Shown here in pieces: positions 1 through 64,000 of a stretch of 64,000 nucleotides of DNA (its first letter is position 1; every line of letters starts with the position of its first letter). Source of the stretch: Rhodospirillales bacterium. Its GTDB lineage: Bacteria; Pseudomonadota; Alphaproteobacteria; Rhodospirillales; JASLQF01. Both the position numbers and the translations under genes were made by a program. The stretch lies in the NCBI GenBank assembly GCA_030744625.1, contig JASLQF010000065.1, positions 62,001 through 126,000 on the forward strand, in the 5' to 3' direction. The notes under the pieces are model-generated. The model ran no database searches. It was not told the origin of the DNA and was given only the letters and a program-made list of their open reading frames with translations.

Positions 1-590
1 TCGGCGTCCTGGCCGGCCTGAACGAAGATATCGTGACCTTCACCCCGCACGAGGATTTTCCCGAACTGCCGACCGTCAACGTCGGGCTCGTCAGTGGGGG
101 GGCCATGGCGTCGATGCTGGCGGCGCGCGCCGAGGCGATGATCGACGTTCGAACGGTGCCGGGAATGACCCCCGACAGCGTCCTCGACGATCTAACCAGC
201 CTGGTGGCGCGCCTGGCGGCGGAGGACCCGACGCTGGATGCGGACGTGGAGTTGCTCGGTGCGCCGGAGTTTATACAGCAGCACCCCTTCCAAATGTCGG
301 CCGACGAACCGGTCATCGACGCGGTGGCGGCGGCCCACGCCGCGTTGTGCGGCAGCCGCCCGTTTGTCGGCACGTTGTTTCCGCAGGTGTTTTTCGGTAC
401 CGACGCGTCGCACTTGGCGAGGGCGGGCATTCCGACCGCCATCTACGGCCCCGGAAAGGCATCGGACATCAACGTCGCCAACGAAAGCATGGCGATCGCC
501 GATCTGTTGCAGGCGTCCCGCGTTTACCTCAACAGTTCATTGATCATTTGCGGGAGTCGGGAAACCGCCGGTATCGGCAAGACGGAGTGA
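1..590 (+). CDS. M20-family metallopeptidase/deacylase (ArgE/DapE-like), C-terminal part, truncated by window start
   Basis: Frame open from base 3 (GVLAGLNEDIV...) into the 33..590 ORF; C-terminal M20 pattern (FFGTDASHLARAGIPTAIYGPG). Confidence 0.8.
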   Translation, partial: GVLAGLNEDIVTFTPHEDFPELPTVNVGLVSGGAMASMLAARAEAMIDVRTVPGMTPDSVLDDLTSLVARLAAEDPTLDADVELLGAPEFIQQHPFQMSADEPVIDAVAAAHAALCGSRPFVGTLFPQVFFGTDASHLARAGIPTAIYGPGKASDINVANESMAIADLLQASRVYLNSSLIICGSRETAGIGKTE

Positions 591-655
591 CACGACAGCG
601 ACGTCGTCGCTGGACGCAGACCTCGATCGACTGGCCCGCCATGCGTTCTAGTGCC

Positions 656-1210
656 TTATTCAGGCCCGGCCAATTCCTCGAGCAGTTGCCGGAGCGCCCC
701 CTTGCGGGCCTTTTGGGCGATGATCTCGGGCGTTGATATCTCCAGGGCGTCCTTGGGGCATATCTCCACGCAGGCCGGCCCCTCGGCCCGGTCCTCGCAA
801 AGATCGCAGATGACGGCGAGCTTGGTATCGGGGTTGAGGGCGATGACGCCGAAAGGGCAGGCGTCGATGCAATGCGCACACCCGTCGCAATGGGTGTTTT
901 CGACCATGACCAGTCCATTTTCCGGATTGATGACCATGGCGCCGGGCTGTGGACAGATATCCACGCAGGCCGGCTCGGCGCAGGCGCGACAAGCGATGGA
1001 GACCATGAGGACCGGTTCCGTGCGCACCAGGCGGATGCGGGAGCGGAGGATATTGGCGGTCCCCTCCTTGACTATGGCGCAGGCGAACTCGCACATCTGG
1101 CAGCCGACGCACAGATCGCGTACGCACGTCACTAACTGGTACCGGGGCGGCCCCGACGGGTAAGGATCGGGCCCCACGGACGACCCTTCTCCGATGTTAC
1201 TCTCGCTCAT
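656..1210 (-). CDS. 4Fe-4S ferredoxin, AOR-cluster electron-transfer subunit
   Basis: Multiple CxxCxxC motifs (CVGCQMCEFAC, CRACAEPACVDIC, CDGCAHCIDAC, CDLCEDRAEGPACVEIC); overlaps start of the upstream flavoprotein stop. Confidence 0.88.
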   Translation of the reverse strand: MSESNIGEGSSVGPDPYPSGPPRYQLVTCVRDLCVGCQMCEFACAIVKEGTANILRSRIRLVRTEPVLMVSIACRACAEPACVDICPQPGAMVINPENGLVMVENTHCDGCAHCIDACPFGVIALNPDTKLAVICDLCEDRAEGPACVEICPKDALEISTPEIIAQKARKGALRQLLEELAGPE

Positions 1211-2979
1211 CGCTTCCTGCCGTATGCAACGATTTCCTTTTCCGGCGTTCTGTGCGCGAGATCTGCGTCGAAAAGAGTCGCCGTCATTTCCCCGTCAACG
1301 TTTCGCAGGCGAATGTTCTTCAGCCAGTCGACGTTGTCCTTTTGCGGAAAGTCGTAGCGATACAGCGAACCGCGGCTTTCCGTTCTCATCAAGCTTGCCC
1401 GGGCCAGCATCTCAAGGATGTCGACCATGTTCTCGTTCTCGAGCGCCATCATCCAATCGCGGTTGTAGACGCGCTCCTTGGTCCTCGTCGCCTGGTTGGG
1501 AATGTCCTCGCCGCGCATCGGCCCGATGCGTTCCAGGGCGTTCTCCAGCAACTCACCCTTGCGGACCACCCACACGTTTCCGTCCGCCTGGTGTTGAATT
1601 TCCTTCCGGAGTTCCACCGGCGTCGGGCCGTCCGAACGCTCGAGGGGGCCAAGCATCTTTTCGGCGAGCCGCTCGATCTCGTCTTTCCCGGGCTCGGGCG
1701 CTTTGTTCTTGCTGACGTATTCCGAGGCGAACCTTCCCGCCCTCGGTCCCCATACCTGGGTCATGGTCAGCGCGTTGCCCGATATCCGGTTGGCGCCGTG
1801 GATGCTCGCCGTCCCTTCGCCGGCGGCGTAGAGCCCCGGAATGTTGGTCTCGCAGCGTTCGTTGATGCGGATGCCGCCATTCCAGAAATGAGCGCAGGGT
1901 CCGGTCTCGATCGCCTCCTTCGTGGGGTCGGGCATATAGTCGCGCATGTCGAACCCCCCTTCCTTCCAATCGGCGTTGCACGGGGGGAACCACTTGGAGG
2001 AGAAGTCAATCAGGTTGTCCGGCAGGTGCTTGAAGGACAGGTAGGTGCCGCCGTGGGGACTGCCCCGTCCCTCGGTGACCTCGGCCGCCGCCGCGATGCA
2101 GTTGATGTCGCGGGTGCTCTCCTCCATTCGTTCGGGGTCCCATTTTGCCATGTAGCGCTGGCCCTGCCGGTTCAGCGCGTGGGAGTCGAGCATATAAGAC
2201 ATCATGTAGGGGAAGTAGTTGCCGGTGACGGCGGCGGGATGAATCATGCAGTAGGGCAGGAACATGGCAAACTCCATGTCCTGGAGCTCGGCGCCAGCCC
2301 GGTACGCGGCGGCCATGCCGTCGCCGGTGATCTCGTCGGGGGCGGTGATGAGCGAGTAGACCCTCATGGCACCGCCGGTGCACAGGATCACGGCATTCGC
2401 CCGAATGAAAAGAACTTCGCCGGTGGCGAGGCAGACACCCACCACCCCGGCCGCCTGGCCGTCGCTCACCACCACGTCGGTCATCATGAAGTGTTCGAGG
2501 AAGTCGATCTTCCTTTTCTTCATCTGGGCCACCAGCACCCGCGGGAACTCGGTCCCCTCTACCCATAACCCCCTGGGATACCGGTGCCCGGGGGCGTGGT
2601 GCATCTCGTCCACTTTGAGGCCCCAATCGACGAGATCCTTTACCCGCGCACTTGCCTCCTCGGCATGGATGGCGACGAGGCGCTGGTCGTTGATGTACTC
2701 CCCTTCGACCAGCATGTCCTCCATGAAGGTTTCCGGCGTATCGCGCACATCGCCGGGCAGGTCGAAGAGTTCGACGAGGCTGCGGCTGTCGACATCGATG
2801 TCGGCGCCGGCGGTCAGCGTGGCGCCGCTCTTTCCGGCATAGCCCTTGGTTACCACCAGGACCGTAATCCCGCGATCGGCGGCCTCGATGGCCGCGCGGG
2901 CGCCGGCCCCTTCGCTGCCGATGATGAGGAGATCGGTCTCCACCACCCTATCGACGAGGGAACTCGAAGGATTCGCCAT
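1207..2979 (-). CDS. FrdA/SdhA-like FAD-dependent oxidoreductase
   Basis: N-terminal dinucleotide fold (DLLIIGSEGAGARAAIEAADRG), internal AVILCTGGA, C-terminal GLYAAGEGTASIHGANRISGNAL. Confidence 0.88.
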   Translation of the reverse strand: MANPSSSLVDRVVETDLLIIGSEGAGARAAIEAADRGITVLVVTKGYAGKSGATLTAGADIDVDSRSLVELFDLPGDVRDTPETFMEDMLVEGEYINDQRLVAIHAEEASARVKDLVDWGLKVDEMHHAPGHRYPRGLWVEGTEFPRVLVAQMKKRKIDFLEHFMMTDVVVSDGQAAGVVGVCLATGEVLFIRANAVILCTGGAMRVYSLITAPDEITGDGMAAAYRAGAELQDMEFAMFLPYCMIHPAAVTGNYFPYMMSYMLDSHALNRQGQRYMAKWDPERMEESTRDINCIAAAAEVTEGRGSPHGGTYLSFKHLPDNLIDFSSKWFPPCNADWKEGGFDMRDYMPDPTKEAIETGPCAHFWNGGIRINERCETNIPGLYAAGEGTASIHGANRISGNALTMTQVWGPRAGRFASEYVSKNKAPEPGKDEIERLAEKMLGPLERSDGPTPVELRKEIQHQADGNVWVVRKGELLENALERIGPMRGEDIPNQATRTKERVYNRDWMMALENENMVDILEMLARASLMRTESRGSLYRYDFPQKDNVDWLKNIRLRNVDGEMTATLFDADLAHRTPEKEIVAYGRKR

Positions 2980-3039
2980 GTACCTGCCTCCCTACAACTC
3001 CGATCGATCCCGGTCGGACGGCCCGATCCGGCAAGACCT

Positions 3040-3402
3040 CTAACTTCCGAGGAGTTTCCCCATTTTCCTGCGTTTGGGCCTGGATGTGTCCACCACCAGG
3101 TCTCGGATGAGTACGGAACCTTCGACCGGCTCGATCGTCACGTCGCGCTCGAACTTGGCGATGCACGTCAGTTCGACCGCGCCGTCGATGAGCACGTCGC
3201 ACGCGTCACATTTGCCGATCCGGCACGAGCTGTAATAAGCGATGCTCGGGTCGAGGTGTTCGTGGATGTAGTTCAACGCGTTCATGATGGTCCAACCCTC
3301 CTGGCGCGGTACCTCGTACTCGTCGAACCGTGCCGCCTCCTCCGACAGGGAGCCGTCCCGCTTGATGCGCAGCCTTATGCTGTCTTTACCCGTTTTTTCC
3401 AT
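3040..3402 (-). CDS. Stand-alone 2Fe-2S protein, equivalent to the N-terminal domain of SdhB/FrdB
   Basis: 120 aa from ATG at 3402; CRIGKCDAC...LTC plant-type 2Fe-2S pattern; no C-terminal 4Fe-4S/3Fe-4S domain. Confidence 0.82.
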   Translation of the reverse strand: MEKTGKDSIRLRIKRDGSLSEEAARFDEYEVPRQEGWTIMNALNYIHEHLDPSIAYYSSCRIGKCDACDVLIDGAVELTCIAKFERDVTIEPVEGSVLIRDLVVDTSRPKRRKMGKLLGS

Positions 3403-3476
3403 GTATCCCCCAAAACACCGCGCTCGGAAGTGACTGACTGCTCTCGCGCCCGCGCCAAACCCGATGATGCCGTTCC

Positions 3477-3998
3477 CTAGGCGGGTTCGTCCAGTGCATC
3501 CATCAAGGTCCGCAAGGCGCTCTGGCTGACCTTGCCCGCCACCACCGCCGGCGTGGACACCTCCAAGGCGTCCTTGGAGCACATCTCGACACAGGCCGGT
3601 CCCGCGTCACGCCCCGCGCACAGATCGCAGATGATCACCCGCTTCGTTTCCGGGTCGAGGACGATGGCGCCGAAGGGACAGGCGTCGATGCACCACCCGC
3701 AGCCGTCGCACTTGTCGTTGTCGACGTCGATCAGGCTGTTGTCCGGGTTCACCGCCAGCGCACCGTCGCGCGGGCACACCTTCACGCAGACCGGATCCTC
3801 GCACCCTCGGCAGGCTATCGAGATCATCAGGATCGGCTCCTGACGCATGACCCTGATCCGCGAGCGCAGGATATTGGCGCTGTTGTCCTTCACCGAGGCG
3901 CAGGCGAACTCACACAACTGGCATCCGACGCAGAGGTCGGGATCGCACACCACGAGCCGGGCGTGGGGCGAGATCGGAACATGCGGCGAGGGGCTCAT
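3477..3998 (-). CDS. 4Fe-4S ferredoxin, paralogue of 656..1210
   Basis: CVGCQLCEFAC, CRGCEDPVCVKVC, CDGCGWCIDAC, CDLCAGRDAGPACVEMC. Confidence 0.88.
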   Translation of the reverse strand: MSPSPHVPISPHARLVVCDPDLCVGCQLCEFACASVKDNSANILRSRIRVMRQEPILMISIACRGCEDPVCVKVCPRDGALAVNPDNSLIDVDNDKCDGCGWCIDACPFGAIVLDPETKRVIICDLCAGRDAGPACVEMCSKDALEVSTPAVVAGKVSQSALRTLMDALDEPA

Positions 3999-5818
3999 GC
4001 CGTCTGGCCCGACAGCCCGAGGCGGTCCTGGGTCGCCGGCGCCACTTCTCCCTCGGCGGTCCAGCCGCGGGCTTCGTAGTAGTCCGAGACCAGCAGTTCG
4101 AGTTCCGCCGGTGGCAGCGAGACGCCTTTCCCGGGCCCGTCCGGGATGGGCTCTTGCATTAGTCGCGGCGGCAGGCTGTCAAGCTCGCGCGTCCACCCTT
4201 CGCGGACGTTGAACATCTTCTTGAGGTTGGAAATTCGCTCGCCCGCCTCAACGAGTTCCTGGGCGCTCACATCCCAGCCGGTCGCCTGGGAGTAGAGCCG
4301 GGCACCCTCCTCGTGCAGGTCCGTGAAGCATCCTCGCATGAACTTGCAGATGCCGAGCGAATCGAGGAGCACGGCGACATCCTCCTGGGCCATGGCTATC
4401 TGGCCGCGGCCTTTTTCCGCCTTGAAACGGTCGACCTTGCCCTTGAGATCCGGCTCGTAGGCCAGCGAACGGTTGTGGCATCCCCCGCGCGTGCCGACGG
4501 CGAGGCCGAGCGCGTACGTCTTCATGCCGCGCGGGTCGTAGCCCGGCAGCTCCAGCCCCTTTGAGTGTATCGCGAAGTAGTCGCTGTCCTTGCCCACCTC
4601 CTGGGCGGCCAGCCTCGATCCTTCCGCCAGGATCTCGCCGAGCCCCTCGCGCCGCGCGATCTTGAGGATCATCGCCACCATGGCATCGGCGTTGCCGAAG
4701 CGCAGGTCGACGCCGTCGTCGGGAGGAAGCAGTCCGCGCTCCGCCGCTTCCATCGCCCAGGCCAGGGTTACGCCCGTGCTGAGCGTGTCCATGCCGAGCG
4801 TGTCGCACAGCTCCGCGGCACGAATGACGGCGGGCAGGTCGTCGACGTCGCAACACGGACCGAGCGCGAACAGGGTCTCGTAGTCCACCGAGACCCGTGC
4901 CCCCGCATGAGACCCCTCGGCGACCTTCATGACCTGCTCGCAGGCGATGGGGCACGCCGCGCAGGCCACGGTCTTCTCATGGTGACGGCGGTGAAGGGTC
5001 TCGCCGGAGATGCCTTCGGCCTCGTCGAGCGCCGTCCTTTGAAAATTGCGCACCGGGAGGACCCCGAGGCGATTCAGGGTGAGGACGTTGCCGACCGTCC
5101 CCGGCTCGCGGTACTTGCCGGTCGCCGGACCCTGTGCTTGCGTGATCAAGTCGCAGGAGGTCTGGTAGACGGCGTCGTTGTCGGCGACCGCCACGGCGCC
5201 CGATCCGCGCACGGCGATCGCCTTGAGGTTTTTCGATCCCATGACCGCCCCCGGCCCGGTACGTCCGGCCTGTCGGCCCCGGTCGTTGCCGATGCACGCG
5301 AAACGCACGAGATTCTCGCCGGCCGTGCCGATGGCGGAGACCCGCACCGCCTCGTCCCCGAGTTCCTCGCGGATCGCTTCTTCGGTGGCGAAGCACTCCT
5401 GGCCCCACAGCGCCCGGGCATCACGGAAATACACCGTGTGATCGTCTATGAACACGTACACCGGCGTGTCGGCGCGCCCCAGTATCACCACCGCGTCGTA
5501 ACCGGCGCGCTTCAGGGTGTGGGAGAAGAAGCTCCCGGCCATGGCATCGCCCAGCATGCCCGTGAGGGGGGATTTGGTGGCGACGGAGTGCTTCGCCGCG
5601 GCGGGCACGATGGTGCCGGCAAACACGCCGCAAGCGAACACGATGACGTTGCCCGGCTCCAGGGGGTCCACCCCCGGCGCCAGGTGGTCGTAGAGCAGCC
5701 GCACGGCGAGCCCGGACCCTCCGAGGTAGGCGCGGAGCATGGACTGGGAAAGTTCAATTTCTTCCGATTTGCGTTCCGTGAGGTCAATGATCAGAGCTTT
5801 TCCGGTGTAACCGTTCAT
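3995..5818 (-). CDS. Aldehyde:ferredoxin oxidoreductase (AOR) family protein
   Basis: 607 aa; MNGYTGKALIIDLTERKSEEIEL, TGPGAVMGSKNLKAIAVRG, CAACPIACEQ, YDPRGMKTYALGLAVGTRGGCHNRS are typical of the AOR family. Confidence 0.94.
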   Translation of the reverse strand: MNGYTGKALIIDLTERKSEEIELSQSMLRAYLGGSGLAVRLLYDHLAPGVDPLEPGNVIVFACGVFAGTIVPAAAKHSVATKSPLTGMLGDAMAGSFFSHTLKRAGYDAVVILGRADTPVYVFIDDHTVYFRDARALWGQECFATEEAIREELGDEAVRVSAIGTAGENLVRFACIGNDRGRQAGRTGPGAVMGSKNLKAIAVRGSGAVAVADNDAVYQTSCDLITQAQGPATGKYREPGTVGNVLTLNRLGVLPVRNFQRTALDEAEGISGETLHRRHHEKTVACAACPIACEQVMKVAEGSHAGARVSVDYETLFALGPCCDVDDLPAVIRAAELCDTLGMDTLSTGVTLAWAMEAAERGLLPPDDGVDLRFGNADAMVAMILKIARREGLGEILAEGSRLAAQEVGKDSDYFAIHSKGLELPGYDPRGMKTYALGLAVGTRGGCHNRSLAYEPDLKGKVDRFKAEKGRGQIAMAQEDVAVLLDSLGICKFMRGCFTDLHEEGARLYSQATGWDVSAQELVEAGERISNLKKMFNVREGWTRELDSLPPRLMQEPIPDGPGKGVSLPPAELELLVSDYYEARGWTAEGEVAPATQDRLGLSGQTA

Positions 5819-5822
5819 CTGG

Positions 5823-6116
5823 CTATCCTCCGGCCAAGGCTGACATCAGGAGCACCCGGGCCCCAGGCTGGAGCTCGAGGTCGTAATTCTGAATGGTCTC
5901 CCTACCATCGAGATTCATGAGGATATAGGGCGCGGTCGACCAGCCCTCGGGGTCGATGATGGGGCCCTTCAGAGCCGGGTACGACGCCGCGAGGGCGCGC
6001 AGCAAGTCCCGGGCCGACGCCGTCGTCTCCAAATCCAGCTCGACCTCCGCGACCCCTGTGATCTCCCTTGCCGGGCCGAAAAACTCCGTAACCAGTTGCT
6101 TTATTCGTTTGCTCAT
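5823..6116 (-). CDS. MoaD/ThiS family ubiquitin-like protein (copy 1), C-terminal GG
   Basis: MSKRIKQLVTEFFGPAREITGV...VLLMSALAGG; directly upstream of the AOR gene. Confidence 0.88.
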   Translation of the reverse strand: MSKRIKQLVTEFFGPAREITGVAEVELDLETTASARDLLRALAASYPALKGPIIDPEGWSTAPYILMNLDGRETIQNYDLELQPGARVLLMSALAGG

Positions 6117-6297
6117 GGACAGGTCTTTCCCAGCCACCAGGCAATAAACATAGTGAATTTGATACCGGACCAGGGTTATTAATCAACCTACGGAACACAG
6201 GAATTTGACATTTATTTATCCTATGAAACGACGTATAAAATGATCGAGCGTAGGTGATTGACGTCCATTCCAGGCCCAATGACATGTCTGCCTAATC

Positions 6298-8106
6298 ATG
6301 CCCACGAAAATCGCCAGTCGCCTGAAAAGCCTTGGCCATATAGCTCAGTTGGTTAACGCCACCTCGGAACTCAGCGAGGTATTAAGTCAGATCACGGTAG
6401 CGGTATGCCATCGGTCGATATGGTCGAGCAGCGCGATCCAAGCTATCGATATTGAAACCGGATACTCCGTTTTATGCGCCCGACACGATCCATACTTCGA
6501 TCAGCCGGTTGCTCCCCAAGAGCAATGGTTGCTGAAGACCAGCCCGTCCCGGCAAGTGTTTGAAACGGGGCAGCCCGTTATCATCCCGGACATACAGCAG
6601 TCAGCCGAGTTTCCGGATTATCAAAGGGAAGCCTACGAGCGAGACTATCATACGGTTGTTCTCGTTCCGCTTCAGGCATTGGACGAAAAAGGTCGCTCGA
6701 TGGTCATGGGCGTCCACGCCCACGAGGTTCACGTAGTCAGCGAGGATGAGCTGGCGTTTCTACAGGTTGCGGCGCAGCTTACAGCTCTTGCCATAGAGAA
6801 GGCACATCGCCTGCAGATCGAGCATCAGCACGCGGTCGAACTTCGTCGCTCGATTGAAGTGCATACGGCGGCGATGGAGCACGTTCTATCGGGGGAGACG
6901 GTTACAAGCGTCGTCGACCATATCGCCGCCTCACTGCGGCATCCCTTTCTCGTTGTTGATCTCGCGATGAATCAAGTGATCGCGCGTCGGTCGCCTAAAC
7001 CTGAATTGATGTCGGATTCAGAATGGGAACGAAACGTATCACAAGCAGACATTCGGGAATTCGGTCATCTTATGGATACGGCACGGACGTCGCATTTTTC
7101 AGAACGCGAACATAAAGACTTTTCAGCCATTGGCGGGCCGGACAAAGTCGAGGTCGTTGTCGAACCTATAAACGGAGACAAAGTAACACTTGGGTATATT
7201 GCGATATTCACGGATGGTGTCGAGGTTCTCACCTACGATACGATGCTGGCCGACGAAGCGCGACTCGCACTAGCTGTTTTGTTTATGCGTGAACATGTGC
7301 GTTTCAGCACGAGAGTGGAGACGCATGGCGAATTCTTTAAACGTTTGTTCCAAGAAAAGTGGACGGACTCCGTAGAAATAATTGAACGTGGGCGGCAACT
7401 GGGTCTGCTTTTGGAGGGGCCGGCCCAGATTGTCGTATTGTCCCTTTCGAATGATTACGAGATGAATGCGCTGACACCGTCTAGCAGAGCGGATGTGCTG
7501 CGCAAATTACTCAGACACTGCAGCCCCTACACCGCGGGCGCCACCACGTTCATCGATGACGATTCATTTGTCGTATTCTTGCCCGAGAAATCGGATGCAA
7601 CCGTGTCATTCGAGGCGCTCGTCAGCCGCTTGCACGATGAGATGTTGTGGACGACAAGTGCAAAAGTAGTTGTGGCCGCAAGTGGTTTGTGCCGAAAATT
7701 GGAGGACTACCAGCCGGCTCGACAGAAGTGTGCTGAACTCATCGCAATTGCAAAGCGCCTCGGTATGGAGGGTTTTGTCCGGGAGGACGACTTCGGCCCG
7801 CTGGGACAGCTGCTCAGTGCGACCAATCAAGACGCGTTAAAAGGCTATGTCGCGGACATATTGGGTAGCGTCGAGGATTATGACGCAACGCACCAGTCGA
7901 ATCTGCTTCATACAGCCGAACTCTTCCTCAATGGGAATTGCCGGTATCAGTCTTGCGCCAATGCCTTGGGCATCCACGTGACAACCCTGCGCTACCGACT
8001 GAATAAGTTGGATACGATGTTCGGAATCGATCTAAGAATTCCAGAGACGCGGATAAGTCTGGAAGTTGCCTTGCGCGCTCGCGCCATTTTCTTGCCCCCC
8101 ACCTGA
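6298..8106 (+). CDS. GAF-domain transcriptional regulator with PucR/CdaR-type C-terminal HTH
   Basis: 602 aa; C-terminal NLLHTAELFLNGNCRYQSCANALGIHVTTLRYRLNKLDTMFGIDL matches the PucR HTH_30 pattern; N-terminal GAF-like segment; visibly lower GC than neighbours. Confidence 0.83.
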   Translation: MPTKIASRLKSLGHIAQLVNATSELSEVLSQITVAVCHRSIWSSSAIQAIDIETGYSVLCARHDPYFDQPVAPQEQWLLKTSPSRQVFETGQPVIIPDIQQSAEFPDYQREAYERDYHTVVLVPLQALDEKGRSMVMGVHAHEVHVVSEDELAFLQVAAQLTALAIEKAHRLQIEHQHAVELRRSIEVHTAAMEHVLSGETVTSVVDHIAASLRHPFLVVDLAMNQVIARRSPKPELMSDSEWERNVSQADIREFGHLMDTARTSHFSEREHKDFSAIGGPDKVEVVVEPINGDKVTLGYIAIFTDGVEVLTYDTMLADEARLALAVLFMREHVRFSTRVETHGEFFKRLFQEKWTDSVEIIERGRQLGLLLEGPAQIVVLSLSNDYEMNALTPSSRADVLRKLLRHCSPYTAGATTFIDDDSFVVFLPEKSDATVSFEALVSRLHDEMLWTTSAKVVVAASGLCRKLEDYQPARQKCAELIAIAKRLGMEGFVREDDFGPLGQLLSATNQDALKGYVADILGSVEDYDATHQSNLLHTAELFLNGNCRYQSCANALGIHVTTLRYRLNKLDTMFGIDLRIPETRISLEVALRARAIFLPPT

Positions 8107-8143
8107 TTATTTCATCGGGGGCTTGAGCCAGTAACGTGGCCGT

Positions 8144-8431
8144 TCACTTGCGTCCTCCAGCCAAGGTCGACATCAGGAGCACCCGGGCCCCGTGGGGGAG
8201 TTCGAGGTCGTCGTCATCGATGGTCTCCTTCCCGTCGAGATTCAAAAGGATATAGGGCCGCGCCGACCAACCCTCGGGATCGATGACGGGGCCCCGCAAG
8301 GCCGGATACGACGCCGCCAGGGCGCGCAGCATGTCCCTGACCGTCGCCGCCTCCTCCAGCTCCAATTCGACCTCCGCGACGCCGGCAATCCGCCTCGCCG
8401 AATCGAAAAGCTCCACCACCAGCCGCTTCAT
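8144..8431 (-). CDS. MoaD/ThiS family ubiquitin-like protein (copy 2), C-terminal GGRK
   Basis: High protein and DNA similarity to 5823..6116; ends STLAGGRK. Confidence 0.87.
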   Translation of the reverse strand: MKRLVVELFDSARRIAGVAEVELELEEAATVRDMLRALAASYPALRGPVIDPEGWSARPYILLNLDGKETIDDDDLELPHGARVLLMSTLAGGRK

Positions 8432-8576
8432 TGGCGTGCCCTCAACCGCTTCTCCACTGCCTGACCCAGCCCCACACCGATGGCGCTTGCCGGGAACGTT
8501 ACCAAAGCCTTCAGACGGTCCAAGAGATAACGTTTCCGGGCGTTTAGACCGTACAAGCTAGCCCCAGGGTCGTTAC

Positions 8577-8590
8577 TTGATCGAAGTCAA
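8577..8590. promoter_or_regulatory. Candidate FNR/FixK-type box TTGAT-CGAA-GTCAA
   Basis: Matches TTGAY-N4-RTCAA; intergenic, about 146 bp upstream of moaD-like copy 2. Confidence 0.5.
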
Positions 8591-8933
8591 GGGGGGGTAT
8601 ATCGAAGGGTGTTGCAAAAGGCTAGCGACCATTAGGGGAGGAACGGCAACGAGCAAGCACACATGTGGTTCGCACGTTGGGAAGGTCCTTGAGAAAGGGT
8701 TTTCGCGCCGGTCGTCTATCAAGGGCAGCGGCGGTGTGGGGCTGGTCCTGGCCGCGGGGATCGCGATGGCCTTGTCCGCGGGAATCAAGGATTTCAGGAA
8801 TCACAGCGATTTCCAACTGATCTTTCTTGACAGCCCCGTGGTCGTGCTTTAGATGCGGGGCAATTGGAACAATGTTATAGTAGACGCCTGTTCTGGCATA
8901 AAACCGATTACCGAAAAACCCGGCAGGGAAGGT

Positions 8934-9395
8934 ATGGATCGCGTCTTCGACCTGCGCCCGAACGACTATGTGATGCTCGTCCCCGGGGCCTTCCACGTCC
9001 CCGAGGGGCCCGATGACGAGGCCTATCTCATCGGCAGCCGCTGCCGCGCCTGCGGCGCCACGGTGCCCCACCCCATGGCCGTGTGCCCGGCCTGTGTCAG
9101 CGCCGACACCATGGAGCAGGTCGCCATCGGCCAGCGCGGGCGGCTTTACAGCTTCACCATCGCCAACGCCGCCCCGGTCGGCTTCACGGCGCCCTATTTC
9201 CAGGCCTACGTCGAGTTGCCCGAAGGCCCGCGCGTTTTCGCGCTGATCAGCGACGACGTACCGGTCGAGGCCGACGCCCTCGCCGACGGCATGGAGATGG
9301 AACTCGTCATCGAGCCGGTGCGCAAGGACGAACAGGGTCGCCCGGTGCTGACCTACAAGTACCGCCCGGTGGCGTCCAACGGAACCGGCGCATGA
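8934..9395 (+). CDS. Zn-ribbon/OB-fold protein (DUF35 family)
   Basis: CRAC...CPAC rubredoxin-like Zn ribbon followed by OB-fold; ATG at 8934; stop overlaps the thiolase start. Confidence 0.88.
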   Translation: MDRVFDLRPNDYVMLVPGAFHVPEGPDDEAYLIGSRCRACGATVPHPMAVCPACVSADTMEQVAIGQRGRLYSFTIANAAPVGFTAPYFQAYVELPEGPRVFALISDDVPVEADALADGMEMELVIEPVRKDEQGRPVLTYKYRPVASNGTGA

Positions 9396-10573
9396 GGGAC
9401 GTCGCCATCATCGGCGTCGGCGCCCACCCCGCCGGCAAGTTCGAGGACAAGCGCCTCAAGGACCTCGGCCGCGAGGCCGTGTGGAAGGCGCTCGGCGACG
9501 CCGGCGTCGGTGCCGCGGACGTCCAGGTCGCCTACTTCGGCAATTCGCTGGGCGGCTTGCTGACCGGCCAGGAGGGTATCCGCGGGCAGGTGGTGCTCCA
9601 GGAATCGGGCCTTGGCGGCATCCCCGTCGTCAACGTCGAGAACGCCTGCGCCAGCGGCGCCACGGCGCTGCGCGGGGCGTGGCTGGAGGTAGCGTCGGGC
9701 AACGCCGACATGGCGCTCGCCGTCGGCGCCGAGAAGATGTTCGTCGGCGACACCGCCAAGTCAATCAGCGCGCTGGCCGCCGATTCCGAGATCGAGCTGT
9801 CCCAGATGGGCATGCAGTTCTCGGCCGCTTACGCCATCCACCCCAAGACCAACCTCAAGGGCAAGATGAAGGAATACGGCTGGACGCCGGCCGACTTCGC
9901 CAAGGTGGTGGTGAAAAACAGCCACAACGGCTCCCTCAACCCCTATGCCCAGCACCGCAAGCCGCTCGCCGAGGAAGACGTGCTCACCTCGCGCATGATC
10001 GCCGATCCCCTGACGCTCTACATGTGCTCGTCGATCGCCGACGGCGCCGCCGCCGCCATCGTGTGCCCCGCCGAGGACGCCAAGCGCTACACCGACAAGC
10101 CGCCGGTCAGGATCGGCGCCATCGCCCTGACCTCGGGGCAATACCGGTTGGCCGGCGACACCAAGCCCGACATGGTGGCGATGACGGCGGGCCTGGCCTA
10201 CGAGGCGGCCGGGGTGGGGCCCGAGGACGTCGATATCGCCGAGGTCCACGACGCCATGGCCCCGGCGGAGCTTCTGATCTACGAAAGATTAGGCTTCTGT
10301 GGCCCCGGCGAGGGGCCGCGCCTCATCGACGACGGCGTGACGACCATCGGCGGCCGCCGTCCCGTCAATCCGAGCGGCGGCCTCGTCGCCCGTGGCCACC
10401 CGGTCGGCGCCACCGGGCTCCTGCAGGTGGCCGAACTCGTCTGGCAGCTGCGCGGCGAGGCCGGCGATCGCCAGGCGGGCAACAATCCCAAGGTGGCACT
10501 CACCCATAACCAGGGCGGTTTGCTCTTGGGCATGGATTCGGCGGCGTGCACGGTGTCCATCCTGCTCCGCTGA
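9392..10573 (+). CDS. Thiolase family protein (SCP-x-like acyl-CoA acyltransferase)
   Basis: MRDVAIIGVG; NVENACASGATAL active-site Cys; NPSGGLVARGHPVGATG. Confidence 0.9.
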   Translation: MRDVAIIGVGAHPAGKFEDKRLKDLGREAVWKALGDAGVGAADVQVAYFGNSLGGLLTGQEGIRGQVVLQESGLGGIPVVNVENACASGATALRGAWLEVASGNADMALAVGAEKMFVGDTAKSISALAADSEIELSQMGMQFSAAYAIHPKTNLKGKMKEYGWTPADFAKVVVKNSHNGSLNPYAQHRKPLAEEDVLTSRMIADPLTLYMCSSIADGAAAAIVCPAEDAKRYTDKPPVRIGAIALTSGQYRLAGDTKPDMVAMTAGLAYEAAGVGPEDVDIAEVHDAMAPAELLIYERLGFCGPGEGPRLIDDGVTTIGGRRPVNPSGGLVARGHPVGATGLLQVAELVWQLRGEAGDRQAGNNPKVALTHNQGGLLLGMDSAACTVSILLR

Positions 10574-10624
10574 CGGGTTCAACAGCAAAAACCACGAAGT
10601 ACGCAACGTTCACTGGAGAACGGA

Positions 10625-11545
10625 ATGTCACAAAGTAAGAAACGCAAGGAGGTCATCCGAACGGTGGCCGAGGCCGTCGGCCGAATCGAGGACGGCATGA
10701 CCGTGGCCATCGGCGGCTTCGTCGCCGACAACCACCCCATGATCATGGTCCGCGAGATCATCAGGAAGGGCCTGAAGGACCTCACCATCGTCGGTTCGGC
10801 GACGGCGGGCCTCGACATCGACCTCCTGATCGGCGCCGGCTGCGCCCGAAAGGTGATCGCGCCCTACGTCGGGCTCGAGAAGTACTGCCCGATCGGCCAC
10901 AACTTCCGTAAGGCCGCCGAGGCCAAGGAGATCGAGATCTGGGAGTGCAGCGAGTACACGCTCTACGCGGCGCTGTTCGCCGGCTCGGCGGGCCAGGACT
11001 TCATGTCGTGGCGGGGCGGCATCGGTTCCAGCATCCCCGAGCTTAACCCCGACTTCAGGGAGTTCACCGACCCCATCGGCGGCAAGAAGAAGTACCTGGC
11101 GATCCCCGCCCTGCGGCCCGACGTGGCGATCATCCACGTCGGCTGGTCCGATCCCTACGGCAACGGTCAGCATTTCGGCGCCCCCTTCGGAGACCGCTGG
11201 ATCGCGCGCGCCTCGGACCGCATCATATTGGTCGCCGAGCACGTCGTGCCCAACGACCTGATCCGCAAGAACCCGTTCATGACCTCGGTGTCGTATGCGG
11301 ACGACGTCGTCGAGGCGCCCTACGGCGCCCATCCCTATGCCGCCCACGGCAGCTATCGGGAGGACCTCGACCACCTGCAGGAATACATCGCCGCCAGCGA
11401 GGCCAACCGCAAGGGCGACACCAAAACGTGGGAGAAGTACCTCGACACTTACATCCGCGAGCCCGAGGACCACGTGGCCTATCTGGAGCGCATCGGGCTG
11501 CGCAAGCTGCTGGGGCTCTACGTCGCCCCCATTGTCACCTGGTAG
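10625..11545 (+). CDS. Class I CoA-transferase-like protein, subunit A (GctA/IpdA-like)
   Basis: GMTVAIGGFVADNHPM, GLKDLTIVGSATAGLD, YLAIPALRPDVAIIHVGWSDPYGNGQ. Confidence 0.87.
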   Translation: MSQSKKRKEVIRTVAEAVGRIEDGMTVAIGGFVADNHPMIMVREIIRKGLKDLTIVGSATAGLDIDLLIGAGCARKVIAPYVGLEKYCPIGHNFRKAAEAKEIEIWECSEYTLYAALFAGSAGQDFMSWRGGIGSSIPELNPDFREFTDPIGGKKKYLAIPALRPDVAIIHVGWSDPYGNGQHFGAPFGDRWIARASDRIILVAEHVVPNDLIRKNPFMTSVSYADDVVEAPYGAHPYAAHGSYREDLDHLQEYIAASEANRKGDTKTWEKYLDTYIREPEDHVAYLERIGLRKLLGLYVAPIVTW

Positions 11546-11562
11546 AACCGAGGAGCCGAACC

Positions 11563-12396
11563 ATGAGCGACTATACCTGGAAGGAAATGATGGCGGTCCT
11601 CTTTTGCCGGGAGATGGAGGACGGGGACCGGGTGACATCCGGTGCCAGCACCGAGATCTTCTTCGCCGCCACCATGCTGGCGCAGAAGACCCACGCGCCG
11701 AACATGAAACTGCAACTCGGCGGGACTTGTTTCCTGTGCAACGTCACGGACGTGGAGATCGACAAGCTGCCGGCGACGTCGTCGAGCTACGAGCTTCTCA
11801 AGTACGCCGAGACCGTGCACGACCACTCCGAGACGTTCCTGTTCTACTGCCCGCCGGGGCGCGAGAAATACTACGAGGACGGAAGCCCCTATCGCGACAC
11901 CAATCACTTCTGGTTCGCCGACAAGTTCTTCATCGGCGGTATCCAGGCCGACAAGTTCGGCAACGCCAACCTCATCGGCCTCGGCAAACCCGGCGACATC
12001 ACGTTCCGCGGCCCGGGCTCGGTGGGCATCAACGACGTCGTCAACTCGGTGCGTGACGGCTACGTCTTCCTCACCGCCCACGACAAGCGCCGGCTGGTCG
12101 AGAAGGTGGATTTCGTCTCCTACCCCGGCCGCAAGATTTGCAAGGAGGTGGAGCTTCTGGGCAACGGCCCGAAGTGGATCGTCACGCCCAAGGCCATCTT
12201 CGACTTCGACCCCGAGACCGACGAGGCGCGGCTGAAATCCGTGTTTCCCGGCGTCACCATCGAGGACGTGAAGGAGAACACGGGCTTCGAGGTCAAGACC
12301 ACGGACGAGGTCGAGACGGTGAAGGAGCCGACCAAGGAGGAACTGGACGTGTTGCGGGGCGAGGTCGACCGGACCGGCGTCCTGCGCCAGGATTGA
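11563..12396 (+). CDS. Class I CoA-transferase-like protein, subunit B (GctB/IpdB-like)
   Basis: FFIGGIQADKFGNANLIGLG, GPGSVGINDV; adjacent to subunit A. Confidence 0.84.
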   Translation: MSDYTWKEMMAVLFCREMEDGDRVTSGASTEIFFAATMLAQKTHAPNMKLQLGGTCFLCNVTDVEIDKLPATSSSYELLKYAETVHDHSETFLFYCPPGREKYYEDGSPYRDTNHFWFADKFFIGGIQADKFGNANLIGLGKPGDITFRGPGSVGINDVVNSVRDGYVFLTAHDKRRLVEKVDFVSYPGRKICKEVELLGNGPKWIVTPKAIFDFDPETDEARLKSVFPGVTIEDVKENTGFEVKTTDEVETVKEPTKEELDVLRGEVDRTGVLRQD

Positions 12397-12426
12397 CGAG
12401 AGAGATAAAAGGAAGGGAGCGAGATC

Positions 12427-13899
12427 ATGGCGAAAACTGCAGCGAAATCGAGCGCCAATGTCCGCGAGTACAAGCTGTTCATCAACGGCGAGTTCGTGGA
12501 CGCCGCCGCCGGCGGCACTTTCGAGACCATCAACCCGGGCAACGGCGAGATCATCTCGCGCATCGCCGAGGGCACGGCCGAGGACATCGACAAGGCGGTA
12601 GCGGCGGCGACCGAGGCCTTCCCGGCATGGCGCCGGCGGGCGGCGGCGGCGCGCGCCAAGGCGCTGTTCAAATTGAGCCAGCTGGTCGAGGCCAACGCCG
12701 CCGAATTCGCCGAGCTCGAGTCGCTCGACGCCGGCAAGCCGATCCGCGATTCGTCCAAGATCGATGCCGTCACCGCCATCGATGCCCTCGAGTACTTCGC
12801 CGGCATGGCGACCAAGGTCGAGGGCACGTCCATCCCGGTGCCGGGGCCCTACTACAACTTCACGGCGCGCGAGCCCCTCGGCGTCATCGCCGGCATCATA
12901 CCGTGGAACTATCCGCTCCTGCAGGCGATCTGGAAGATCGCGCCGGCGGTGGCGGCGGGCAACACGGTCGTCATCAAGCCGGCCGAGCAGGCCTGCATGT
13001 CGGTCATGCGCCTCGCCGAACTCATCGCAGAGGTCGGGTTCCCGCCCGGCGTCATCAACATCGTGCCCGGCTTCGGGGAGACCGCGGGCGAGGCCCTGGT
13101 GCTGCACCCCGGCGTCGCCAAGGTCATGTTCACCGGAGAGACCAACACCGGCAAGATCATCGCCGCCAACGCCTCGAAAACCCTCAAGCCGGTGGGCCTC
13201 GAACTCGGCGGCAAGACGGCGGTCATCGTCTACGAGGACTCGCCGGAAGATTACGCGTCCACCATCGCGGCGATGGCCATCTTCGCCAACCAGGGCCAGA
13301 ACTGCACCGCGGGATCGCGGCTCCTGTTGCACGAATCGCTTCACGATGCCGTGCTCGACAAGGTGGTCGAGAAGGCCAAGGCGGTAAAGCTCGGCGATCA
13401 GATGGACAAGGAAAGCACCATGGGTCCGCTGATCTCAGAGGAGCAGCTGGCGCGCGTCCAGTCCTACGCCGACGCCGGCAAGAAGGACGCCAAACTCATC
13501 CTCGGCGGCGACCCGCCCGACGACCCCGACCTCAAGAACGGTTTCTACTTCTCGCCGACCATCTTCGACGAGGTCGACAACTCCATGAAGATCGCCCAGG
13601 AGGAGATCTTCGGCCCCGTGCTCTCGGTGCTGACGTTCAAGGAAGAGGCCGAGGCCATCGCCATCGCCAACGACAGCCCCTTCGGCCTGGCCGGCACCAT
13701 CCTGACCCGCGATGTCGGGCGCGCCATGCGCACGGCCCAGGCGCTCGAAGTCGGCAACGTCTGGATCAACACCTGGGGCGCGGTGACCTCCATGTCGCCC
13801 TACGGCGGCTACAAGAACAGCGGCTACGGCCGCGAGATGGGCTTCGCCGTCATGCAGGAGGTGACCCAGGAAAAGAACATCTGGGTGAACGTGAAATAG
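12427..13899 (+). CDS. Aldehyde dehydrogenase (NAD(P)-dependent, betaine-aldehyde-dehydrogenase-like)
   Basis: GIIPWNYPLLQAIWKIAPA, VGLELGGKTAVIV, FANQGQNCTAGSR. Confidence 0.94.
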   Translation: MAKTAAKSSANVREYKLFINGEFVDAAAGGTFETINPGNGEIISRIAEGTAEDIDKAVAAATEAFPAWRRRAAAARAKALFKLSQLVEANAAEFAELESLDAGKPIRDSSKIDAVTAIDALEYFAGMATKVEGTSIPVPGPYYNFTAREPLGVIAGIIPWNYPLLQAIWKIAPAVAAGNTVVIKPAEQACMSVMRLAELIAEVGFPPGVINIVPGFGETAGEALVLHPGVAKVMFTGETNTGKIIAANASKTLKPVGLELGGKTAVIVYEDSPEDYASTIAAMAIFANQGQNCTAGSRLLLHESLHDAVLDKVVEKAKAVKLGDQMDKESTMGPLISEEQLARVQSYADAGKKDAKLILGGDPPDDPDLKNGFYFSPTIFDEVDNSMKIAQEEIFGPVLSVLTFKEEAEAIAIANDSPFGLAGTILTRDVGRAMRTAQALEVGNVWINTWGAVTSMSPYGGYKNSGYGREMGFAVMQEVTQEKNIWVNVK

Positions 13900-13930
13900 A
13901 AGCCCGCGTATCCTCGCATACACAAAAATC

Positions 13931-13966
13931 GGGCGCCCGAATTTCGAATTCGGGCGCCCTTTTTTT
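13931..13966. terminator. Rho-independent terminator, probably bidirectional
   Basis: GGGCGCCCGAATT-TCG-AATTCGGGCGCCC (13 bp perfect stem) then T7; A5 on the other flank; sits between convergent CDSs. Confidence 0.9.
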
Positions 13967-13992
13967 GCAGGCCATCGCAGTCTGCCCGGCCC

Positions 13993-15627
13993 CTAAACCT
14001 CCTTGGCTTGCTCGCGCAGCTTGAACTTCTGGATCTTGCCGGTCGAGGTCTTGGGCAACTCGCCGAAGACGACGTTCTTGGGCGCCTTGAAGTGGGCCAT
14101 GTTGTCGCGGCAGTGCTCGATGATTTCGTCCTCGCCGGCGTTGGCGCCCGCCTTGAGTTCGACGAAGGCGCAGGGCGTCTCGCCCCACTTCTCGTCGGCC
14201 TTGGCGACGACGGCGGCGAGTGCCACCGAGGGGTGCTTGTAGAGGACCTCCTCGACTTCGATGGACGAGATGTTCTCGCCGCCGGAGATGATGATGTCCT
14301 TGGCCCGGTCCTTGATCTCGGCGTAGCCGTCCTCGTGCCAGACGCCGAGGTCGCCGGTGTGGAACCAGCCGCCGGCGAAGGCCTCGTCGGTGGTGTCCGG
14401 GTTCTTGAGGTAGCCGCGCATGACGGTGTTGCCGCGCAGCAGCACCTCGCCCATGGTCTCGCCGTCCTTGGGTGCCGGCTCCAGGGTATCGGGGTCGGCC
14501 ACCATCATGTCCTCCATGACCTGGTAGGGGACGCCCTGGCGCGCCTTGATCTCGGCCTGCTCCTCGATGGGCAGCTCGTTCCACTCCTCGTGCCAGGCGC
14601 AGATGGTGCCGGGGCCGTAGACCTCGGTGAGGCCATAGACGTGGTCGACGTCGAACCCCTGGCGCGCCATCTCGGCCAGCACCACGGCTGGCGGCGGGGC
14701 CGCCGCCGTCTGCATCTTGACCTTGTGGTCGAACGGCACGCGGTCCTCTTCGGGGGCGTTGGCGATCATCTGCATGACGATGGGGGCGCCGCACATGTGC
14801 GTCACCTTGTGCTCGGCGATGGCCTGGAAGATCGGCTTCGGCTCGACCCGGCGCAGGCAGACGTGGGTCCCCCCCATCGCCGTGATCGTCCACGGATAGC
14901 ACCAGCCGTTGGCGTGGAACATGGGCAGCGTCCAGAGATAGATGGGATGGAGCGGCATCCCCCACGCCATGACGTGGCCGACGGCGAGCATGTAGGTCCC
15001 GCGGTGGCTGGCGACGACCCCCTTGGGGTTGCCCGTCGTGCCCGAGGTGTAGTTGAGGGCGATGGCCTGCCACTCGTCGTCGGGGAGGGACCACTCGAAG
15101 TCCTCGTCGCCCTCGGCCAGCAGCGCCTCGTAGTCGACCTCGCCGAGGAGCTCGCCGCCGGCGGCGGCGGGGTCGTCGATGTCGATGACCATGATGTCCC
15201 GGCCGAGCAGGTCGAGGGCCGCCTTGATGGTGGGCGAGAACTCCTTGTCGGTGATCAGGGCCTTGGCGCCGCCGTGGTCGAGGCTGAATGCGATCGTGGC
15301 GGCGTCCAGGCGGACGTTGAAGTTGTTGAGGATGGCGCCCAGCATGGGCACGCCGTAGTGGGCCTCGAACAGCTCGGGCACGTTGGGGGCCATCACCGAG
15401 ACCACGTCGCCCTTGCCGATGCCGCGCCGGGAGAGGGCCGAGGCGAGCCTGAGACACCGGCCTTGGATTTCGCGCCACGTGCGGCGTTGGTCGCCGTGGA
15501 TGATCGCCGTGCGCTCGGGGTGGGCTCTCGCCGCCCAGGACAGAAAGCTCACCGGCGACAACGGCACGTAGTTGGCCGGGTTCTTGTCGAGATGGTCTTC
15601 AAACGGATTCTTGGCCATCGGTATCAT
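13993..15627 (-). CDS. AMP-dependent acyl-CoA synthetase/ligase
   Basis: LNYTSGTTGNPKGVVASHRG, VYGLTEVYGP, GWFHTGDLGVWHEDGYAEIKDRAKDIIISGGENISS; ATG alternatives near 15618. Confidence 0.93.
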   Translation of the reverse strand: MIPMAKNPFEDHLDKNPANYVPLSPVSFLSWAARAHPERTAIIHGDQRRTWREIQGRCLRLASALSRRGIGKGDVVSVMAPNVPELFEAHYGVPMLGAILNNFNVRLDAATIAFSLDHGGAKALITDKEFSPTIKAALDLLGRDIMVIDIDDPAAAGGELLGEVDYEALLAEGDEDFEWSLPDDEWQAIALNYTSGTTGNPKGVVASHRGTYMLAVGHVMAWGMPLHPIYLWTLPMFHANGWCYPWTITAMGGTHVCLRRVEPKPIFQAIAEHKVTHMCGAPIVMQMIANAPEEDRVPFDHKVKMQTAAAPPPAVVLAEMARQGFDVDHVYGLTEVYGPGTICAWHEEWNELPIEEQAEIKARQGVPYQVMEDMMVADPDTLEPAPKDGETMGEVLLRGNTVMRGYLKNPDTTDEAFAGGWFHTGDLGVWHEDGYAEIKDRAKDIIISGGENISSIEVEEVLYKHPSVALAAVVAKADEKWGETPCAFVELKAGANAGEDEIIEHCRDNMAHFKAPKNVVFGELPKTSTGKIQKFKLREQAKEV

Positions 15628-15751
15628 CTCCCATCGGTAATTCGTGATCTCCTCTCCCGCGCCGGCATCACCAGGTCACGTCGTGGATGCCGATTTGGCG
15701 CTCGCGGAACGTCGCGGGGCTGGGCGGGGTGCGCGGCATGAGCCGGTCGTC

Positions 15752-16384
15752 CTACCAACGGCTCCCTTCGGGCACCAGACCGCGTAGCAGGAAGTCGGTC
15801 TGCTCGTCGATGAAACGGTCGATGGTGACGAAGCGCTTCAGGGTCCAGCTCTTGAGCGCCCACATGTGGGCGAGGAAGCCGGCGCTGTGGGCGGCGAGGC
15901 GGGCGTCGACCTGGCGAAAGGCGCCGGTGCGCACGCCCTCGAGGATGATCTTTTCGAACACGTCGGTGACCGCGGCATCGGACCGCAGCACCACCTGCTG
16001 GCGGTCCTTGGGCAGCACGTCGAGTTCCCGGTAGAGCAGCTTCACGTGCTGGCGGTGGCGGTGGACGATCTGGCAATAGCGGCTGAAGGCGTCCTTGAAC
16101 GCCTCCACCGGGTCGTCGCCGCCGGGCGCCACCTCGGCGAGCCCCCGGGCCTTCTCCTCCATCAGGTGCTGGGCGACGAGGAAGAGGATGTCCTCCTTCG
16201 ACGACACGTACATGTAGAGGCTGGCCAGGTTGAACGGACAGGCCTCGGCGATGTCGCGGATCGAGGTCTTGTGGAAGCCCTGTTCGAGGAACATGTGGGT
16301 CGCCACGTCGACGATCTCGGCGCGCCGCTGGGCGACGAGGTCGGGGTCCTTGATCGTGGTCCGGATATTCTTCTGCTGCGCCAT
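15752..16384 (-). CDS. TetR family transcriptional regulator
   Basis: RRAEIVDVATHMFLEQGFHKTSIRDIAEACPFNLASLYMYVSSKEDIL. Confidence 0.9.
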   Translation of the reverse strand: MAQQKNIRTTIKDPDLVAQRRAEIVDVATHMFLEQGFHKTSIRDIAEACPFNLASLYMYVSSKEDILFLVAQHLMEEKARGLAEVAPGGDDPVEAFKDAFSRYCQIVHRHRQHVKLLYRELDVLPKDRQQVVLRSDAAVTDVFEKIILEGVRTGAFRQVDARLAAHSAGFLAHMWALKSWTLKRFVTIDRFIDEQTDFLLRGLVPEGSRW

Positions 16385-16701
16385 GGTTTCCGTTTCCGCG
16401 TTGGCGGCCCGACGAAGGGGGCCTGTGTCGCGGCGAACTGTAACAGGATTCCACCGTCGCGCCAACGCATCGGAACGGTCCAAATCACCTACGGAAAAAG
16501 CGCGCCCATGTGCGAGGCCCCGCCGCCGCCTCGGGCGCCATCCGGCGCGGCCCCGGCAACGACACGGGCGCCTGGGTGGTGATGTTCGGCTACGGCCTCG
16601 ACCATGCGGTCGATACGGGCTCTTCCCGCGCGCCCTTTTCGATTAAGATGACGACGCCGGTCACCGGGTTGCCGGCCACGAACAAGCTGGGGATGTGATC
16701 C

Positions 16702-19281
16702 ATGTCCGACCATCAAGAGCACAGGGTGGTTTATGTTTCTCACCCGGCGAGCGGCCTGGCGAGGTCTAATTTCCCCCTGGAATGTCACGTCGAGGGCTCC
16801 AGGATCGTCAGGTCGCTTCCCTTCTATATTCCCGAAGACGTCAGGCTCTACGAGATCAAGACGTCACGGGGCGTCTTCACGCGACCCAGAAAAGAAGTGC
16901 AGATGCCTTTGGCATTTGCCGCGAAGCGGAGGGTTCACTCGGCGACGCGCGTAAAATATCCGCTGTTGCGGGATGACTGGAGCCCCGACAACCCGAATGC
17001 GGAGCAGCGCGGCAAGAGCGGCTATTCCCGGATCAGCTGGGAGCAGGCCCTGGATGTCATTGTCGGCCAGTTGAATCGAATTCATGAGAAATATGGGTCG
17101 ATGGAACCCGTTCTCGTTCAAGCCGACGGGCACGGCCATAGCGGATACATGCAGTCCCTACATTTCTGGGGGCACTATCTCTTTGACATGATCCGCGAAC
17201 ACCTTGGATGGGGATGGTGGACCCAGCAGGTGCGGAACCCCGACAGTTGGGAAGGTTACTACTGGGGCGCCAAGCACGTCTGGGGCTTCGATGACACCCT
17301 GGGAGAGCCCTACCAGGATGCCGTCTGGGACGACGTGCTCGAGCATGCGGAAATGGTGATTTTCTCGGGTAACGATCCAGAGGCGACGGGCTTTGGCATG
17401 TCGGGATCGATCGCCCTGGAGATGCCCAAATGGCTGAAGCGAGCCGGCATCAAGGTCGTCGCCATCTCGCCGGACCTCAACCACGCGGCGGCGGTTCACG
17501 CCGACAAGTGGATCCCCATCAAGCCGAATTCGGATGGGGCGCTCTATCTCGCGGTGGCGCATACATGGATCGTCGAGGGAAGCTATGACAAGGAATACGT
17601 AAGAACGCACACGGTCGGCTTCGAGGAGTTCAGGCGCCATGCGATGGGCGAAGACGGCGGCGTGGCGAAGACGCCGGCGTGGGCGGAGAAGATAACGGGC
17701 GTGCCGGCACACACGATTCGGGCCCTGGCCAGGGAGTGGGCGGCCAAGAAGACCACGCTCTCGGTCTACTTCGGGGGCCCGAAGATCAGAGGGACCCTAT
17801 CGCATGTGGCCGCAAGGCTGGAGGCCTACGTGTTGGCGATGCAGGGCATTGGCCGCCCGGGAAGACAGTTCCTGAGGACAGGGGCGCCTTCCTTCTACAA
17901 GAAATCGTTGGCACAGGTGCCTCGTTATCCCGAGGTCGATCATCACGGGATCGCCCTCAATCCGATGATCGAGTATGCGATCGGGCATGGGCCGAAGTCG
18001 CCGGTGTTCATCCCCAGGACCCTTGCCGCCGAAGCCATTCAATGCCCGTCCATCGAATGGAGAGGCACCACCGCCTCTTTGGCGAAGACGGAGGACCAAT
18101 TCAACCACTACCGCTTTCCCCCCAACGACGGTCATCCCGGCATTCGTATGGTGTGGAACGAGAATGGCAGTCAGCCGGGAAGCTGGGGCCACGGCTGGAA
18201 CTGGCTGGAGGCGCTGGCAAATCCACGAATTGAATTCGTCGTCGGGGTGCATCCCTGGCTCGAGAACGACATCCCGTTCTCGGATCTGATATTGCCCGCG
18301 CAGACCAACTACGAGCATGAAGATCTGGTGACGGTGCAACGGAGCGATGTCCTGGCCATGTTCTACCAGGACCAGGCCATCGAGCCGGTCGGCGAGTCGA
18401 AGAGTGACTACGAGATACACCGCATGATCGGCCAGCGACTGGGATTGGACGACGTGTTTCCGCCCGCCGAGCAATGGTTGAAAGCGGCCTACGGGGGAAC
18501 GCTGGCTTCGACGAAGCATGGAACCACTTGGGAAGAGTTCAAGGAGAAGAAGCACTTCGTCTACGATTGCCCGACATGGGACGAATGGGTGGAAATCAAG
18601 AAGGAGCACGGTTTTGGGCCGAATGAAGGCGGGCTCCACTGGTTCTGGTCGGCGGGTGACGGACTGGAAACGCCTTCGGGAAAGATCGAATTCGTTTCGT
18701 CCCGGATTGCCGAGCTTGATCCCGATAATACGGAACGGCCGCCGCTGGCAAGGTGGGTGCCGCATGGCGAACTGCGGGACTCGCCCAAGGGGCGGGAGTA
18801 TCCCCTATCGGTGATGTCGAATCACCCAAGATTCAGGTTCCACGTCCAAGGCGACGATGTCGACTGGATCAGAGAGATAGCCAAGGTCCGCGGCCCGGAC
18901 GGTTACATGTACGAACCGTGTTGGATCCATCCGACCGACTCCGACGTCAGAGGCATCGCGGACGGCGATATCATCATGGTGCACAACGAACGTGGTGCCT
19001 TGCTTGTCGGCGCCGTGGTGACTGAAAGAATTATTCCCGGTGCCTTGTCCATCGACCATGGCGCCAAGATCGACCTTGCGATGCTCAACAACACGCTCAT
19101 CGACCGGGGTGGCTGTATCAACCTGATCGCACCGACGCCGCAGGAAAAATATGGAGCCGGAGCGGAGATCGCCATCCCGGAAATGAACGTCAGCGGCTTC
19201 CTGGCACAGGCCGCCAAGATAGACGTATCAGACATCGTGGCGAGTACGGGCTTAGGCCACGGAGCCACGGTGCCGGGTTGA
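16702..19281 (+). CDS. Molybdopterin oxidoreductase, DMSO-reductase superfamily; resembles transhydroxylase (pyrogallol hydroxytransferase) large subunit
   Basis: 859 aa; no N-terminal 4Fe-4S Cys motif; NPDSWEG; C-terminal TERIIPGALSIDHGAKIDL...DRGGCINLIAP resembles the transhydroxylase clade; followed by FeS subunit. Confidence 0.82.
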   Translation: MSDHQEHRVVYVSHPASGLARSNFPLECHVEGSRIVRSLPFYIPEDVRLYEIKTSRGVFTRPRKEVQMPLAFAAKRRVHSATRVKYPLLRDDWSPDNPNAEQRGKSGYSRISWEQALDVIVGQLNRIHEKYGSMEPVLVQADGHGHSGYMQSLHFWGHYLFDMIREHLGWGWWTQQVRNPDSWEGYYWGAKHVWGFDDTLGEPYQDAVWDDVLEHAEMVIFSGNDPEATGFGMSGSIALEMPKWLKRAGIKVVAISPDLNHAAAVHADKWIPIKPNSDGALYLAVAHTWIVEGSYDKEYVRTHTVGFEEFRRHAMGEDGGVAKTPAWAEKITGVPAHTIRALAREWAAKKTTLSVYFGGPKIRGTLSHVAARLEAYVLAMQGIGRPGRQFLRTGAPSFYKKSLAQVPRYPEVDHHGIALNPMIEYAIGHGPKSPVFIPRTLAAEAIQCPSIEWRGTTASLAKTEDQFNHYRFPPNDGHPGIRMVWNENGSQPGSWGHGWNWLEALANPRIEFVVGVHPWLENDIPFSDLILPAQTNYEHEDLVTVQRSDVLAMFYQDQAIEPVGESKSDYEIHRMIGQRLGLDDVFPPAEQWLKAAYGGTLASTKHGTTWEEFKEKKHFVYDCPTWDEWVEIKKEHGFGPNEGGLHWFWSAGDGLETPSGKIEFVSSRIAELDPDNTERPPLARWVPHGELRDSPKGREYPLSVMSNHPRFRFHVQGDDVDWIREIAKVRGPDGYMYEPCWIHPTDSDVRGIADGDIIMVHNERGALLVGAVVTERIIPGALSIDHGAKIDLAMLNNTLIDRGGCINLIAPTPQEKYGAGAEIAIPEMNVSGFLAQAAKIDVSDIVASTGLGHGATVPG

Positions 19282-19288
19282 TCGAGCA

Positions 19289-20098
19289 ATGGACAAGAAG
19301 ACATTCCTGATCGATGTCGACAAGTGCTCCGGCTGCAGGCTGTGCATGATCGTCTGCAAGGACGAGCACGTTGGAAGCGGCTATTCACCCTGGACCAAGC
19401 CTCAGCCCGACACCGGGCAGTTCTGGATCGATGTCCATTCGCTGGAAAGGGGGCGGATCCCCAGAGTTCGGATGTCGTATCTGCCTGTTCTTTGCCAGCA
19501 CTGTGAAAATGCACCCTGCGTCAAGGCGTGCGCCGAGGCAGCCATCAAGACCAGGAGCGATGGTCTGGTATGGATAGACCCCGCGCCATGCACGGGCTGC
19601 GGGCTCTGTCAAACGGCGTGCCCTTACGACGTTATCTATATGAACGGTGATCTGAAGATTGCCCAGAAGTGCACGGGCTGCGCACACCGCGTAGACGAAG
19701 GGGCCTTGCCGAGATGTGCCGAGGTCTGTCCGCACGACGTCATCGTCTTCGGTGACGTTGAAAACGGCAAGACCCTGAAAGTCTATCACCCTGAATACCA
19801 AACCGGGCCGAGGGTCTATTGGAAGGGCCTGCCAAAGCCGTGGATCGCGGGTACGGTGATAGACGCGCTCAGCGACGAGGTGATTTCGGGCGTGGCGATC
19901 ACTTCGGTGGATCTATTCGAGGACGCATCGGTCACCGTCCTTTCGGACGAGTTCGGTGACTTCTGGATAAGGGGCATGGAGAAAGACCGAAAGTACCGGG
20001 TCGAGATCAGAAAGGAAGGCTACCAGGACTTCCTTTCAATCGTCACCACGGATGGCGATCAGGACGTGGGGACCGTCGGTCTGAAAAGGACACCGTGA
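19289..20098 (+). CDS. 4Fe-4S dicluster-type subunit with C-terminal Cna_B/carboxypeptidase-regulatory-like beta domain; transhydroxylase small subunit-like
   Basis: 16 Cys in four 4Fe-4S motifs; C-terminal domain AGTVIDALSDEVISGVAITS...DEFGDFWIRGMEKDRKYRVEIRKEGY. Confidence 0.84.
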   Translation: MDKKTFLIDVDKCSGCRLCMIVCKDEHVGSGYSPWTKPQPDTGQFWIDVHSLERGRIPRVRMSYLPVLCQHCENAPCVKACAEAAIKTRSDGLVWIDPAPCTGCGLCQTACPYDVIYMNGDLKIAQKCTGCAHRVDEGALPRCAEVCPHDVIVFGDVENGKTLKVYHPEYQTGPRVYWKGLPKPWIAGTVIDALSDEVISGVAITSVDLFEDASVTVLSDEFGDFWIRGMEKDRKYRVEIRKEGYQDFLSIVTTDGDQDVGTVGLKRTP

Positions 20099-20148
20099 GC
20101 CAGCCGATGGGACAAAGCCGGCCCCGCTTGCTCCCGTAATCGACGACC

Positions 20149-21264
20149 TCAGTGACCGGCCCGCGCCGCCCGCGCCAGGGCGCGTATGTTTTCGGCCGGC
20201 GCCTTGAAAGGAATTTCGCACCCCGTACTGAGCACGAAGGGCGCGCCGCGGGCGCTCTCGATACAGGCGCGCGCTTCACGGAACACTTCCTCGGGACTCG
20301 CCCCCAGGAGCACCTGGGTATTGTCGACGTTGCCGACCCAGGCAACGGCGCGGGCCGTGTCGCGAGGACGCAGGCAGTATCGATCCAGGCAGGCGTTGGC
20401 CGAGGTGTGCTTCGCATGGCAGTCCCAGCCGTGCTCGGCGCCGATGGCGCGAACGTCACCGTAGGCAAAGCTGATGGCATCGATATCGAGTTCGAGGATC
20501 TCTTCAAGGTAGGGGGTGTTGGAGCAGTTGTGCTCGATGAGGAACACCTCCGGTGCCTCCCGGCGGGCCGTCTCGAGGAGGCGCCTGTGATAGGGCAACA
20601 CGAAACGATCCAGATGATGAGGCCCCATCAGCTCGCGGCAGACACCCGGGTTCTCGAAGAGCACCGCGTCACAGGCACCGGTGCGCAGGATGGCCAGCAA
20701 GTAACGTTCCGTGCCTTCGGTGACGCGCTGGAAAAGGGATTCGACGTACGGGGGATCATTGATGAAGTCCGTCAACAGCTTCGCCATGCCGCGCAGCTCG
20801 CAGGCAACCAGGAACGGGGACACGACCAGGGCCACGATGAACAGGTCGTCGCCCGAGCGTTGACGCAACCGGCTCAGGGCATCGAGGACCAGCGGCATGC
20901 GTCCGCTGCTCGACGGATCCGGGTCGGACAGGCGAGCCAGGTTGCGGTCTTCCTCCAGGGGGCGCCCGGTCACGCGAGGGTAGTAATCTTCCAGCTTCTC
21001 GATACGGCAGCCGAAGGCCTCCGCTTCGACCGTGAGACATCCCCACGGAACCATGGCGCTGTCGTGCTCGAACAATTCGGCCGCCGCCGCCTGTGTCGCG
21101 GCCATCAGGTGCGGATCGCCATAGGCCTCGTTCATGCGCCTTCCCACATGCCCGAGCACGTGCCGTGCTCCGCCCAGGAACAGGTAGGCAAGCGCCGGGC
21201 GATCCGTTGGCTGGCCCCGCAAGGCGCGCCTCATGCGCTCCCTTGAAGTCAAGTTTCCCGGCAT
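20149..21264 (-). CDS. Uroporphyrinogen decarboxylase (URO-D) family methyltransferase (MtaA/MtbA/CmuA-like)
   Basis: 371 aa; LTSRERMRRALRGQPTDRPAL start, IEHNC and STGCEIP Zn-ligand-like motifs. Confidence 0.85.
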   Translation of the reverse strand: MPGNLTSRERMRRALRGQPTDRPALAYLFLGGARHVLGHVGRRMNEAYGDPHLMAATQAAAAELFEHDSAMVPWGCLTVEAEAFGCRIEKLEDYYPRVTGRPLEEDRNLARLSDPDPSSSGRMPLVLDALSRLRQRSGDDLFIVALVVSPFLVACELRGMAKLLTDFINDPPYVESLFQRVTEGTERYLLAILRTGACDAVLFENPGVCRELMGPHHLDRFVLPYHRRLLETARREAPEVFLIEHNCSNTPYLEEILELDIDAISFAYGDVRAIGAEHGWDCHAKHTSANACLDRYCLRPRDTARAVAWVGNVDNTQVLLGASPEEVFREARACIESARGAPFVLSTGCEIPFKAPAENIRALARAARAGH

Positions 21265-21292
21265 CGGTGTTCTCCAGTTATTCGAATAGGCT

Positions 21293-23275
21293 CTACGGGT
21301 CGATGGGGGCGCTCGACGCGGGCCGGGGCTCCGGAATATCGACGACCGAGGCGAGACTGGGGAATGGGTCCAAGCCGTGGGGGATCGCCATGGCCGTCAC
21401 GAAATATTCTTGGAACTGCTTGTCGGCCGCGGTTTCCACCTTTTCGACGCGCCGCACCAGTGCTTCGATCTCGTCCCGCGCCCGACGGCTCACGAGGGCG
21501 ATTCGGGCGCCGGTGCCGGCGGCGTTGCCGGCCGAACTCACCCTGGCAAGATCGCAGTCGGGGATCATCCCCAGCACCATGGCGTGCATGGGGTCGATGG
21601 TGCTGCCGAAAGCACCCGCCAAGACGATGCGGTGGACCGCCTCCACCCCCATCCGGTCCATGAGAAGGCGCGCCCCGGCATAGAGCGCGCCCTTGGCAAG
21701 CTGAATGTTGCGGACATCGGTCTGGGTAATCCTCAGTTCGGGAGGGCCGGCATGGAGGCGATAGGCGAAGGCACGGCCGTCGCCGACAACGTGCGGACCG
21801 CGCTCGGCGCAGCCACCGTCGATCAGGCCGCTGGCGGAGATGATTCCGGCGAGGAACATTTCCGCCACCGCCTCGATGATGCCCGAGCCGCAGACGCCGG
21901 TCACACCGACATCGGGGATGGCTTCGTCGAAGCCGGGCTGGTCCGACCACTTGTCGCATCCGATCACCTTGAAGCGCGGGGCCAGGGTCTCCGGGTCGAT
22001 GCGGACCCGCTCGATGGCGCCCGGCGCGCCGCGTTGACCACAACTGATCTGCGCCCCTTCGAAAGCCGGACCGGTGGGGCTCGAACAGGCGAGCAGACGT
22101 TCGCGGTTGCCGAGGATGATCTCGGCATTGGTGCCGACGTCGACGATCAGCATCAGTTCCTCGGATTCATGCGGCGCTTCGGAAAGCAGCACGGCGGCGG
22201 TGTCGGCGCCGACATGCCCGGCGATACAGGGGAGAAAATAGGCCCGGGCCGCCGGATGGAGGTCGAGGTCGAGCTCCGCGGCCTCGATCGTCACCGAGGT
22301 GTCGACGACCAGGGGAAAGGGCGCCCGGCCCAGTTGCAAGGGATCTATCCCGAGCACGATGTGATGCATGATCGGATTGCCGACGAAGGTGGCCTCGACC
22401 AGGTCGGCGCATTCGATTCCCGCCGCGCGCGCCGTCTCGGCGGCCAGCTGTCCGATCGCCTGGCGCACCATGGCGGTCAGCTGGGCGGCGGTACCGGGGT
22501 TGAGCTGAACATAGGAAACGCGGCTTATCACATCCTCGCCGAAGCGGATCTGCGGGTTCATCGTCCCGGCGGCGGCGATCACGTCGCCGGTCGTCAAATC
22601 GCAGAGATGGGCGGCGATGGTTGACGTTCCCACGTCGACGGCCAACCCGAAAACGCGGTCGCGGAATCCGGGCCAGACGCCGAGCAGGCGGCTCCCTTCG
22701 TGGAGCGCCACGGTGACCTTCCAGTCCCCCTGCCTGAGCGCCTTCGGCAGCTCACGCAGGAAGCCGGCGTCATAGTCCAGTCCGGTGATGTGCCATTGTT
22801 CTCCGAGCCCCCGTTGAAGACGCCCGAGGTCGCTCTCCTGGTCGTCGATGGTGGGTTCGGTGAGTTCGACGTAATGAAGCCGCACCACCGGGTCGACTTT
22901 GACGGCGCGGATTTCGGGGCGTTTGCGGACGATCTGCTTGTGGAGTTGACTTTCCGTCGGCACGTCGATGACCGCGTCACCCATGATCCGCGCCGCGCAA
23001 CTCAAGCGGCGGCCGGCGGCGAGACCTTCGAGCCGGGCATAGCTCGCCTCGACCTCGCCGATGGGCGTCAGGTGGCTTTCCCTCGAGGTGATCCCCAACT
23101 TGGCGTGCTCGCCGGTCGCCAGGGTCACCTGACAACGGCCGCAGATGCCGCGGCCGCCACAGACGGAATCGATGTCCACGCCGAGGCTGCGCGCCGCCGC
23201 CAAGACCGATGTGCCGACGGGAAACCGGCGCCGCCGACCAGACGGCATAAAGACGATCAAGGCATCATCAGGCAC
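21293..23275 (-). CDS. RACE-type reductive activator of corrinoid proteins (2Fe-2S + DUF4445/ASKHA)
   Basis: CGGRGICGRCQ...LSCAAR 2Fe-2S; VFGLAVDVGTSTIAAHLCDL, VDVGTNAEIILGN, CGSGIIEAVAEM; GTG start at 23275 overlapping upstream stop. Confidence 0.9.
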   Translation of the reverse strand: MPDDALIVFMPSGRRRRFPVGTSVLAAARSLGVDIDSVCGGRGICGRCQVTLATGEHAKLGITSRESHLTPIGEVEASYARLEGLAAGRRLSCAARIMGDAVIDVPTESQLHKQIVRKRPEIRAVKVDPVVRLHYVELTEPTIDDQESDLGRLQRGLGEQWHITGLDYDAGFLRELPKALRQGDWKVTVALHEGSRLLGVWPGFRDRVFGLAVDVGTSTIAAHLCDLTTGDVIAAAGTMNPQIRFGEDVISRVSYVQLNPGTAAQLTAMVRQAIGQLAAETARAAGIECADLVEATFVGNPIMHHIVLGIDPLQLGRAPFPLVVDTSVTIEAAELDLDLHPAARAYFLPCIAGHVGADTAAVLLSEAPHESEELMLIVDVGTNAEIILGNRERLLACSSPTGPAFEGAQISCGQRGAPGAIERVRIDPETLAPRFKVIGCDKWSDQPGFDEAIPDVGVTGVCGSGIIEAVAEMFLAGIISASGLIDGGCAERGPHVVGDGRAFAYRLHAGPPELRITQTDVRNIQLAKGALYAGARLLMDRMGVEAVHRIVLAGAFGSTIDPMHAMVLGMIPDCDLARVSSAGNAAGTGARIALVSRRARDEIEALVRRVEKVETAADKQFQEYFVTAMAIPHGLDPFPSLASVVDIPEPRPASSAPIDP

Positions 23276-24167
23276 TTTCGACCTGCCGGCCGGCGGCGTT
23301 CCGGGCACGTGCCGCGGACAATCGCCGCGACCTTTTGATCCATCGTTTGCACATGGGGTCCAGGGTGCAAATGACCTCGGCGCCCATGATGCCGGCGATG
23401 GTGTCTTCATGGAGCGGGTTGACAATTGCCGATGTCAGGCCGGCGCCGATCAGCATGGACAGGAAGGCACTGTTGAGGCTCGTTCGTTCAGGCAGGCCGA
23501 AACTGACGTTGGAAGCCCCGCAGGTGGTGTTGAGTTCGAGCTCCTCGTGGACCCTTCGCACCACCGTCAAGGCGGATTTGCCGGCCGCGTTGACGGCGCC
23601 GACGGGCATTACCAGCGGGTCGATGACCACGTCCGAGGCGGGGATGCCGTGATCGGCGGCGCGTTCGACGATCTTCTTGGCCACGGCGAACCGCTCGTCG
23701 GGGTTCTCGGAAATGCCGGCCTCGTCGTTGCAAATGGCGACGACCGCGGCGCCGTGCTTCTTGACCAATGGCAGCACGCTCTCCAGCCGCTCCTCCTCCC
23801 CGGTGACGGAATTGACCAGGGCCTTGCCGTCATAGACCGAGAGTCCGGCGGCCAGCGCCGCCGGGTCGGACGAATCGATGCACAGCGGCACGTCGGTGAC
23901 CGACAGCACCAATTCGACGACCTCCTTCATGACCTTGGGTTCGTCGGCCATGGGAACGCCGGCGTTGACGTCGAGCACATGGGCACCGGCCTCAACCTGC
24001 GCCAGCGCATCCGCTTGGACGCGGCTGTAATCTCCAGCCGCCATCTCTTCGGCGAGCTTTTTCCGCCCCGTGGGATTAATACGCTCCCCCACGATGACGA
24101 AAGGATGGGCCGGTCCGATGATCACTTCCTTGGTGGCGGAGCTCAGAAGGGTTTCCGTCATTGTCAT
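23268..24167 (-). CDS. Pterin-binding methyltransferase (MtrH/AcsE/DHPS-like; methylcobamide:tetrahydrofolate methyltransferase)
   Basis: FVIVGERINPTGRKKLAEEM, GAHVLDVNAGVP, DVPLCIDSSDPAALAAGL. Confidence 0.9.
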   Translation of the reverse strand: MTMTETLLSSATKEVIIGPAHPFVIVGERINPTGRKKLAEEMAAGDYSRVQADALAQVEAGAHVLDVNAGVPMADEPKVMKEVVELVLSVTDVPLCIDSSDPAALAAGLSVYDGKALVNSVTGEEERLESVLPLVKKHGAAVVAICNDEAGISENPDERFAVAKKIVERAADHGIPASDVVIDPLVMPVGAVNAAGKSALTVVRRVHEELELNTTCGASNVSFGLPERTSLNSAFLSMLIGAGLTSAIVNPLHEDTIAGIMGAEVICTLDPMCKRWIKRSRRLSAARARNAAGRQVESA

Positions 24168-25168
24168 TCCTTTCCCTCGGTGGATCTTTGCAAGGGGCGC
24201 CGTGAGCCGCGGGTCTTGAGGACGCCGGACGCCCTGATGATCTCGGAGACCAGTTCTTCCTGGCGATATGCCATAACGTGGACCCCGGCGACGCCCTTTA
24301 TTTCGGAGATCCGCTGGATGAGTTCGATGCAGATGTTCTTGCCTTCGAGCCTCTGGTCCTTGGCCCCCTCGAGACGGGAAATGGTCGCGTCCGGAATGTG
24401 GACGCCGGGCACCTTTGAACGCATCCACCGGGCTCCCCGCGCCGACGCCAGCGGCCCCACGCCGACCAGGATGAAACAGCGCTCGTCGAGGCCCAGGTGG
24501 CGGACCCTTTCCATGTAGCGTTCCAGGATCGGGACATCGAAACAGTACTGGGTCTGCACGAACTGCGCCCCCGCCGCGATTTTTTTGGCGAGCCGCTGCG
24601 GCCGCCACTCGTAAGGCGGGGCGAAGGGGTTGGCGGCGGCCCCGATAAAAAGCTCCGGCGCCTCCGTAATCTTGCGCCCTGACAGAAAGCAGCTCTCGTC
24701 GCGCATGGTCCTGATCGTTTTCAGCAATGACATGCAGTCCAGATCAAACACCGGCTTGGCATTCGGCTGATCGCCGACCTCGACGCCATCGCCGCTCAGG
24801 CAAAGGATGCTGTGGACACCCATGGCCGCCGCCGCCAGCACGTCACCCTGGATGGCGATCCGATTGCGATCGCGGCACGAAATCTGCATCACCGTGGAGT
24901 ACCCGGCACGGGTGAGCAACGCGCATATCCCCAGGCTCGACATGTGGCAGTTGGCGCCCGACGCATCCGTGGCGTTGACCGCGTCGCAGACCTGGGAAAG
25001 CACCAGGGCCCGCCTGTAGGTTTCTTCCGGGTCGGCGGAATCCGGCGGGTTGAGTTCGGCGGTCAGGGCAAATCTGCCGGACCGCAGGACCCTCTCCAGC
25101 CGCCCGCGCGAGGAGTGCCCCGGCAAAACGGGGTAGGACGCCGGGGTATCGTTCGTATAGGCGCTCAT
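24164..25168 (-). CDS. Methylenetetrahydrofolate reductase (MetF-like)
   Basis: FALTAELNPPDSADPEETYRRA, LCLSGDGVEVGDQPNAKPVFDLD, AGAQFVQTQYCFDVPILERYMERV; overlaps neighbours by 4 bp. Confidence 0.9.
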   Translation of the reverse strand: MSAYTNDTPASYPVLPGHSSRGRLERVLRSGRFALTAELNPPDSADPEETYRRALVLSQVCDAVNATDASGANCHMSSLGICALLTRAGYSTVMQISCRDRNRIAIQGDVLAAAAMGVHSILCLSGDGVEVGDQPNAKPVFDLDCMSLLKTIRTMRDESCFLSGRKITEAPELFIGAAANPFAPPYEWRPQRLAKKIAAGAQFVQTQYCFDVPILERYMERVRHLGLDERCFILVGVGPLASARGARWMRSKVPGVHIPDATISRLEGAKDQRLEGKNICIELIQRISEIKGVAGVHVMAYRQEELVSEIIRASGVLKTRGSRRPLQRSTEGKE

Positions 25169-25647
25169 TCCCGGCCTTCGCCACCGTTAGCGGCCGTCGC
25201 CGCGAGCATCTTCTCGCGGCTCAGCCGCAACCACGAAGACGAACCCTGGTGGCGGTGGTCGACCGGTCCTTGGAACTTCATGATCGCCTCGCCGTCGCCC
25301 ATTCTCCGGCTGCCCGCCCAGGCCTCGACCCAAACGCACCGCATATCCGGTTCGACCTCGCAGGTGCCGTCCGGGCGAACCCCGCCGCAAGGTCCGTTGC
25401 GCAGGGATTTGGGGCAGTTCATCGGGCAGGTCATGCCGGTGGCGACGAGGATGCAGTGGCCGCACATCCGGCAATCGAAAAGGGCTCCCTTGAACCACGC
25501 CTCGAGCGCCGCTACGGGCTTCTCGAGGCGCCCATGGCCGATCCGCCGCCATAGAGGGTCCAGCGCCTGGAATATGCGGAGAAAGACGGTGTAGACGGCC
25601 TCAAGCGCGCCGGCTCTTCGCGTCGCCCAAAGCCGCACGACATACAT
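25165..25647 (-). CDS. MetV-like methylenetetrahydrofolate reductase accessory protein (MTHFR C-terminal Zn-binding domain)
   Basis: CRMCGHCILVATGMTCPMNCPKSLRNGPCGGVRPDGTCEVEPDMRCVWVEAW. Confidence 0.87.
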   Translation of the reverse strand: MYVVRLWATRRAGALEAVYTVFLRIFQALDPLWRRIGHGRLEKPVAALEAWFKGALFDCRMCGHCILVATGMTCPMNCPKSLRNGPCGGVRPDGTCEVEPDMRCVWVEAWAGSRRMGDGEAIMKFQGPVDHRHQGSSSWLRLSREKMLAATAANGGEGRE

Positions 25648-25728
25648 GAATTCAGCCTCCCAGGCTCGTGCCGCGGCACCGCCCGCGGCTTCCATGCGAA
25701 ACGATCGGGCACACCAATTCTTCCGGCC

Positions 25729-26349
25729 CTACCGTCTTTGCTCCCGGAGAAACTTTTCGAAGTCACCGTAGCCCGTGAAGCGCATTTCGAATTCGAGACC
25801 CAAGGTCTCGGCGGCCGCTTCCGCCTTGGCCTTGAGGGCGAGATCGTCGCTTTGGGCCAGATAGACGAGCTTCTTGTACTTGCCGAAATACGTCGAGCGA
25901 AGTTCGGGGTAGCGGTCGAGCCCCAATCCCTTGACCACCAGCCGTTCGAAGTGCTGGGTCAGGAAATCGGTGAGGATGAAGGATCCGGGCTCGGCCTTCA
26001 TCATGGCCGCGAACGTGTCGGCGCCGGCAAACACCTCGTAACAATGCGCGCCCTTGATGCTTTCGACGCCTTCCTCATTCAGCATGTCCTCCAGCTGGCC
26101 ACCGGTGCCGCAGTCGCTGTACAGCACGACGATGCGCTCGCAGAGGTCACGGTTGGCCCGGATTTTCCGCCGCACGCCTTCGGGAATGCGTCCCGGGTCG
26201 TTGTGCAGATGGGCCGGCAGGCAATCGACGCGCATGTCGTCCCAGCCGTTGGCATCGATCATCGCGATGATTTCCCGGGCCACGGCCCCACAGCAGATGA
26301 TCAATGTGCCTGTCTTGTCGCCCGGCTTTTGGCGTGCCATTTGGCCCAT
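25729..26349 (-). CDS. DUF1638 family protein
   Basis: TLIICCGAVAREIIAMI, CLPAHLHNDPGRIPEGVRRKI, VLYSDCGTGGQLEDML. Confidence 0.83.
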   Translation of the reverse strand: MGQMARQKPGDKTGTLIICCGAVAREIIAMIDANGWDDMRVDCLPAHLHNDPGRIPEGVRRKIRANRDLCERIVVLYSDCGTGGQLEDMLNEEGVESIKGAHCYEVFAGADTFAAMMKAEPGSFILTDFLTQHFERLVVKGLGLDRYPELRSTYFGKYKKLVYLAQSDDLALKAKAEAAAETLGLEFEMRFTGYGDFEKFLREQRR

Positions 26350-26367
26350 GTTGCGCGGTCTTCCCGG

Positions 26368-27531
26368 TTACGCGGCCTTGCCATAGGAATGGCTCAGGCC
26401 CTCGTCGAACATGGCGACGATGTTTTCCGGCGGCACCTCGGGCTGGATGTTGTGCACGGTGTTCAGAATGTAGCCGCCACCCTTGCCCAGCACGTCGATG
26501 ATGCGGCGCGTCTCGGCGCGAACCTCTTCCGGCGTTCCGAAGGGCAGGATCTGCTGGGTGTTGATGCCGCCCCAGAACGTCATGCGGTCGCCGAAGGCCT
26601 CCTTCAGGCCTGCCGGCTCCATGTCCCTGGCCGTCACCTGGACCGGGTTGAGGGCATCGATCCCGATGTCGATCAGGTGTTCGATGAAGGGGTAGGCCGA
26701 CCCGCAACAGTGATAGCAGATCTTGACGTCGGCTCGCGACTTGACGGTCTCGACCATGCGCCGGTGCCGCGGCTTGATGTACTTGGCGTAAATGTTCTCG
26801 GGATCGAACATGCATCCTTCCTGGGTGCCCAGATCCTCGCCGAAATACACGATGTCGATGTTTTCCGGACCGGCGGCTTCGATCATCCTCTCCGCCGTGC
26901 CCACCCAGAAGTCGGTGAGCTTGTCCATGAGAAGGCACCAGGCCTCGCGATTCTTGTATAGGTCCTTGAGATAGGGCTCGAAACCCCGCATGGCATAGCC
27001 GCGGTGAACGACGCCGCCGGGAAGGTAAAGGCAGACCGCGTGGTCACCCTGTTCCATGATTTCCTGGACCCGTTCCTTGACCCCTTTGACGAGTCCCGGG
27101 TTGTCGGGATCGGGCCAGTCGAAGGCTTCGATCGCCTCGATGGTCATCACGCCCTCGTAGAAAGGTCCGTCCTTGTGAAGGAAATGCTGGTCGATGGACC
27201 TCTCCGTGCGCTTCCACAGGACGTCGAATATGTCGACGTACGTGTTGGTGTCGATCCATTCCTGGTGTCCGCCCTCGTATCCCCCGGGCTGTACGTTGCG
27301 GGTGTCGACATCGAAGCGCCGCAACATCTCCTCGTGGGGGTGCGCGACCGAGTGAATGATCGACATGACCTCGGTTTCATGGTCGATGCCGAGGTGTTTC
27401 TTGAGTCTCTCGTAGGCGGGAAGGGTGATCGAGGTGAATTCCGCGCCGCCGAAATCGATGGGAACGCGATCCGGTTCCTCATGGTTCAGGGCGGCCATTA
27501 TGCGGTCCCTGTGCGTCCAAGCCATTGTCAT
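26368..27531 (-). CDS. URO-D family corrinoid methyltransferase (substrate methyltransferase candidate, MT-I)
   Basis: RDRIMAALNHEEPDRVPIDFGG; ICYHCCGSAYPFI; ILNTVHNIQPEVPPENI; adjacent to corrinoid protein. Confidence 0.87.
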   Translation of the reverse strand: MTMAWTHRDRIMAALNHEEPDRVPIDFGGAEFTSITLPAYERLKKHLGIDHETEVMSIIHSVAHPHEEMLRRFDVDTRNVQPGGYEGGHQEWIDTNTYVDIFDVLWKRTERSIDQHFLHKDGPFYEGVMTIEAIEAFDWPDPDNPGLVKGVKERVQEIMEQGDHAVCLYLPGGVVHRGYAMRGFEPYLKDLYKNREAWCLLMDKLTDFWVGTAERMIEAAGPENIDIVYFGEDLGTQEGCMFDPENIYAKYIKPRHRRMVETVKSRADVKICYHCCGSAYPFIEHLIDIGIDALNPVQVTARDMEPAGLKEAFGDRMTFWGGINTQQILPFGTPEEVRAETRRIIDVLGKGGGYILNTVHNIQPEVPPENIVAMFDEGLSHSYGKAA

Positions 27532-27604
27532 GTTCCTTCCACATCTGTGCCGGTCAGGTCGGCCGGGATCATTACGCTCCGCGTGCCGGCGGCGGCACCG
27601 AGGT

Positions 27605-28243
27605 TCAGTCCCCGACCAAGGTCCGCGCCAGGGCGACCGCGCCGGGGGCATCGAGGCCGTACCCGTGGGCACCGATTTTATCGGCGTAATTCTGGTTTAT
27701 GGGTGGACCGCCGACCATCACCTTGATGTTCAGGTTGCGGTTCTCATTGGCCTCGCTAATCGCCGCCACGGCCTTTTCCATCTCCGGCATGGAGGTGGTG
27801 AGCAGGCTCGACAAGGCGATGATGTCGGCCTCGTTCTCCTGGGCGGTGGTGATGAAGGTCTCGGCATCCACGTCGACGCCCAGGTCGACGACACGGAAAC
27901 CCCCACCCTCGAGCATCAACCCCACCAGGTTCTTGCCGATGTCGTGAAGGTCGCCCCTGACGGTTCCGAGGACGACCGTGCCCGCCGGTTTGGTCCCGGT
28001 GCCGACGAGATGGGGCCGGAGGACATCGAGCCCGGCCTGCACGGCTTCCGCCGCCATCAGCATTTCCGGGACGAAAAGCGTGCCGCCGCTGAACTGCTTG
28101 CCGATCATGTCCATGGCGGCGATCATTCCCTCGTCGAGGATGGTCTTGACATCGGTTCCCGCGTCAAGCTCCTGATTTATGAGTTCGACGACCCTCGTGT
28201 CGTCGTACTCCATGACCGCATCATAAATTTCCTGGATTGCCAT
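27605..28243 (-). CDS. Corrinoid (B12-binding) methyl-carrier protein (MtbC/MttC/OdmA-like)
   Basis: GTVRGDLHDIGKNLVGLMLEGGGFRVVDLG with DxHxxG cobalamin motif; N-terminal helical cap; ATG at 28243. Confidence 0.94.
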   Translation of the reverse strand: MAIQEIYDAVMEYDDTRVVELINQELDAGTDVKTILDEGMIAAMDMIGKQFSGGTLFVPEMLMAAEAVQAGLDVLRPHLVGTGTKPAGTVVLGTVRGDLHDIGKNLVGLMLEGGGFRVVDLGVDVDAETFITTAQENEADIIALSSLLTTSMPEMEKAVAAISEANENRNLNIKVMVGGPPINQNYADKIGAHGYGLDAPGAVALARTLVGD

Positions 28244-28324
28244 TTCATTCCCTTCTTTCGGCCCTGCTGGCGGGGCCACGGGCACCGAGAGCGCGCGCAG
28301 TATACCCTTTCCAAGAACCCCCCG

Positions 28325-28344
28325 TTTTTGACATAAGTCAAAAA
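28325..28344. promoter_or_regulatory. Candidate FNR/FixK-type box (TTTTTGAC-ATAA-GTCAAAAA)
   Basis: Perfect 8-bp inverted repeat containing TTGAC-N4-GTCAA, between divergent corrinoid protein and BisC-like genes. Confidence 0.65.
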
Positions 28345-28422
28345 GAATTTGTTGCATCACCCGCACCAATCGCCGTTGGGCTTCAACCGCCACAATGCGT
28401 AAAACCGAAACGGAGCGTCGTC

Positions 28423-30723
28423 ATGAGCAAAGGGGAGTCGCAATTCAGCACACTCTCGCATTGGGGAGCCTACACGGTCACCGTCCGCGGCGGACAAGTG
28501 GTCGGCGTTGCACCATTCGTCAAGGACCCCGACCCTTCACCGATTATCGAGGCCTTGCCCAGCGCCCTGCACGACAAGAGCCGCATTCTCCATCCGATGG
28601 TCCGCAAGGGGTTCCTGGAAGATCGGCAAGCGAGCGATCGTACGAAGCGGGGCGCCGACCCGTTTGTCGCGGTTTCCTGGGATGAGGCGTTGGATCTGGT
28701 CGCCGAGGAGTTGGATCGCGTGCAATCCGCCCATGGCAACGAAGCGATTTACGGCAGCTCCGGTTGGTCGAGCGCCGGTCAATTTCACCAAGCGGAATCC
28801 CAGCTCAAGCGGTTCCTGAACGCATTGGGCGGCTTCGTCGACCAGGTCACCAACTTCAGCTTCGGCGCCGCGTCCGTCATCGTGCCGCGCGTCACCGGGT
28901 CGATGGAGCCCGTGCTGACGCCGACCATGTGGCCGGTGATCGTCGAAAACACAAGGTTGATGGTCTTGTTTGGGGGCTTGCCGCAAAAGAACAGCCAGGT
29001 GACCAAGGCCGGGCTGGGCGCCCACAGCATGATGGGGTGGTTGCGCAAGGCAAGGGCCGCCGGTGTCGAGTTCGTGTCGATCAGCCCGAGACGGGACGAC
29101 ATGCCTGATTTTCTCGAGGCGGAATGGCTGCCCGCCCGCCCCAATACCGACGTCGCCTTGATGCTGGGCCTCGCCCATACGTTGGTCGCCGAAGACCTGC
29201 ACGATAGCCAATTCCTGGATCGCTACTGCGTCGGTTTCGAGCGCTTCCTCCCCTACCTGACCGGCCAGGTGGACGGCGTCCCGAAGGACGCCGAATGGGC
29301 GGCGGCAATCACCGAGATCGACGCCGAGACCATCCGCGAACTGGCGCGGCGCATGGCGGCGACACGGTGCATGGTGGCGGCGAGCTGGTCTGTTCAGCGC
29401 TCGGACCATGGCGAGCAGCCCTTCTGGATGGCCGTTGCCCTGGCCGCCATGCTGGGCCAGATCGGACTTCCCGGTGGCGGTTTCGGCTTCGGCTATGGCG
29501 CCATGAACAGCATCGGCGACGCGGTCTCGAGGATACCGGTTCCGTCATTACCCAGGGGCCGGAATTCCGTGCAAGCGTTCATCCCCGTTGCCCGCGTCGC
29601 CGACATGCTGCTGAACCCGGGCGGGCAGATCGACTTCAATGGGGAGAAAATCACTTATCCCGACATTCGGCTGATCTATTGGTGTGGCGGAAACCCGTTC
29701 CATAAACAGCAGGACATCAACCGCCTGCTGCTGGCCTGGCAAAAGCCCGAGACCATCATCATCCACGAACCGTGGTGGACACCGGCGGCGCGCCGCGCCG
29801 ACATCGTTCTCCCCTGTACGACGACCCTCGAACGAAACGATATCGGGGCATCGGATAGAGATCGGTTCTTCATGGCGATGCCCAAGGCGGTCGAGCCGGT
29901 TGGCGAGTCGCGGAGCGACTACGACATATTCTCCGGGTTGTCGAAGCGCCTGGGTTGCCACGAGCACTACACCGAGGGCCGTGACGAAATGGGCTGGCTG
30001 CGCCACATGTACGACGTCGCCCGGCAAGGTGCGTCGCGCGCCGGCCATGAACTGCCGTCATTCGACGACTTCTGGGAAAAAGGCCATCTTGAATTTCCCG
30101 CGAGCAAGGACCCCAAGGTATTGTTCGACGCTTTTCGCGGCGATCCGGGCGGCAGTCCCCTGAAGACTCCGTCGGGGAAAATTGAAATCTATTCGCAAAC
30201 GATCGCCGGGTTTGAATACGATGATTGCCCGGGCCACCCGATGTGGATGGAGCCCATCGAATGGCTGGGTTCGCAAAAAGCCGTAGCTTTCCCGCTGCAT
30301 CTGATTTCGAACGCGCCGGCGCACCGGTTGCACAGCCAGCTCGATTGCGGCGCGGTCAGCCGCGCCGCCAAGGTCGGCGGGCGCGAGCCGGTGTGGATGC
30401 ATCCGCGCGATGCCGGGGCACGGGCCATTGGCGACGGCGATATCGTTCGGGTTTTCAACGGGCGCGGCGCTTGTCTGGCGGGGGCCGTCGTCACCGACTC
30501 GATTCGCCCCGGCGTGATCCAGCTGGCGACCGGTGCCTGGTATGACCCGACGGAGCCGGGCACCATCGGTTCGCTGGATAAACATGGCAATCCCAACGTA
30601 CTGACGCTGGACAAGGGCGCATCGAAGCTAACGCAAACGTGTGCCGCCCTGTCGGCGCTCGTCGAAATCGAGCTCTACGAAGGCGAACCGCCAGCGGTCT
30701 CGGCGTTCGAACCGCCATCGTGA
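28423..30723 (+). CDS. BisC/TorA-like molybdopterin S-/N-oxide reductase, apparently cytoplasmic
   Basis: IYGSSGWSSAGQFHQAESQLKRFLN, LIYWCGGNPFHKQQDINRLL, no N-terminal FeS Cys cluster, no Tat signal. Confidence 0.9.
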   Translation: MSKGESQFSTLSHWGAYTVTVRGGQVVGVAPFVKDPDPSPIIEALPSALHDKSRILHPMVRKGFLEDRQASDRTKRGADPFVAVSWDEALDLVAEELDRVQSAHGNEAIYGSSGWSSAGQFHQAESQLKRFLNALGGFVDQVTNFSFGAASVIVPRVTGSMEPVLTPTMWPVIVENTRLMVLFGGLPQKNSQVTKAGLGAHSMMGWLRKARAAGVEFVSISPRRDDMPDFLEAEWLPARPNTDVALMLGLAHTLVAEDLHDSQFLDRYCVGFERFLPYLTGQVDGVPKDAEWAAAITEIDAETIRELARRMAATRCMVAASWSVQRSDHGEQPFWMAVALAAMLGQIGLPGGGFGFGYGAMNSIGDAVSRIPVPSLPRGRNSVQAFIPVARVADMLLNPGGQIDFNGEKITYPDIRLIYWCGGNPFHKQQDINRLLLAWQKPETIIIHEPWWTPAARRADIVLPCTTTLERNDIGASDRDRFFMAMPKAVEPVGESRSDYDIFSGLSKRLGCHEHYTEGRDEMGWLRHMYDVARQGASRAGHELPSFDDFWEKGHLEFPASKDPKVLFDAFRGDPGGSPLKTPSGKIEIYSQTIAGFEYDDCPGHPMWMEPIEWLGSQKAVAFPLHLISNAPAHRLHSQLDCGAVSRAAKVGGREPVWMHPRDAGARAIGDGDIVRVFNGRGACLAGAVVTDSIRPGVIQLATGAWYDPTEPGTIGSLDKHGNPNVLTLDKGASKLTQTCAALSALVEIELYEGEPPAVSAFEPPS

Positions 30724-30790
30724 GGATTACGGTATGGCGAGCATGTTTCGTCGTCGTCAAACTTCGTGACGACGCCAGGAGAACAAGTCC

Positions 30791-32197
30791 GTGAACAGGG
30801 AAGATTTGTGTTTCTTGTCGGCCGCCCAAATGGCCGAGGCCGTGCGTCGGAAGGAACTCTCGCCCCGCGAAATCGTGGAGACGGTACTGGAGCGCATCGA
30901 CACCCTCAATCCGAAGCTCAACGCCTTTTACACGATCACCGCGGAGACAGCCATCGAGGAGGCCAAGCGCGCCGAGCAAGCCGTGGCCAAGGGTGAGCCG
31001 CTGGGGGCGCTGCACGGCGTTCCGGTGTCTTTCAAGGATACGATGATCACCAAGGATGTGCGAACCACCCTGGGTTCGAAGATCTTCGAGAACAACGTCC
31101 CCCGGGAGGACGCGCCCCTCGTCGAACGGCTCAAGGGGGCGGGTGCCGTCATGTTGGGGAAGACCACCATGCCGGAATTCGCCTGGAAGGGGATGACCGA
31201 TTCCCCCTTGCACGGCATTGCTCGCAATCCATGGAATCCCGATTACACGCCAGGCGGCTCGAGCGGCGGCGCCAGCGCCCAGGTGGCGGCGGGCATGGGT
31301 CCGCTGGCGGCGGGGACGGACGGCGCCGGCTCGATACGGATTCCGGCCGCCTTCACCAACCTGTATGGCATCAAGCCGACGTTCGGTCGCGTACCCGTCT
31401 ACCCATCGAGCGCCTTCGATGCCTTGTCCCATGCCGGCCCGATCACCCGAACGGTCGAGGACGCGGCCCTGATGCTCTCAGTGATGGCCGGGCCCCATCC
31501 TGCCGACCGCCTGTCCCTGGAAGCCCCGCCCGCCGATTACGCGGCCGGCCTGGGGAAAGGCATAAAGGGGCTTCGTGTCGCCTGGAGTCCGGACCTCGGT
31601 TCCGCCGAGGTGGATCCCGAAGTCAAGGAAGTCACGGCCCGGGCGGCGGCGGCCTTCACGGAGCTCGGCTGTTCCGTCGAGGAGGCGGCGCCGGACTTCG
31701 GTGACGTGTCCGAGGTCTACCGGACTTATTTCCGTGTCGGTGTCGCAACCTCCATCGCCGATGTCGTCGATGAATGGGAGCCGCACATGGACCCCGGGCT
31801 GGTCAATATCGGCAGGGAGGGGTTCAAGGTCACGGCGGTCGAGTTCGCCAAGGCACAAGTGCGGCGCCACGCCTTGTTCGATGGTGTGCGGCGCTTCTTC
31901 GAGAGCTTCGACCTGTTGTTGACGCCGAGCGTGGCGGTGCCGCCCTTCAAGGCGGGCGCGCCGTCGCCGGCGCCCGAGCACGGTCACGGGGAGGACTGGT
32001 TCAACTGGTCGCCGTTCACCTATCCCTTCAATCTGACGCAGCTTCCGGCGGCCTCGGTGCCCGCCGGTTTTTCCGAAGAGGGGCTCCCCATCGGGCTTCA
32101 GATCGTCGGGCGGCGCTTCGCCGATCTGACCGTCCTTCAAGCCTCGGCGGCCTACGAAACGGCGCGGCCGTGGGCGGACAGGCGGCCAGCCGTTTAG
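30791..32197 (+). CDS. Amidase-signature family amidase
   Basis: VSFKDTM Lys, GGSSGGASAQVAAGMGPLAAGTDGAGSIRIPAAFT Ser/Ser motif. Confidence 0.94.
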   Translation: MNREDLCFLSAAQMAEAVRRKELSPREIVETVLERIDTLNPKLNAFYTITAETAIEEAKRAEQAVAKGEPLGALHGVPVSFKDTMITKDVRTTLGSKIFENNVPREDAPLVERLKGAGAVMLGKTTMPEFAWKGMTDSPLHGIARNPWNPDYTPGGSSGGASAQVAAGMGPLAAGTDGAGSIRIPAAFTNLYGIKPTFGRVPVYPSSAFDALSHAGPITRTVEDAALMLSVMAGPHPADRLSLEAPPADYAAGLGKGIKGLRVAWSPDLGSAEVDPEVKEVTARAAAAFTELGCSVEEAAPDFGDVSEVYRTYFRVGVATSIADVVDEWEPHMDPGLVNIGREGFKVTAVEFAKAQVRRHALFDGVRRFFESFDLLLTPSVAVPPFKAGAPSPAPEHGHGEDWFNWSPFTYPFNLTQLPAASVPAGFSEEGLPIGLQIVGRRFADLTVLQASAAYETARPWADRRPAV

Positions 32198-32294
32198 ACG
32201 GGGCCGCCGCCGGCGCTTCATGTTTCGGTGCCGGCCCGGGGAAGCGGCTGCACCGTCTGCGCATTTGACATCGCCGGGGAAGGCCTTCACAGTG

Positions 32295-32314
32295 ATGACT
32301 GAATGCTCAGTCAT
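32295..32314. promoter_or_regulatory. Candidate TetR operator ATGACTGA-ATGC-TCAGTCAT
   Basis: Perfect 8-bp inverted repeat about 86 bp upstream of the TetR-fusion ATG. Confidence 0.65.
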
Positions 32315-32400
32315 ATCACCGGCGATCGAAATGAAACACGGTTTCCGCGTGATTTCGCGCCGCCGGCGTTGCGGCGCGTGGTGCGCTACGGGAAAGTAGG

Positions 32401-33510
32401 ATGGTCAGTGTAGGAAAAGAAAAATCCGCCGGGACGGCGAGCCATGCGCCGAGCGGTTTCCTGGATATCGATGTCCGGTCGTCGAGCAGGGATCTGGTGG
32501 TGGGGAGTTTGCGCCTTTTTCCACATCACTTCACGGCGGACGGCGTTGTCGACGGCGGTGTCGTCATGGCCCTCGGGAACTACGTGGCGAGCCATGGGGC
32601 GTCCTTGGATCTGCCGCCCGGATGCAAGAGCACGACCATCGATTCCAATACGAGCTTCCTTAGTCCCCGCGCGACGGACCATCTCGTGGCCAAGGCAAGG
32701 CCGCTGAGCAGGCACCCTCATGTTTCGGTGTGGCGCACGATCGTTTGCGGTGCCGACGAAGAGGTTGTCGCCGAGGTCACTCAAACCGAATCGATCGGTC
32801 CCCAAACCGGGAAACCGGACGATCCCGCCGAAATCCCGTCTGTTGCGAAAGCACGGAAAAACGTGCTGAAAATTTACGGTTCCGACCACGAAGAGGGAAC
32901 CAAACTCAGCGATGTCGCGGTCGAAAGGCGCAAACAGATTTTTCGCGGCGCCTGCGATGTCATCGCCGAGAAGGGATTCGCCAACGCCGCCGTACGCGAC
33001 ATCGCGGCGGCGGCTGGTATGCCGGTGCCCACCATGTACCAATACATCAATGGCAAGGAAGACCTGCTGGCCCTCATTTACGAGGCTTACCTGGGGGAAA
33101 TCAACGCCCGGGTGGAGGCCAGCATCTCGCAAGACATGTCGGCGACAAATAAACTGAAAGCCGCCATCCGCGCCGACATTGAAAGCAACGACGTCCACCA
33201 CCGCTATGTAAAGTTGCTGTTCCAGGAAACCCGGTCGCTTAACGCCGAGGGGCGCGCCCGGGTCAACACTCTCGACGGCACTCACATTGCGATGCTGCGT
33301 GAAATCCTTGAAGAAGGGGTTGCCTCGGGTGAGCTTGACGTCGACGACACGGAACTCGCGGCGAACTTCATATTCTTCCTGTGTGCGATCTGGACGCTGC
33401 GTTATTGGAGCATCGGCGACCACGGTGTCGACGCCATAATCGACAGCATCGTTCATTTCGTGTTGCGCGCCGTCGCCACCGAGGGGCGGGCGGCGTCGAG
33501 GGGCGCGTGA
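32401..33510 (+). CDS. TetR family regulator with N-terminal hotdog (PaaI-thioesterase-like) domain
   Basis: N-terminal DGGVVMALGNYVASHGASLDLPPGCKSTTIDSNTSFLSPRA (PaaI-like); then RRKQIFRGACDVIAEKGFANAAVRDIAAAAGMPVPTMYQYINGKEDLLALIYEAY (TetR HTH). Confidence 0.8.
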   Translation: MVSVGKEKSAGTASHAPSGFLDIDVRSSSRDLVVGSLRLFPHHFTADGVVDGGVVMALGNYVASHGASLDLPPGCKSTTIDSNTSFLSPRATDHLVAKARPLSRHPHVSVWRTIVCGADEEVVAEVTQTESIGPQTGKPDDPAEIPSVAKARKNVLKIYGSDHEEGTKLSDVAVERRKQIFRGACDVIAEKGFANAAVRDIAAAAGMPVPTMYQYINGKEDLLALIYEAYLGEINARVEASISQDMSATNKLKAAIRADIESNDVHHRYVKLLFQETRSLNAEGRARVNTLDGTHIAMLREILEEGVASGELDVDDTELAANFIFFLCAIWTLRYWSIGDHGVDAIIDSIVHFVLRAVATEGRAASRGA

Positions 33511-33582
33511 GTGGTGGCCGGTGCGACGTACGTCACGTTTCTGACGCTGCGATGAAGGACCAGTGAAAGGGAGAGCCGTCAC

Positions 33583-34746
33583 ATGAAGTTCATGTTTTTC
33601 TCGGAGAACGACACGCAGCCCGGCGAAACCCACGAAAGGCGCTATTGGGACCTGGTCGATCAGGTGCTCGCCGCCGAGAAGTGGGGCTTCGACCTGTTCG
33701 GGGTCTCGGAGCAGCTTTTCTCGATCGGCGGCGCCACGACGTCGTCCCCCGATGTGCTCTACGCCTACCTGTTCCCGTTGACCAGCCGTCTCCGTTTCCG
33801 CCACGCCATCACGCTGTTGCCCAAGAACATCAATCATCCCCTGCGCATCGCCTCGCGCACGGCGGTGCAGGATATTCTCTCCCACGGGCGCATCGAGCTC
33901 GGCACCGGGCGCGGCAATACGACCCTGGCCTTGCGCGCCTTCGAGGTCGACCCCAAGACCAACAAGTCGGAATGGGCCGAGGGCATGGAGGTGCTGGTCA
34001 AGGCGTTCACCGAGGACCCCTTCATGCACTACGGCGAGCACTACAAGATCCCGCCGCGCTCGTTGGTGCCGAAAACCATCCAGAAACCCTATCCGCCGCT
34101 TTCCAGCGCCGCGACCAGCGTCGAATCGCACGCCGTCTGCGGCGGCATGGGCATGGGCATCATGAGCTGGTCGAGCTACCTTGGATGGGAAGAGATCGAA
34201 ACCAACTTGGCCGCCTTCGACAAGGGACAGGCCGAGGCCAGGGCCGCCGGCAAGCACATCAACGAGACCCGCGGCGTGCTCGTCCAGGCCTACTGCTCGG
34301 AGACCGACGCCAAGGCCAAGGAAGAGGCCGGCGAAGGCAACGTCGCCTGGCTCAAGCTGGCCATCGACGGTTATCCCAAGCTTGCCAAGCTTTCCAAGGA
34401 CTACGCCTACATGGGCAAGATCAACGACGTCGCCGACAAGTACGACGACTTCGATTACTTCCTCAACGAGTCCGGCGGCGCCGTCTTCGGTTCGCCCGAG
34501 ACCTGCATCAAGCAAATCGAGCGGTTCCGCGAGATCGGCTTCAACGAGGTCATCCTGCGCATGGACTCTACATCGCACCAAAACATCATGAAGTCGGTGG
34601 AGCTGTTCGGCCGCTACGTGATCCCCCACTTCAAGTATCCCGAGAACGTGGTCGAGCCGGCCTCCGAAGTGGTGGCCAGGATGAAGGTATTGCGGGACAA
34701 GGCGAAAGCGGACGGCGTCTACGAGACCCTCAAGGAAGTGTCGTGA
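33583..34746 (+). CDS. LLM-class (luciferase-like) flavin-dependent oxidoreductase
   Basis: AEKWGFDLFGVSEQLF, GRIELGTGRG, GSPETCIKQIERFREIGFNEVILRMD. Confidence 0.9.
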   Translation: MKFMFFSENDTQPGETHERRYWDLVDQVLAAEKWGFDLFGVSEQLFSIGGATTSSPDVLYAYLFPLTSRLRFRHAITLLPKNINHPLRIASRTAVQDILSHGRIELGTGRGNTTLALRAFEVDPKTNKSEWAEGMEVLVKAFTEDPFMHYGEHYKIPPRSLVPKTIQKPYPPLSSAATSVESHAVCGGMGMGIMSWSSYLGWEEIETNLAAFDKGQAEARAAGKHINETRGVLVQAYCSETDAKAKEEAGEGNVAWLKLAIDGYPKLAKLSKDYAYMGKINDVADKYDDFDYFLNESGGAVFGSPETCIKQIERFREIGFNEVILRMDSTSHQNIMKSVELFGRYVIPHFKYPENVVEPASEVVARMKVLRDKAKADGVYETLKEVS

Positions 34747-34774
34747 GCAAGGGCGGCCGGCAGGGAGGTCGAAG

Positions 34775-35245
34775 ATGGCGCGAATTCTCGAGTTCCTGAC
34801 CATCAACCTGGCGGTCAGCGATCTGGACTCGACGGTCGACAAGTACCGGGCGATGGGCCTGAAGCCCCATCCCCCCAGCCGCATGCCGGAGCCGCCGGCC
34901 CAGATCACCGACGTTTCCGTACCGCTCGGTTCGGTCGGCCACGTGTCCATCATCTCGCCGACCGACCCTTCCTCGACCGTGGCGCGCTTCATCGAGAAGC
35001 GCGGCGAGGGGGCGTACTCGATCGCGCTTCGGGTCGATAACCTGCTCGAAATCATGGAGGAATGGCGCGCCGTCGGTATCGAGTGGATCTTGCCCGAGCC
35101 CTACGAGTTCCCGCCGGGCTCACCGTGCGTGCAGTATCTGCCGGACAAGCTGATCGCCAATTGGGTAAAGCCGTCGTCCATGAACGGCGTGCTTTTCGAG
35201 GCTTTCGAGCTTCAGGGAAACATCCGTCCCTTCGGGGAGGAATGA
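34775..35245 (+). CDS. VOC/glyoxalase-superfamily protein
   Basis: NLAVSDLDSTVDKYRAMGLKPH...GEGAYSIALRVDNLLEIMEEWRAVGIEWI. Confidence 0.8.
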   Translation: MARILEFLTINLAVSDLDSTVDKYRAMGLKPHPPSRMPEPPAQITDVSVPLGSVGHVSIISPTDPSSTVARFIEKRGEGAYSIALRVDNLLEIMEEWRAVGIEWILPEPYEFPPGSPCVQYLPDKLIANWVKPSSMNGVLFEAFELQGNIRPFGEE

Positions 35246-35333
35246 CTAACACCGAGTAAAGCGGGCGCCGCGCCCGATGCCGCCCCGCCGGCGCGAATAT
35301 CGGGCAAGGGGCGTGCGCCAGGGAGATAGACCC

Positions 35334-36128
35334 ATGTCCAATCGTTATGCCGCCTACAAGGAACTGCTCGTCGAGCCCAAGGAGAACGGCGTTCTCTTGA
35401 TCACCCTCAACCGGCCCAAGGTCTTGAACGCCATGACCTACGCCATGCACACCGAGCTTTCGAACATCTGGGATGACGTGGCGCGCGATCCCAAGACCAA
35501 GGTCGCGGTGATCACCGGCGCCGGGCGCGCCTTCTGCTCCGGCAACGACCTCAACAATCCCGACCCGGACCTCGACATGGTCCGCGAGATCATGTCGGAC
35601 GCGGTCAGGATCGTGCGCGGCATGATCGAATGCGACAAGCCGGTGGTCTCGGCCATCAACGGCGTCGCCGTCGGCGCCGGCCTGGCCATCGCCGTCCTCG
35701 CCGACATCAGCGTCGCCGCCGAGGACGCCAAGTTGATCGATGCCCACACCACGGTCGGCACCGTCGCCGGCGACCACGGCTGCCTGTTGTGGCCGATGCT
35801 GTGCGGGCTCGCCAAGGCCAAGTTCTACATGTTCAACATGGAGCCGCTGACCGGCAAGGAAGCGGAGCGCATCGGCGTCGTCACCAAGGCGGTGCCCACC
35901 GACCAAGTACTGCCATTGGCCATGGAATTTGCCGGGCGCCTGGCCGACATGGCGCAACACGCCATCCGCGGAACCAAGCGCTCGATGAACGGCTGGCTGC
36001 GCCAGGCCATGCCCATCTTCGAGCACTCGGTGGCGCTCGAGATGGTGGATTTTCTCGATGCCGATATATTAGAGGCGCGCCAGGCCTTCCGCGAGAAGCG
36101 GAAGCCCAGGTACCCCTCCGCGCAATAG
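35334..36128 (+). CDS. Enoyl-CoA hydratase/isomerase family protein
   Basis: VLLITLNRPKVLNAMTYAMHTELSNIWDDVARDPKTKVAVITGAGRAFCSGNDL. Confidence 0.93.
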   Translation: MSNRYAAYKELLVEPKENGVLLITLNRPKVLNAMTYAMHTELSNIWDDVARDPKTKVAVITGAGRAFCSGNDLNNPDPDLDMVREIMSDAVRIVRGMIECDKPVVSAINGVAVGAGLAIAVLADISVAAEDAKLIDAHTTVGTVAGDHGCLLWPMLCGLAKAKFYMFNMEPLTGKEAERIGVVTKAVPTDQVLPLAMEFAGRLADMAQHAIRGTKRSMNGWLRQAMPIFEHSVALEMVDFLDADILEARQAFREKRKPRYPSAQ

Positions 36129-36179
36129 GCGGGCGGCACGCGCCCGGCGGCGCGATCCCGAACAGCAAGCGAGGCATCC

Positions 36180-36563
36180 TTGAGAGCACCCGAAATCGGC
36201 GAAAGCGCCACCCAGACCTTCGACACCTCCTATGACCATACGGCGGAGGCCAGCGGCAATCCGGGCGTCGTCGTGGTCTCGACGTGGAGCCTCGTGGTGT
36301 GGCTGGAGGTGGTCGCCGAGAGCATCATCCGAGGGAACTACGAGGATGGCGAGATGTCGGTGGGCGCCGCGGTCTGCGTTCGCCACCTGGCGCCGTCGCC
36401 GGTGGGCCGGCCGGTGGCGATCACCGCGACCGTCACCGGCGCCCGCAAGAACATCGTCGATTTCGACGTCAAGGTGCGCGACGGCGAGAAGGTGCTGATG
36501 ACCGGCACCCACACCCGCGCCGTCATCGACCTCGAAGCCTTCCTCGATCAGTTGAAGGATTAG
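36180..36563 (+). CDS. Hotdog-fold thioesterase (fluoroacetyl-CoA thioesterase FlK-like); TTG start
   Basis: VVSTWSLVVWLEVVAESIIR...SVGAAVCVRHLAPSPVGRPVAITATVT...GTHTRAVID. Confidence 0.82.
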   Translation: MRAPEIGESATQTFDTSYDHTAEASGNPGVVVVSTWSLVVWLEVVAESIIRGNYEDGEMSVGAAVCVRHLAPSPVGRPVAITATVTGARKNIVDFDVKVRDGEKVLMTGTHTRAVIDLEAFLDQLKD

Positions 36564-36606
36564 CGCGTTGTCCGGCCGGGTGGGGGTGGCAACGACACGA
36601 TTCCAA

Positions 36607-36624
36607 CTGATCCAGGACACTAGC
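36607..36624. repeat. 18-bp repeat CTGATCCAGGACACTAGC, copy 1
   Basis: Exact match to 51067..51084. Confidence 0.6.
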
Positions 36625-36991
36625 CCGGCGCCAGACAATGATCGACCTTGGCCAGCAACTCGCTTGGTGAAAACGGCTTGGCGATCTGCTCCGTGGCCCC
36701 CAGCAACACGGCGGCGTCGAGAACGTCGAGGTAACCGGACTTGCCGCCGCCGGAGATGACCATGATCTTCTGGTCGGGGTGGATTTTCCTTATCTCCCTG
36801 AGGGTCTCCAGCCCCTCGACCTCGGGCATGAAAATGTCGGTAATGACGAGGTCCAGCTCCTCGGACTTGCTGATCTCGATGCCTTGACCGCCGTCAGCCG
36901 CCTCGAGGACTTCGTGCCCGGCGGTGTCGAGGATGCGCCGCAACACATAGCGGACGTTTTCTTCATCGTCGATGATGAGTATGCGCGCCAT
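36620..36991 (-). CDS. Single-domain response regulator (CheY-like receiver)
   Basis: ILIIDDEENVRYVLRRIL, DLVITDIFMPEVEGLETLREIR, KIMVISGG, QIAKPFSPSELLAKV. Confidence 0.92.
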   Translation of the reverse strand: MARILIIDDEENVRYVLRRILDTAGHEVLEAADGGQGIEISKSEELDLVITDIFMPEVEGLETLREIRKIHPDQKIMVISGGGKSGYLDVLDAAVLLGATEQIAKPFSPSELLAKVDHCLAPG

Positions 36992-37015
36992 TTGGCCTCC
37001 TTTTTCTATCCGGGC

Positions 37016-39733
37016 TCAGTGGAGCGCGCGCGGCTCGCTGAGCGGCAGATAGACTCTGAACCGCGACCCCTCGCCGGGCGTACTGGCGACCCGGATGGAC
37101 CCGCCGTGCTGGGTGATAATGCCGTAGGCCGAGGAAAGGCCGAGGCCGGATCCCTCGCCGATGTCCTTGGTCGTGAAGAACGGCTCGAAAACGTGTTCCA
37201 GGATTTCGGTGTCCATGCCGCGCCCGTTGTCGGCGACCGAAAGCCTCGCGTAGCGGCCCGCCTTGAGCCGCGACCCGGCCTCGACGTCCGTATCGCCGAC
37301 ATCGACCGCCGAGAGGGAAATCTCGAGCTCGCCGGTCCTTCCCTCCATCGCGTCGACGGCGTTGAGTATCAGGTTCATGACGACAGTCTGGATCTGATCG
37401 GCGTCCCCGAACACCATGCCCGTATCGGGATCGAGGTGGATATGCGGCTTGACCGTCGGCGGCACGATGGTGGGCAGCAGATCGAGGGCGTCGCCGACGG
37501 TCGCGCAGACATTGATGTTTTGCCGCACGAGCCAGTCGCCGCGGCCGAACTGCAATATGCGGCCGACCAGTTCCTTGGCGCTTTTGCTGGAGCGCACGAC
37601 CCTTCTCATGTCTTCGCGCAACGGGCTTGCCTTGGGGAATTCCTCCAGGGCCATCTCGCTCAGGGCCTGGATGGGCAGCAGCAGGTTGTTGAGGTTGTGG
37701 GCGATGCCGCCTGCCATGTTGCCAAGCGCCGTCAGCCTCTGCTCGCGGCGCCGTTCCTCCTCGGTCCGCTTGCGTTCGGTGATGTCGATGATGAGGGCAA
37801 AGAATCCGATAACGCTCCCCGAATCGTCGAAGTGAGGAATGTAGGTAGCATCCTGGTAAATGAGGTTCCCCTGCGTGTCCACGACCTCGTTCTCGAAGGT
37901 CACTACCTCTCCCTCGAGGACGGCGGAACGATAAGGAAGGATTTTCTTGTACAATTCCTCGCCGATGACTTCGCTGACGTGCTTGCCGACGATTTCCTCC
38001 GGTTTGGCGCCATGCAGATGCCCATAGTGCTTGTTGACGAACCGGTAGCGATGTGTGGAATCGATGTAGCCGATGAAGGCGGGCACGGAGTCCGTTATGA
38101 CGCGCATCTGTTCCTCGCTGTCGCGCAGCGCTTCCTCGATTCGCTTGCGGTCGGTGACGTCCTGAATCTGGCCGAAGGCGTAGAGGGGCTGGTCGTCGGC
38201 GTCGCGCACCATCGATATGCTCATCTCGCCCCATAGCGTCTCGCCATCCTTGCGGCGAAAGCGGCGCACGGTCCGCACGCTTTCCACCTCGCCCTCCCAA
38301 AGCCGGCGGAAATCGCGCGCCGCAACTTTCTTGTCCTCGGGATGAATAATGTCGATGCGGTCGACGCGTAGGAGTTCGTCTTCCGTATAGCCCAGCATTC
38401 CGCAGAGCGTGGGGTTGACCGAGATGTAGCATCCTTTCCGGTCGATCATGGCCATTCCGGCGGAGGCGTACTGGAAACCGCTTCTGAAGCGCTCCTCACT
38501 CTCGCGAAGCGCCTTCTCGGCGCGCTTGCGCTCGGTGATGTCGTGAACCAGGGCAAAGTACCCGGTGACCTCGCCCGACTGCCCGTGTTCAGGAATATAG
38601 GTGGCATCCCAATGCCGGAGGCGCCCGCTCGCGTCCGGACGACTGCCATCGAAACGAACAGTTTCTCCCCCCAGAACCACGTCTCTCGCCGCACGGGTTT
38701 GGTCGTGCACATGCTTGCCGAGAACCTCTCGGGCGTGCAGGCCGATAATCTTTTCGGGGTCTTTTCCGAACCAATCCCTGTACGCGCGATTGGCGAAGCG
38801 GTAGCGATGATCTTTGTCTAACGACACGACGAGCGCTGGCAGATTGTCGGCCATGAGACGCATGCGCTCCTCGCTTTCGCGCAGCGCCGATTCGGTCTGG
38901 CGCAGCTCGGAGAGCGTCCCCGTCAGCTCCCGGGTGCGCTCGAAGACGCGCAGCTCGAGGTCGTCATGGGCCTTGCGCAATGCCTCCTCGGCGCGCTTGC
39001 GCTCGGTGACGTCGGTGACGACGGAGAGGGAGCGGAACGGCTTTCCCGCTTCGTCCATCTCCATGGCCGCGGAGAGCAGGACATCGATGACCTCGCCGTT
39101 CTTCTTAACGAACTGGTAGGGAACGTCGGCGATGCGGCCCGTCTCCATCAGCGCCGGCAACACCGTCTCCAGGGCTCGGCGGCGGGACTCCTCGGACAAG
39201 AACTCCACGATCTTGCGCCCGATCACCTCGCCCCGTTCGTAGCCCATTACGCCGAGCCAATAGTCGCTGACGCCGACCAGCCGGCCCTCGGCGTCAAGGG
39301 AGTGCAGCATGGTCGGGGTGTCATGGTAGAGTTTGCGGTAGCGCTCTCCGCTCTCCTGCATGGACTCCTGTGTCTTCTTCGCCAGGGCGAGGGGGATGGC
39401 CGTCCCCCAGATGGCCAGCAACGCCAGCCCGCGGTTGGCCATTACCATCCACGGGATCCCGCCTTGCGGGGAATACAGGTAGCCGACGGCGGTGAGAACG
39501 GTGGCGGTTCCGGCCAGGACGAAAATGGCGCCGCGTTTCGGGAAGCTCCACCCAAGGAACACCAGGAGCACGTAAGGAACGCCGCCGGCCACGCCGAGGG
39601 GCAGCCACAGGTCGGCGAAAAAGACCGCTACCGCCAGAACCGCCGCGAGGGGAACCAACCACGGCTTGAGATGTCGCGCCACGTTCACCGCATGTCCTTT
39701 CCTGCCCTTGCATGTCCCAGTCGGTGGCCGCAT
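37016..39733 (-). CDS. Membrane-anchored multi-PAS sensor histidine kinase
   Basis: N-terminal hydrophobic helices; several PAS/PAC repeats; [18 protein letters not shown]-box, [16 protein letters not shown] ATPase; start may be downstream ([13 protein letters not shown]). Confidence 0.92.
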
Positions 39734-39947
39734 GGGCTGGGATTCATATGAGGATTGGGGTGCCGAATTTAAACGTCTTTGGCGGTTTCCACCATCGTGG
39801 CCGCGGCGCGTCTATTCATGGCCGTGGCAAGAGGGTACAATCGGTGGCGTCCCCCATACCGCCCCGGAAAATTTTGGCCCACGACATGCCGGCTCAAAGA
39901 TAAACCCGGCCGCGAACTCCTCCGTGCCGGACGTCAATTCATCATCG

Positions 39948-40829
39948 ATGCGAGCCAGCGACGCCATGTCGCGTGGCGCGGCGCTGATTTGCCTGGCGGT
40001 AATCGCCTTCGTCATCATGAAGGGCTCGGTCCGCTATCTGGGCCGCGCCGGGTATCCGGTGCCCGAGATCGTCTGGGCGCGCTATACCTTCCACCTGGTC
40101 TTCATCATGGCGTTCTTCCCGCGGCGCGTCCCCACCCTCCTCGTCAGCACGCGCATGGGCATGCAGGTATTGCGCTCGGTGCTGATGCTGGGGGCCACGG
40201 TGTGCATGTTCTTCGCGCTCAGGGCGATGCCTCTGGCCGACGCCGCCGCCATTGGCTTCATCACCCCCCTCTTGGTGGTCGGGCTATCGGTGGCCATCCT
40301 CAAGGAAAGGGTCGGCGTCCGCCGGTGGTCGGCGGTGACCGCCGGTTTCGTGGGCATGTTGATCATTATCCGGCCGGGGGCGGGAGCCATGCAGTGGGCG
40401 GCCCTGCTGCCGGTCGCCATGGCCGTTTTCTATGCCTTCTACCTGATCGTCACGCGCCTGATCCGCGATTCCGCGGACCCGTTGAACGCGCTTTTCTATA
40501 CGGCGCTGGTGGGCGCGCTGGCGGCGTCGCTGGTGTTGCCGTTCCATTGGCGGACTCCGACGCCCGTCGACGGCCTGTTGATGGCCGGCACCGGCCTCTT
40601 CGGCGCCATCGGCCACTACGCGGTGATCAAGGCCTACGAAATCGTCGAGGTTTCGGCGGTCGCCCCCTTCTCCTACACGGAACTGATCTGGGCGACGCTG
40701 GTGGGCTATCTGGGATTCGGCGATTTCCCGGATGCCTGGACGTTCGTCGGTGCCGCAATCATCATCGGCGCCGGCCTCTACGTCATCCGTCGCGAGCGGC
40801 GCCTGGGCGCTGTCGCCGCGCCAAAATAG
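39948..40829 (+). CDS. EamA/DMT-superfamily transporter
   Basis: Ten-helix pattern, duplicated DMT motif (LKERVGVRRWSAVTAGFVGMLIIIRPG). Confidence 0.88.
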   Translation: MRASDAMSRGAALICLAVIAFVIMKGSVRYLGRAGYPVPEIVWARYTFHLVFIMAFFPRRVPTLLVSTRMGMQVLRSVLMLGATVCMFFALRAMPLADAAAIGFITPLLVVGLSVAILKERVGVRRWSAVTAGFVGMLIIIRPGAGAMQWAALLPVAMAVFYAFYLIVTRLIRDSADPLNALFYTALVGALAASLVLPFHWRTPTPVDGLLMAGTGLFGAIGHYAVIKAYEIVEVSAVAPFSYTELIWATLVGYLGFGDFPDAWTFVGAAIIIGAGLYVIRRERRLGAVAAPK

Positions 40830-40943
40830 GAGGTGCCGCCGGTTCCCGGTGTCGTTTTGCGTCGCCGCCCATGGCGTCTATAGCGCCCTTGGCGCCCTCG
40901 GTGTCCCTCCTCCTCGGCGCGAGGAGCCGGGAACCGGCGCCAT

Positions 40944-40957
40944 TTGACTTCGGTCAA
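40944..40957. promoter_or_regulatory. Candidate FNR/FixK-type box TTGAC-TTCG-GTCAA
   Basis: Perfect inverted repeat matching TTGAY-N4-RTCAA, 54 bp before the 41012 small ORF. Confidence 0.58.
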
Positions 40958-41011
40958 GGCGCCGCGCCGCGCCATCCCCAAATCTTGGTGCCTTGACGAG
41001 GAGAAAGGCGC

Positions 41012-41110
41012 ATGACGGGAGGAGAAGTGGCGTACCTGACCATGGCCATCACGGCGGCGGTGGTGTTCACCGCGGTCATGGCCTGGGTGTGCGCCAAGAC
41101 GAGCAAGTAG
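41012..41110 (+). CDS. Small single-TM membrane protein (32 aa)
   Basis: MTGGEVAYLTMAITAAVVFTAVMAWVCAKTSK preceded by GAGGAG; below the ORF-track size cutoff. Confidence 0.6.
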   Translation: MTGGEVAYLTMAITAAVVFTAVMAWVCAKTSK

Positions 41111-41135
41111 AGGCACCGCGGGACCTTGGTCGCTC

Positions 41136-41699
41136 TCAGGCGTTGAGGCGGCGCGTCCAAGCGGCGAGGGCGGACAACAGGTCGCCGACGAACCCCCGGG
41201 TCGTCTCGTCGACGAGGCGGCCCTCGGAATCGAACGCCTCGGCGGCGCCCCCAATCATTACCTCGGGCTTGTTGAGGACGTGCATGTTGAGGAACACGCA
41301 CATCTGACGCAGGTGGTATTGGGCACGCGCCGTTCCGATCTTTCCCGGGCTGGCGCCCATGATGGCGGCGGGCTTTCCGTCGAATGGCTGATCGGGCGGC
41401 CGCGAGGCCCAGTCGATGGCGTTCTTGAGGACGCCCGGAATGGAGTAGTTGTATTCCGGCGTGGCGAACAGAAGCGCATCGGCGCCGGCAATCGCGTCGC
41501 GCAATTCCTCGACGCTTGGCGGCAAACCGGTGGCCCGGACATCATCGTTGTAAAGGGGGATGGTGGCGAGGTCGAAGGTCTCGAGGGTCATGCCGTCCGG
41601 CGCCAGCTCTTGTGCGGCGCCGAGCGCCGCCGTGTTGTACGAGGCGACGCGTAGACTGCCCGAAATCCCGAGAACCTTGATTGGGCGCGTATCGTTCAT
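41136..41699 (-). CDS. NADPH-dependent FMN reductase (flavodoxin-like fold)
   Basis: VLGISGSLRVASYNTAAL, PEYNYSIPGVLKNAIDW, IMGASPGKIGTARAQYHLR. Confidence 0.92.
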   Translation of the reverse strand: MNDTRPIKVLGISGSLRVASYNTAALGAAQELAPDGMTLETFDLATIPLYNDDVRATGLPPSVEELRDAIAGADALLFATPEYNYSIPGVLKNAIDWASRPPDQPFDGKPAAIMGASPGKIGTARAQYHLRQMCVFLNMHVLNKPEVMIGGAAEAFDSEGRLVDETTRGFVGDLLSALAAWTRRLNA

Positions 41700-41907
41700 G
41701 AGGTGTCTCCCTTTTCTCCCGTGCGTTTACTGCCGAGCCGGCACCTCGAATAGCGCCTAGCCGGGTGCCCATTCGGCCCCCAGAGACGAGCCGCCCGCGA
41801 AATCACGTTTTGTCGGCGGGCTTGGCCGCTAGTATAAAGAATTAGTATAATGTAACGGAAGCGGGGGCGGGTGTCCCACGCCAGGCGACGGGGACGAGGC
41901 AGGGATC

Positions 41908-42972
41908 ATGTTCTTGAAAAACTATTGGTATGTCGGGGCGTATGGCCACGAGGTGGGGCGGACGCTGCTTGCGCGCACCATAGTGAGTGAAAAGATCGTT
42001 TTCTACCGCACCGAGGACGGCACGCCCGTGGCCATGGAGAACCGCTGCTGTCACCGGCGGGCGCCGCTTTCCCGCGGCCAGCTTGTCGGTGACGACGTGG
42101 AGTGCGGCTACCATGGGCTGACCTTCGACCCGTCCGGCGCGTGCGTGCGCGTGCCGGGACAGAAAAAGATCCCCGAGAGGGCGCGGGTGAGGACCTATCC
42201 CGTGGTCGAGCGCTGGCGGTTCATTTGGATCTGGATGGGGGATCCGGCGCTGGCTGATCCGTCACTGATCCCCGATCATCTTTACCGCTACAACGAGGAC
42301 CCGGATTGGACCGCGGTCACCGGCTATCTCCATCTCAAGGCTCACTATCAGCTGCTCGTAGACAACCTGATGGATCTAAGCCACGAGACCTATCTGCACA
42401 TGAAGACCATCGGTACGGTGCACGTGGCGGAGACGCCGCTCACCAAGGTGGAGCGCGACGACGACGGCGTCACCGTCACGCGCTGGATGCTGGATCGTCC
42501 GCCACCCCCCATCTACGACAAGAGCGGCGGCTTCAGCGAGCGCGGGGAGACCGTCGACCGCTGGCAGATCATCCGCTTCGAGCCTCCGTCGCATTGCTGT
42601 TTGGACGTCGGCGTGGCGACGGCGGGCAGCGGCGCGCCCGAGGGAGACCGCAGCAAGGGCATTTCCATGCGCTCGTTGAATGCGTTGACCCCGGAGACCG
42701 AGGGATCGACCCATTATTTCTGGACGTTTCCCAGAGACTACAAGCTGGACGACGGGGATACCTCGGACCTCCACGCCAAGGGGTTCCACAACACCTTTAT
42801 GGAAGACGTGGTGATGCTCGAGGCCCAGCAGGAAATCATCGAATTGGACCGGGGTACGCCCACCGTCGACATCAACGCCGACGGATCGACGATCCCCGTA
42901 CGCCGCCTGATCCAGAGCCTTCTCGACGCGGAAGGTGCGGCGAAGGACCCATCGCGGGCAGCGGCGGAATAG
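41908..42972 (+). CDS. Rieske non-heme iron oxygenase, VanA-like
   Basis: CCHRRAPLSRGQLVGDDVECGYHGLTFD Rieske motif; NLMDLSHETYLH mononuclear iron site. Confidence 0.9.
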   Translation: MFLKNYWYVGAYGHEVGRTLLARTIVSEKIVFYRTEDGTPVAMENRCCHRRAPLSRGQLVGDDVECGYHGLTFDPSGACVRVPGQKKIPERARVRTYPVVERWRFIWIWMGDPALADPSLIPDHLYRYNEDPDWTAVTGYLHLKAHYQLLVDNLMDLSHETYLHMKTIGTVHVAETPLTKVERDDDGVTVTRWMLDRPPPPIYDKSGGFSERGETVDRWQIIRFEPPSHCCLDVGVATAGSGAPEGDRSKGISMRSLNALTPETEGSTHYFWTFPRDYKLDDGDTSDLHAKGFHNTFMEDVVMLEAQQEIIELDRGTPTVDINADGSTIPVRRLIQSLLDAEGAAKDPSRAAAE

Positions 42973-43107
42973 GGTGTTCGGTGGGGATCCGCCAAAGAAT
43001 TGCCACGTTTCGCCGCTAAACGAATTGTGAAGGGCGAGGTCGGAAATATGGGCTAGAATCCCGCCCGAGCGAACGAAACGCTCCCCGAGGAAGGGCCTTG
43101 ATACGCC

Positions 43108-43650
43108 ATGACCTTGATTCAAACCCTGCTCAAGCCTGATCGCGAAGAGCTCGAGATGAAGGAGCGGCTGGTCGTCATTTCCGCGGCCAACACGCTGCAG
43201 GTTGGCGAGTTCCAGCTTTTGCAGCTGGCCTACCGGGAGTGGTTCAACGAGGATCTGCCCGAGGCCCTCGTCGCCCGGCTGTTTACCGCCTACATGCTGA
43301 GGAACGAGGTGCCGCACTGGGCGCGCCATTACGCGCGGCGAATCGTCGAACTGGACGGGCTCGGCAAGCTCGACGAGCAGGAGCCCTCGTACCACCGCTA
43401 CGACGTGGATTATCGGACGTATGCGCCAAAGGGGCTGCAGCGGTTCTGCGTCGCGGTGGCCATGGTGATCCTGACCATCGGTGGCAGTATCCTGGTCGCC
43501 AACAAACTGGTTGGTTCATCGGCGTCGGTCTTGCCGCCCTACTTCGACGAAAGGGAACTGAAAGCGCCGACGGCCAACTTGATATGGGGGCGCGCCGACA
43601 GCCTCCCACGACCCGGCGCCGCCGATATCGAAGAGAACGGAATGGACTAG
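43108..43650 (+). CDS. Hypothetical protein with one predicted TM helix
   Basis: 180-aa ORF with good start context; FCVAVAMVILTIGGSILVANKL. Confidence 0.65.
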   Translation: MTLIQTLLKPDREELEMKERLVVISAANTLQVGEFQLLQLAYREWFNEDLPEALVARLFTAYMLRNEVPHWARHYARRIVELDGLGKLDEQEPSYHRYDVDYRTYAPKGLQRFCVAVAMVILTIGGSILVANKLVGSSASVLPPYFDERELKAPTANLIWGRADSLPRPGAADIEENGMD

Positions 43651-43719
43651 CGGGCCGCGCACCGGGTATGAATTGCGTCACTGACCGTTCACCCGTCCGC
43701 CAAAGGCCGATGTCACGCC

Positions 43720-43920
43720 ATGTTTGAGTTCGCCGGGGAGCTCGAGCCCCTTGTCAATCTGGTCTTCCTGGTCGTGACCTTTCTGGTGGCGTGGCACGGC
43801 ATCAGCTTCCGCGACGACGAAGGCAAGACCGATTTCGTGCGACTGCTGTTCGGCTGCATCGCCGCGATGTTCTTCTTTATGGTGCTGTTCCAGGACGTGC
43901 TCGGACTCGTCCAGTTCTAG
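43720..43920 (+). CDS. Small hypothetical membrane protein (66 aa)
   Basis: Two hydrophobic helices (LVNLVFLVVTFLVAW; LLFGCIAAMFFFMVLF). Confidence 0.65.
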   Translation: MFEFAGELEPLVNLVFLVVTFLVAWHGISFRDDEGKTDFVRLLFGCIAAMFFFMVLFQDVLGLVQF

Positions 43921-43976
43921 GGACGCCGAACGACGGCGCGGCGGTCATTCGATGGCGCCGCGATCACCTCTTGCAT

Positions 43977-44519
43977 TCACCTCTTGCATTCTCCGGCGGA
44001 ACCGCCCTTGCAGACGGTCTTGCCGTCGGTCCAGGTGGCCCCGGAAAACATCGTCTCGTCGAGCCTCGCGCCCTTCAGGTTGGCGCCGGTGAGGTCCGCG
44101 TTTTCGAGGTTGGCATTTTTCAGATTGGCACCACTCAGATCGGCATTCTTCAGGATCGCGTACTGCATTTTCGCCTTCGAAAGCTTGGCTCTTTTCAGGT
44201 TGGCGCCCGTCAGGTCGGTGTATTGCAGATCCGCTTCGTAGAGATTCGCTTTTTCGAGGTTGACCCCCTTCAGCGAGGAATGGTGGAGAACGATGGTCTC
44301 GAGAGTACCACCCTTGAGATTTGCACCGTCCAAGCCTTTTGACTTGCACCATTTGACCCGACGTTCCTTCTTCGGGTCGTCGCATATTCTTTTGAATTCA
44401 CATTTTGCCCAAACCACGTAGGCCCCCGGCGGGTCGTAACACTCCGCCGCTGCCGGCGCCGATACCATAGTCCCCATCGCCACCAATGCCACGAGGATCG
44501 GATAGATACGTTTTTCCAT
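43977..44519 (-). CDS. Pentapeptide-repeat protein, probably exported
   Basis: Signal-like N-terminus (ILVALVAMGTMVSAPAAA); tandem A(N/D)LxG repeats (LTGANLKRAKLSKAKMQYAILKNADLSGANLKNANLENADLTGANLKGARL). Confidence 0.9.
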   Translation of the reverse strand: MEKRIYPILVALVAMGTMVSAPAAAECYDPPGAYVVWAKCEFKRICDDPKKERRVKWCKSKGLDGANLKGGTLETIVLHHSSLKGVNLEKANLYEADLQYTDLTGANLKRAKLSKAKMQYAILKNADLSGANLKNANLENADLTGANLKGARLDETMFSGATWTDGKTVCKGGSAGECKR

Positions 44520-44608
44520 TACCTTACCACCGCGTTATCGATGTGCCGATATGCCGCGTGCCAGGTTCTATCCGCACCAAACCGGAAGCACGGCAGACTT
44601 CGCGATCG

Positions 44609-44743
44609 TCAGCCCATCATTTGCGTCAGGAAGAAACCTCCGCCCAGAAGGACAAGAATAATTCCAACGATTATAACCAACGCTACCATCTGCTGTTTGC
44701 CGGACGGGCCGGACGGTTGTTCTTCCCCCATAAAACTCTCCAT
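44609..44743 (-). CDS. Small single-TM membrane protein (44 aa)
   Basis: MESFMGEEQPSGPSGKQQMVALVIIVGIILVLLGGGFFLTQMMG; below ORF-track cutoff. Confidence 0.5.
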   Translation of the reverse strand: MESFMGEEQPSGPSGKQQMVALVIIVGIILVLLGGGFFLTQMMG

Positions 44744-44850
44744 CTTTCATTGTCAACTTCTGTCAAACAGGGACGTTCCATTCGCCCTCAACCCGTTTGA
44801 CACGCCGGATAATGACATCTTGTGAGTTTTTTGCCAACATTACTGTGCCG

Positions 44851-45477
44851 CTAGAACGGTTTGTACATCCGGTGCTCGGCATCCTTTTCCGGGACGCGCA
44901 TGAGGCGTTGGTCCTCGGGCAGGGCGAGCTGCTTTTGCAGGTAGATGGCACGGTCGCGGACCAGCGCCGGGCGCGGTGTCCCGTAGATGACCTTTTCGAG
45001 GAGATTCGGTCCCTCGAGGGCCTCTTCGTCGATCTTCAAGGCCTCGATGTAATCGGCGAGCGCCTTCTCGTAGCGGCCCGTGCGATCGTAGAGTATGCCG
45101 CGGTTGGTGTGGGCGGCGGCGAGCACGGCGAAACCGGTGCCGTCGTCGGTTTCCAGAGTCTTTTCGAGGAAATCGATCAGATAGGTGAATTCGGCCTCGG
45201 CCTCGGCGTGGCGCTCTGTCTGCAGATACACCAGCGCCCGCCCCATGAGCGCCCCGCGGTGATCGGGCGACGCCTCGAGGGCCGCCGTAAAACGCTCGAG
45301 GGCTTTTTCGTAGACGCCGTCGCCGAGCAGGATGTCCCCCTCGCGCACCTCGAAATCGCCGGGTGGGGCGCTGCCGTAATTCCTGACCACCGCCCAGAAC
45401 GAGAACATGACGAAGGTGGCGACGGTCATCAGGATGATGAACCGGCGCACGACCCGCTGTTTGGTCGGCCCTTTCAT
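44851..45477 (-). CDS. TPR-repeat membrane-anchored protein
   Basis: N-terminal TM (RFIILMTVATFVMFSFWAVV); TPR-like helices (YEKALERFTAALEASPDHRGALMGRALVYLQTERHAEAEAEF). Confidence 0.8.
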   Translation of the reverse strand: MKGPTKQRVVRRFIILMTVATFVMFSFWAVVRNYGSAPPGDFEVREGDILLGDGVYEKALERFTAALEASPDHRGALMGRALVYLQTERHAEAEAEFTYLIDFLEKTLETDDGTGFAVLAAAHTNRGILYDRTGRYEKALADYIEALKIDEEALEGPNLLEKVIYGTPRPALVRDRAIYLQKQLALPEDQRLMRVPEKDAEHRMYKPF

Positions 45478-45719
45478 CGAGGGTCCGCGAACAGGATGGC
45501 CACGTAGGTCGTCGCGAAGACCAGGCACAGTAGTGCCGACGTGGCTACGGACCGGCGCTTCAGGGAAAAGCGGGTTTCTTCATCGGCCTCCTTGCCGGTG
45601 CGGCGCTCGTGGCGGCGCACGGACAAGACCCAGATGAGCTGGCGCACGGGGAAGAACAGCATGATCCCGAGAACCACGGTCCACAGCCACCGGTATTCGG
45701 ACGTAAATAGCGTTTCCAT
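45474..45719 (-). CDS. Small hypothetical membrane protein
   Basis: 81 aa; 4-bp overlap with TPR gene; two hydrophobic stretches. Confidence 0.72.
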   Translation of the reverse strand: METLFTSEYRWLWTVVLGIMLFFPVRQLIWVLSVRRHERRTGKEADEETRFSLKRRSVATSALLCLVFATTYVAILFADPR

Positions 45720-45771
45720 GGGATATGCCGGTCACATCGGGTCGTTGGCGCGTGAGATCGAGATATTACTA

Positions 45772-45804
45772 AAAATAGGGGGGAAGGGCGACGCCCTTCC
45801 CCCC
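45772..45804 (-). terminator. Rho-independent terminator of the SSS transporter gene
   Basis: GGGGGGAAGGGCG/CGCCCTTCCCCCC stem; minus-strand 3' flank TATTTTTAGT. Confidence 0.75.
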
Positions 45805-45828
45805 CCGAAAGGTGGGTATGGTGTTCGG

Positions 45829-47859
45829 CTAGACTCTCTGAGCCTGTTCCTCGGCCGTATCGCCGATGTCTTCCACCAAGGCTTCGATTTCCGTTTCCGG
45901 GATGGTCGACATCTCCATCTTGTAGGCCAGGAACCACATCATGCCGACTCCCAGCAGCCAGAAGAGGACCTGCCATGCCCAGATGGAGGGCATGCCGAAG
46001 GTCCAGCCATCGACGCCGGCATTCGGCGCGCCGAAGATGTCGTTGCCGATGACGGCGCCCGGCCCGATGCCGAAGAACATCCACACGATGGTGATGATCC
46101 AGGCGACGGGGACCAGTCCCCGCTTGCCGGGCGACAGGCTGGCGTGTTCTTGCAGGAAGCTGTGATACTTCATGCGATGGGCCAGTTGCTGTTCGTCCTG
46201 GGTCATGATCGAGGCGATAATGCACACGGACGCATTGAGAATCATGCCCCAACCGGCCGAGTGGATGGTCCACGGCCAGCGGCCCCAGAAATCGATACCC
46301 ATGTCGGTGAGGATCCCGATGCCGAACTTCTCGGTGAAGATCACGCCGATGATGCCCGCCAGGAGGCCGTAGGTGGCGCCCTGTCGGGTAATCCACGGGA
46401 TCCAGCACACCGCGGCCAACGGCACCCACATCTGGAAGCCGAAGGCCACCGCCAGTCCGCCCAGCAGCACCAGGGCGTCACGAGAATACGTGGCGACCAG
46501 GAGGGCGGATACGACGATGAAGCCAACACCCATGCGCCCGGCCAGCTTCTGCATGTTGTGCGTTGAAGCCGGGTTCAGATAGCGCTTGTAGAGGTCCCGG
46601 GTCAGGATGCCGCCGGCCGTCGACATGTAGGCCGCGCCCGTCGACTGCATGGCAGCCAAGGCGCAGACGGCCAACAGGCCGATCAGCCACGGAGCCGCAT
46701 CCGTCATCAGGTTCATGTAGTGCGCTACCAGCGAATCGGGCTTCGCCGCGATGGAGCCCGGGAGCACGGTGGATATCGTCAACCCCGCATCCGTCACCGC
46801 CGGGTTGGCGCCCAGGAGATGCGCGCCCATGCCCGTGAAGGCGGTGAAGAAGAAGAGGATGAAGCCGATCCCCAAGGAAGACGCCCACACCTGCTGCGGT
46901 GCGAAGGGCCGGGGGTCGGTGTTGGAGAACGACCACATGGTGAACGCCGGGGCCGACTGAATGCCCATCAGCGCGAACATGTAGGTCAGGCACATGATGC
47001 CCGTCCACAGACCGCCCACCGGCGTTTCCTTGCCGAGGCCAGCCGTGAACTGGATCACGCCCGGGATGGCGAAGTAGGCGTTGTAGTCGCCGCCTCCGTA
47101 TCCCTTGGTGGTCCCCCACTTGCCAACGTCCGAGGCGGCCAGCTTGGCCAACCCATCCTGCAAGGAGTCCCATCCGCCGGCGTAGCTCAGAGCGATCGAT
47201 CCGTAGATGATGATGCCGGCAGCCAGCAGGATGCACTGCAGGGTGTCCACGTAGGCCACCGCCCGGAGGCCACCCGCCGCCACGTAAATGAACACGATGA
47301 TCGACAGAATCCACATGCCGACGTTCTGCGTGAACATGCCGTCCGGGAAGGCGTCCGTCACCGTGATGACGTTGAAGAGATACCCAGAAGCACCCAACTG
47401 CACGCCGAGATAGGGGATCGAGTACAACAACGCCACGATCACCGTCAGGATGCGGATGAGGTCACCCTGGAAATAGGTCCCCAGCATCTCGCCCGGTGTC
47501 ACGAAGCCGAAGCGTTTGCCCAGCATCCACTGGCGCTTCAGGAAGATCACCCCGGTGAACGGGATGGTGATGGTATAGAACGACGCGTAGGCGTATTGGA
47601 ATCCGTCGCGGTACACCAGCCCCGGGTGTCCCATGAAGGTCCAGCCCGAGAACGACGTTGCCGTTGCGGCCAACACGAATACCCACAATGACAAACGACG
47701 GCCAGCGATGAAGTAGTCACTGGCCGTTTTGGCCATCAGGGCACTGCGCCAGCCCCAATAGATACAGTAAGCCCAATAGAGCAGCACGAATAAGAAAAGC
47801 CAGACTATTTTTGCTTCCAAGGTCAGGTACTCCCTTTTCTGCCGGTCCCCTTTAGACAC
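45829..47859 (-). CDS. Sodium:solute symporter (SSS) family transporter
   Basis: 676 aa polytopic; YFIAGRRLSLWVFVLAATATSFSGWTFMGHPG, GGLRAVAYVDTLQCILLAAG. Confidence 0.93.
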   Translation of the reverse strand: MSKGDRQKREYLTLEAKIVWLFLFVLLYWAYCIYWGWRSALMAKTASDYFIAGRRLSLWVFVLAATATSFSGWTFMGHPGLVYRDGFQYAYASFYTITIPFTGVIFLKRQWMLGKRFGFVTPGEMLGTYFQGDLIRILTVIVALLYSIPYLGVQLGASGYLFNVITVTDAFPDGMFTQNVGMWILSIIVFIYVAAGGLRAVAYVDTLQCILLAAGIIIYGSIALSYAGGWDSLQDGLAKLAASDVGKWGTTKGYGGGDYNAYFAIPGVIQFTAGLGKETPVGGLWTGIMCLTYMFALMGIQSAPAFTMWSFSNTDPRPFAPQQVWASSLGIGFILFFFTAFTGMGAHLLGANPAVTDAGLTISTVLPGSIAAKPDSLVAHYMNLMTDAAPWLIGLLAVCALAAMQSTGAAYMSTAGGILTRDLYKRYLNPASTHNMQKLAGRMGVGFIVVSALLVATYSRDALVLLGGLAVAFGFQMWVPLAAVCWIPWITRQGATYGLLAGIIGVIFTEKFGIGILTDMGIDFWGRWPWTIHSAGWGMILNASVCIIASIMTQDEQQLAHRMKYHSFLQEHASLSPGKRGLVPVAWIITIVWMFFGIGPGAVIGNDIFGAPNAGVDGWTFGMPSIWAWQVLFWLLGVGMMWFLAYKMEMSTIPETEIEALVEDIGDTAEEQAQRV

Positions 47860-48460
47860 TTGCGGAGACGAGTCCCGCCATCACGAAAACTCGGCCGGAC
47901 ACGCAAACCCAACGACCGGCGCCCTTCGTTCGGTTGCCGCCGCCGGGTCTCGAAGTTCGAGGTCAATCTAATGAAAGCCGATCTCCCCCACTTCCCTCCA
48001 CACACCCCTCGTTCCGATCGACAAGCGGATCGAAGCCGATAGGGCCGTCTGAAAAAGAGAGAGTTCCCCCTCTCCCCTAGTGCGCGAATGCTTCCCAGCG
48101 TGCTTGTCGCTATTATTGTCCGGCACCGCAGGGACCTTTAACCACGGTGCCGGAATTGGCTATTCCATATCATTTTCAGCCGGCGCGCACAATAGCCGAT
48201 AAAATGCCAAAATGACCGCTACGAATCGGATTAATATATTGAAGTCATTGGGTAAAGATTTTGCGAGACGGCCGTTTTCCGGCGGTTATGTGCTTGAAAG
48301 CATTCGGATTCGGTGCTTTTGTCCGGCATCGCGGCACGCTCCGAATACTCGACGTTTGCGGGACATCCGCCTGGGGTTCCCGTGAATTCTCACGAATTCT
48401 TGACGACGCGGCGGGCCGCTTGACAATGGATCACGGTGCCGCGCAAGGGGTGGGGGTCCG

Positions 48461-49930
48461 GTGCAGTCTCAAACGGCGATATTCAGCAAACTGGTCAAGG
48501 ATTTCATGCGTCGGGTGCCCCTGGCGGTAGAGACCGGCGTCCCCTGCGCGCGGCTGATCGAGCGCCTCGCCGCGGAAGACGCCTCCAGCGCCACGGTGAC
48601 GGACGGCCAGGGACGGCCGCTCGGCATTATCACCGAACAGGACATAACCCGGCGCGTCGCGTTGCGGGCACTTCCGGAGACGCCGGTGGAAGACGTCATG
48701 ACGGCGCCGGTGATGACCATCCCCGCCGACGAATACCTTTACTTCGCCATCGCGCGCATGCGCCGCCACGGCCTTCGCCACATGCCGGTGGTGGACGCCG
48801 GCGGCGGGCTCGTCGGGATGCTGGACCTGCACGACGCGCTGGCCGTCGCGGCGGAGCGCCTGGTCGGCCAGATCGACATTCTCACCCGCGACGACAGCCT
48901 CGACGGCCTCAAGCAGATCAAGGCGGCGCAGGTCGAGTTGGCCGCCCAGCTTCTCGAAGACAACCTGCCGGCGCCCGAAATCCAGGCCCTGCTCACCCAC
49001 GTCAATCGCGACATTTACCGTCGCCTTGTCGACCTCTCTCTCTTGGCCATGGAGGCGGAAGGACATGGGCCGCCGCCGGTGGGATTCTGTGTCGTCGTCA
49101 TGGGATCGGGCGGGCGTGGGGAAAATTTCCTGTACCCCGACCAGGACAACGGTTTCATCCTCGGCGATTACCCCGACGACCGGCATACGGAGATCGATTC
49201 CTGGTTCATCGAGCTGGCCGAGCGCCTGACCGGCGACCTCGACGCCGTCGGCATACCGTTGTGTCACGGGCATGTGATGGCGACCAATCCGCTGTGGCGC
49301 AAGACCCTGACCCAATGGAAGGAGCAGATCGCCCTGTGGAGCCGCAAGCGCAATCCGACGGCACTCAGACTGTGCGACATCTTCTTCGATTTCCGCAGCG
49401 CCTGGGGCGACGCGGCGATGGCCGAGGAGCTGCGCGCCGTGGTCACCCGCGTCACCAGTGCCAACCCGGTGTTCCTGCGGGACATGTACGCCGACGACGC
49501 CGAGCACGGAGTAGCGCTGGGATTTTTCAGGCGCTTCATCACCGAGCGCAAGGACAAGGAACACAAGGGCAAGATCAACCTCAAGCACACCGGGACCCTG
49601 CCTCTTGTGGAATCGGTGCGCCTGCTGGCCCTCTCCGAGGGCGTCGAGAATTTATCGACCCTTGGGCGCATGCGTGTCCTGCACGAGAGCGGATTTCTCG
49701 GCGTCGACGAGTACGACTACCTGTTCGGCGCCTATACCTTGATCACCCGGCTCTTGCTGCGCCAGCAGGTCGCCGACTTCAAGGCCGGAGTCCCGGTGTC
49801 GAACTATGTCGATCCCAAATTCCTGACCGAGCGCGAGCGCGACATGCTGGTCGATTCCTTCAAGGCCATCCGCGCCCTGAGGGGCCGCGTCAAGGACGAG
49901 TTCTCGGTCGAGGTCCTCGGCACTCCATGA
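48461..49930 (+). CDS. CBS-pair / DUF294 putative nucleotidyltransferase
   Basis: CBS-type segments; VVMGSGGRGENFLYPDQDNGFIL nucleotidyltransferase motif; start GTG/ATG near 48461. Confidence 0.9.
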   Translation: MQSQTAIFSKLVKDFMRRVPLAVETGVPCARLIERLAAEDASSATVTDGQGRPLGIITEQDITRRVALRALPETPVEDVMTAPVMTIPADEYLYFAIARMRRHGLRHMPVVDAGGGLVGMLDLHDALAVAAERLVGQIDILTRDDSLDGLKQIKAAQVELAAQLLEDNLPAPEIQALLTHVNRDIYRRLVDLSLLAMEAEGHGPPPVGFCVVVMGSGGRGENFLYPDQDNGFILGDYPDDRHTEIDSWFIELAERLTGDLDAVGIPLCHGHVMATNPLWRKTLTQWKEQIALWSRKRNPTALRLCDIFFDFRSAWGDAAMAEELRAVVTRVTSANPVFLRDMYADDAEHGVALGFFRRFITERKDKEHKGKINLKHTGTLPLVESVRLLALSEGVENLSTLGRMRVLHESGFLGVDEYDYLFGAYTLITRLLLRQQVADFKAGVPVSNYVDPKFLTERERDMLVDSFKAIRALRGRVKDEFSVEVLGTP

Positions 49931-49949
49931 TCCGCTTCCGCGCCGGGGC

Positions 49950-50879
49950 CTAGAAGCGTTCCTGCATCTTGCGGATTTCGACCATGTTCTTGGAGATGGC
50001 GTGCGCCTTGTAGAGGCTGTCGATGCCGCGCGCCTGCAGCATGTCGAGCATGCGCAAGAAGACGCCGGCGGTGGCCAGCGCGTCGCCGATGGCGGTGTGG
50101 CGCCCCTCCACCTCGACATCATAGCGATCGGTGATGGCATCCAGGGTGTGTTCCGGCGTGTGGCTGTCGAGGAACACGGAAAGGAGCAGGGTATCGAGCA
50201 CGACATGGTCGAAAGTGACGCCGCATTGCGCTTCCTTGAGGCTCAGGAATTTCATGTCGAAGGCGGCGTTGTGGGCGACCAGCACGGCGTCGCCGATGAA
50301 TTCTTGGAAGCCGGGCAGCGCTTCGCAAATGGGCGGTGCTTCGGCGACCATATCGTCGGTAATGCCGTGAAATCGGATCGAGGCCCGCGGGATGTGGCGG
50401 CCCGGATTGACGAGGACGGAATAGGCGTCGTCCTTGAGGATGCGGCCGTCTTCTATGCGCACCCCGGCGATGGAAATGATCTCGTCTCCCCGGGACGGCC
50501 GGAGGCCGGTGGTCTCCGTGTCGAAGACCACATAATTCAGGGATTTAAGGCTGCGCCCCTCGAACTCATGCAGGTGCATGGGCTGATTTAAAAAGTCGAA
50601 GTCGTAGAACTCGGGCCGCGGCGGAAGGCTCCGGTCGAAGTGCTGGCGGGCGGTAAGCGTGCGGTCGATCACCCCCCAGGCGGCGGCCACGGCAACGGCG
50701 GCGGCGGCGATGGCGAGCCCGAGCATCCACGGCAATTGCCGCGCCGCTTCGGCGGCGCTCCCCGACAATACGCCGGCGAGAAGCCAGCCGAGGACGCCCA
50801 GGACCGCCGCCACGGCGAGGGCGAGCAGGGCCAGGGTCAGGCGGACGACGGCGCGGGTGCTCAGGGTCTTGACGCGCAT
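49950..50879 (-). CDS. DnaQ-like 3'-5' exonuclease with N-terminal TM region
   Basis: YVVFDTETTGLRPSRGDEIISIAGVRI ExoI, VAHNAAFDMKFL, HTAIGDALATAGVFLRML. Confidence 0.9.
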   Translation of the reverse strand: MRVKTLSTRAVVRLTLALLALAVAAVLGVLGWLLAGVLSGSAAEAARQLPWMLGLAIAAAAVAVAAAWGVIDRTLTARQHFDRSLPPRPEFYDFDFLNQPMHLHEFEGRSLKSLNYVVFDTETTGLRPSRGDEIISIAGVRIEDGRILKDDAYSVLVNPGRHIPRASIRFHGITDDMVAEAPPICEALPGFQEFIGDAVLVAHNAAFDMKFLSLKEAQCGVTFDHVVLDTLLLSVFLDSHTPEHTLDAITDRYDVEVEGRHTAIGDALATAGVFLRMLDMLQARGIDSLYKAHAISKNMVEIRKMQERF

Positions 50880-51066
50880 GCGTTCTTCCTTGCCAAAACG
50901 TCCCCATACGCTCCCCTGCCGCCCGTGAAAGGGAGCCACGGGGATTGAGCATCGGCGGGCGTGCCCGGCCATCGTACCATGGCGTGCCGCCGGGTTTCAC
51001 GCCCCGGTGCCGTGGGGCGGTCACGGCCGCGTTGCGGACGCTCCGGCCTTTGCGCTACAAAGCCTT

Positions 51067-51084
51067 CTGATCCAGGACACTAGC
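51067..51084. repeat. 18-bp repeat CTGATCCAGGACACTAGC, copy 2
   Basis: Exact match to 36607..36624; just upstream of ettA. Confidence 0.6.
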
Positions 51085-51110
51085 ACCGCCGCCCTTTACC
51101 GGAGACGACC

Positions 51111-52793
51111 ATGGCCTCCTATCAATACGTCTATGTCATGCAGGGCCTCACCAAGGTCTTTCCCGGAAGGCGTGAGATCCTCAAGGGCATATCGCTTTCG
51201 TTCCTGCCCAACGTCAAGATCGGCGTGCTTGGCGTCAACGGCGCCGGCAAGACCACGCTGTTGCGGATCATGGCCGGGCTCGATGGGGACTTCGGCGGCG
51301 AGGCGCGGGCCGCCGACGGCGTCGACGCGGGATTCCTGCCCCAGGAGCCCGAGCTCGATCCCTCCAAGGACGTGGAGGGAAACATCATGGAGGGACTGGG
51401 CGAGACGAAGACGCTTCTCGACCGCTTCGAGGAGATCAGCGCGCGCTTCGCCGAGCCCATGGACGACGACGAGATGAACGCGCTCCTGGCCGAACAGGGA
51501 GAGGTGCAGGAAAAGATCGACGCGGCCAACGGTTGGGAGCTGGAGCGCACCATCGAGATTGCCATGGACGCGCTGCGCTGTCCGCCGGGGGACGCCGATG
51601 TGACCACGATCTCGGGTGGCGAGCGTCGCCGCGTCGCCCTCTGCCGGCTCCTGCTGCGGCGTCCCGACCTCCTCCTTTTGGACGAGCCCACCAACCACCT
51701 GGACGCCGAATCGGTGGCCTGGCTGGAACGGTTTCTCGCCGATTACGAGGGCACCGTGATGATCGTCACCCACGACCGCTACTTCCTCGACAACGTGACC
51801 GGGTGGATCCTGGAGCTCGACCGCGGCAGCGGCATTCCCTACGAGGGCAACTACTCTTCCTGGCTCGAACAGAAGCAAAAGCGCCTGCAGCACGAGGAAA
51901 AGCAGGAATCGTCGCGCCAGCGCACCCTGAAGAGCGAGCTGGAATGGATACGTTCCTCGCCGCGTGCCCGCCAGGCCAAGGGCAAGGCCCGCATCACGGC
52001 ATACGAGAATCTCTTCGCCGAGGCCGCCGAGCGCCAAGTTGGCCGCGCCCAGATCACCATTCCGCCGGGACCCAGGCTCGGCGATCTGGTGATCGAGGCC
52101 AAGGGCCTCAGCAAGGGATACGGCGAGCGGCTGCTTATCGAGGACCTCGATTTCCGCCTGCCGCCGGGCGGCATCGTCGGCGTTATCGGACCCAACGGCG
52201 CCGGCAAGACGACGCTGTTCCGCATGATCACCGGCGAGGAGAAGCCGGACGGCGGAACCTTGCGCATCGGCGAGACGGTGGAACTCGGCTACATCGATCA
52301 GTCGCGCCACTCGCTGGATGCCGCCAAGACCGTGTGGGAGGAGATCACCGGCGGCCTCGACGAGGTGCAACTGGGCAAGCGCACCATGCAAAGCCGCGCC
52401 TACGTCGCCCAGTTCAACTTCAAGGGCGGCGACCAGCAGGCCAAGGTGGGGCAGCTTTCGGGCGGCGAACGCAACCGGGTGCACCTGGCCAAGATGCTGA
52501 AATCGGGCGCCAACGTGCTGCTCCTCGACGAACCCACCAACGACCTCGACGTGGAGACCCTGCGCGCCCTCGAGGAAGGACTGACGGAATTCGCCGGCTG
52601 CGCCATGGTGATCAGCCACGACCGCTGGTTCCTGGACCGTATCGCCACCCACATGATCGCCTTCGAGGGCGACAGTCAGGTGGTGTGGTTCGAGGGCAAC
52701 TACGCCGATTACGAGGCCGACCGCCACCGCCGGCTCGGCGCCGAGGCCGACCAGCCGCACCGTATCAAATACAAGCCCCTGAAGCGGGCGTGA
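51111..52793 (+). CDS. ettA: Energy-dependent translational throttle protein EttA (ABC-F ATPase)
   Basis: Two ABC domains ([47 protein letters not shown]); 560 aa. Confidence 0.95.
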
Positions 52794-52811
52794 GGCGTCC
52801 GGGGAGCGCGG

Positions 52812-53444
52812 CTAAAGCGTCTTCTTGAGGCTTTCGGTCTTCTTGCGCAGCACGTCGATGAGGCCGGCGACCTTGCCGCCGTTACGCCGGATGATGGAGC
52901 CGAAGTCGGAGCGCAGCGTCGTGCTCATGCTGGTCCCCTCGACGATCACGTCGACGATCTTGTGGGTCTGGTCCTTGACGCCGACCCGCCAATCGACGCG
53001 GATCGGCGGCCCGCCCGCCGGGCGGATGATCTCGGAAAAGACGATGACGGCGCCGTCGCCCGTCGGCACGGTCTTGGTGATGGTCAGCCTTTCGCCGGCG
53101 TACTCCGTAAAGCGGTCCACGTAGGAAGCCACCATCAGGTCCTCGAAGAGCGCCAGATACTCGTCGCGCTGGCGCGCCGTCGCCTTGCGCCAATAGCGGC
53201 CCAATATCCATCGCCCGATGCCGGCGACCGCGAAATTCTCGTTGAACAGATGGCGGAACCGCTCGATGCGCTCGCGGCGCGGGACCTCCTGCTTGGTCAG
53301 GGCCTGGATCGCCTTGTCGGCGAGGGATTCGATGAACTTTCGCGCCGCTTCCTCGATCCCTGCCGCCTGCCCCGCGACGGGACCCGCGAAAAACAACGTG
53401 GCCGAAGCCAAGGCCCCGGCGAGAAAGCTTCGGCGATCAGACAT
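52812..53444 (-). CDS. MlaC/Ttg2D-family phospholipid-binding periplasmic protein
   Basis: MSDRRSFLAGALASATLFFAGPVAGQA signal; NENFAVAGIGRWILGRYWRKAT, VDWRVGVKDQTHKIVDVIVEGTSM. Confidence 0.9.
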   Translation of the reverse strand: MSDRRSFLAGALASATLFFAGPVAGQAAGIEEAARKFIESLADKAIQALTKQEVPRRERIERFRHLFNENFAVAGIGRWILGRYWRKATARQRDEYLALFEDLMVASYVDRFTEYAGERLTITKTVPTGDGAVIVFSEIIRPAGGPPIRVDWRVGVKDQTHKIVDVIVEGTSMSTTLRSDFGSIIRRNGGKVAGLIDVLRKKTESLKKTL

Positions 53445-53446
53445 TG

Positions 53447-54277
53447 TCACTCGTCCCGCGACGCCTCCTCGCCGTCCCATGGAGTCGGGGAGATCGAGTT
53501 CTTGCTGAGGCCCGGCGCCGGCATATTGGCCGAGCCCTTGCCCTGGTTGATTTCGTCGGCCCGGCGCTGGCGGTAGAGGCTGCGGATGGCGGCGTAGAAA
53601 TCGAGGGACGATTCCTCCATATCCTGCAGGGCGTCATAGTGGCGGGCCCGCTGATCGACGGCGCGCAGGCCGGTGCGCGCGAAGATGAATTCGTCGCGGT
53701 TGGTGTTGGCGAGCCACAGGTTCAAGGGGTCGAGCAGAAAATCGACCGCCAAGCCGACGGCGTCGCGCGGGTTGGAAGGGCCGAGGATGGGCAACATCAC
53801 GTAGGGCCCTTCGGGCATCCCCCACTTGGCGAGGGTCTGGCCGAAATCCTCGTTATGGTATTCGAGATCCCACTTCGCCGCCTGGTCGTGGAGGCCGCCA
53901 ATACCGATCGTCGAATTGATCACGAAGCGCAGGAGGGTGGTGCCGGCGCGCTTGAACTCACCCTGCAGCACGTCGTTAAAGAATATGATGGGCGAGCGCA
54001 GGTTGTTGAGCAGGCTGTTGATGGAACTCTGCACGAAGTCGGGCAGGTATTCTTTGTAGGCAAACGCGATGGGCTTGAGGATCACCTTGTCGAGGGCGAG
54101 GTTGATTTCGAAGAAGGCCCGATTGGTGGGCTCGGCCGGATCGTTGACCTCCTCGTACTCGGCGACGGCATCGGCGTCTTTCGGATCCGGTGCCGCGGCG
54201 CAACCGGCCAACATAAAGGCCACAATCAGGGTGGCGCCCAGCCGGGAAAGGGTCGCTACGGTGGGAAAGGCTGTCAT
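53447..54277 (-). CDS. mlaA: MlaA/VacJ-family lipoprotein
   Basis: Lipobox FMLAGCAAAP; NDPAEPTNRAFFEINLALDKVILKPIAFAYKEYLP. Confidence 0.93.
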   Translation of the reverse strand: MTAFPTVATLSRLGATLIVAFMLAGCAAAPDPKDADAVAEYEEVNDPAEPTNRAFFEINLALDKVILKPIAFAYKEYLPDFVQSSINSLLNNLRSPIIFFNDVLQGEFKRAGTTLLRFVINSTIGIGGLHDQAAKWDLEYHNEDFGQTLAKWGMPEGPYVMLPILGPSNPRDAVGLAVDFLLDPLNLWLANTNRDEFIFARTGLRAVDQRARHYDALQDMEESSLDFYAAIRSLYRQRRADEINQGKGSANMPAPGLSKNSISPTPWDGEEASRDE

Positions 54278-54513
54278 ATGAATGGCCAGACTTTCTCTTT
54301 TCACGCTCCCGGGCGCTCAAGCCGCTCCGGGAGCCACACCCCAAAAACACTACGCATTGAGCCTGAAAAGCAATTACCACACAATATGTAGCAACACCAT
54401 CCTACAAGCCCAAAACCGCACCGGCACCGTCACCGACCGGACAGCCTCTTTATGTCAGGTAGCATGCCCTCCACCAAAAAACCAGTGGAGTCGGTCACGG
54501 ATGGTGCGGGAGG

Positions 54514-54552
54514 GGCCAAGGATGTTGCAAAATTGCAACATCCGCCTTGGCC
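54514..54552. other. Strong intergenic hairpin / operator-like palindrome
   Basis: GGCCAAGGATGTTGCAA-AA-TTGCAACAT-CCG-CCTTGGCC; 17 paired bp with one 3-nt bulge; no U-tract. Confidence 0.7.
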
Positions 54553-54598
54553 TGTCGCCTGGTGCCGTGGAAAACCGTGGACAGCACATTTAAATTAT

Positions 54599-54618
54599 AT
54601 ATAAAGACATCTTTATAT
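54599..54618. promoter_or_regulatory. Candidate SamR/SahR-type operator ATATAAAGA-CA-TCTTTATAT
   Basis: Perfect 9-bp inverted repeat 18 bp before the ArsR-MT start codon. Confidence 0.75.
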
Positions 54619-54636
54619 CGTTAACTCTGTTGATCC

Positions 54637-55635
54637 ATGTACGATTCAGAACGTCAAACCAGGACCGTCGAGACCGTGCTGGCGGCCTTGCGCGCGGCGG
54701 CCGAGCCGACGCGCCTGCGCATTCTGTCGCTGTGCGCCGGCGGCGAGCTTACGGTGAGCGAACTGGTGCGCATTCTGGGGCAGAGCCAGCCTCGGGTCTC
54801 GCGCCACCTCAAGCTTCTTGTCGGCGCCGGTTTGCTCGATCGCGTCCGGGAAGGCAGTTGGGTCTTCCATCGCCTCGCCCACGACGACCCCGGGGGCGCC
54901 ATGGCGCGCCAATTGATCGCGCTCCTGCCCGACGGCGCCGCGGCGGCGCCCCTGGACATGGACCGCCTTGCCGAGGTCAAGCACGAACGCGCCGAGGCGG
55001 CGGCCGCCTATTTCCGCCGCAACGCGGCGCGCTGGGACGACGTGCGTTCTCTCTACGTCGAGGAGGTGGTGGTGGAGGCGGTGTTGCGCCGCCTGTTGCC
55101 ACGCCGCGGAGTGCGCGACCTTCTGGATATCGGCACCGGCACGGGGCGCATGCTCGAGGTGTTCGCGTCCCGGGCCGGTCGCGTCCAGGGCATCGACTTG
55201 TCGCCCGCGATGTTGGCCGTCGCCCGCACCAACATGGAGCGAGCCGGCATCGCCAACGGCCAGGTGCGCAAGGCCGATATGTATCGGCTTCCGTTCGCTT
55301 CGGAATCCTTTGACGCCGCGACCATCCACCAGGTTCTTCACTTCGCCGACGACCCGGGCAAGGCCATCGCCGAGGCCGCACGCGTGCTGCGCCCGTCGGC
55401 GCGGTTGCTGGTCGCCGACTTCGCGCCCCACGACCTCGAGTTCCTGCGCGACGAGCACGAACATCGCCGTCTCGGTTTCAGCGATTCAGAAGTAGCGGCG
55501 TGGTTCAAGAGTGCCCATCTCAAGGTCAAGGATACCGTTCACCTGCCGGGCGATCCCTTGACGGTGACCGTGTGGATGGGCGTAAAGCCCGGGCGCCGTG
55601 CCGCCGCCGGGCGCCGGCAGGCCGGGAAGAATTGA
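54637..55635 (+). CDS. ArsR-family regulator fused to SAM-dependent methyltransferase domain
   Basis: AAEPTRLRILSLCAGGELTVSELVRILGQSQPRVSRHLKLLVGAGLL; LLDIGTGTGRMLEVFASRAGRVQGIDLSPAML. Confidence 0.94.
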   Translation: MYDSERQTRTVETVLAALRAAAEPTRLRILSLCAGGELTVSELVRILGQSQPRVSRHLKLLVGAGLLDRVREGSWVFHRLAHDDPGGAMARQLIALLPDGAAAAPLDMDRLAEVKHERAEAAAAYFRRNAARWDDVRSLYVEEVVVEAVLRRLLPRRGVRDLLDIGTGTGRMLEVFASRAGRVQGIDLSPAMLAVARTNMERAGIANGQVRKADMYRLPFASESFDAATIHQVLHFADDPGKAIAEAARVLRPSARLLVADFAPHDLEFLRDEHEHRRLGFSDSEVAAWFKSAHLKVKDTVHLPGDPLTVTVWMGVKPGRRAAAGRRQAGKN

Positions 55636-55636
55636 T

Positions 55637-56577
55637 ATGGACGCAAGGAACGATTCACGGCACGGCGCTGCGCGAAGTCCCGCCACGGTCCTGGCGGTGG
55701 CGGCGCCGTTGCCGCGCGATGTCGAAGTGTCGTTTGAGTTCTTTCCGCCGAGGACGGAAGACAGCGAACGGACCCTGTGGGCCAGCATCCAGCGCCTGGC
55801 ACCGATTCGTCCCGCCTACGTGTCGGTCACCTATGGTGCCGGCGGCTCGACGCGCCAACGCACCCACGCCACGGTCATGCGGATGCTGCGCGAAACCGAC
55901 CTCATCCCGGCCGCCCATCTTACCTGCGTAGGCCACTCGCGCGGCGAGATCGAGGCCATCGCCACCAGCTACTGGGAGGGCGGGGTGCGCCACATCGTCG
56001 CCCTGCGCGGAGACGCGCCCGAAATGGGGTCGGCGTGGGAAGCGCACCCGGACGGTTACGCGCACGCCAGCGAACTGGTTGTGGCCCTGAAGAAGGTGGC
56101 GGACTTCGAGATCAGCGTCGCCGCCTATCCGGAAAAGCACCCGGAAGCCGCCAGCCTGGACGCCGACATCGATTTCCTGAAACACAAGATAGACGCCGGC
56201 GCCACCCGCGCCATCACCCAGTATTTCTTCGACGTCGACGTCTATCTGCGCTTCGTCGAGCGCGCCCGGGCGCGCGGCGTCGAGGTGCCCATCGTGCCCG
56301 GCATCCTGCCGGTGACAAACTTCAACACGGTCGTCCAATTCAGCAAGATGAACGGCGTCAGCGTCCCCGCCTGGTTGGCCGACCTCTTCGACGGGCTCGA
56401 CGAGGAGCCGGCGACGCGCAAGCTTGTCGCGGCCAGCGTTGCCGCCGAGCAGTGCCGCGCCCTTCACGCCAACGGCGTCGAGCAGTTCCACTTCTACACG
56501 CTGAACCGCGCCGATCTGGCCTACGCCATCTGCCACGTGCTCGGCGTCAGGGTGCCCAAGACCCAGCGGGACGAGAC

Positions 56578-56581
<4 letters not shown>
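55637..56581 (+). CDS. metF: Methylenetetrahydrofolate reductase
   Basis: [65 protein letters not shown]. Confidence 0.96.
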
Positions 56582-60269
<3,688 letters not shown>

Positions 60270-60273
<4 letters not shown>

Positions 60274-60653
60274 CCGAGTTCAGGTTCCGGGTGTGGGAGT
60301 TCGTGCGCGTCATGGTGCGGCTCGAAAGCGCGCCGGCGCGGCGCACCGGAAAGTCCGGGCCGAGCTTCTACCGGGTCCATCGCGAAGCCTGGGAAAAGCT
60401 CGACCGCCGTCTCGGCCGTCTCGCCGAGAGCGACGCCGAGGCGTTCTCCGATCTGATGATGAACCAGCACGTCACGGCCGCCTTCGAGACGCCGCGCCAG
60501 ATGCGCGAGGTGAGCGCCGCGCTGGACGGTGTCGTCGCCGAGATGAGCCGGGAAATCGACAAGGGTGGCGACGCCGAACACCTGGCCAGCCTGGACAATG
60601 AAATAAAGGGCCTCGGCGCCCTCAAGCGCCGGCTGAACGCCCAGCGGCCCTAA
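60270..60653 (+). CDS. Hypothetical protein co-transcribed with metH
   Basis: 127 aa; ATG overlaps metH stop. Confidence 0.72.
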
Positions 60654-60665
60654 GCACTCGCGGCC

Positions 60666-60851
60666 CTAGTGGTTGGTGTCGATCGGGGCCAGGACGACGC
60701 CCAGCTTGTGGCTGGCGTCGATGAGCGTGGCTTCGGCCTTGAGACGCAATTCCCTGCTTTCCTCGCCCTGGGCCTCCTCGGCGATGGCCATGAGGCGTTG
60801 GGCCCACCGGAACTGCTCGCTTACGTAGCCGCTCCAGTCGATTGTGGTCAT
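60666..60851 (-). CDS. Small hypothetical protein (61 aa)
   Basis: Amphipathic helical ORF, ATG start; weak evidence. Confidence 0.5.
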   Translation of the reverse strand: MTTIDWSGYVSEQFRWAQRLMAIAEEAQGEESRELRLKAEATLIDASHKLGVVLAPIDTNH

Positions 60852-60967
60852 CGAATCCTCCCGCCTGAAATCGCTTCAGTACGACCATTTTAGGGCCAAG
60901 GAATTAACCCATTATGACTCGGAGGCAGGGTGATCGCGGAACAAAAGCGGAAGGGGCGTGACGGGTG

Positions 60968-61792
60968 TCACATTCCCGTTGTTTTTCCGCCGTCGCCGGC
61001 CTGTGCCAGGCGGTCGAGGCGCAGACGGTGGCGGTCGTCGGTGAGGCGCCACGCCGCCGCGAAGACGGCGGCCAGGACGCCGATGCCGGTGGCCCCGGCG
61101 AGCAGGAACATGATCAGGATCTGGTACTTCACCGCCTCGACGGGGGCGACGCCGGCCAGGATCTGCCCGGTCATCATGCCGGGCAGGGAGACCAGCCCCG
61201 CCGCCGACATGGCGTTGACGATGTGCATCATGCCGGCGCGGCAGGCGTCGCGGACCAGGTGACTGAGGGCGCGCCTCCGGTCATGGCCGAGCGCCAGGCG
61301 CGCCTCGATGGCGGCGCGCTCGCGCGCCGCCGCCGTCAGCAGGCGGTCGAGGCCGATACTGACGCCGTTCATGGTGTTGCCCAGCACCATGCCCAGGATG
61401 GGCAGCGCGTAACGCGGGTCGAACCAGGGATCGGGGCGGATTTGCGTGGTCAGGGCGAGCCCGGTGATCACCGTGCCGGCCAGCATCAGGCTCGCCGTGC
61501 CCAGGCCGTAGGTCCAGGCGCCGCCAAGCCCGCGTTTCTGGCGCGCCATCACCTCGCGCCCGGCGAACAGCACCATGGCCAGTGCCGCCGTCCCCGTCCA
61601 CCAGGGCGAGACTAGGGCGAACAGGGTCTTGAGCACCAGCCCGACCAACGTCAGCTGCACCACCATGCGCGCCGCCGCCACCGCGAGATTGCGCTCCAGG
61701 CCGAGGCCGAGGACGACGGAGAGTGCGCCCGCGAAGAGCAGCAGGAGCGAGGCGAGGACCAGGTCGGCGTAGCTCAGCGTGATGAAGCTCAT
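60968..61792 (-). CDS. FetB-like (UPF0014) ABC transporter permease
   Basis: Polytopic; LPILGMVLGNTMNGVSIGLDRL, SLPGMMTGQILAGVAPVEAVKYQI. Confidence 0.9.
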   Translation of the reverse strand: MSFITLSYADLVLASLLLLFAGALSVVLGLGLERNLAVAAARMVVQLTLVGLVLKTLFALVSPWWTGTAALAMVLFAGREVMARQKRGLGGAWTYGLGTASLMLAGTVITGLALTTQIRPDPWFDPRYALPILGMVLGNTMNGVSIGLDRLLTAAARERAAIEARLALGHDRRRALSHLVRDACRAGMMHIVNAMSAAGLVSLPGMMTGQILAGVAPVEAVKYQILIMFLLAGATGIGVLAAVFAAAWRLTDDRHRLRLDRLAQAGDGGKTTGM

Positions 61793-62385
61793 GGCGCCGC
61801 CTCGGTGATCGCTCCGCCCTCGATGACCAGGCGCCGTGCCGCCAGACGCCGCGCCTGCGCGTCGTCGTGGGTGACGACGAGGATTGCGGCGCCGGCGGCG
61901 CGGCGCTCCTCGATCATCGCCTCGACGCGCCCGGCATTGTCGGCGTCGAGGGACGAGGTGGGCTCGTCGAGCAGCATCGCAGAAGGCTCCAGAACGAGGG
62001 CGCGCAGCAAGGCCAAGCGCTGGCGCTCGCTGGTGGAGAGCAGCGCCACCTGTTTTTCCAGCACGGCGTCGTCGAGGCCGAGGCCGGCGAGGGCGTGGCG
62101 CGCCGCATCCGCGTCGTCGAAGTGGTCGCCGGCCATGTCGCTCCACCACGCCGCCTCGGCGGCGACGTAGGCAACCCGCCGGCGCCACTCGGGACCCGGC
62201 ATGTCGTCGCGGGCGACGCCGTTCAGTGTCATGCGGCCGGCCGCCGGGTCGAGGTCGGCGAGGGCGTGCAGGAGGAGCGTCTTGCCGGTCCCCGAGGGGC
62301 CGGACAGCACCACGCATTCGCCGTCCGCGATTTCGAGGTCGATGGGCCCGAGACCGGGGCGGGTGAGGCCGCGAACGGTCAACAT
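61789..62385 (-). CDS. FetA-like ABC transporter ATPase
   Basis: LSGPSGTGKTLLLHAL Walker A, LLSTSERQRLALLRAL signature variant, MLLDEPTSSLD. Confidence 0.9.
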   Translation of the reverse strand: MLTVRGLTRPGLGPIDLEIADGECVVLSGPSGTGKTLLLHALADLDPAAGRMTLNGVARDDMPGPEWRRRVAYVAAEAAWWSDMAGDHFDDADAARHALAGLGLDDAVLEKQVALLSTSERQRLALLRALVLEPSAMLLDEPTSSLDADNAGRVEAMIEERRAAGAAILVVTHDDAQARRLAARRLVIEGGAITEAAP

Positions 62386-62509
62386 GGTCGGGACGACACC
62401 TCGCCGGTGAGGAGGAGGACAAGCCATAGCACCCGGGTGGCAGCGGGGGAAGGGCGCCCGGCGGGGGTGCAATTTGGCTGACGCGGGCCACTAGGCCCTA
62501 TACTGCCCC

Positions 62510-64000
62510 ATGGACCACACCCCGGAAACCGGCCCGGGCGTATTCCTGCCCAGCGCCCCCGCCGTGGCGGCGGGGGCGCGCGGCGCCGTGTGGCTGACCC
62601 CCGACGGCGAGGTGGAGAGCATCGCCCTCGCCGAGGCGGCGCGCCGCGTCGGCGAGGGCGCCATGCCCATGGTCTGTCACGGACGGGCCGCGGCGCGGCG
62701 CCTCGACACGGCGCCATTCGCCGCCTTCGACGTGCTCGAGCTCTATGCCTTCGCGCACCCGGCGCGTTTCTGCCTGCCCACCGTCCGCGGCCTGGCCGAG
62801 GCCCTCGGCCTGCCCTTGCCGGGGAGCCTCGAGGAGGAAGCGGAGTCCCTCTACGCCGCCGCCCATGCGTTGCTCACCCGTCTCGCCGATCCCGTCCCCG
62901 CGCCCGATTGCGACGCCCTGCCCATCGCCCGGGCCATGGCCCATGGCGGCTGGCCGTGGGGCGCCGCCGTGATCGCGGCACTGGCGGCGGGCTCAGGGAA
63001 GGACGCGGGGACGGCGTCCAAGCCTTTCGGCGGCCTCAAGGTCTGGCAGCGCCTCGAGGAATGGGAGGAACCGGCCCCCGACGCGCCGCCCGGCAACCGC
63101 CCGGTGGGGCCTGAGGAGGCGCGGGCGCGGCTCGTCCGCGTGCTCGGCTCGGGCGCCGAGGAAAGGCCGGGCCAGGCCGACTACGCGGCCGGCGTTGCCG
63201 CCGCCTTCGCGCCACGCGAGCACGAAGGCGAGCCCCGCTTCGTGCTCGCCGAGGCCGGCACCGGGGTCGGCAAGACCCTGGGCTATCTGTCGCCGGCCAG
63301 CGTCTGGGCCGAGAAGAACCGGGGCCCGGTATGGATCAGCACCTATACCCGCAACCTGCAGCGCCAGCTCGACGGCGAACTCGACCGGGTGTTCGTCGAC
63401 CCGGCCGAGAAGGATGAGAAAGTGGTCGTGCGCAAGGGCCGCGAGAACTACCTTTGCCTCCTCAACATGGAAGAGGCGGTGGCGCGGTTGCCCGGGGGCG
63501 CCGGCGGGAATGCCGTGGCCCTGGGCCTGATGGGGCGCTGGGCGCTGGCCAGCCGCGACGGGGACATGGTGGGCGGCGACTTTCCGGCCTGGCTGTCCCA
63601 CCTGGTGGGACGCCGGCTGACCTTGGACCTCACCGATACCCGGGGCGAGTGCATCTATTCGGCGTGCGCCCACTACCGCAAGTGCTTCATCGAACGCTCC
63701 ATCCGCCGAGCCCGGCGCGCCGACATCGTCGTCGCCAACCATGCGCTGGTCATGATCCAGGCGGCCCTCGGCGGGGCCGAGGAAGGACGGCTCCCCACGC
63801 GCTACGTATTCGACGAGGGACACCACCTGTTCGGCGCCGCCGACGCGGCGTTTTCCGCCCACTTCACGGGCCTCGAGGCGGCCGAACTCAGGCGTTGGTT
63901 CCGGGGTGCCGAGGAACAGCGGCGCTCGCGGGCGCGCGGCCTCAGGGGGCGCGTCGAGGACCTCGTGGAGGGCGACGAGCGGGGCGCGGCGGCCCTCGCC
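62510..64000 (+). CDS. DinG-family ATP-dependent DNA helicase, N-terminal part, truncated by window end
   Basis: LAEAGTGVGKTLGYLSPA Walker A; CIYSACAHYRKCFIERSIRRARRADIVVANHAL FeS/box II region; VFDEGHHLF DEGH box. Confidence 0.87.
   Translation, partial: MDHTPETGPGVFLPSAPAVAAGARGAVWLTPDGEVESIALAEAARRVGEGAMPMVCHGRAAARRLDTAPFAAFDVLELYAFAHPARFCLPTVRGLAEALGLPLPGSLEEEAESLYAAAHALLTRLADPVPAPDCDALPIARAMAHGGWPWGAAVIAALAAGSGKDAGTASKPFGGLKVWQRLEEWEEPAPDAPPGNRPVGPEEARARLVRVLGSGAEERPGQADYAAGVAAAFAPREHEGEPRFVLAEAGTGVGKTLGYLSPASVWAEKNRGPVWISTYTRNLQRQLDGELDRVFVDPAEKDEKVVVRKGRENYLCLLNMEEAVARLPGGAGGNAVALGLMGRWALASRDGDMVGGDFPAWLSHLVGRRLTLDLTDTRGECIYSACAHYRKCFIERSIRRARRADIVVANHALVMIQAALGGAEEGRLPTRYVFDEGHHLFGAADAAFSAHFTGLEAAELRRWFRGAEEQRRSRARGLRGRVEDLVEGDERGAAALA

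Follow-up and report, generated by a model that had tools for sequence, protein, structure and literature searches.

A predicted corrinoid methyl-transfer operon with a UroD-type substrate enzyme candidate in an uncultured alphaproteobacterium

Known Corrinoid Methyl-Transfer Systems

Corrinoid methyl transfer has recently been identified as a major ocean route of glycine-betaine demethylation (PMC12478193). In Ruegeria pomeroyi, glycine betaine is demethylated with the roseobacter Mtg set (MtgB-MtgC-MtgD, MetF2, RamA and DUF1638), and MetF2 is the proposed oxidiser of methyl-tetrahydrofolate (methyl-THF) (PMC12478193). A corrinoid protein, a pterin methyltransferase, a RamA-like activase and DUF1638 also belong to the split methionine synthase of Phaeobacter inhibens, where DUF1638 has been tied to B12 reactivation (PMC5764234). 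In the aromatic O-demethylases MtvABC, Odm/Vdm and MtoABCD, as in the CdmBCA system for chloromethane, a UroD-type substrate methyltransferase (MT-I), a corrinoid protein (CP), a pterin methyltransferase (MT-II) and an activating enzyme (AE) are separate proteins; DUF1638 is not mentioned for such systems in PMC8630106 or PMC13222342. The CmuA/CmuB system of Methylorubrum extorquens CM4, likewise alphaproteobacterial, uses a corrinoid to pass methyl groups to THF and has a MetF of its own; its CmuA is a fusion of UroD and corrinoid modules. Type 1 mlp clusters contain an MtaA-like protein, a corrinoid protein and an activase; by definition they have two or more Mlps, and a THF methylase is missing within 20 kb (PMC10418091). 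A search of the literature on low-oxygen or Rhodospirillales corrinoid systems found nothing on point.

The operon described here lies in a 64,000-nucleotide stretch of DNA, termed the window, from what is probably a marine, uncultured alphaproteobacterium. Like Mtg, it encodes a corrinoid carrier, a pterin methyltransferase, a RamA-type activase, DUF1638 and a second MetF; in both systems this MetF would feed THF-linked C1 oxidation in marine Alphaproteobacteria, and the pterin methyltransferase would be bidirectional. Unlike Mtg, it has a substrate enzyme of the UroD rather than the MttB type, adds MetV, is arranged as one tight operon and occurs in a genome that also encodes a complete MetH. 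Its corrinoid protein forms a separate group, with 39–46% identity to the MtgC-type proteins that are widespread in the class. It shares its corrinoid protein, pterin methyltransferase, activase and DUF1638 with the Phaeobacter system, but has no homocysteine methyltransferase domain. The four-protein layout is that of the Mtv, Odm/Vdm, Mto and Cdm systems, although the host group differs, and, unlike type 1 mlp clusters, the operon includes a THF methylase (23268-24167) and just one MtaA-like protein. It would operate as the Mtg system does, with the MttB-type substrate enzyme swapped for one of the UroD type.

Gene Content and Order

The operon consists of eight complete minus-strand genes at 20149-28243, listed here from first to last:

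27605-28243, minus strand: corrinoid (B12) carrier protein, 212 aa, first gene (PF02607 and PF02310, B12-binding cap and domain)
26368-27531, minus strand: MT1, UroD-fold methyltransferase, proposed substrate:corrinoid MT-I (PF01208, URO-D)
25729-26349, minus strand: DUF1638 protein, probable corrinoid-reactivation partner (PF07796, E 4.5e-28)
25165-25695, minus strand: MetV-type zinc-finger subunit (PF12225, DUF5981)
24164-25168, minus strand: MetF-type methylene-THF reductase, proposed methyl-THF oxidase (PF02219, MTHFR)
23268-24167, minus strand: pterin-binding methyltransferase, corrinoid:THF, MT-II, MtgD/AcsE-like (PF00809; PRK07535)
21293-23275, minus strand: RACo/RamA-type ATP-dependent corrinoid reductive activase with a 2Fe-2S domain (PF14574, PF17651, PF17650, PF00111)
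20149-21264, minus strand: MT2, second UroD protein, MtaA/MtsA-like, with an HxC...C motif (PF01208; PRK06252 below cut-off)

All start and stop codons were verified, and Pfam and NCBIfam profile matches back every named component, so the gene set and order given by a first-pass annotation of this DNA hold. The "many 4-8 bp overlaps" that it reported are real in part: from first to last gene the seven junctions measure +73, +18, +33, -4, -4, -8 and +28 bp, so that genes overlap at just three of them. The corrinoid protein gene begins with ATG and has GAAGGGAA upstream. The pterin methyltransferase starts at 24167 in an ATGA overlap with MetF and scores 353 bits against PRK07535 (cut-off 259). 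The activase begins with GTG at about 23275 in the 8-bp overlap, a choice that agrees with the starts of its relatives.

All four generic parts (MT-I, CP, MT-II and AE) are encoded together, and the proposal that a full set for corrinoid methyl transfer supplies methyl-THF to a MetVF of its own is supported. Also borne out are the separation of UroD and corrinoid modules into two genes, unlike CmuA, and the absence of an MttB-family gene: PF06253 has no match in the metagenome-assembled genome (MAG), which is about 88% complete.

The shared Phaeobacter parts (PMC5764234) and the HxC...C motif of thiol-methylating enzymes kept by MT2 would also fit a split methionine synthase, in which the pterin methyltransferase would use methyl-THF from MetVF to methylate the corrinoid protein, and MT2 would methylate homocysteine. 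This reading is disfavoured because a full MetH with an activation domain is encoded at the right end of the window (55777-60273), with a canonical MetF beside it. The genome's only PF02574 homocysteine methyltransferase lies within that MetH, and PF02574 also occurs in all six other MT1-bearing genomes tested. In addition, some genomes hold more than one MT1-type gene, with up to four paralogs in one, as expected of substrate enzymes. The methionine synthase reading was dropped as very improbable.

The Two UroD-Type Proteins

Besides HemE, MT1 and MT2 are the only UroD proteins in the genome that pass the Pfam search. The AF2 model of MT1 (pLDDT 93) predicts a UroD-type methyltransferase fold with MtaA nearest (best solved match 4ay7, E 1.3e-14). 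Among 54 relatives, H274 and H360 are invariant and C276 is at least 90% conserved. A profile built from MT1 and 53 relatives scores 37.5 bits to MtaA and 20.6 bits to CdmB, a solved structure and the sole member of the MtvB/OdmB/MtoB group compared. The phylogeny of MT1 that the first-pass annotation called for was carried out in part, with MtvB and OdmB references left out; in it MT1 belongs to a separate clade of Pseudomonadota proteins, none of them characterised. M. mulderi, where a Moorella MtvB reference was sought, has eight UroD relatives, of which none could be identified as MtvB. On pCMU01, the sole relative of MT1 detected is of the CmuC type (26% over 39% of the query). The part of this plasmid that was examined for CmuA does not include cmuA.

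The label "O-demethylase-type" therefore finds no support, given the distance between MT1 and CdmB and the separate clade of MT1. The accessory set, with its DUF1638 and second MetF, is also a better match to the roseobacter Mtg and split-MetH systems than to acetogen O-demethylases. The zinc motif of acetogen MT-I, E-x14-E-x20-H, is absent from MT1.

MT2 is a URO-D protein of the MtaA/CmuA type (PRK06252, 165 bits, below cut-off) with thiol/zinc motif residues H245, C247 and C349. None of 385 genomes of the class Alphaproteobacteria holds an MT2 homolog at E<=1e-25, which makes MT2 an add-on rather than part of the core. It probably serves as a further entry enzyme for a different substrate; as the HxC...C motif is kept, this may be an S-methyl compound. 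The placement of MT2 in the tree, on a long branch that joined HemE with doubtful support, was set aside.

Neighbouring Genes and Promoter Region

Two loci for molybdenum enzymes flank the operon, one convergent and one divergent:

16702-19281, plus strand: large subunit related to pyrogallol transhydroxylase/resorcinol hydroxylase, convergent (PDB 4v4c_A, 389 bits)
19289-20098, plus strand: Fe-S subunit with a C-terminal domain, pairing with 16702-19281 (PDB 4v4c_B, 129 bits, residues 4-263; CarboxypepD_reg)
28328-28341, unstranded: FNR/DNR-type palindrome TTGACATAAGTCAA, an exact consensus match in the shared divergent promoter region 28244-28422
28423-30723, plus strand: BisC/TorA/DorA-family S/N-oxide reductase, divergent neighbour (TIGR00509, 1054 bits, above the cut-off of 1017; ATG at 28423)

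In alignments with 4v4c_A and 4v4c_B, the convergent pair shares with the PgtL/RhL phenol hydroxylases the NPDSWEG region, which holds the Ser ligand of Mo, and a paired Fe-S subunit with a C-terminal domain. The active-site loop of pyrogallol transhydroxylase, at about residues 555-563 of 4v4c_A, has no counterpart in the phmmer alignment of the 16702-19281 product.

Since this family of pyrogallol transhydroxylase acts on phenols (PMC10100899), and the four-part layout is the same as in MtvABC/Odm systems (PMC8630106), MT1 might demethylate lignin-type methoxyaromatics and pass the phenol to the neighbouring molybdenum enzyme. The MAG with the nearest MT1 relative has an 84% identical ortholog of the large subunit. 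However, this ortholog does not adjoin the operon there, the pair in the window is convergent and not co-transcribed with the operon, and the enzyme is missing from 10 of the 14 MT1-bearing genomes tested. Together with the distance from CdmB and the missing zinc motif, this makes a methoxyaromatic O-demethylase unlikely.

On the other side, the reductase could reduce S-oxides such as DMSO to a product that is then demethylated via MtsA-like MT2 and the corrinoid protein. The reductase gene shares its promoter region and FNR-type box with the operon, MT2 belongs to the MtaA/MtsA/CmuA family with a thiol motif, and related Mlp clusters have been tied to methyl-sulfur metabolism (PMC10418091). 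Yet homologs of the reductase in two other MT1-bearing genomes lie away from the operon, 11 of the 14 tested have no such gene at E<=1e-60, and MT2 is not part of the core. A methyl-sulfur system is accordingly judged quite improbable. Reading the substrate from the window neighbours was given up, as neither molybdenum-enzyme locus is conserved beside the operon; the first-pass annotation named no physiological substrate, which stands, and no neighbouring gene fixes one.

The FNR-type box has three matches in the window against 0.10 expected. Similar boxes occur upstream of the corrinoid gene in relatives L028 and L041, and most relatives lack one. The perfect box, in a promoter region shared with the divergent S/N-oxide-reductase-family gene, suggests that the operon is under low-oxygen control.

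Proposed Methyl-Transfer Cycle

The operon is likely a complete, catabolic corrinoid methyl-transfer system that delivers methyl groups to folate; corrinoid methyl transfer to folate as such is well supported by the predicted proteins. What can be read from the DNA is the parts, their order, their conservation and the promoter box, and from these we infer the direction of the reactions, the specificity of the partners and the regulation. MT1 would bind a methylated substrate and transfer the methyl group to the corrinoid protein in its Co(I) state, from which the pterin-binding methyltransferase would hand it to THF. MetVF would then oxidise methyl-THF, and the resulting methylene-THF would be oxidised further or assimilated, while the RACo-type activase with DUF1638 would re-reduce corrinoid that has fallen to Co(II). 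An FNR/DNR-family low-oxygen regulator probably switches the operon on. The genome has three MetF-type genes, among them that of the operon and a canonical copy that adjoins MetH. MetF-type enzymes mostly work reductively, which counts against an oxidative role here.

Conservation in Relatives

The core of the operon is conserved in uncultured, mostly marine Alphaproteobacteria, with MT1 65–77% identical. The order corrinoid protein-MT1-DUF1638-MetV-MetF-pterin methyltransferase is found in L025, L029 and L045, with the activase next in L025 and L045. Parts of it also occur in L026 and L044, and this recurrence in five independent MAGs excludes a chance arrangement. The corrinoid protein, which carries a DxHxxG motif, reaches 64–70% identity solely with proteins from other MT1-bearing MAGs, and the pterin methyltransferase is 66–75% identical in six relatives. 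The names of several relatives' MAGs suggest low-oxygen waters.

In L025, L026, L027, L044 and contig L167 of genome G386, the operon or its MT1/corrinoid genes repeatedly have genes for a TRAP transporter, a GntR regulator, a PhyH dioxygenase and PanB as neighbours. It is possible, if somewhat doubtful, that the system demethylates a TRAP-imported small carboxylate or osmolyte-like compound and that the window copy kept the core and lost or relocated its uptake genes. The corresponding L025 proteins have no tblastn match in the window or the examined flanks, and such genes do not reveal the exact substrate.

Tentatively, and with nearly even chances, the operon may represent an undescribed methyl-removing module of low-oxygen marine Alphaproteobacteria, with a UroD-type enzyme for MttB, that would allow respiring bacteria to draw anaerobically on the methyl groups of an unrecognised substrate under FNR/DNR or GntR control. 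The same chassis as in the ocean glycine-betaine route would here be coupled to a UroD-type substrate enzyme in uncultured Alphaproteobacteria, pointing to an unrecognised methyl donor in low-oxygen waters. The defined protein set, with its MT1-type paralogs, is open to testing.

The operon also places DUF1638, a family linked to corrinoids but not yet assigned a function, in a new setting. Its model (pLDDT 86) has no PDB match under E 1e-3, so the fold gives no functional hint. The protein is 56–65% identical in 13 relatives, and its cysteines are invariant.

Operon organization and conservation

The eight minus-strand genes at 20149-28243 form a genuine, conserved module that very likely passes methyl groups from a corrinoid protein to folate and is probably catabolic. 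The 64-kb window comes from a contig of 195,591 bp in a 3.2-Mb MAG (G000) that is about 88% complete.

Genes of the operon (minus strand; refined start, product, junction to the next gene)
28243, corrinoid protein, +73 bp
27531, MT1 (UroD-fold methyltransferase, 26368..27531), +18 bp
26349, DUF1638 protein, +33 bp
25695, MetV, -4 bp
25168, MetF, -4 bp
24167, pterin-binding methyltransferase, -8 bp
23275, RACo-type activase, +28 bp
21264, MT2 (second UroD protein, MtaA-like, 20149..21264)

The first-pass annotation had named all eight genes in this order, and its system-level reading of corrinoid methyl transfer to folate holds up. The 4-8 bp overlaps that it called many are real and occur at three of the seven junctions.

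MT1 homologs (E<=1e-30) occur in five of 385 Alphaproteobacteria genomes and in 3 of 60 from the same order, G000 counted in both. A scan of GTDB species genomes found MT1 at 65-77% identity in MAGs carrying the labels Rhodospirillaceae, Rhodospirillales and Alphaproteobacteria, and also in one labelled Hyphomicrobiales and one labelled Actinomycetes. In the latter (L042), a 76% identical MT1 accompanies a corrinoid protein and DUF1638, a case of binning error or transfer. In our reading, several isolate names point to Saanich Inlet, the Arabian Sea and cold seeps as sources. The gene order from the corrinoid protein through the pterin methyltransferase is shared by three relatives' loci (L025, L029, L045), and the activase follows in L025 and L045.

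In a tree of 71 rows, MT1 falls within a 17-row, Pseudomonadota-dominated clade (100/100), nested in a 26-row clade (100/99) that is part of a wider family from anaerobes. The corrinoid protein is 64-70% identical to its counterparts in MT1-bearing MAGs and 39-46% identical to most MtgC-type proteins of the class, which are present in about one-fifth of it; like MT1, it makes up a separate group. Nitrospinota-type MAGs (L057, L065, L073; one named ODZ_NOB7a) carry a corrinoid protein with tandem MT1-family UroD genes, and L073 also has an activase. At some distant loci (L069, L117 and others), the MT1-family UroD gene has no corrinoid genes around it and adjoins sugar kinases, RraA-like proteins or sugar-catabolism genes, and thus the wider family may have other roles.

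UroD-type methyltransferases

An AlphaFold2 model of MT1, built with 54 sequences (pLDDT 93), most closely matches the solved fold of MtaA, the methylcobalamin:coenzyme M methyltransferase (4ay7; E 1.3e-14; TM 0.63/0.71), followed by UroD. Across the 54 sequences H274 and H360 are invariant and C276 is conserved in at least 90%. A predicted zinc site is plausible, since H274-x-C276 lines up with the zinc HxC of MtaA and H360 lies near the position of its third cysteine. The MT1 profile scores 37.5 bits against MtaA and just 20.6 bits against CdmB (9rui), which represents the methoxyaromatic/haloalkane group here as its one solved member; the sequence therefore fails to place MT1 among the O-demethylases, and the earlier "O-demethylase-type" label lacks support.

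MT2 is MtaA/CmuA-like (PRK06252, 165 bits, below cut-off) and retains H245, C247 and C349. It has no homologs at E<=1e-25 among the 385 class genomes, and near the operon in relatives its place is usually taken by a second MT1-type gene. Our preferred reading of MT2 is a second, variable entry enzyme. Elsewhere in G000 (C41:94313-96283; L208:8313-10283), a 656-aa fusion joins a diverged UroD domain to B12 cap and B12-binding domains, a layout like that of CmuA; TRAP transporter genes lie about 7 kb away.

Direction of the reaction

The split methionine synthase of Phaeobacter consists of DUF1638, a RamA-like activase, a corrinoid protein and a pterin methyltransferase (PMC5764234), all of which have counterparts in the operon. 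The Ruegeria glycine-betaine demethylase uses the same kit, with a second MetF proposed to oxidise methyl-THF (PMC12478193). The only PF02574 gene of G000 lies in a full MetH with activation domain (window ORF 55777-60273), beside a canonical MetF at about 55718-56545; the two ranges overlap since the ORF exceeds MetH. All six other MT1 genomes tested have a PF02574 gene, adjoined by a high-scoring MetF in five. The operon MetVF is therefore extra to the needs of methionine synthesis, a role that the full MetH and canonical MetF of the window make unlikely for the operon. As the first-pass annotation had stated for MttB-family genes, PF06253 has no matches, here across the whole G000 MAG (about 88% complete), nor in G125 (98% complete), another MT1-bearing genome, which has four MT1-type genes. 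From the surplus MetVF and the lack of MttB in both genomes, we infer that the operon acts as a demethylase, direction included.

The operon would thus be a counterpart of the roseobacter Mtg system in which a UroD-type substrate enzyme replaces the MttB-type one. This enzyme on an otherwise Mtg-like corrinoid-to-folate module is what is new here; the general kind is already known. A third MetF-type gene of G000 (C26:41529-42404; L162) is 51% identical to the operon MetF and has no corrinoid genes nearby.

Genomic context and regulation

Features flanking the operon
16702-20098, convergent pair, pyrogallol transhydroxylase relatives (389 and 129 bits)
28328-28341, FNR/DNR-type palindrome TTGACATAAGTCAA, perfect match, in the gap that separates the corrinoid gene (start 28243) from the divergent ATG (28423)
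28423-30723, divergent BisC/TorA-family S/N-oxide reductase (1054 bits, cut-off 1017)

The convergent pair keeps the NPDSWEG region of pyrogallol transhydroxylase, and it has an ortholog (84%/75%) in the MAG that holds the nearest MT1 relative, away from the operon locus. None of the S/N-oxide reductase homologs in MT1-bearing genomes adjoins MT1. Relatives' MT1 and corrinoid genes have other neighbours, namely TRAP transporters, GntR regulators, PhyH dioxygenases, PanB and MtaA-like proteins, so context cannot name the substrate and several substrate classes remain compatible with it.

Three perfect FNR/DNR-type palindromes occur in the window, compared to 0.10 expected. Boxes also precede the corrinoid genes of L028 (170 bp) and L041 (141 bp) and are absent upstream of this gene in most other relatives examined. 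Low-oxygen control is a likely prediction for the window copy of the operon. Several relatives have AT-rich palindromes, which in our reading fit their neighbouring GntR genes. The other two perfect palindromes of the window are at 8577 and 40944.

A conserved protein of about 240-265 aa is found near corrinoid/MT1 genes in eight loci (L018, L025, L026, L029, L037, L040, L044, L167); it has no Pfam or NCBIfam matches, and a search for it in the window gave no hit. At 656-5818 of the window, one minus-strand run encodes an aldehyde:ferredoxin oxidoreductase-family protein, Fe-S proteins and an FrdA-like flavoprotein.
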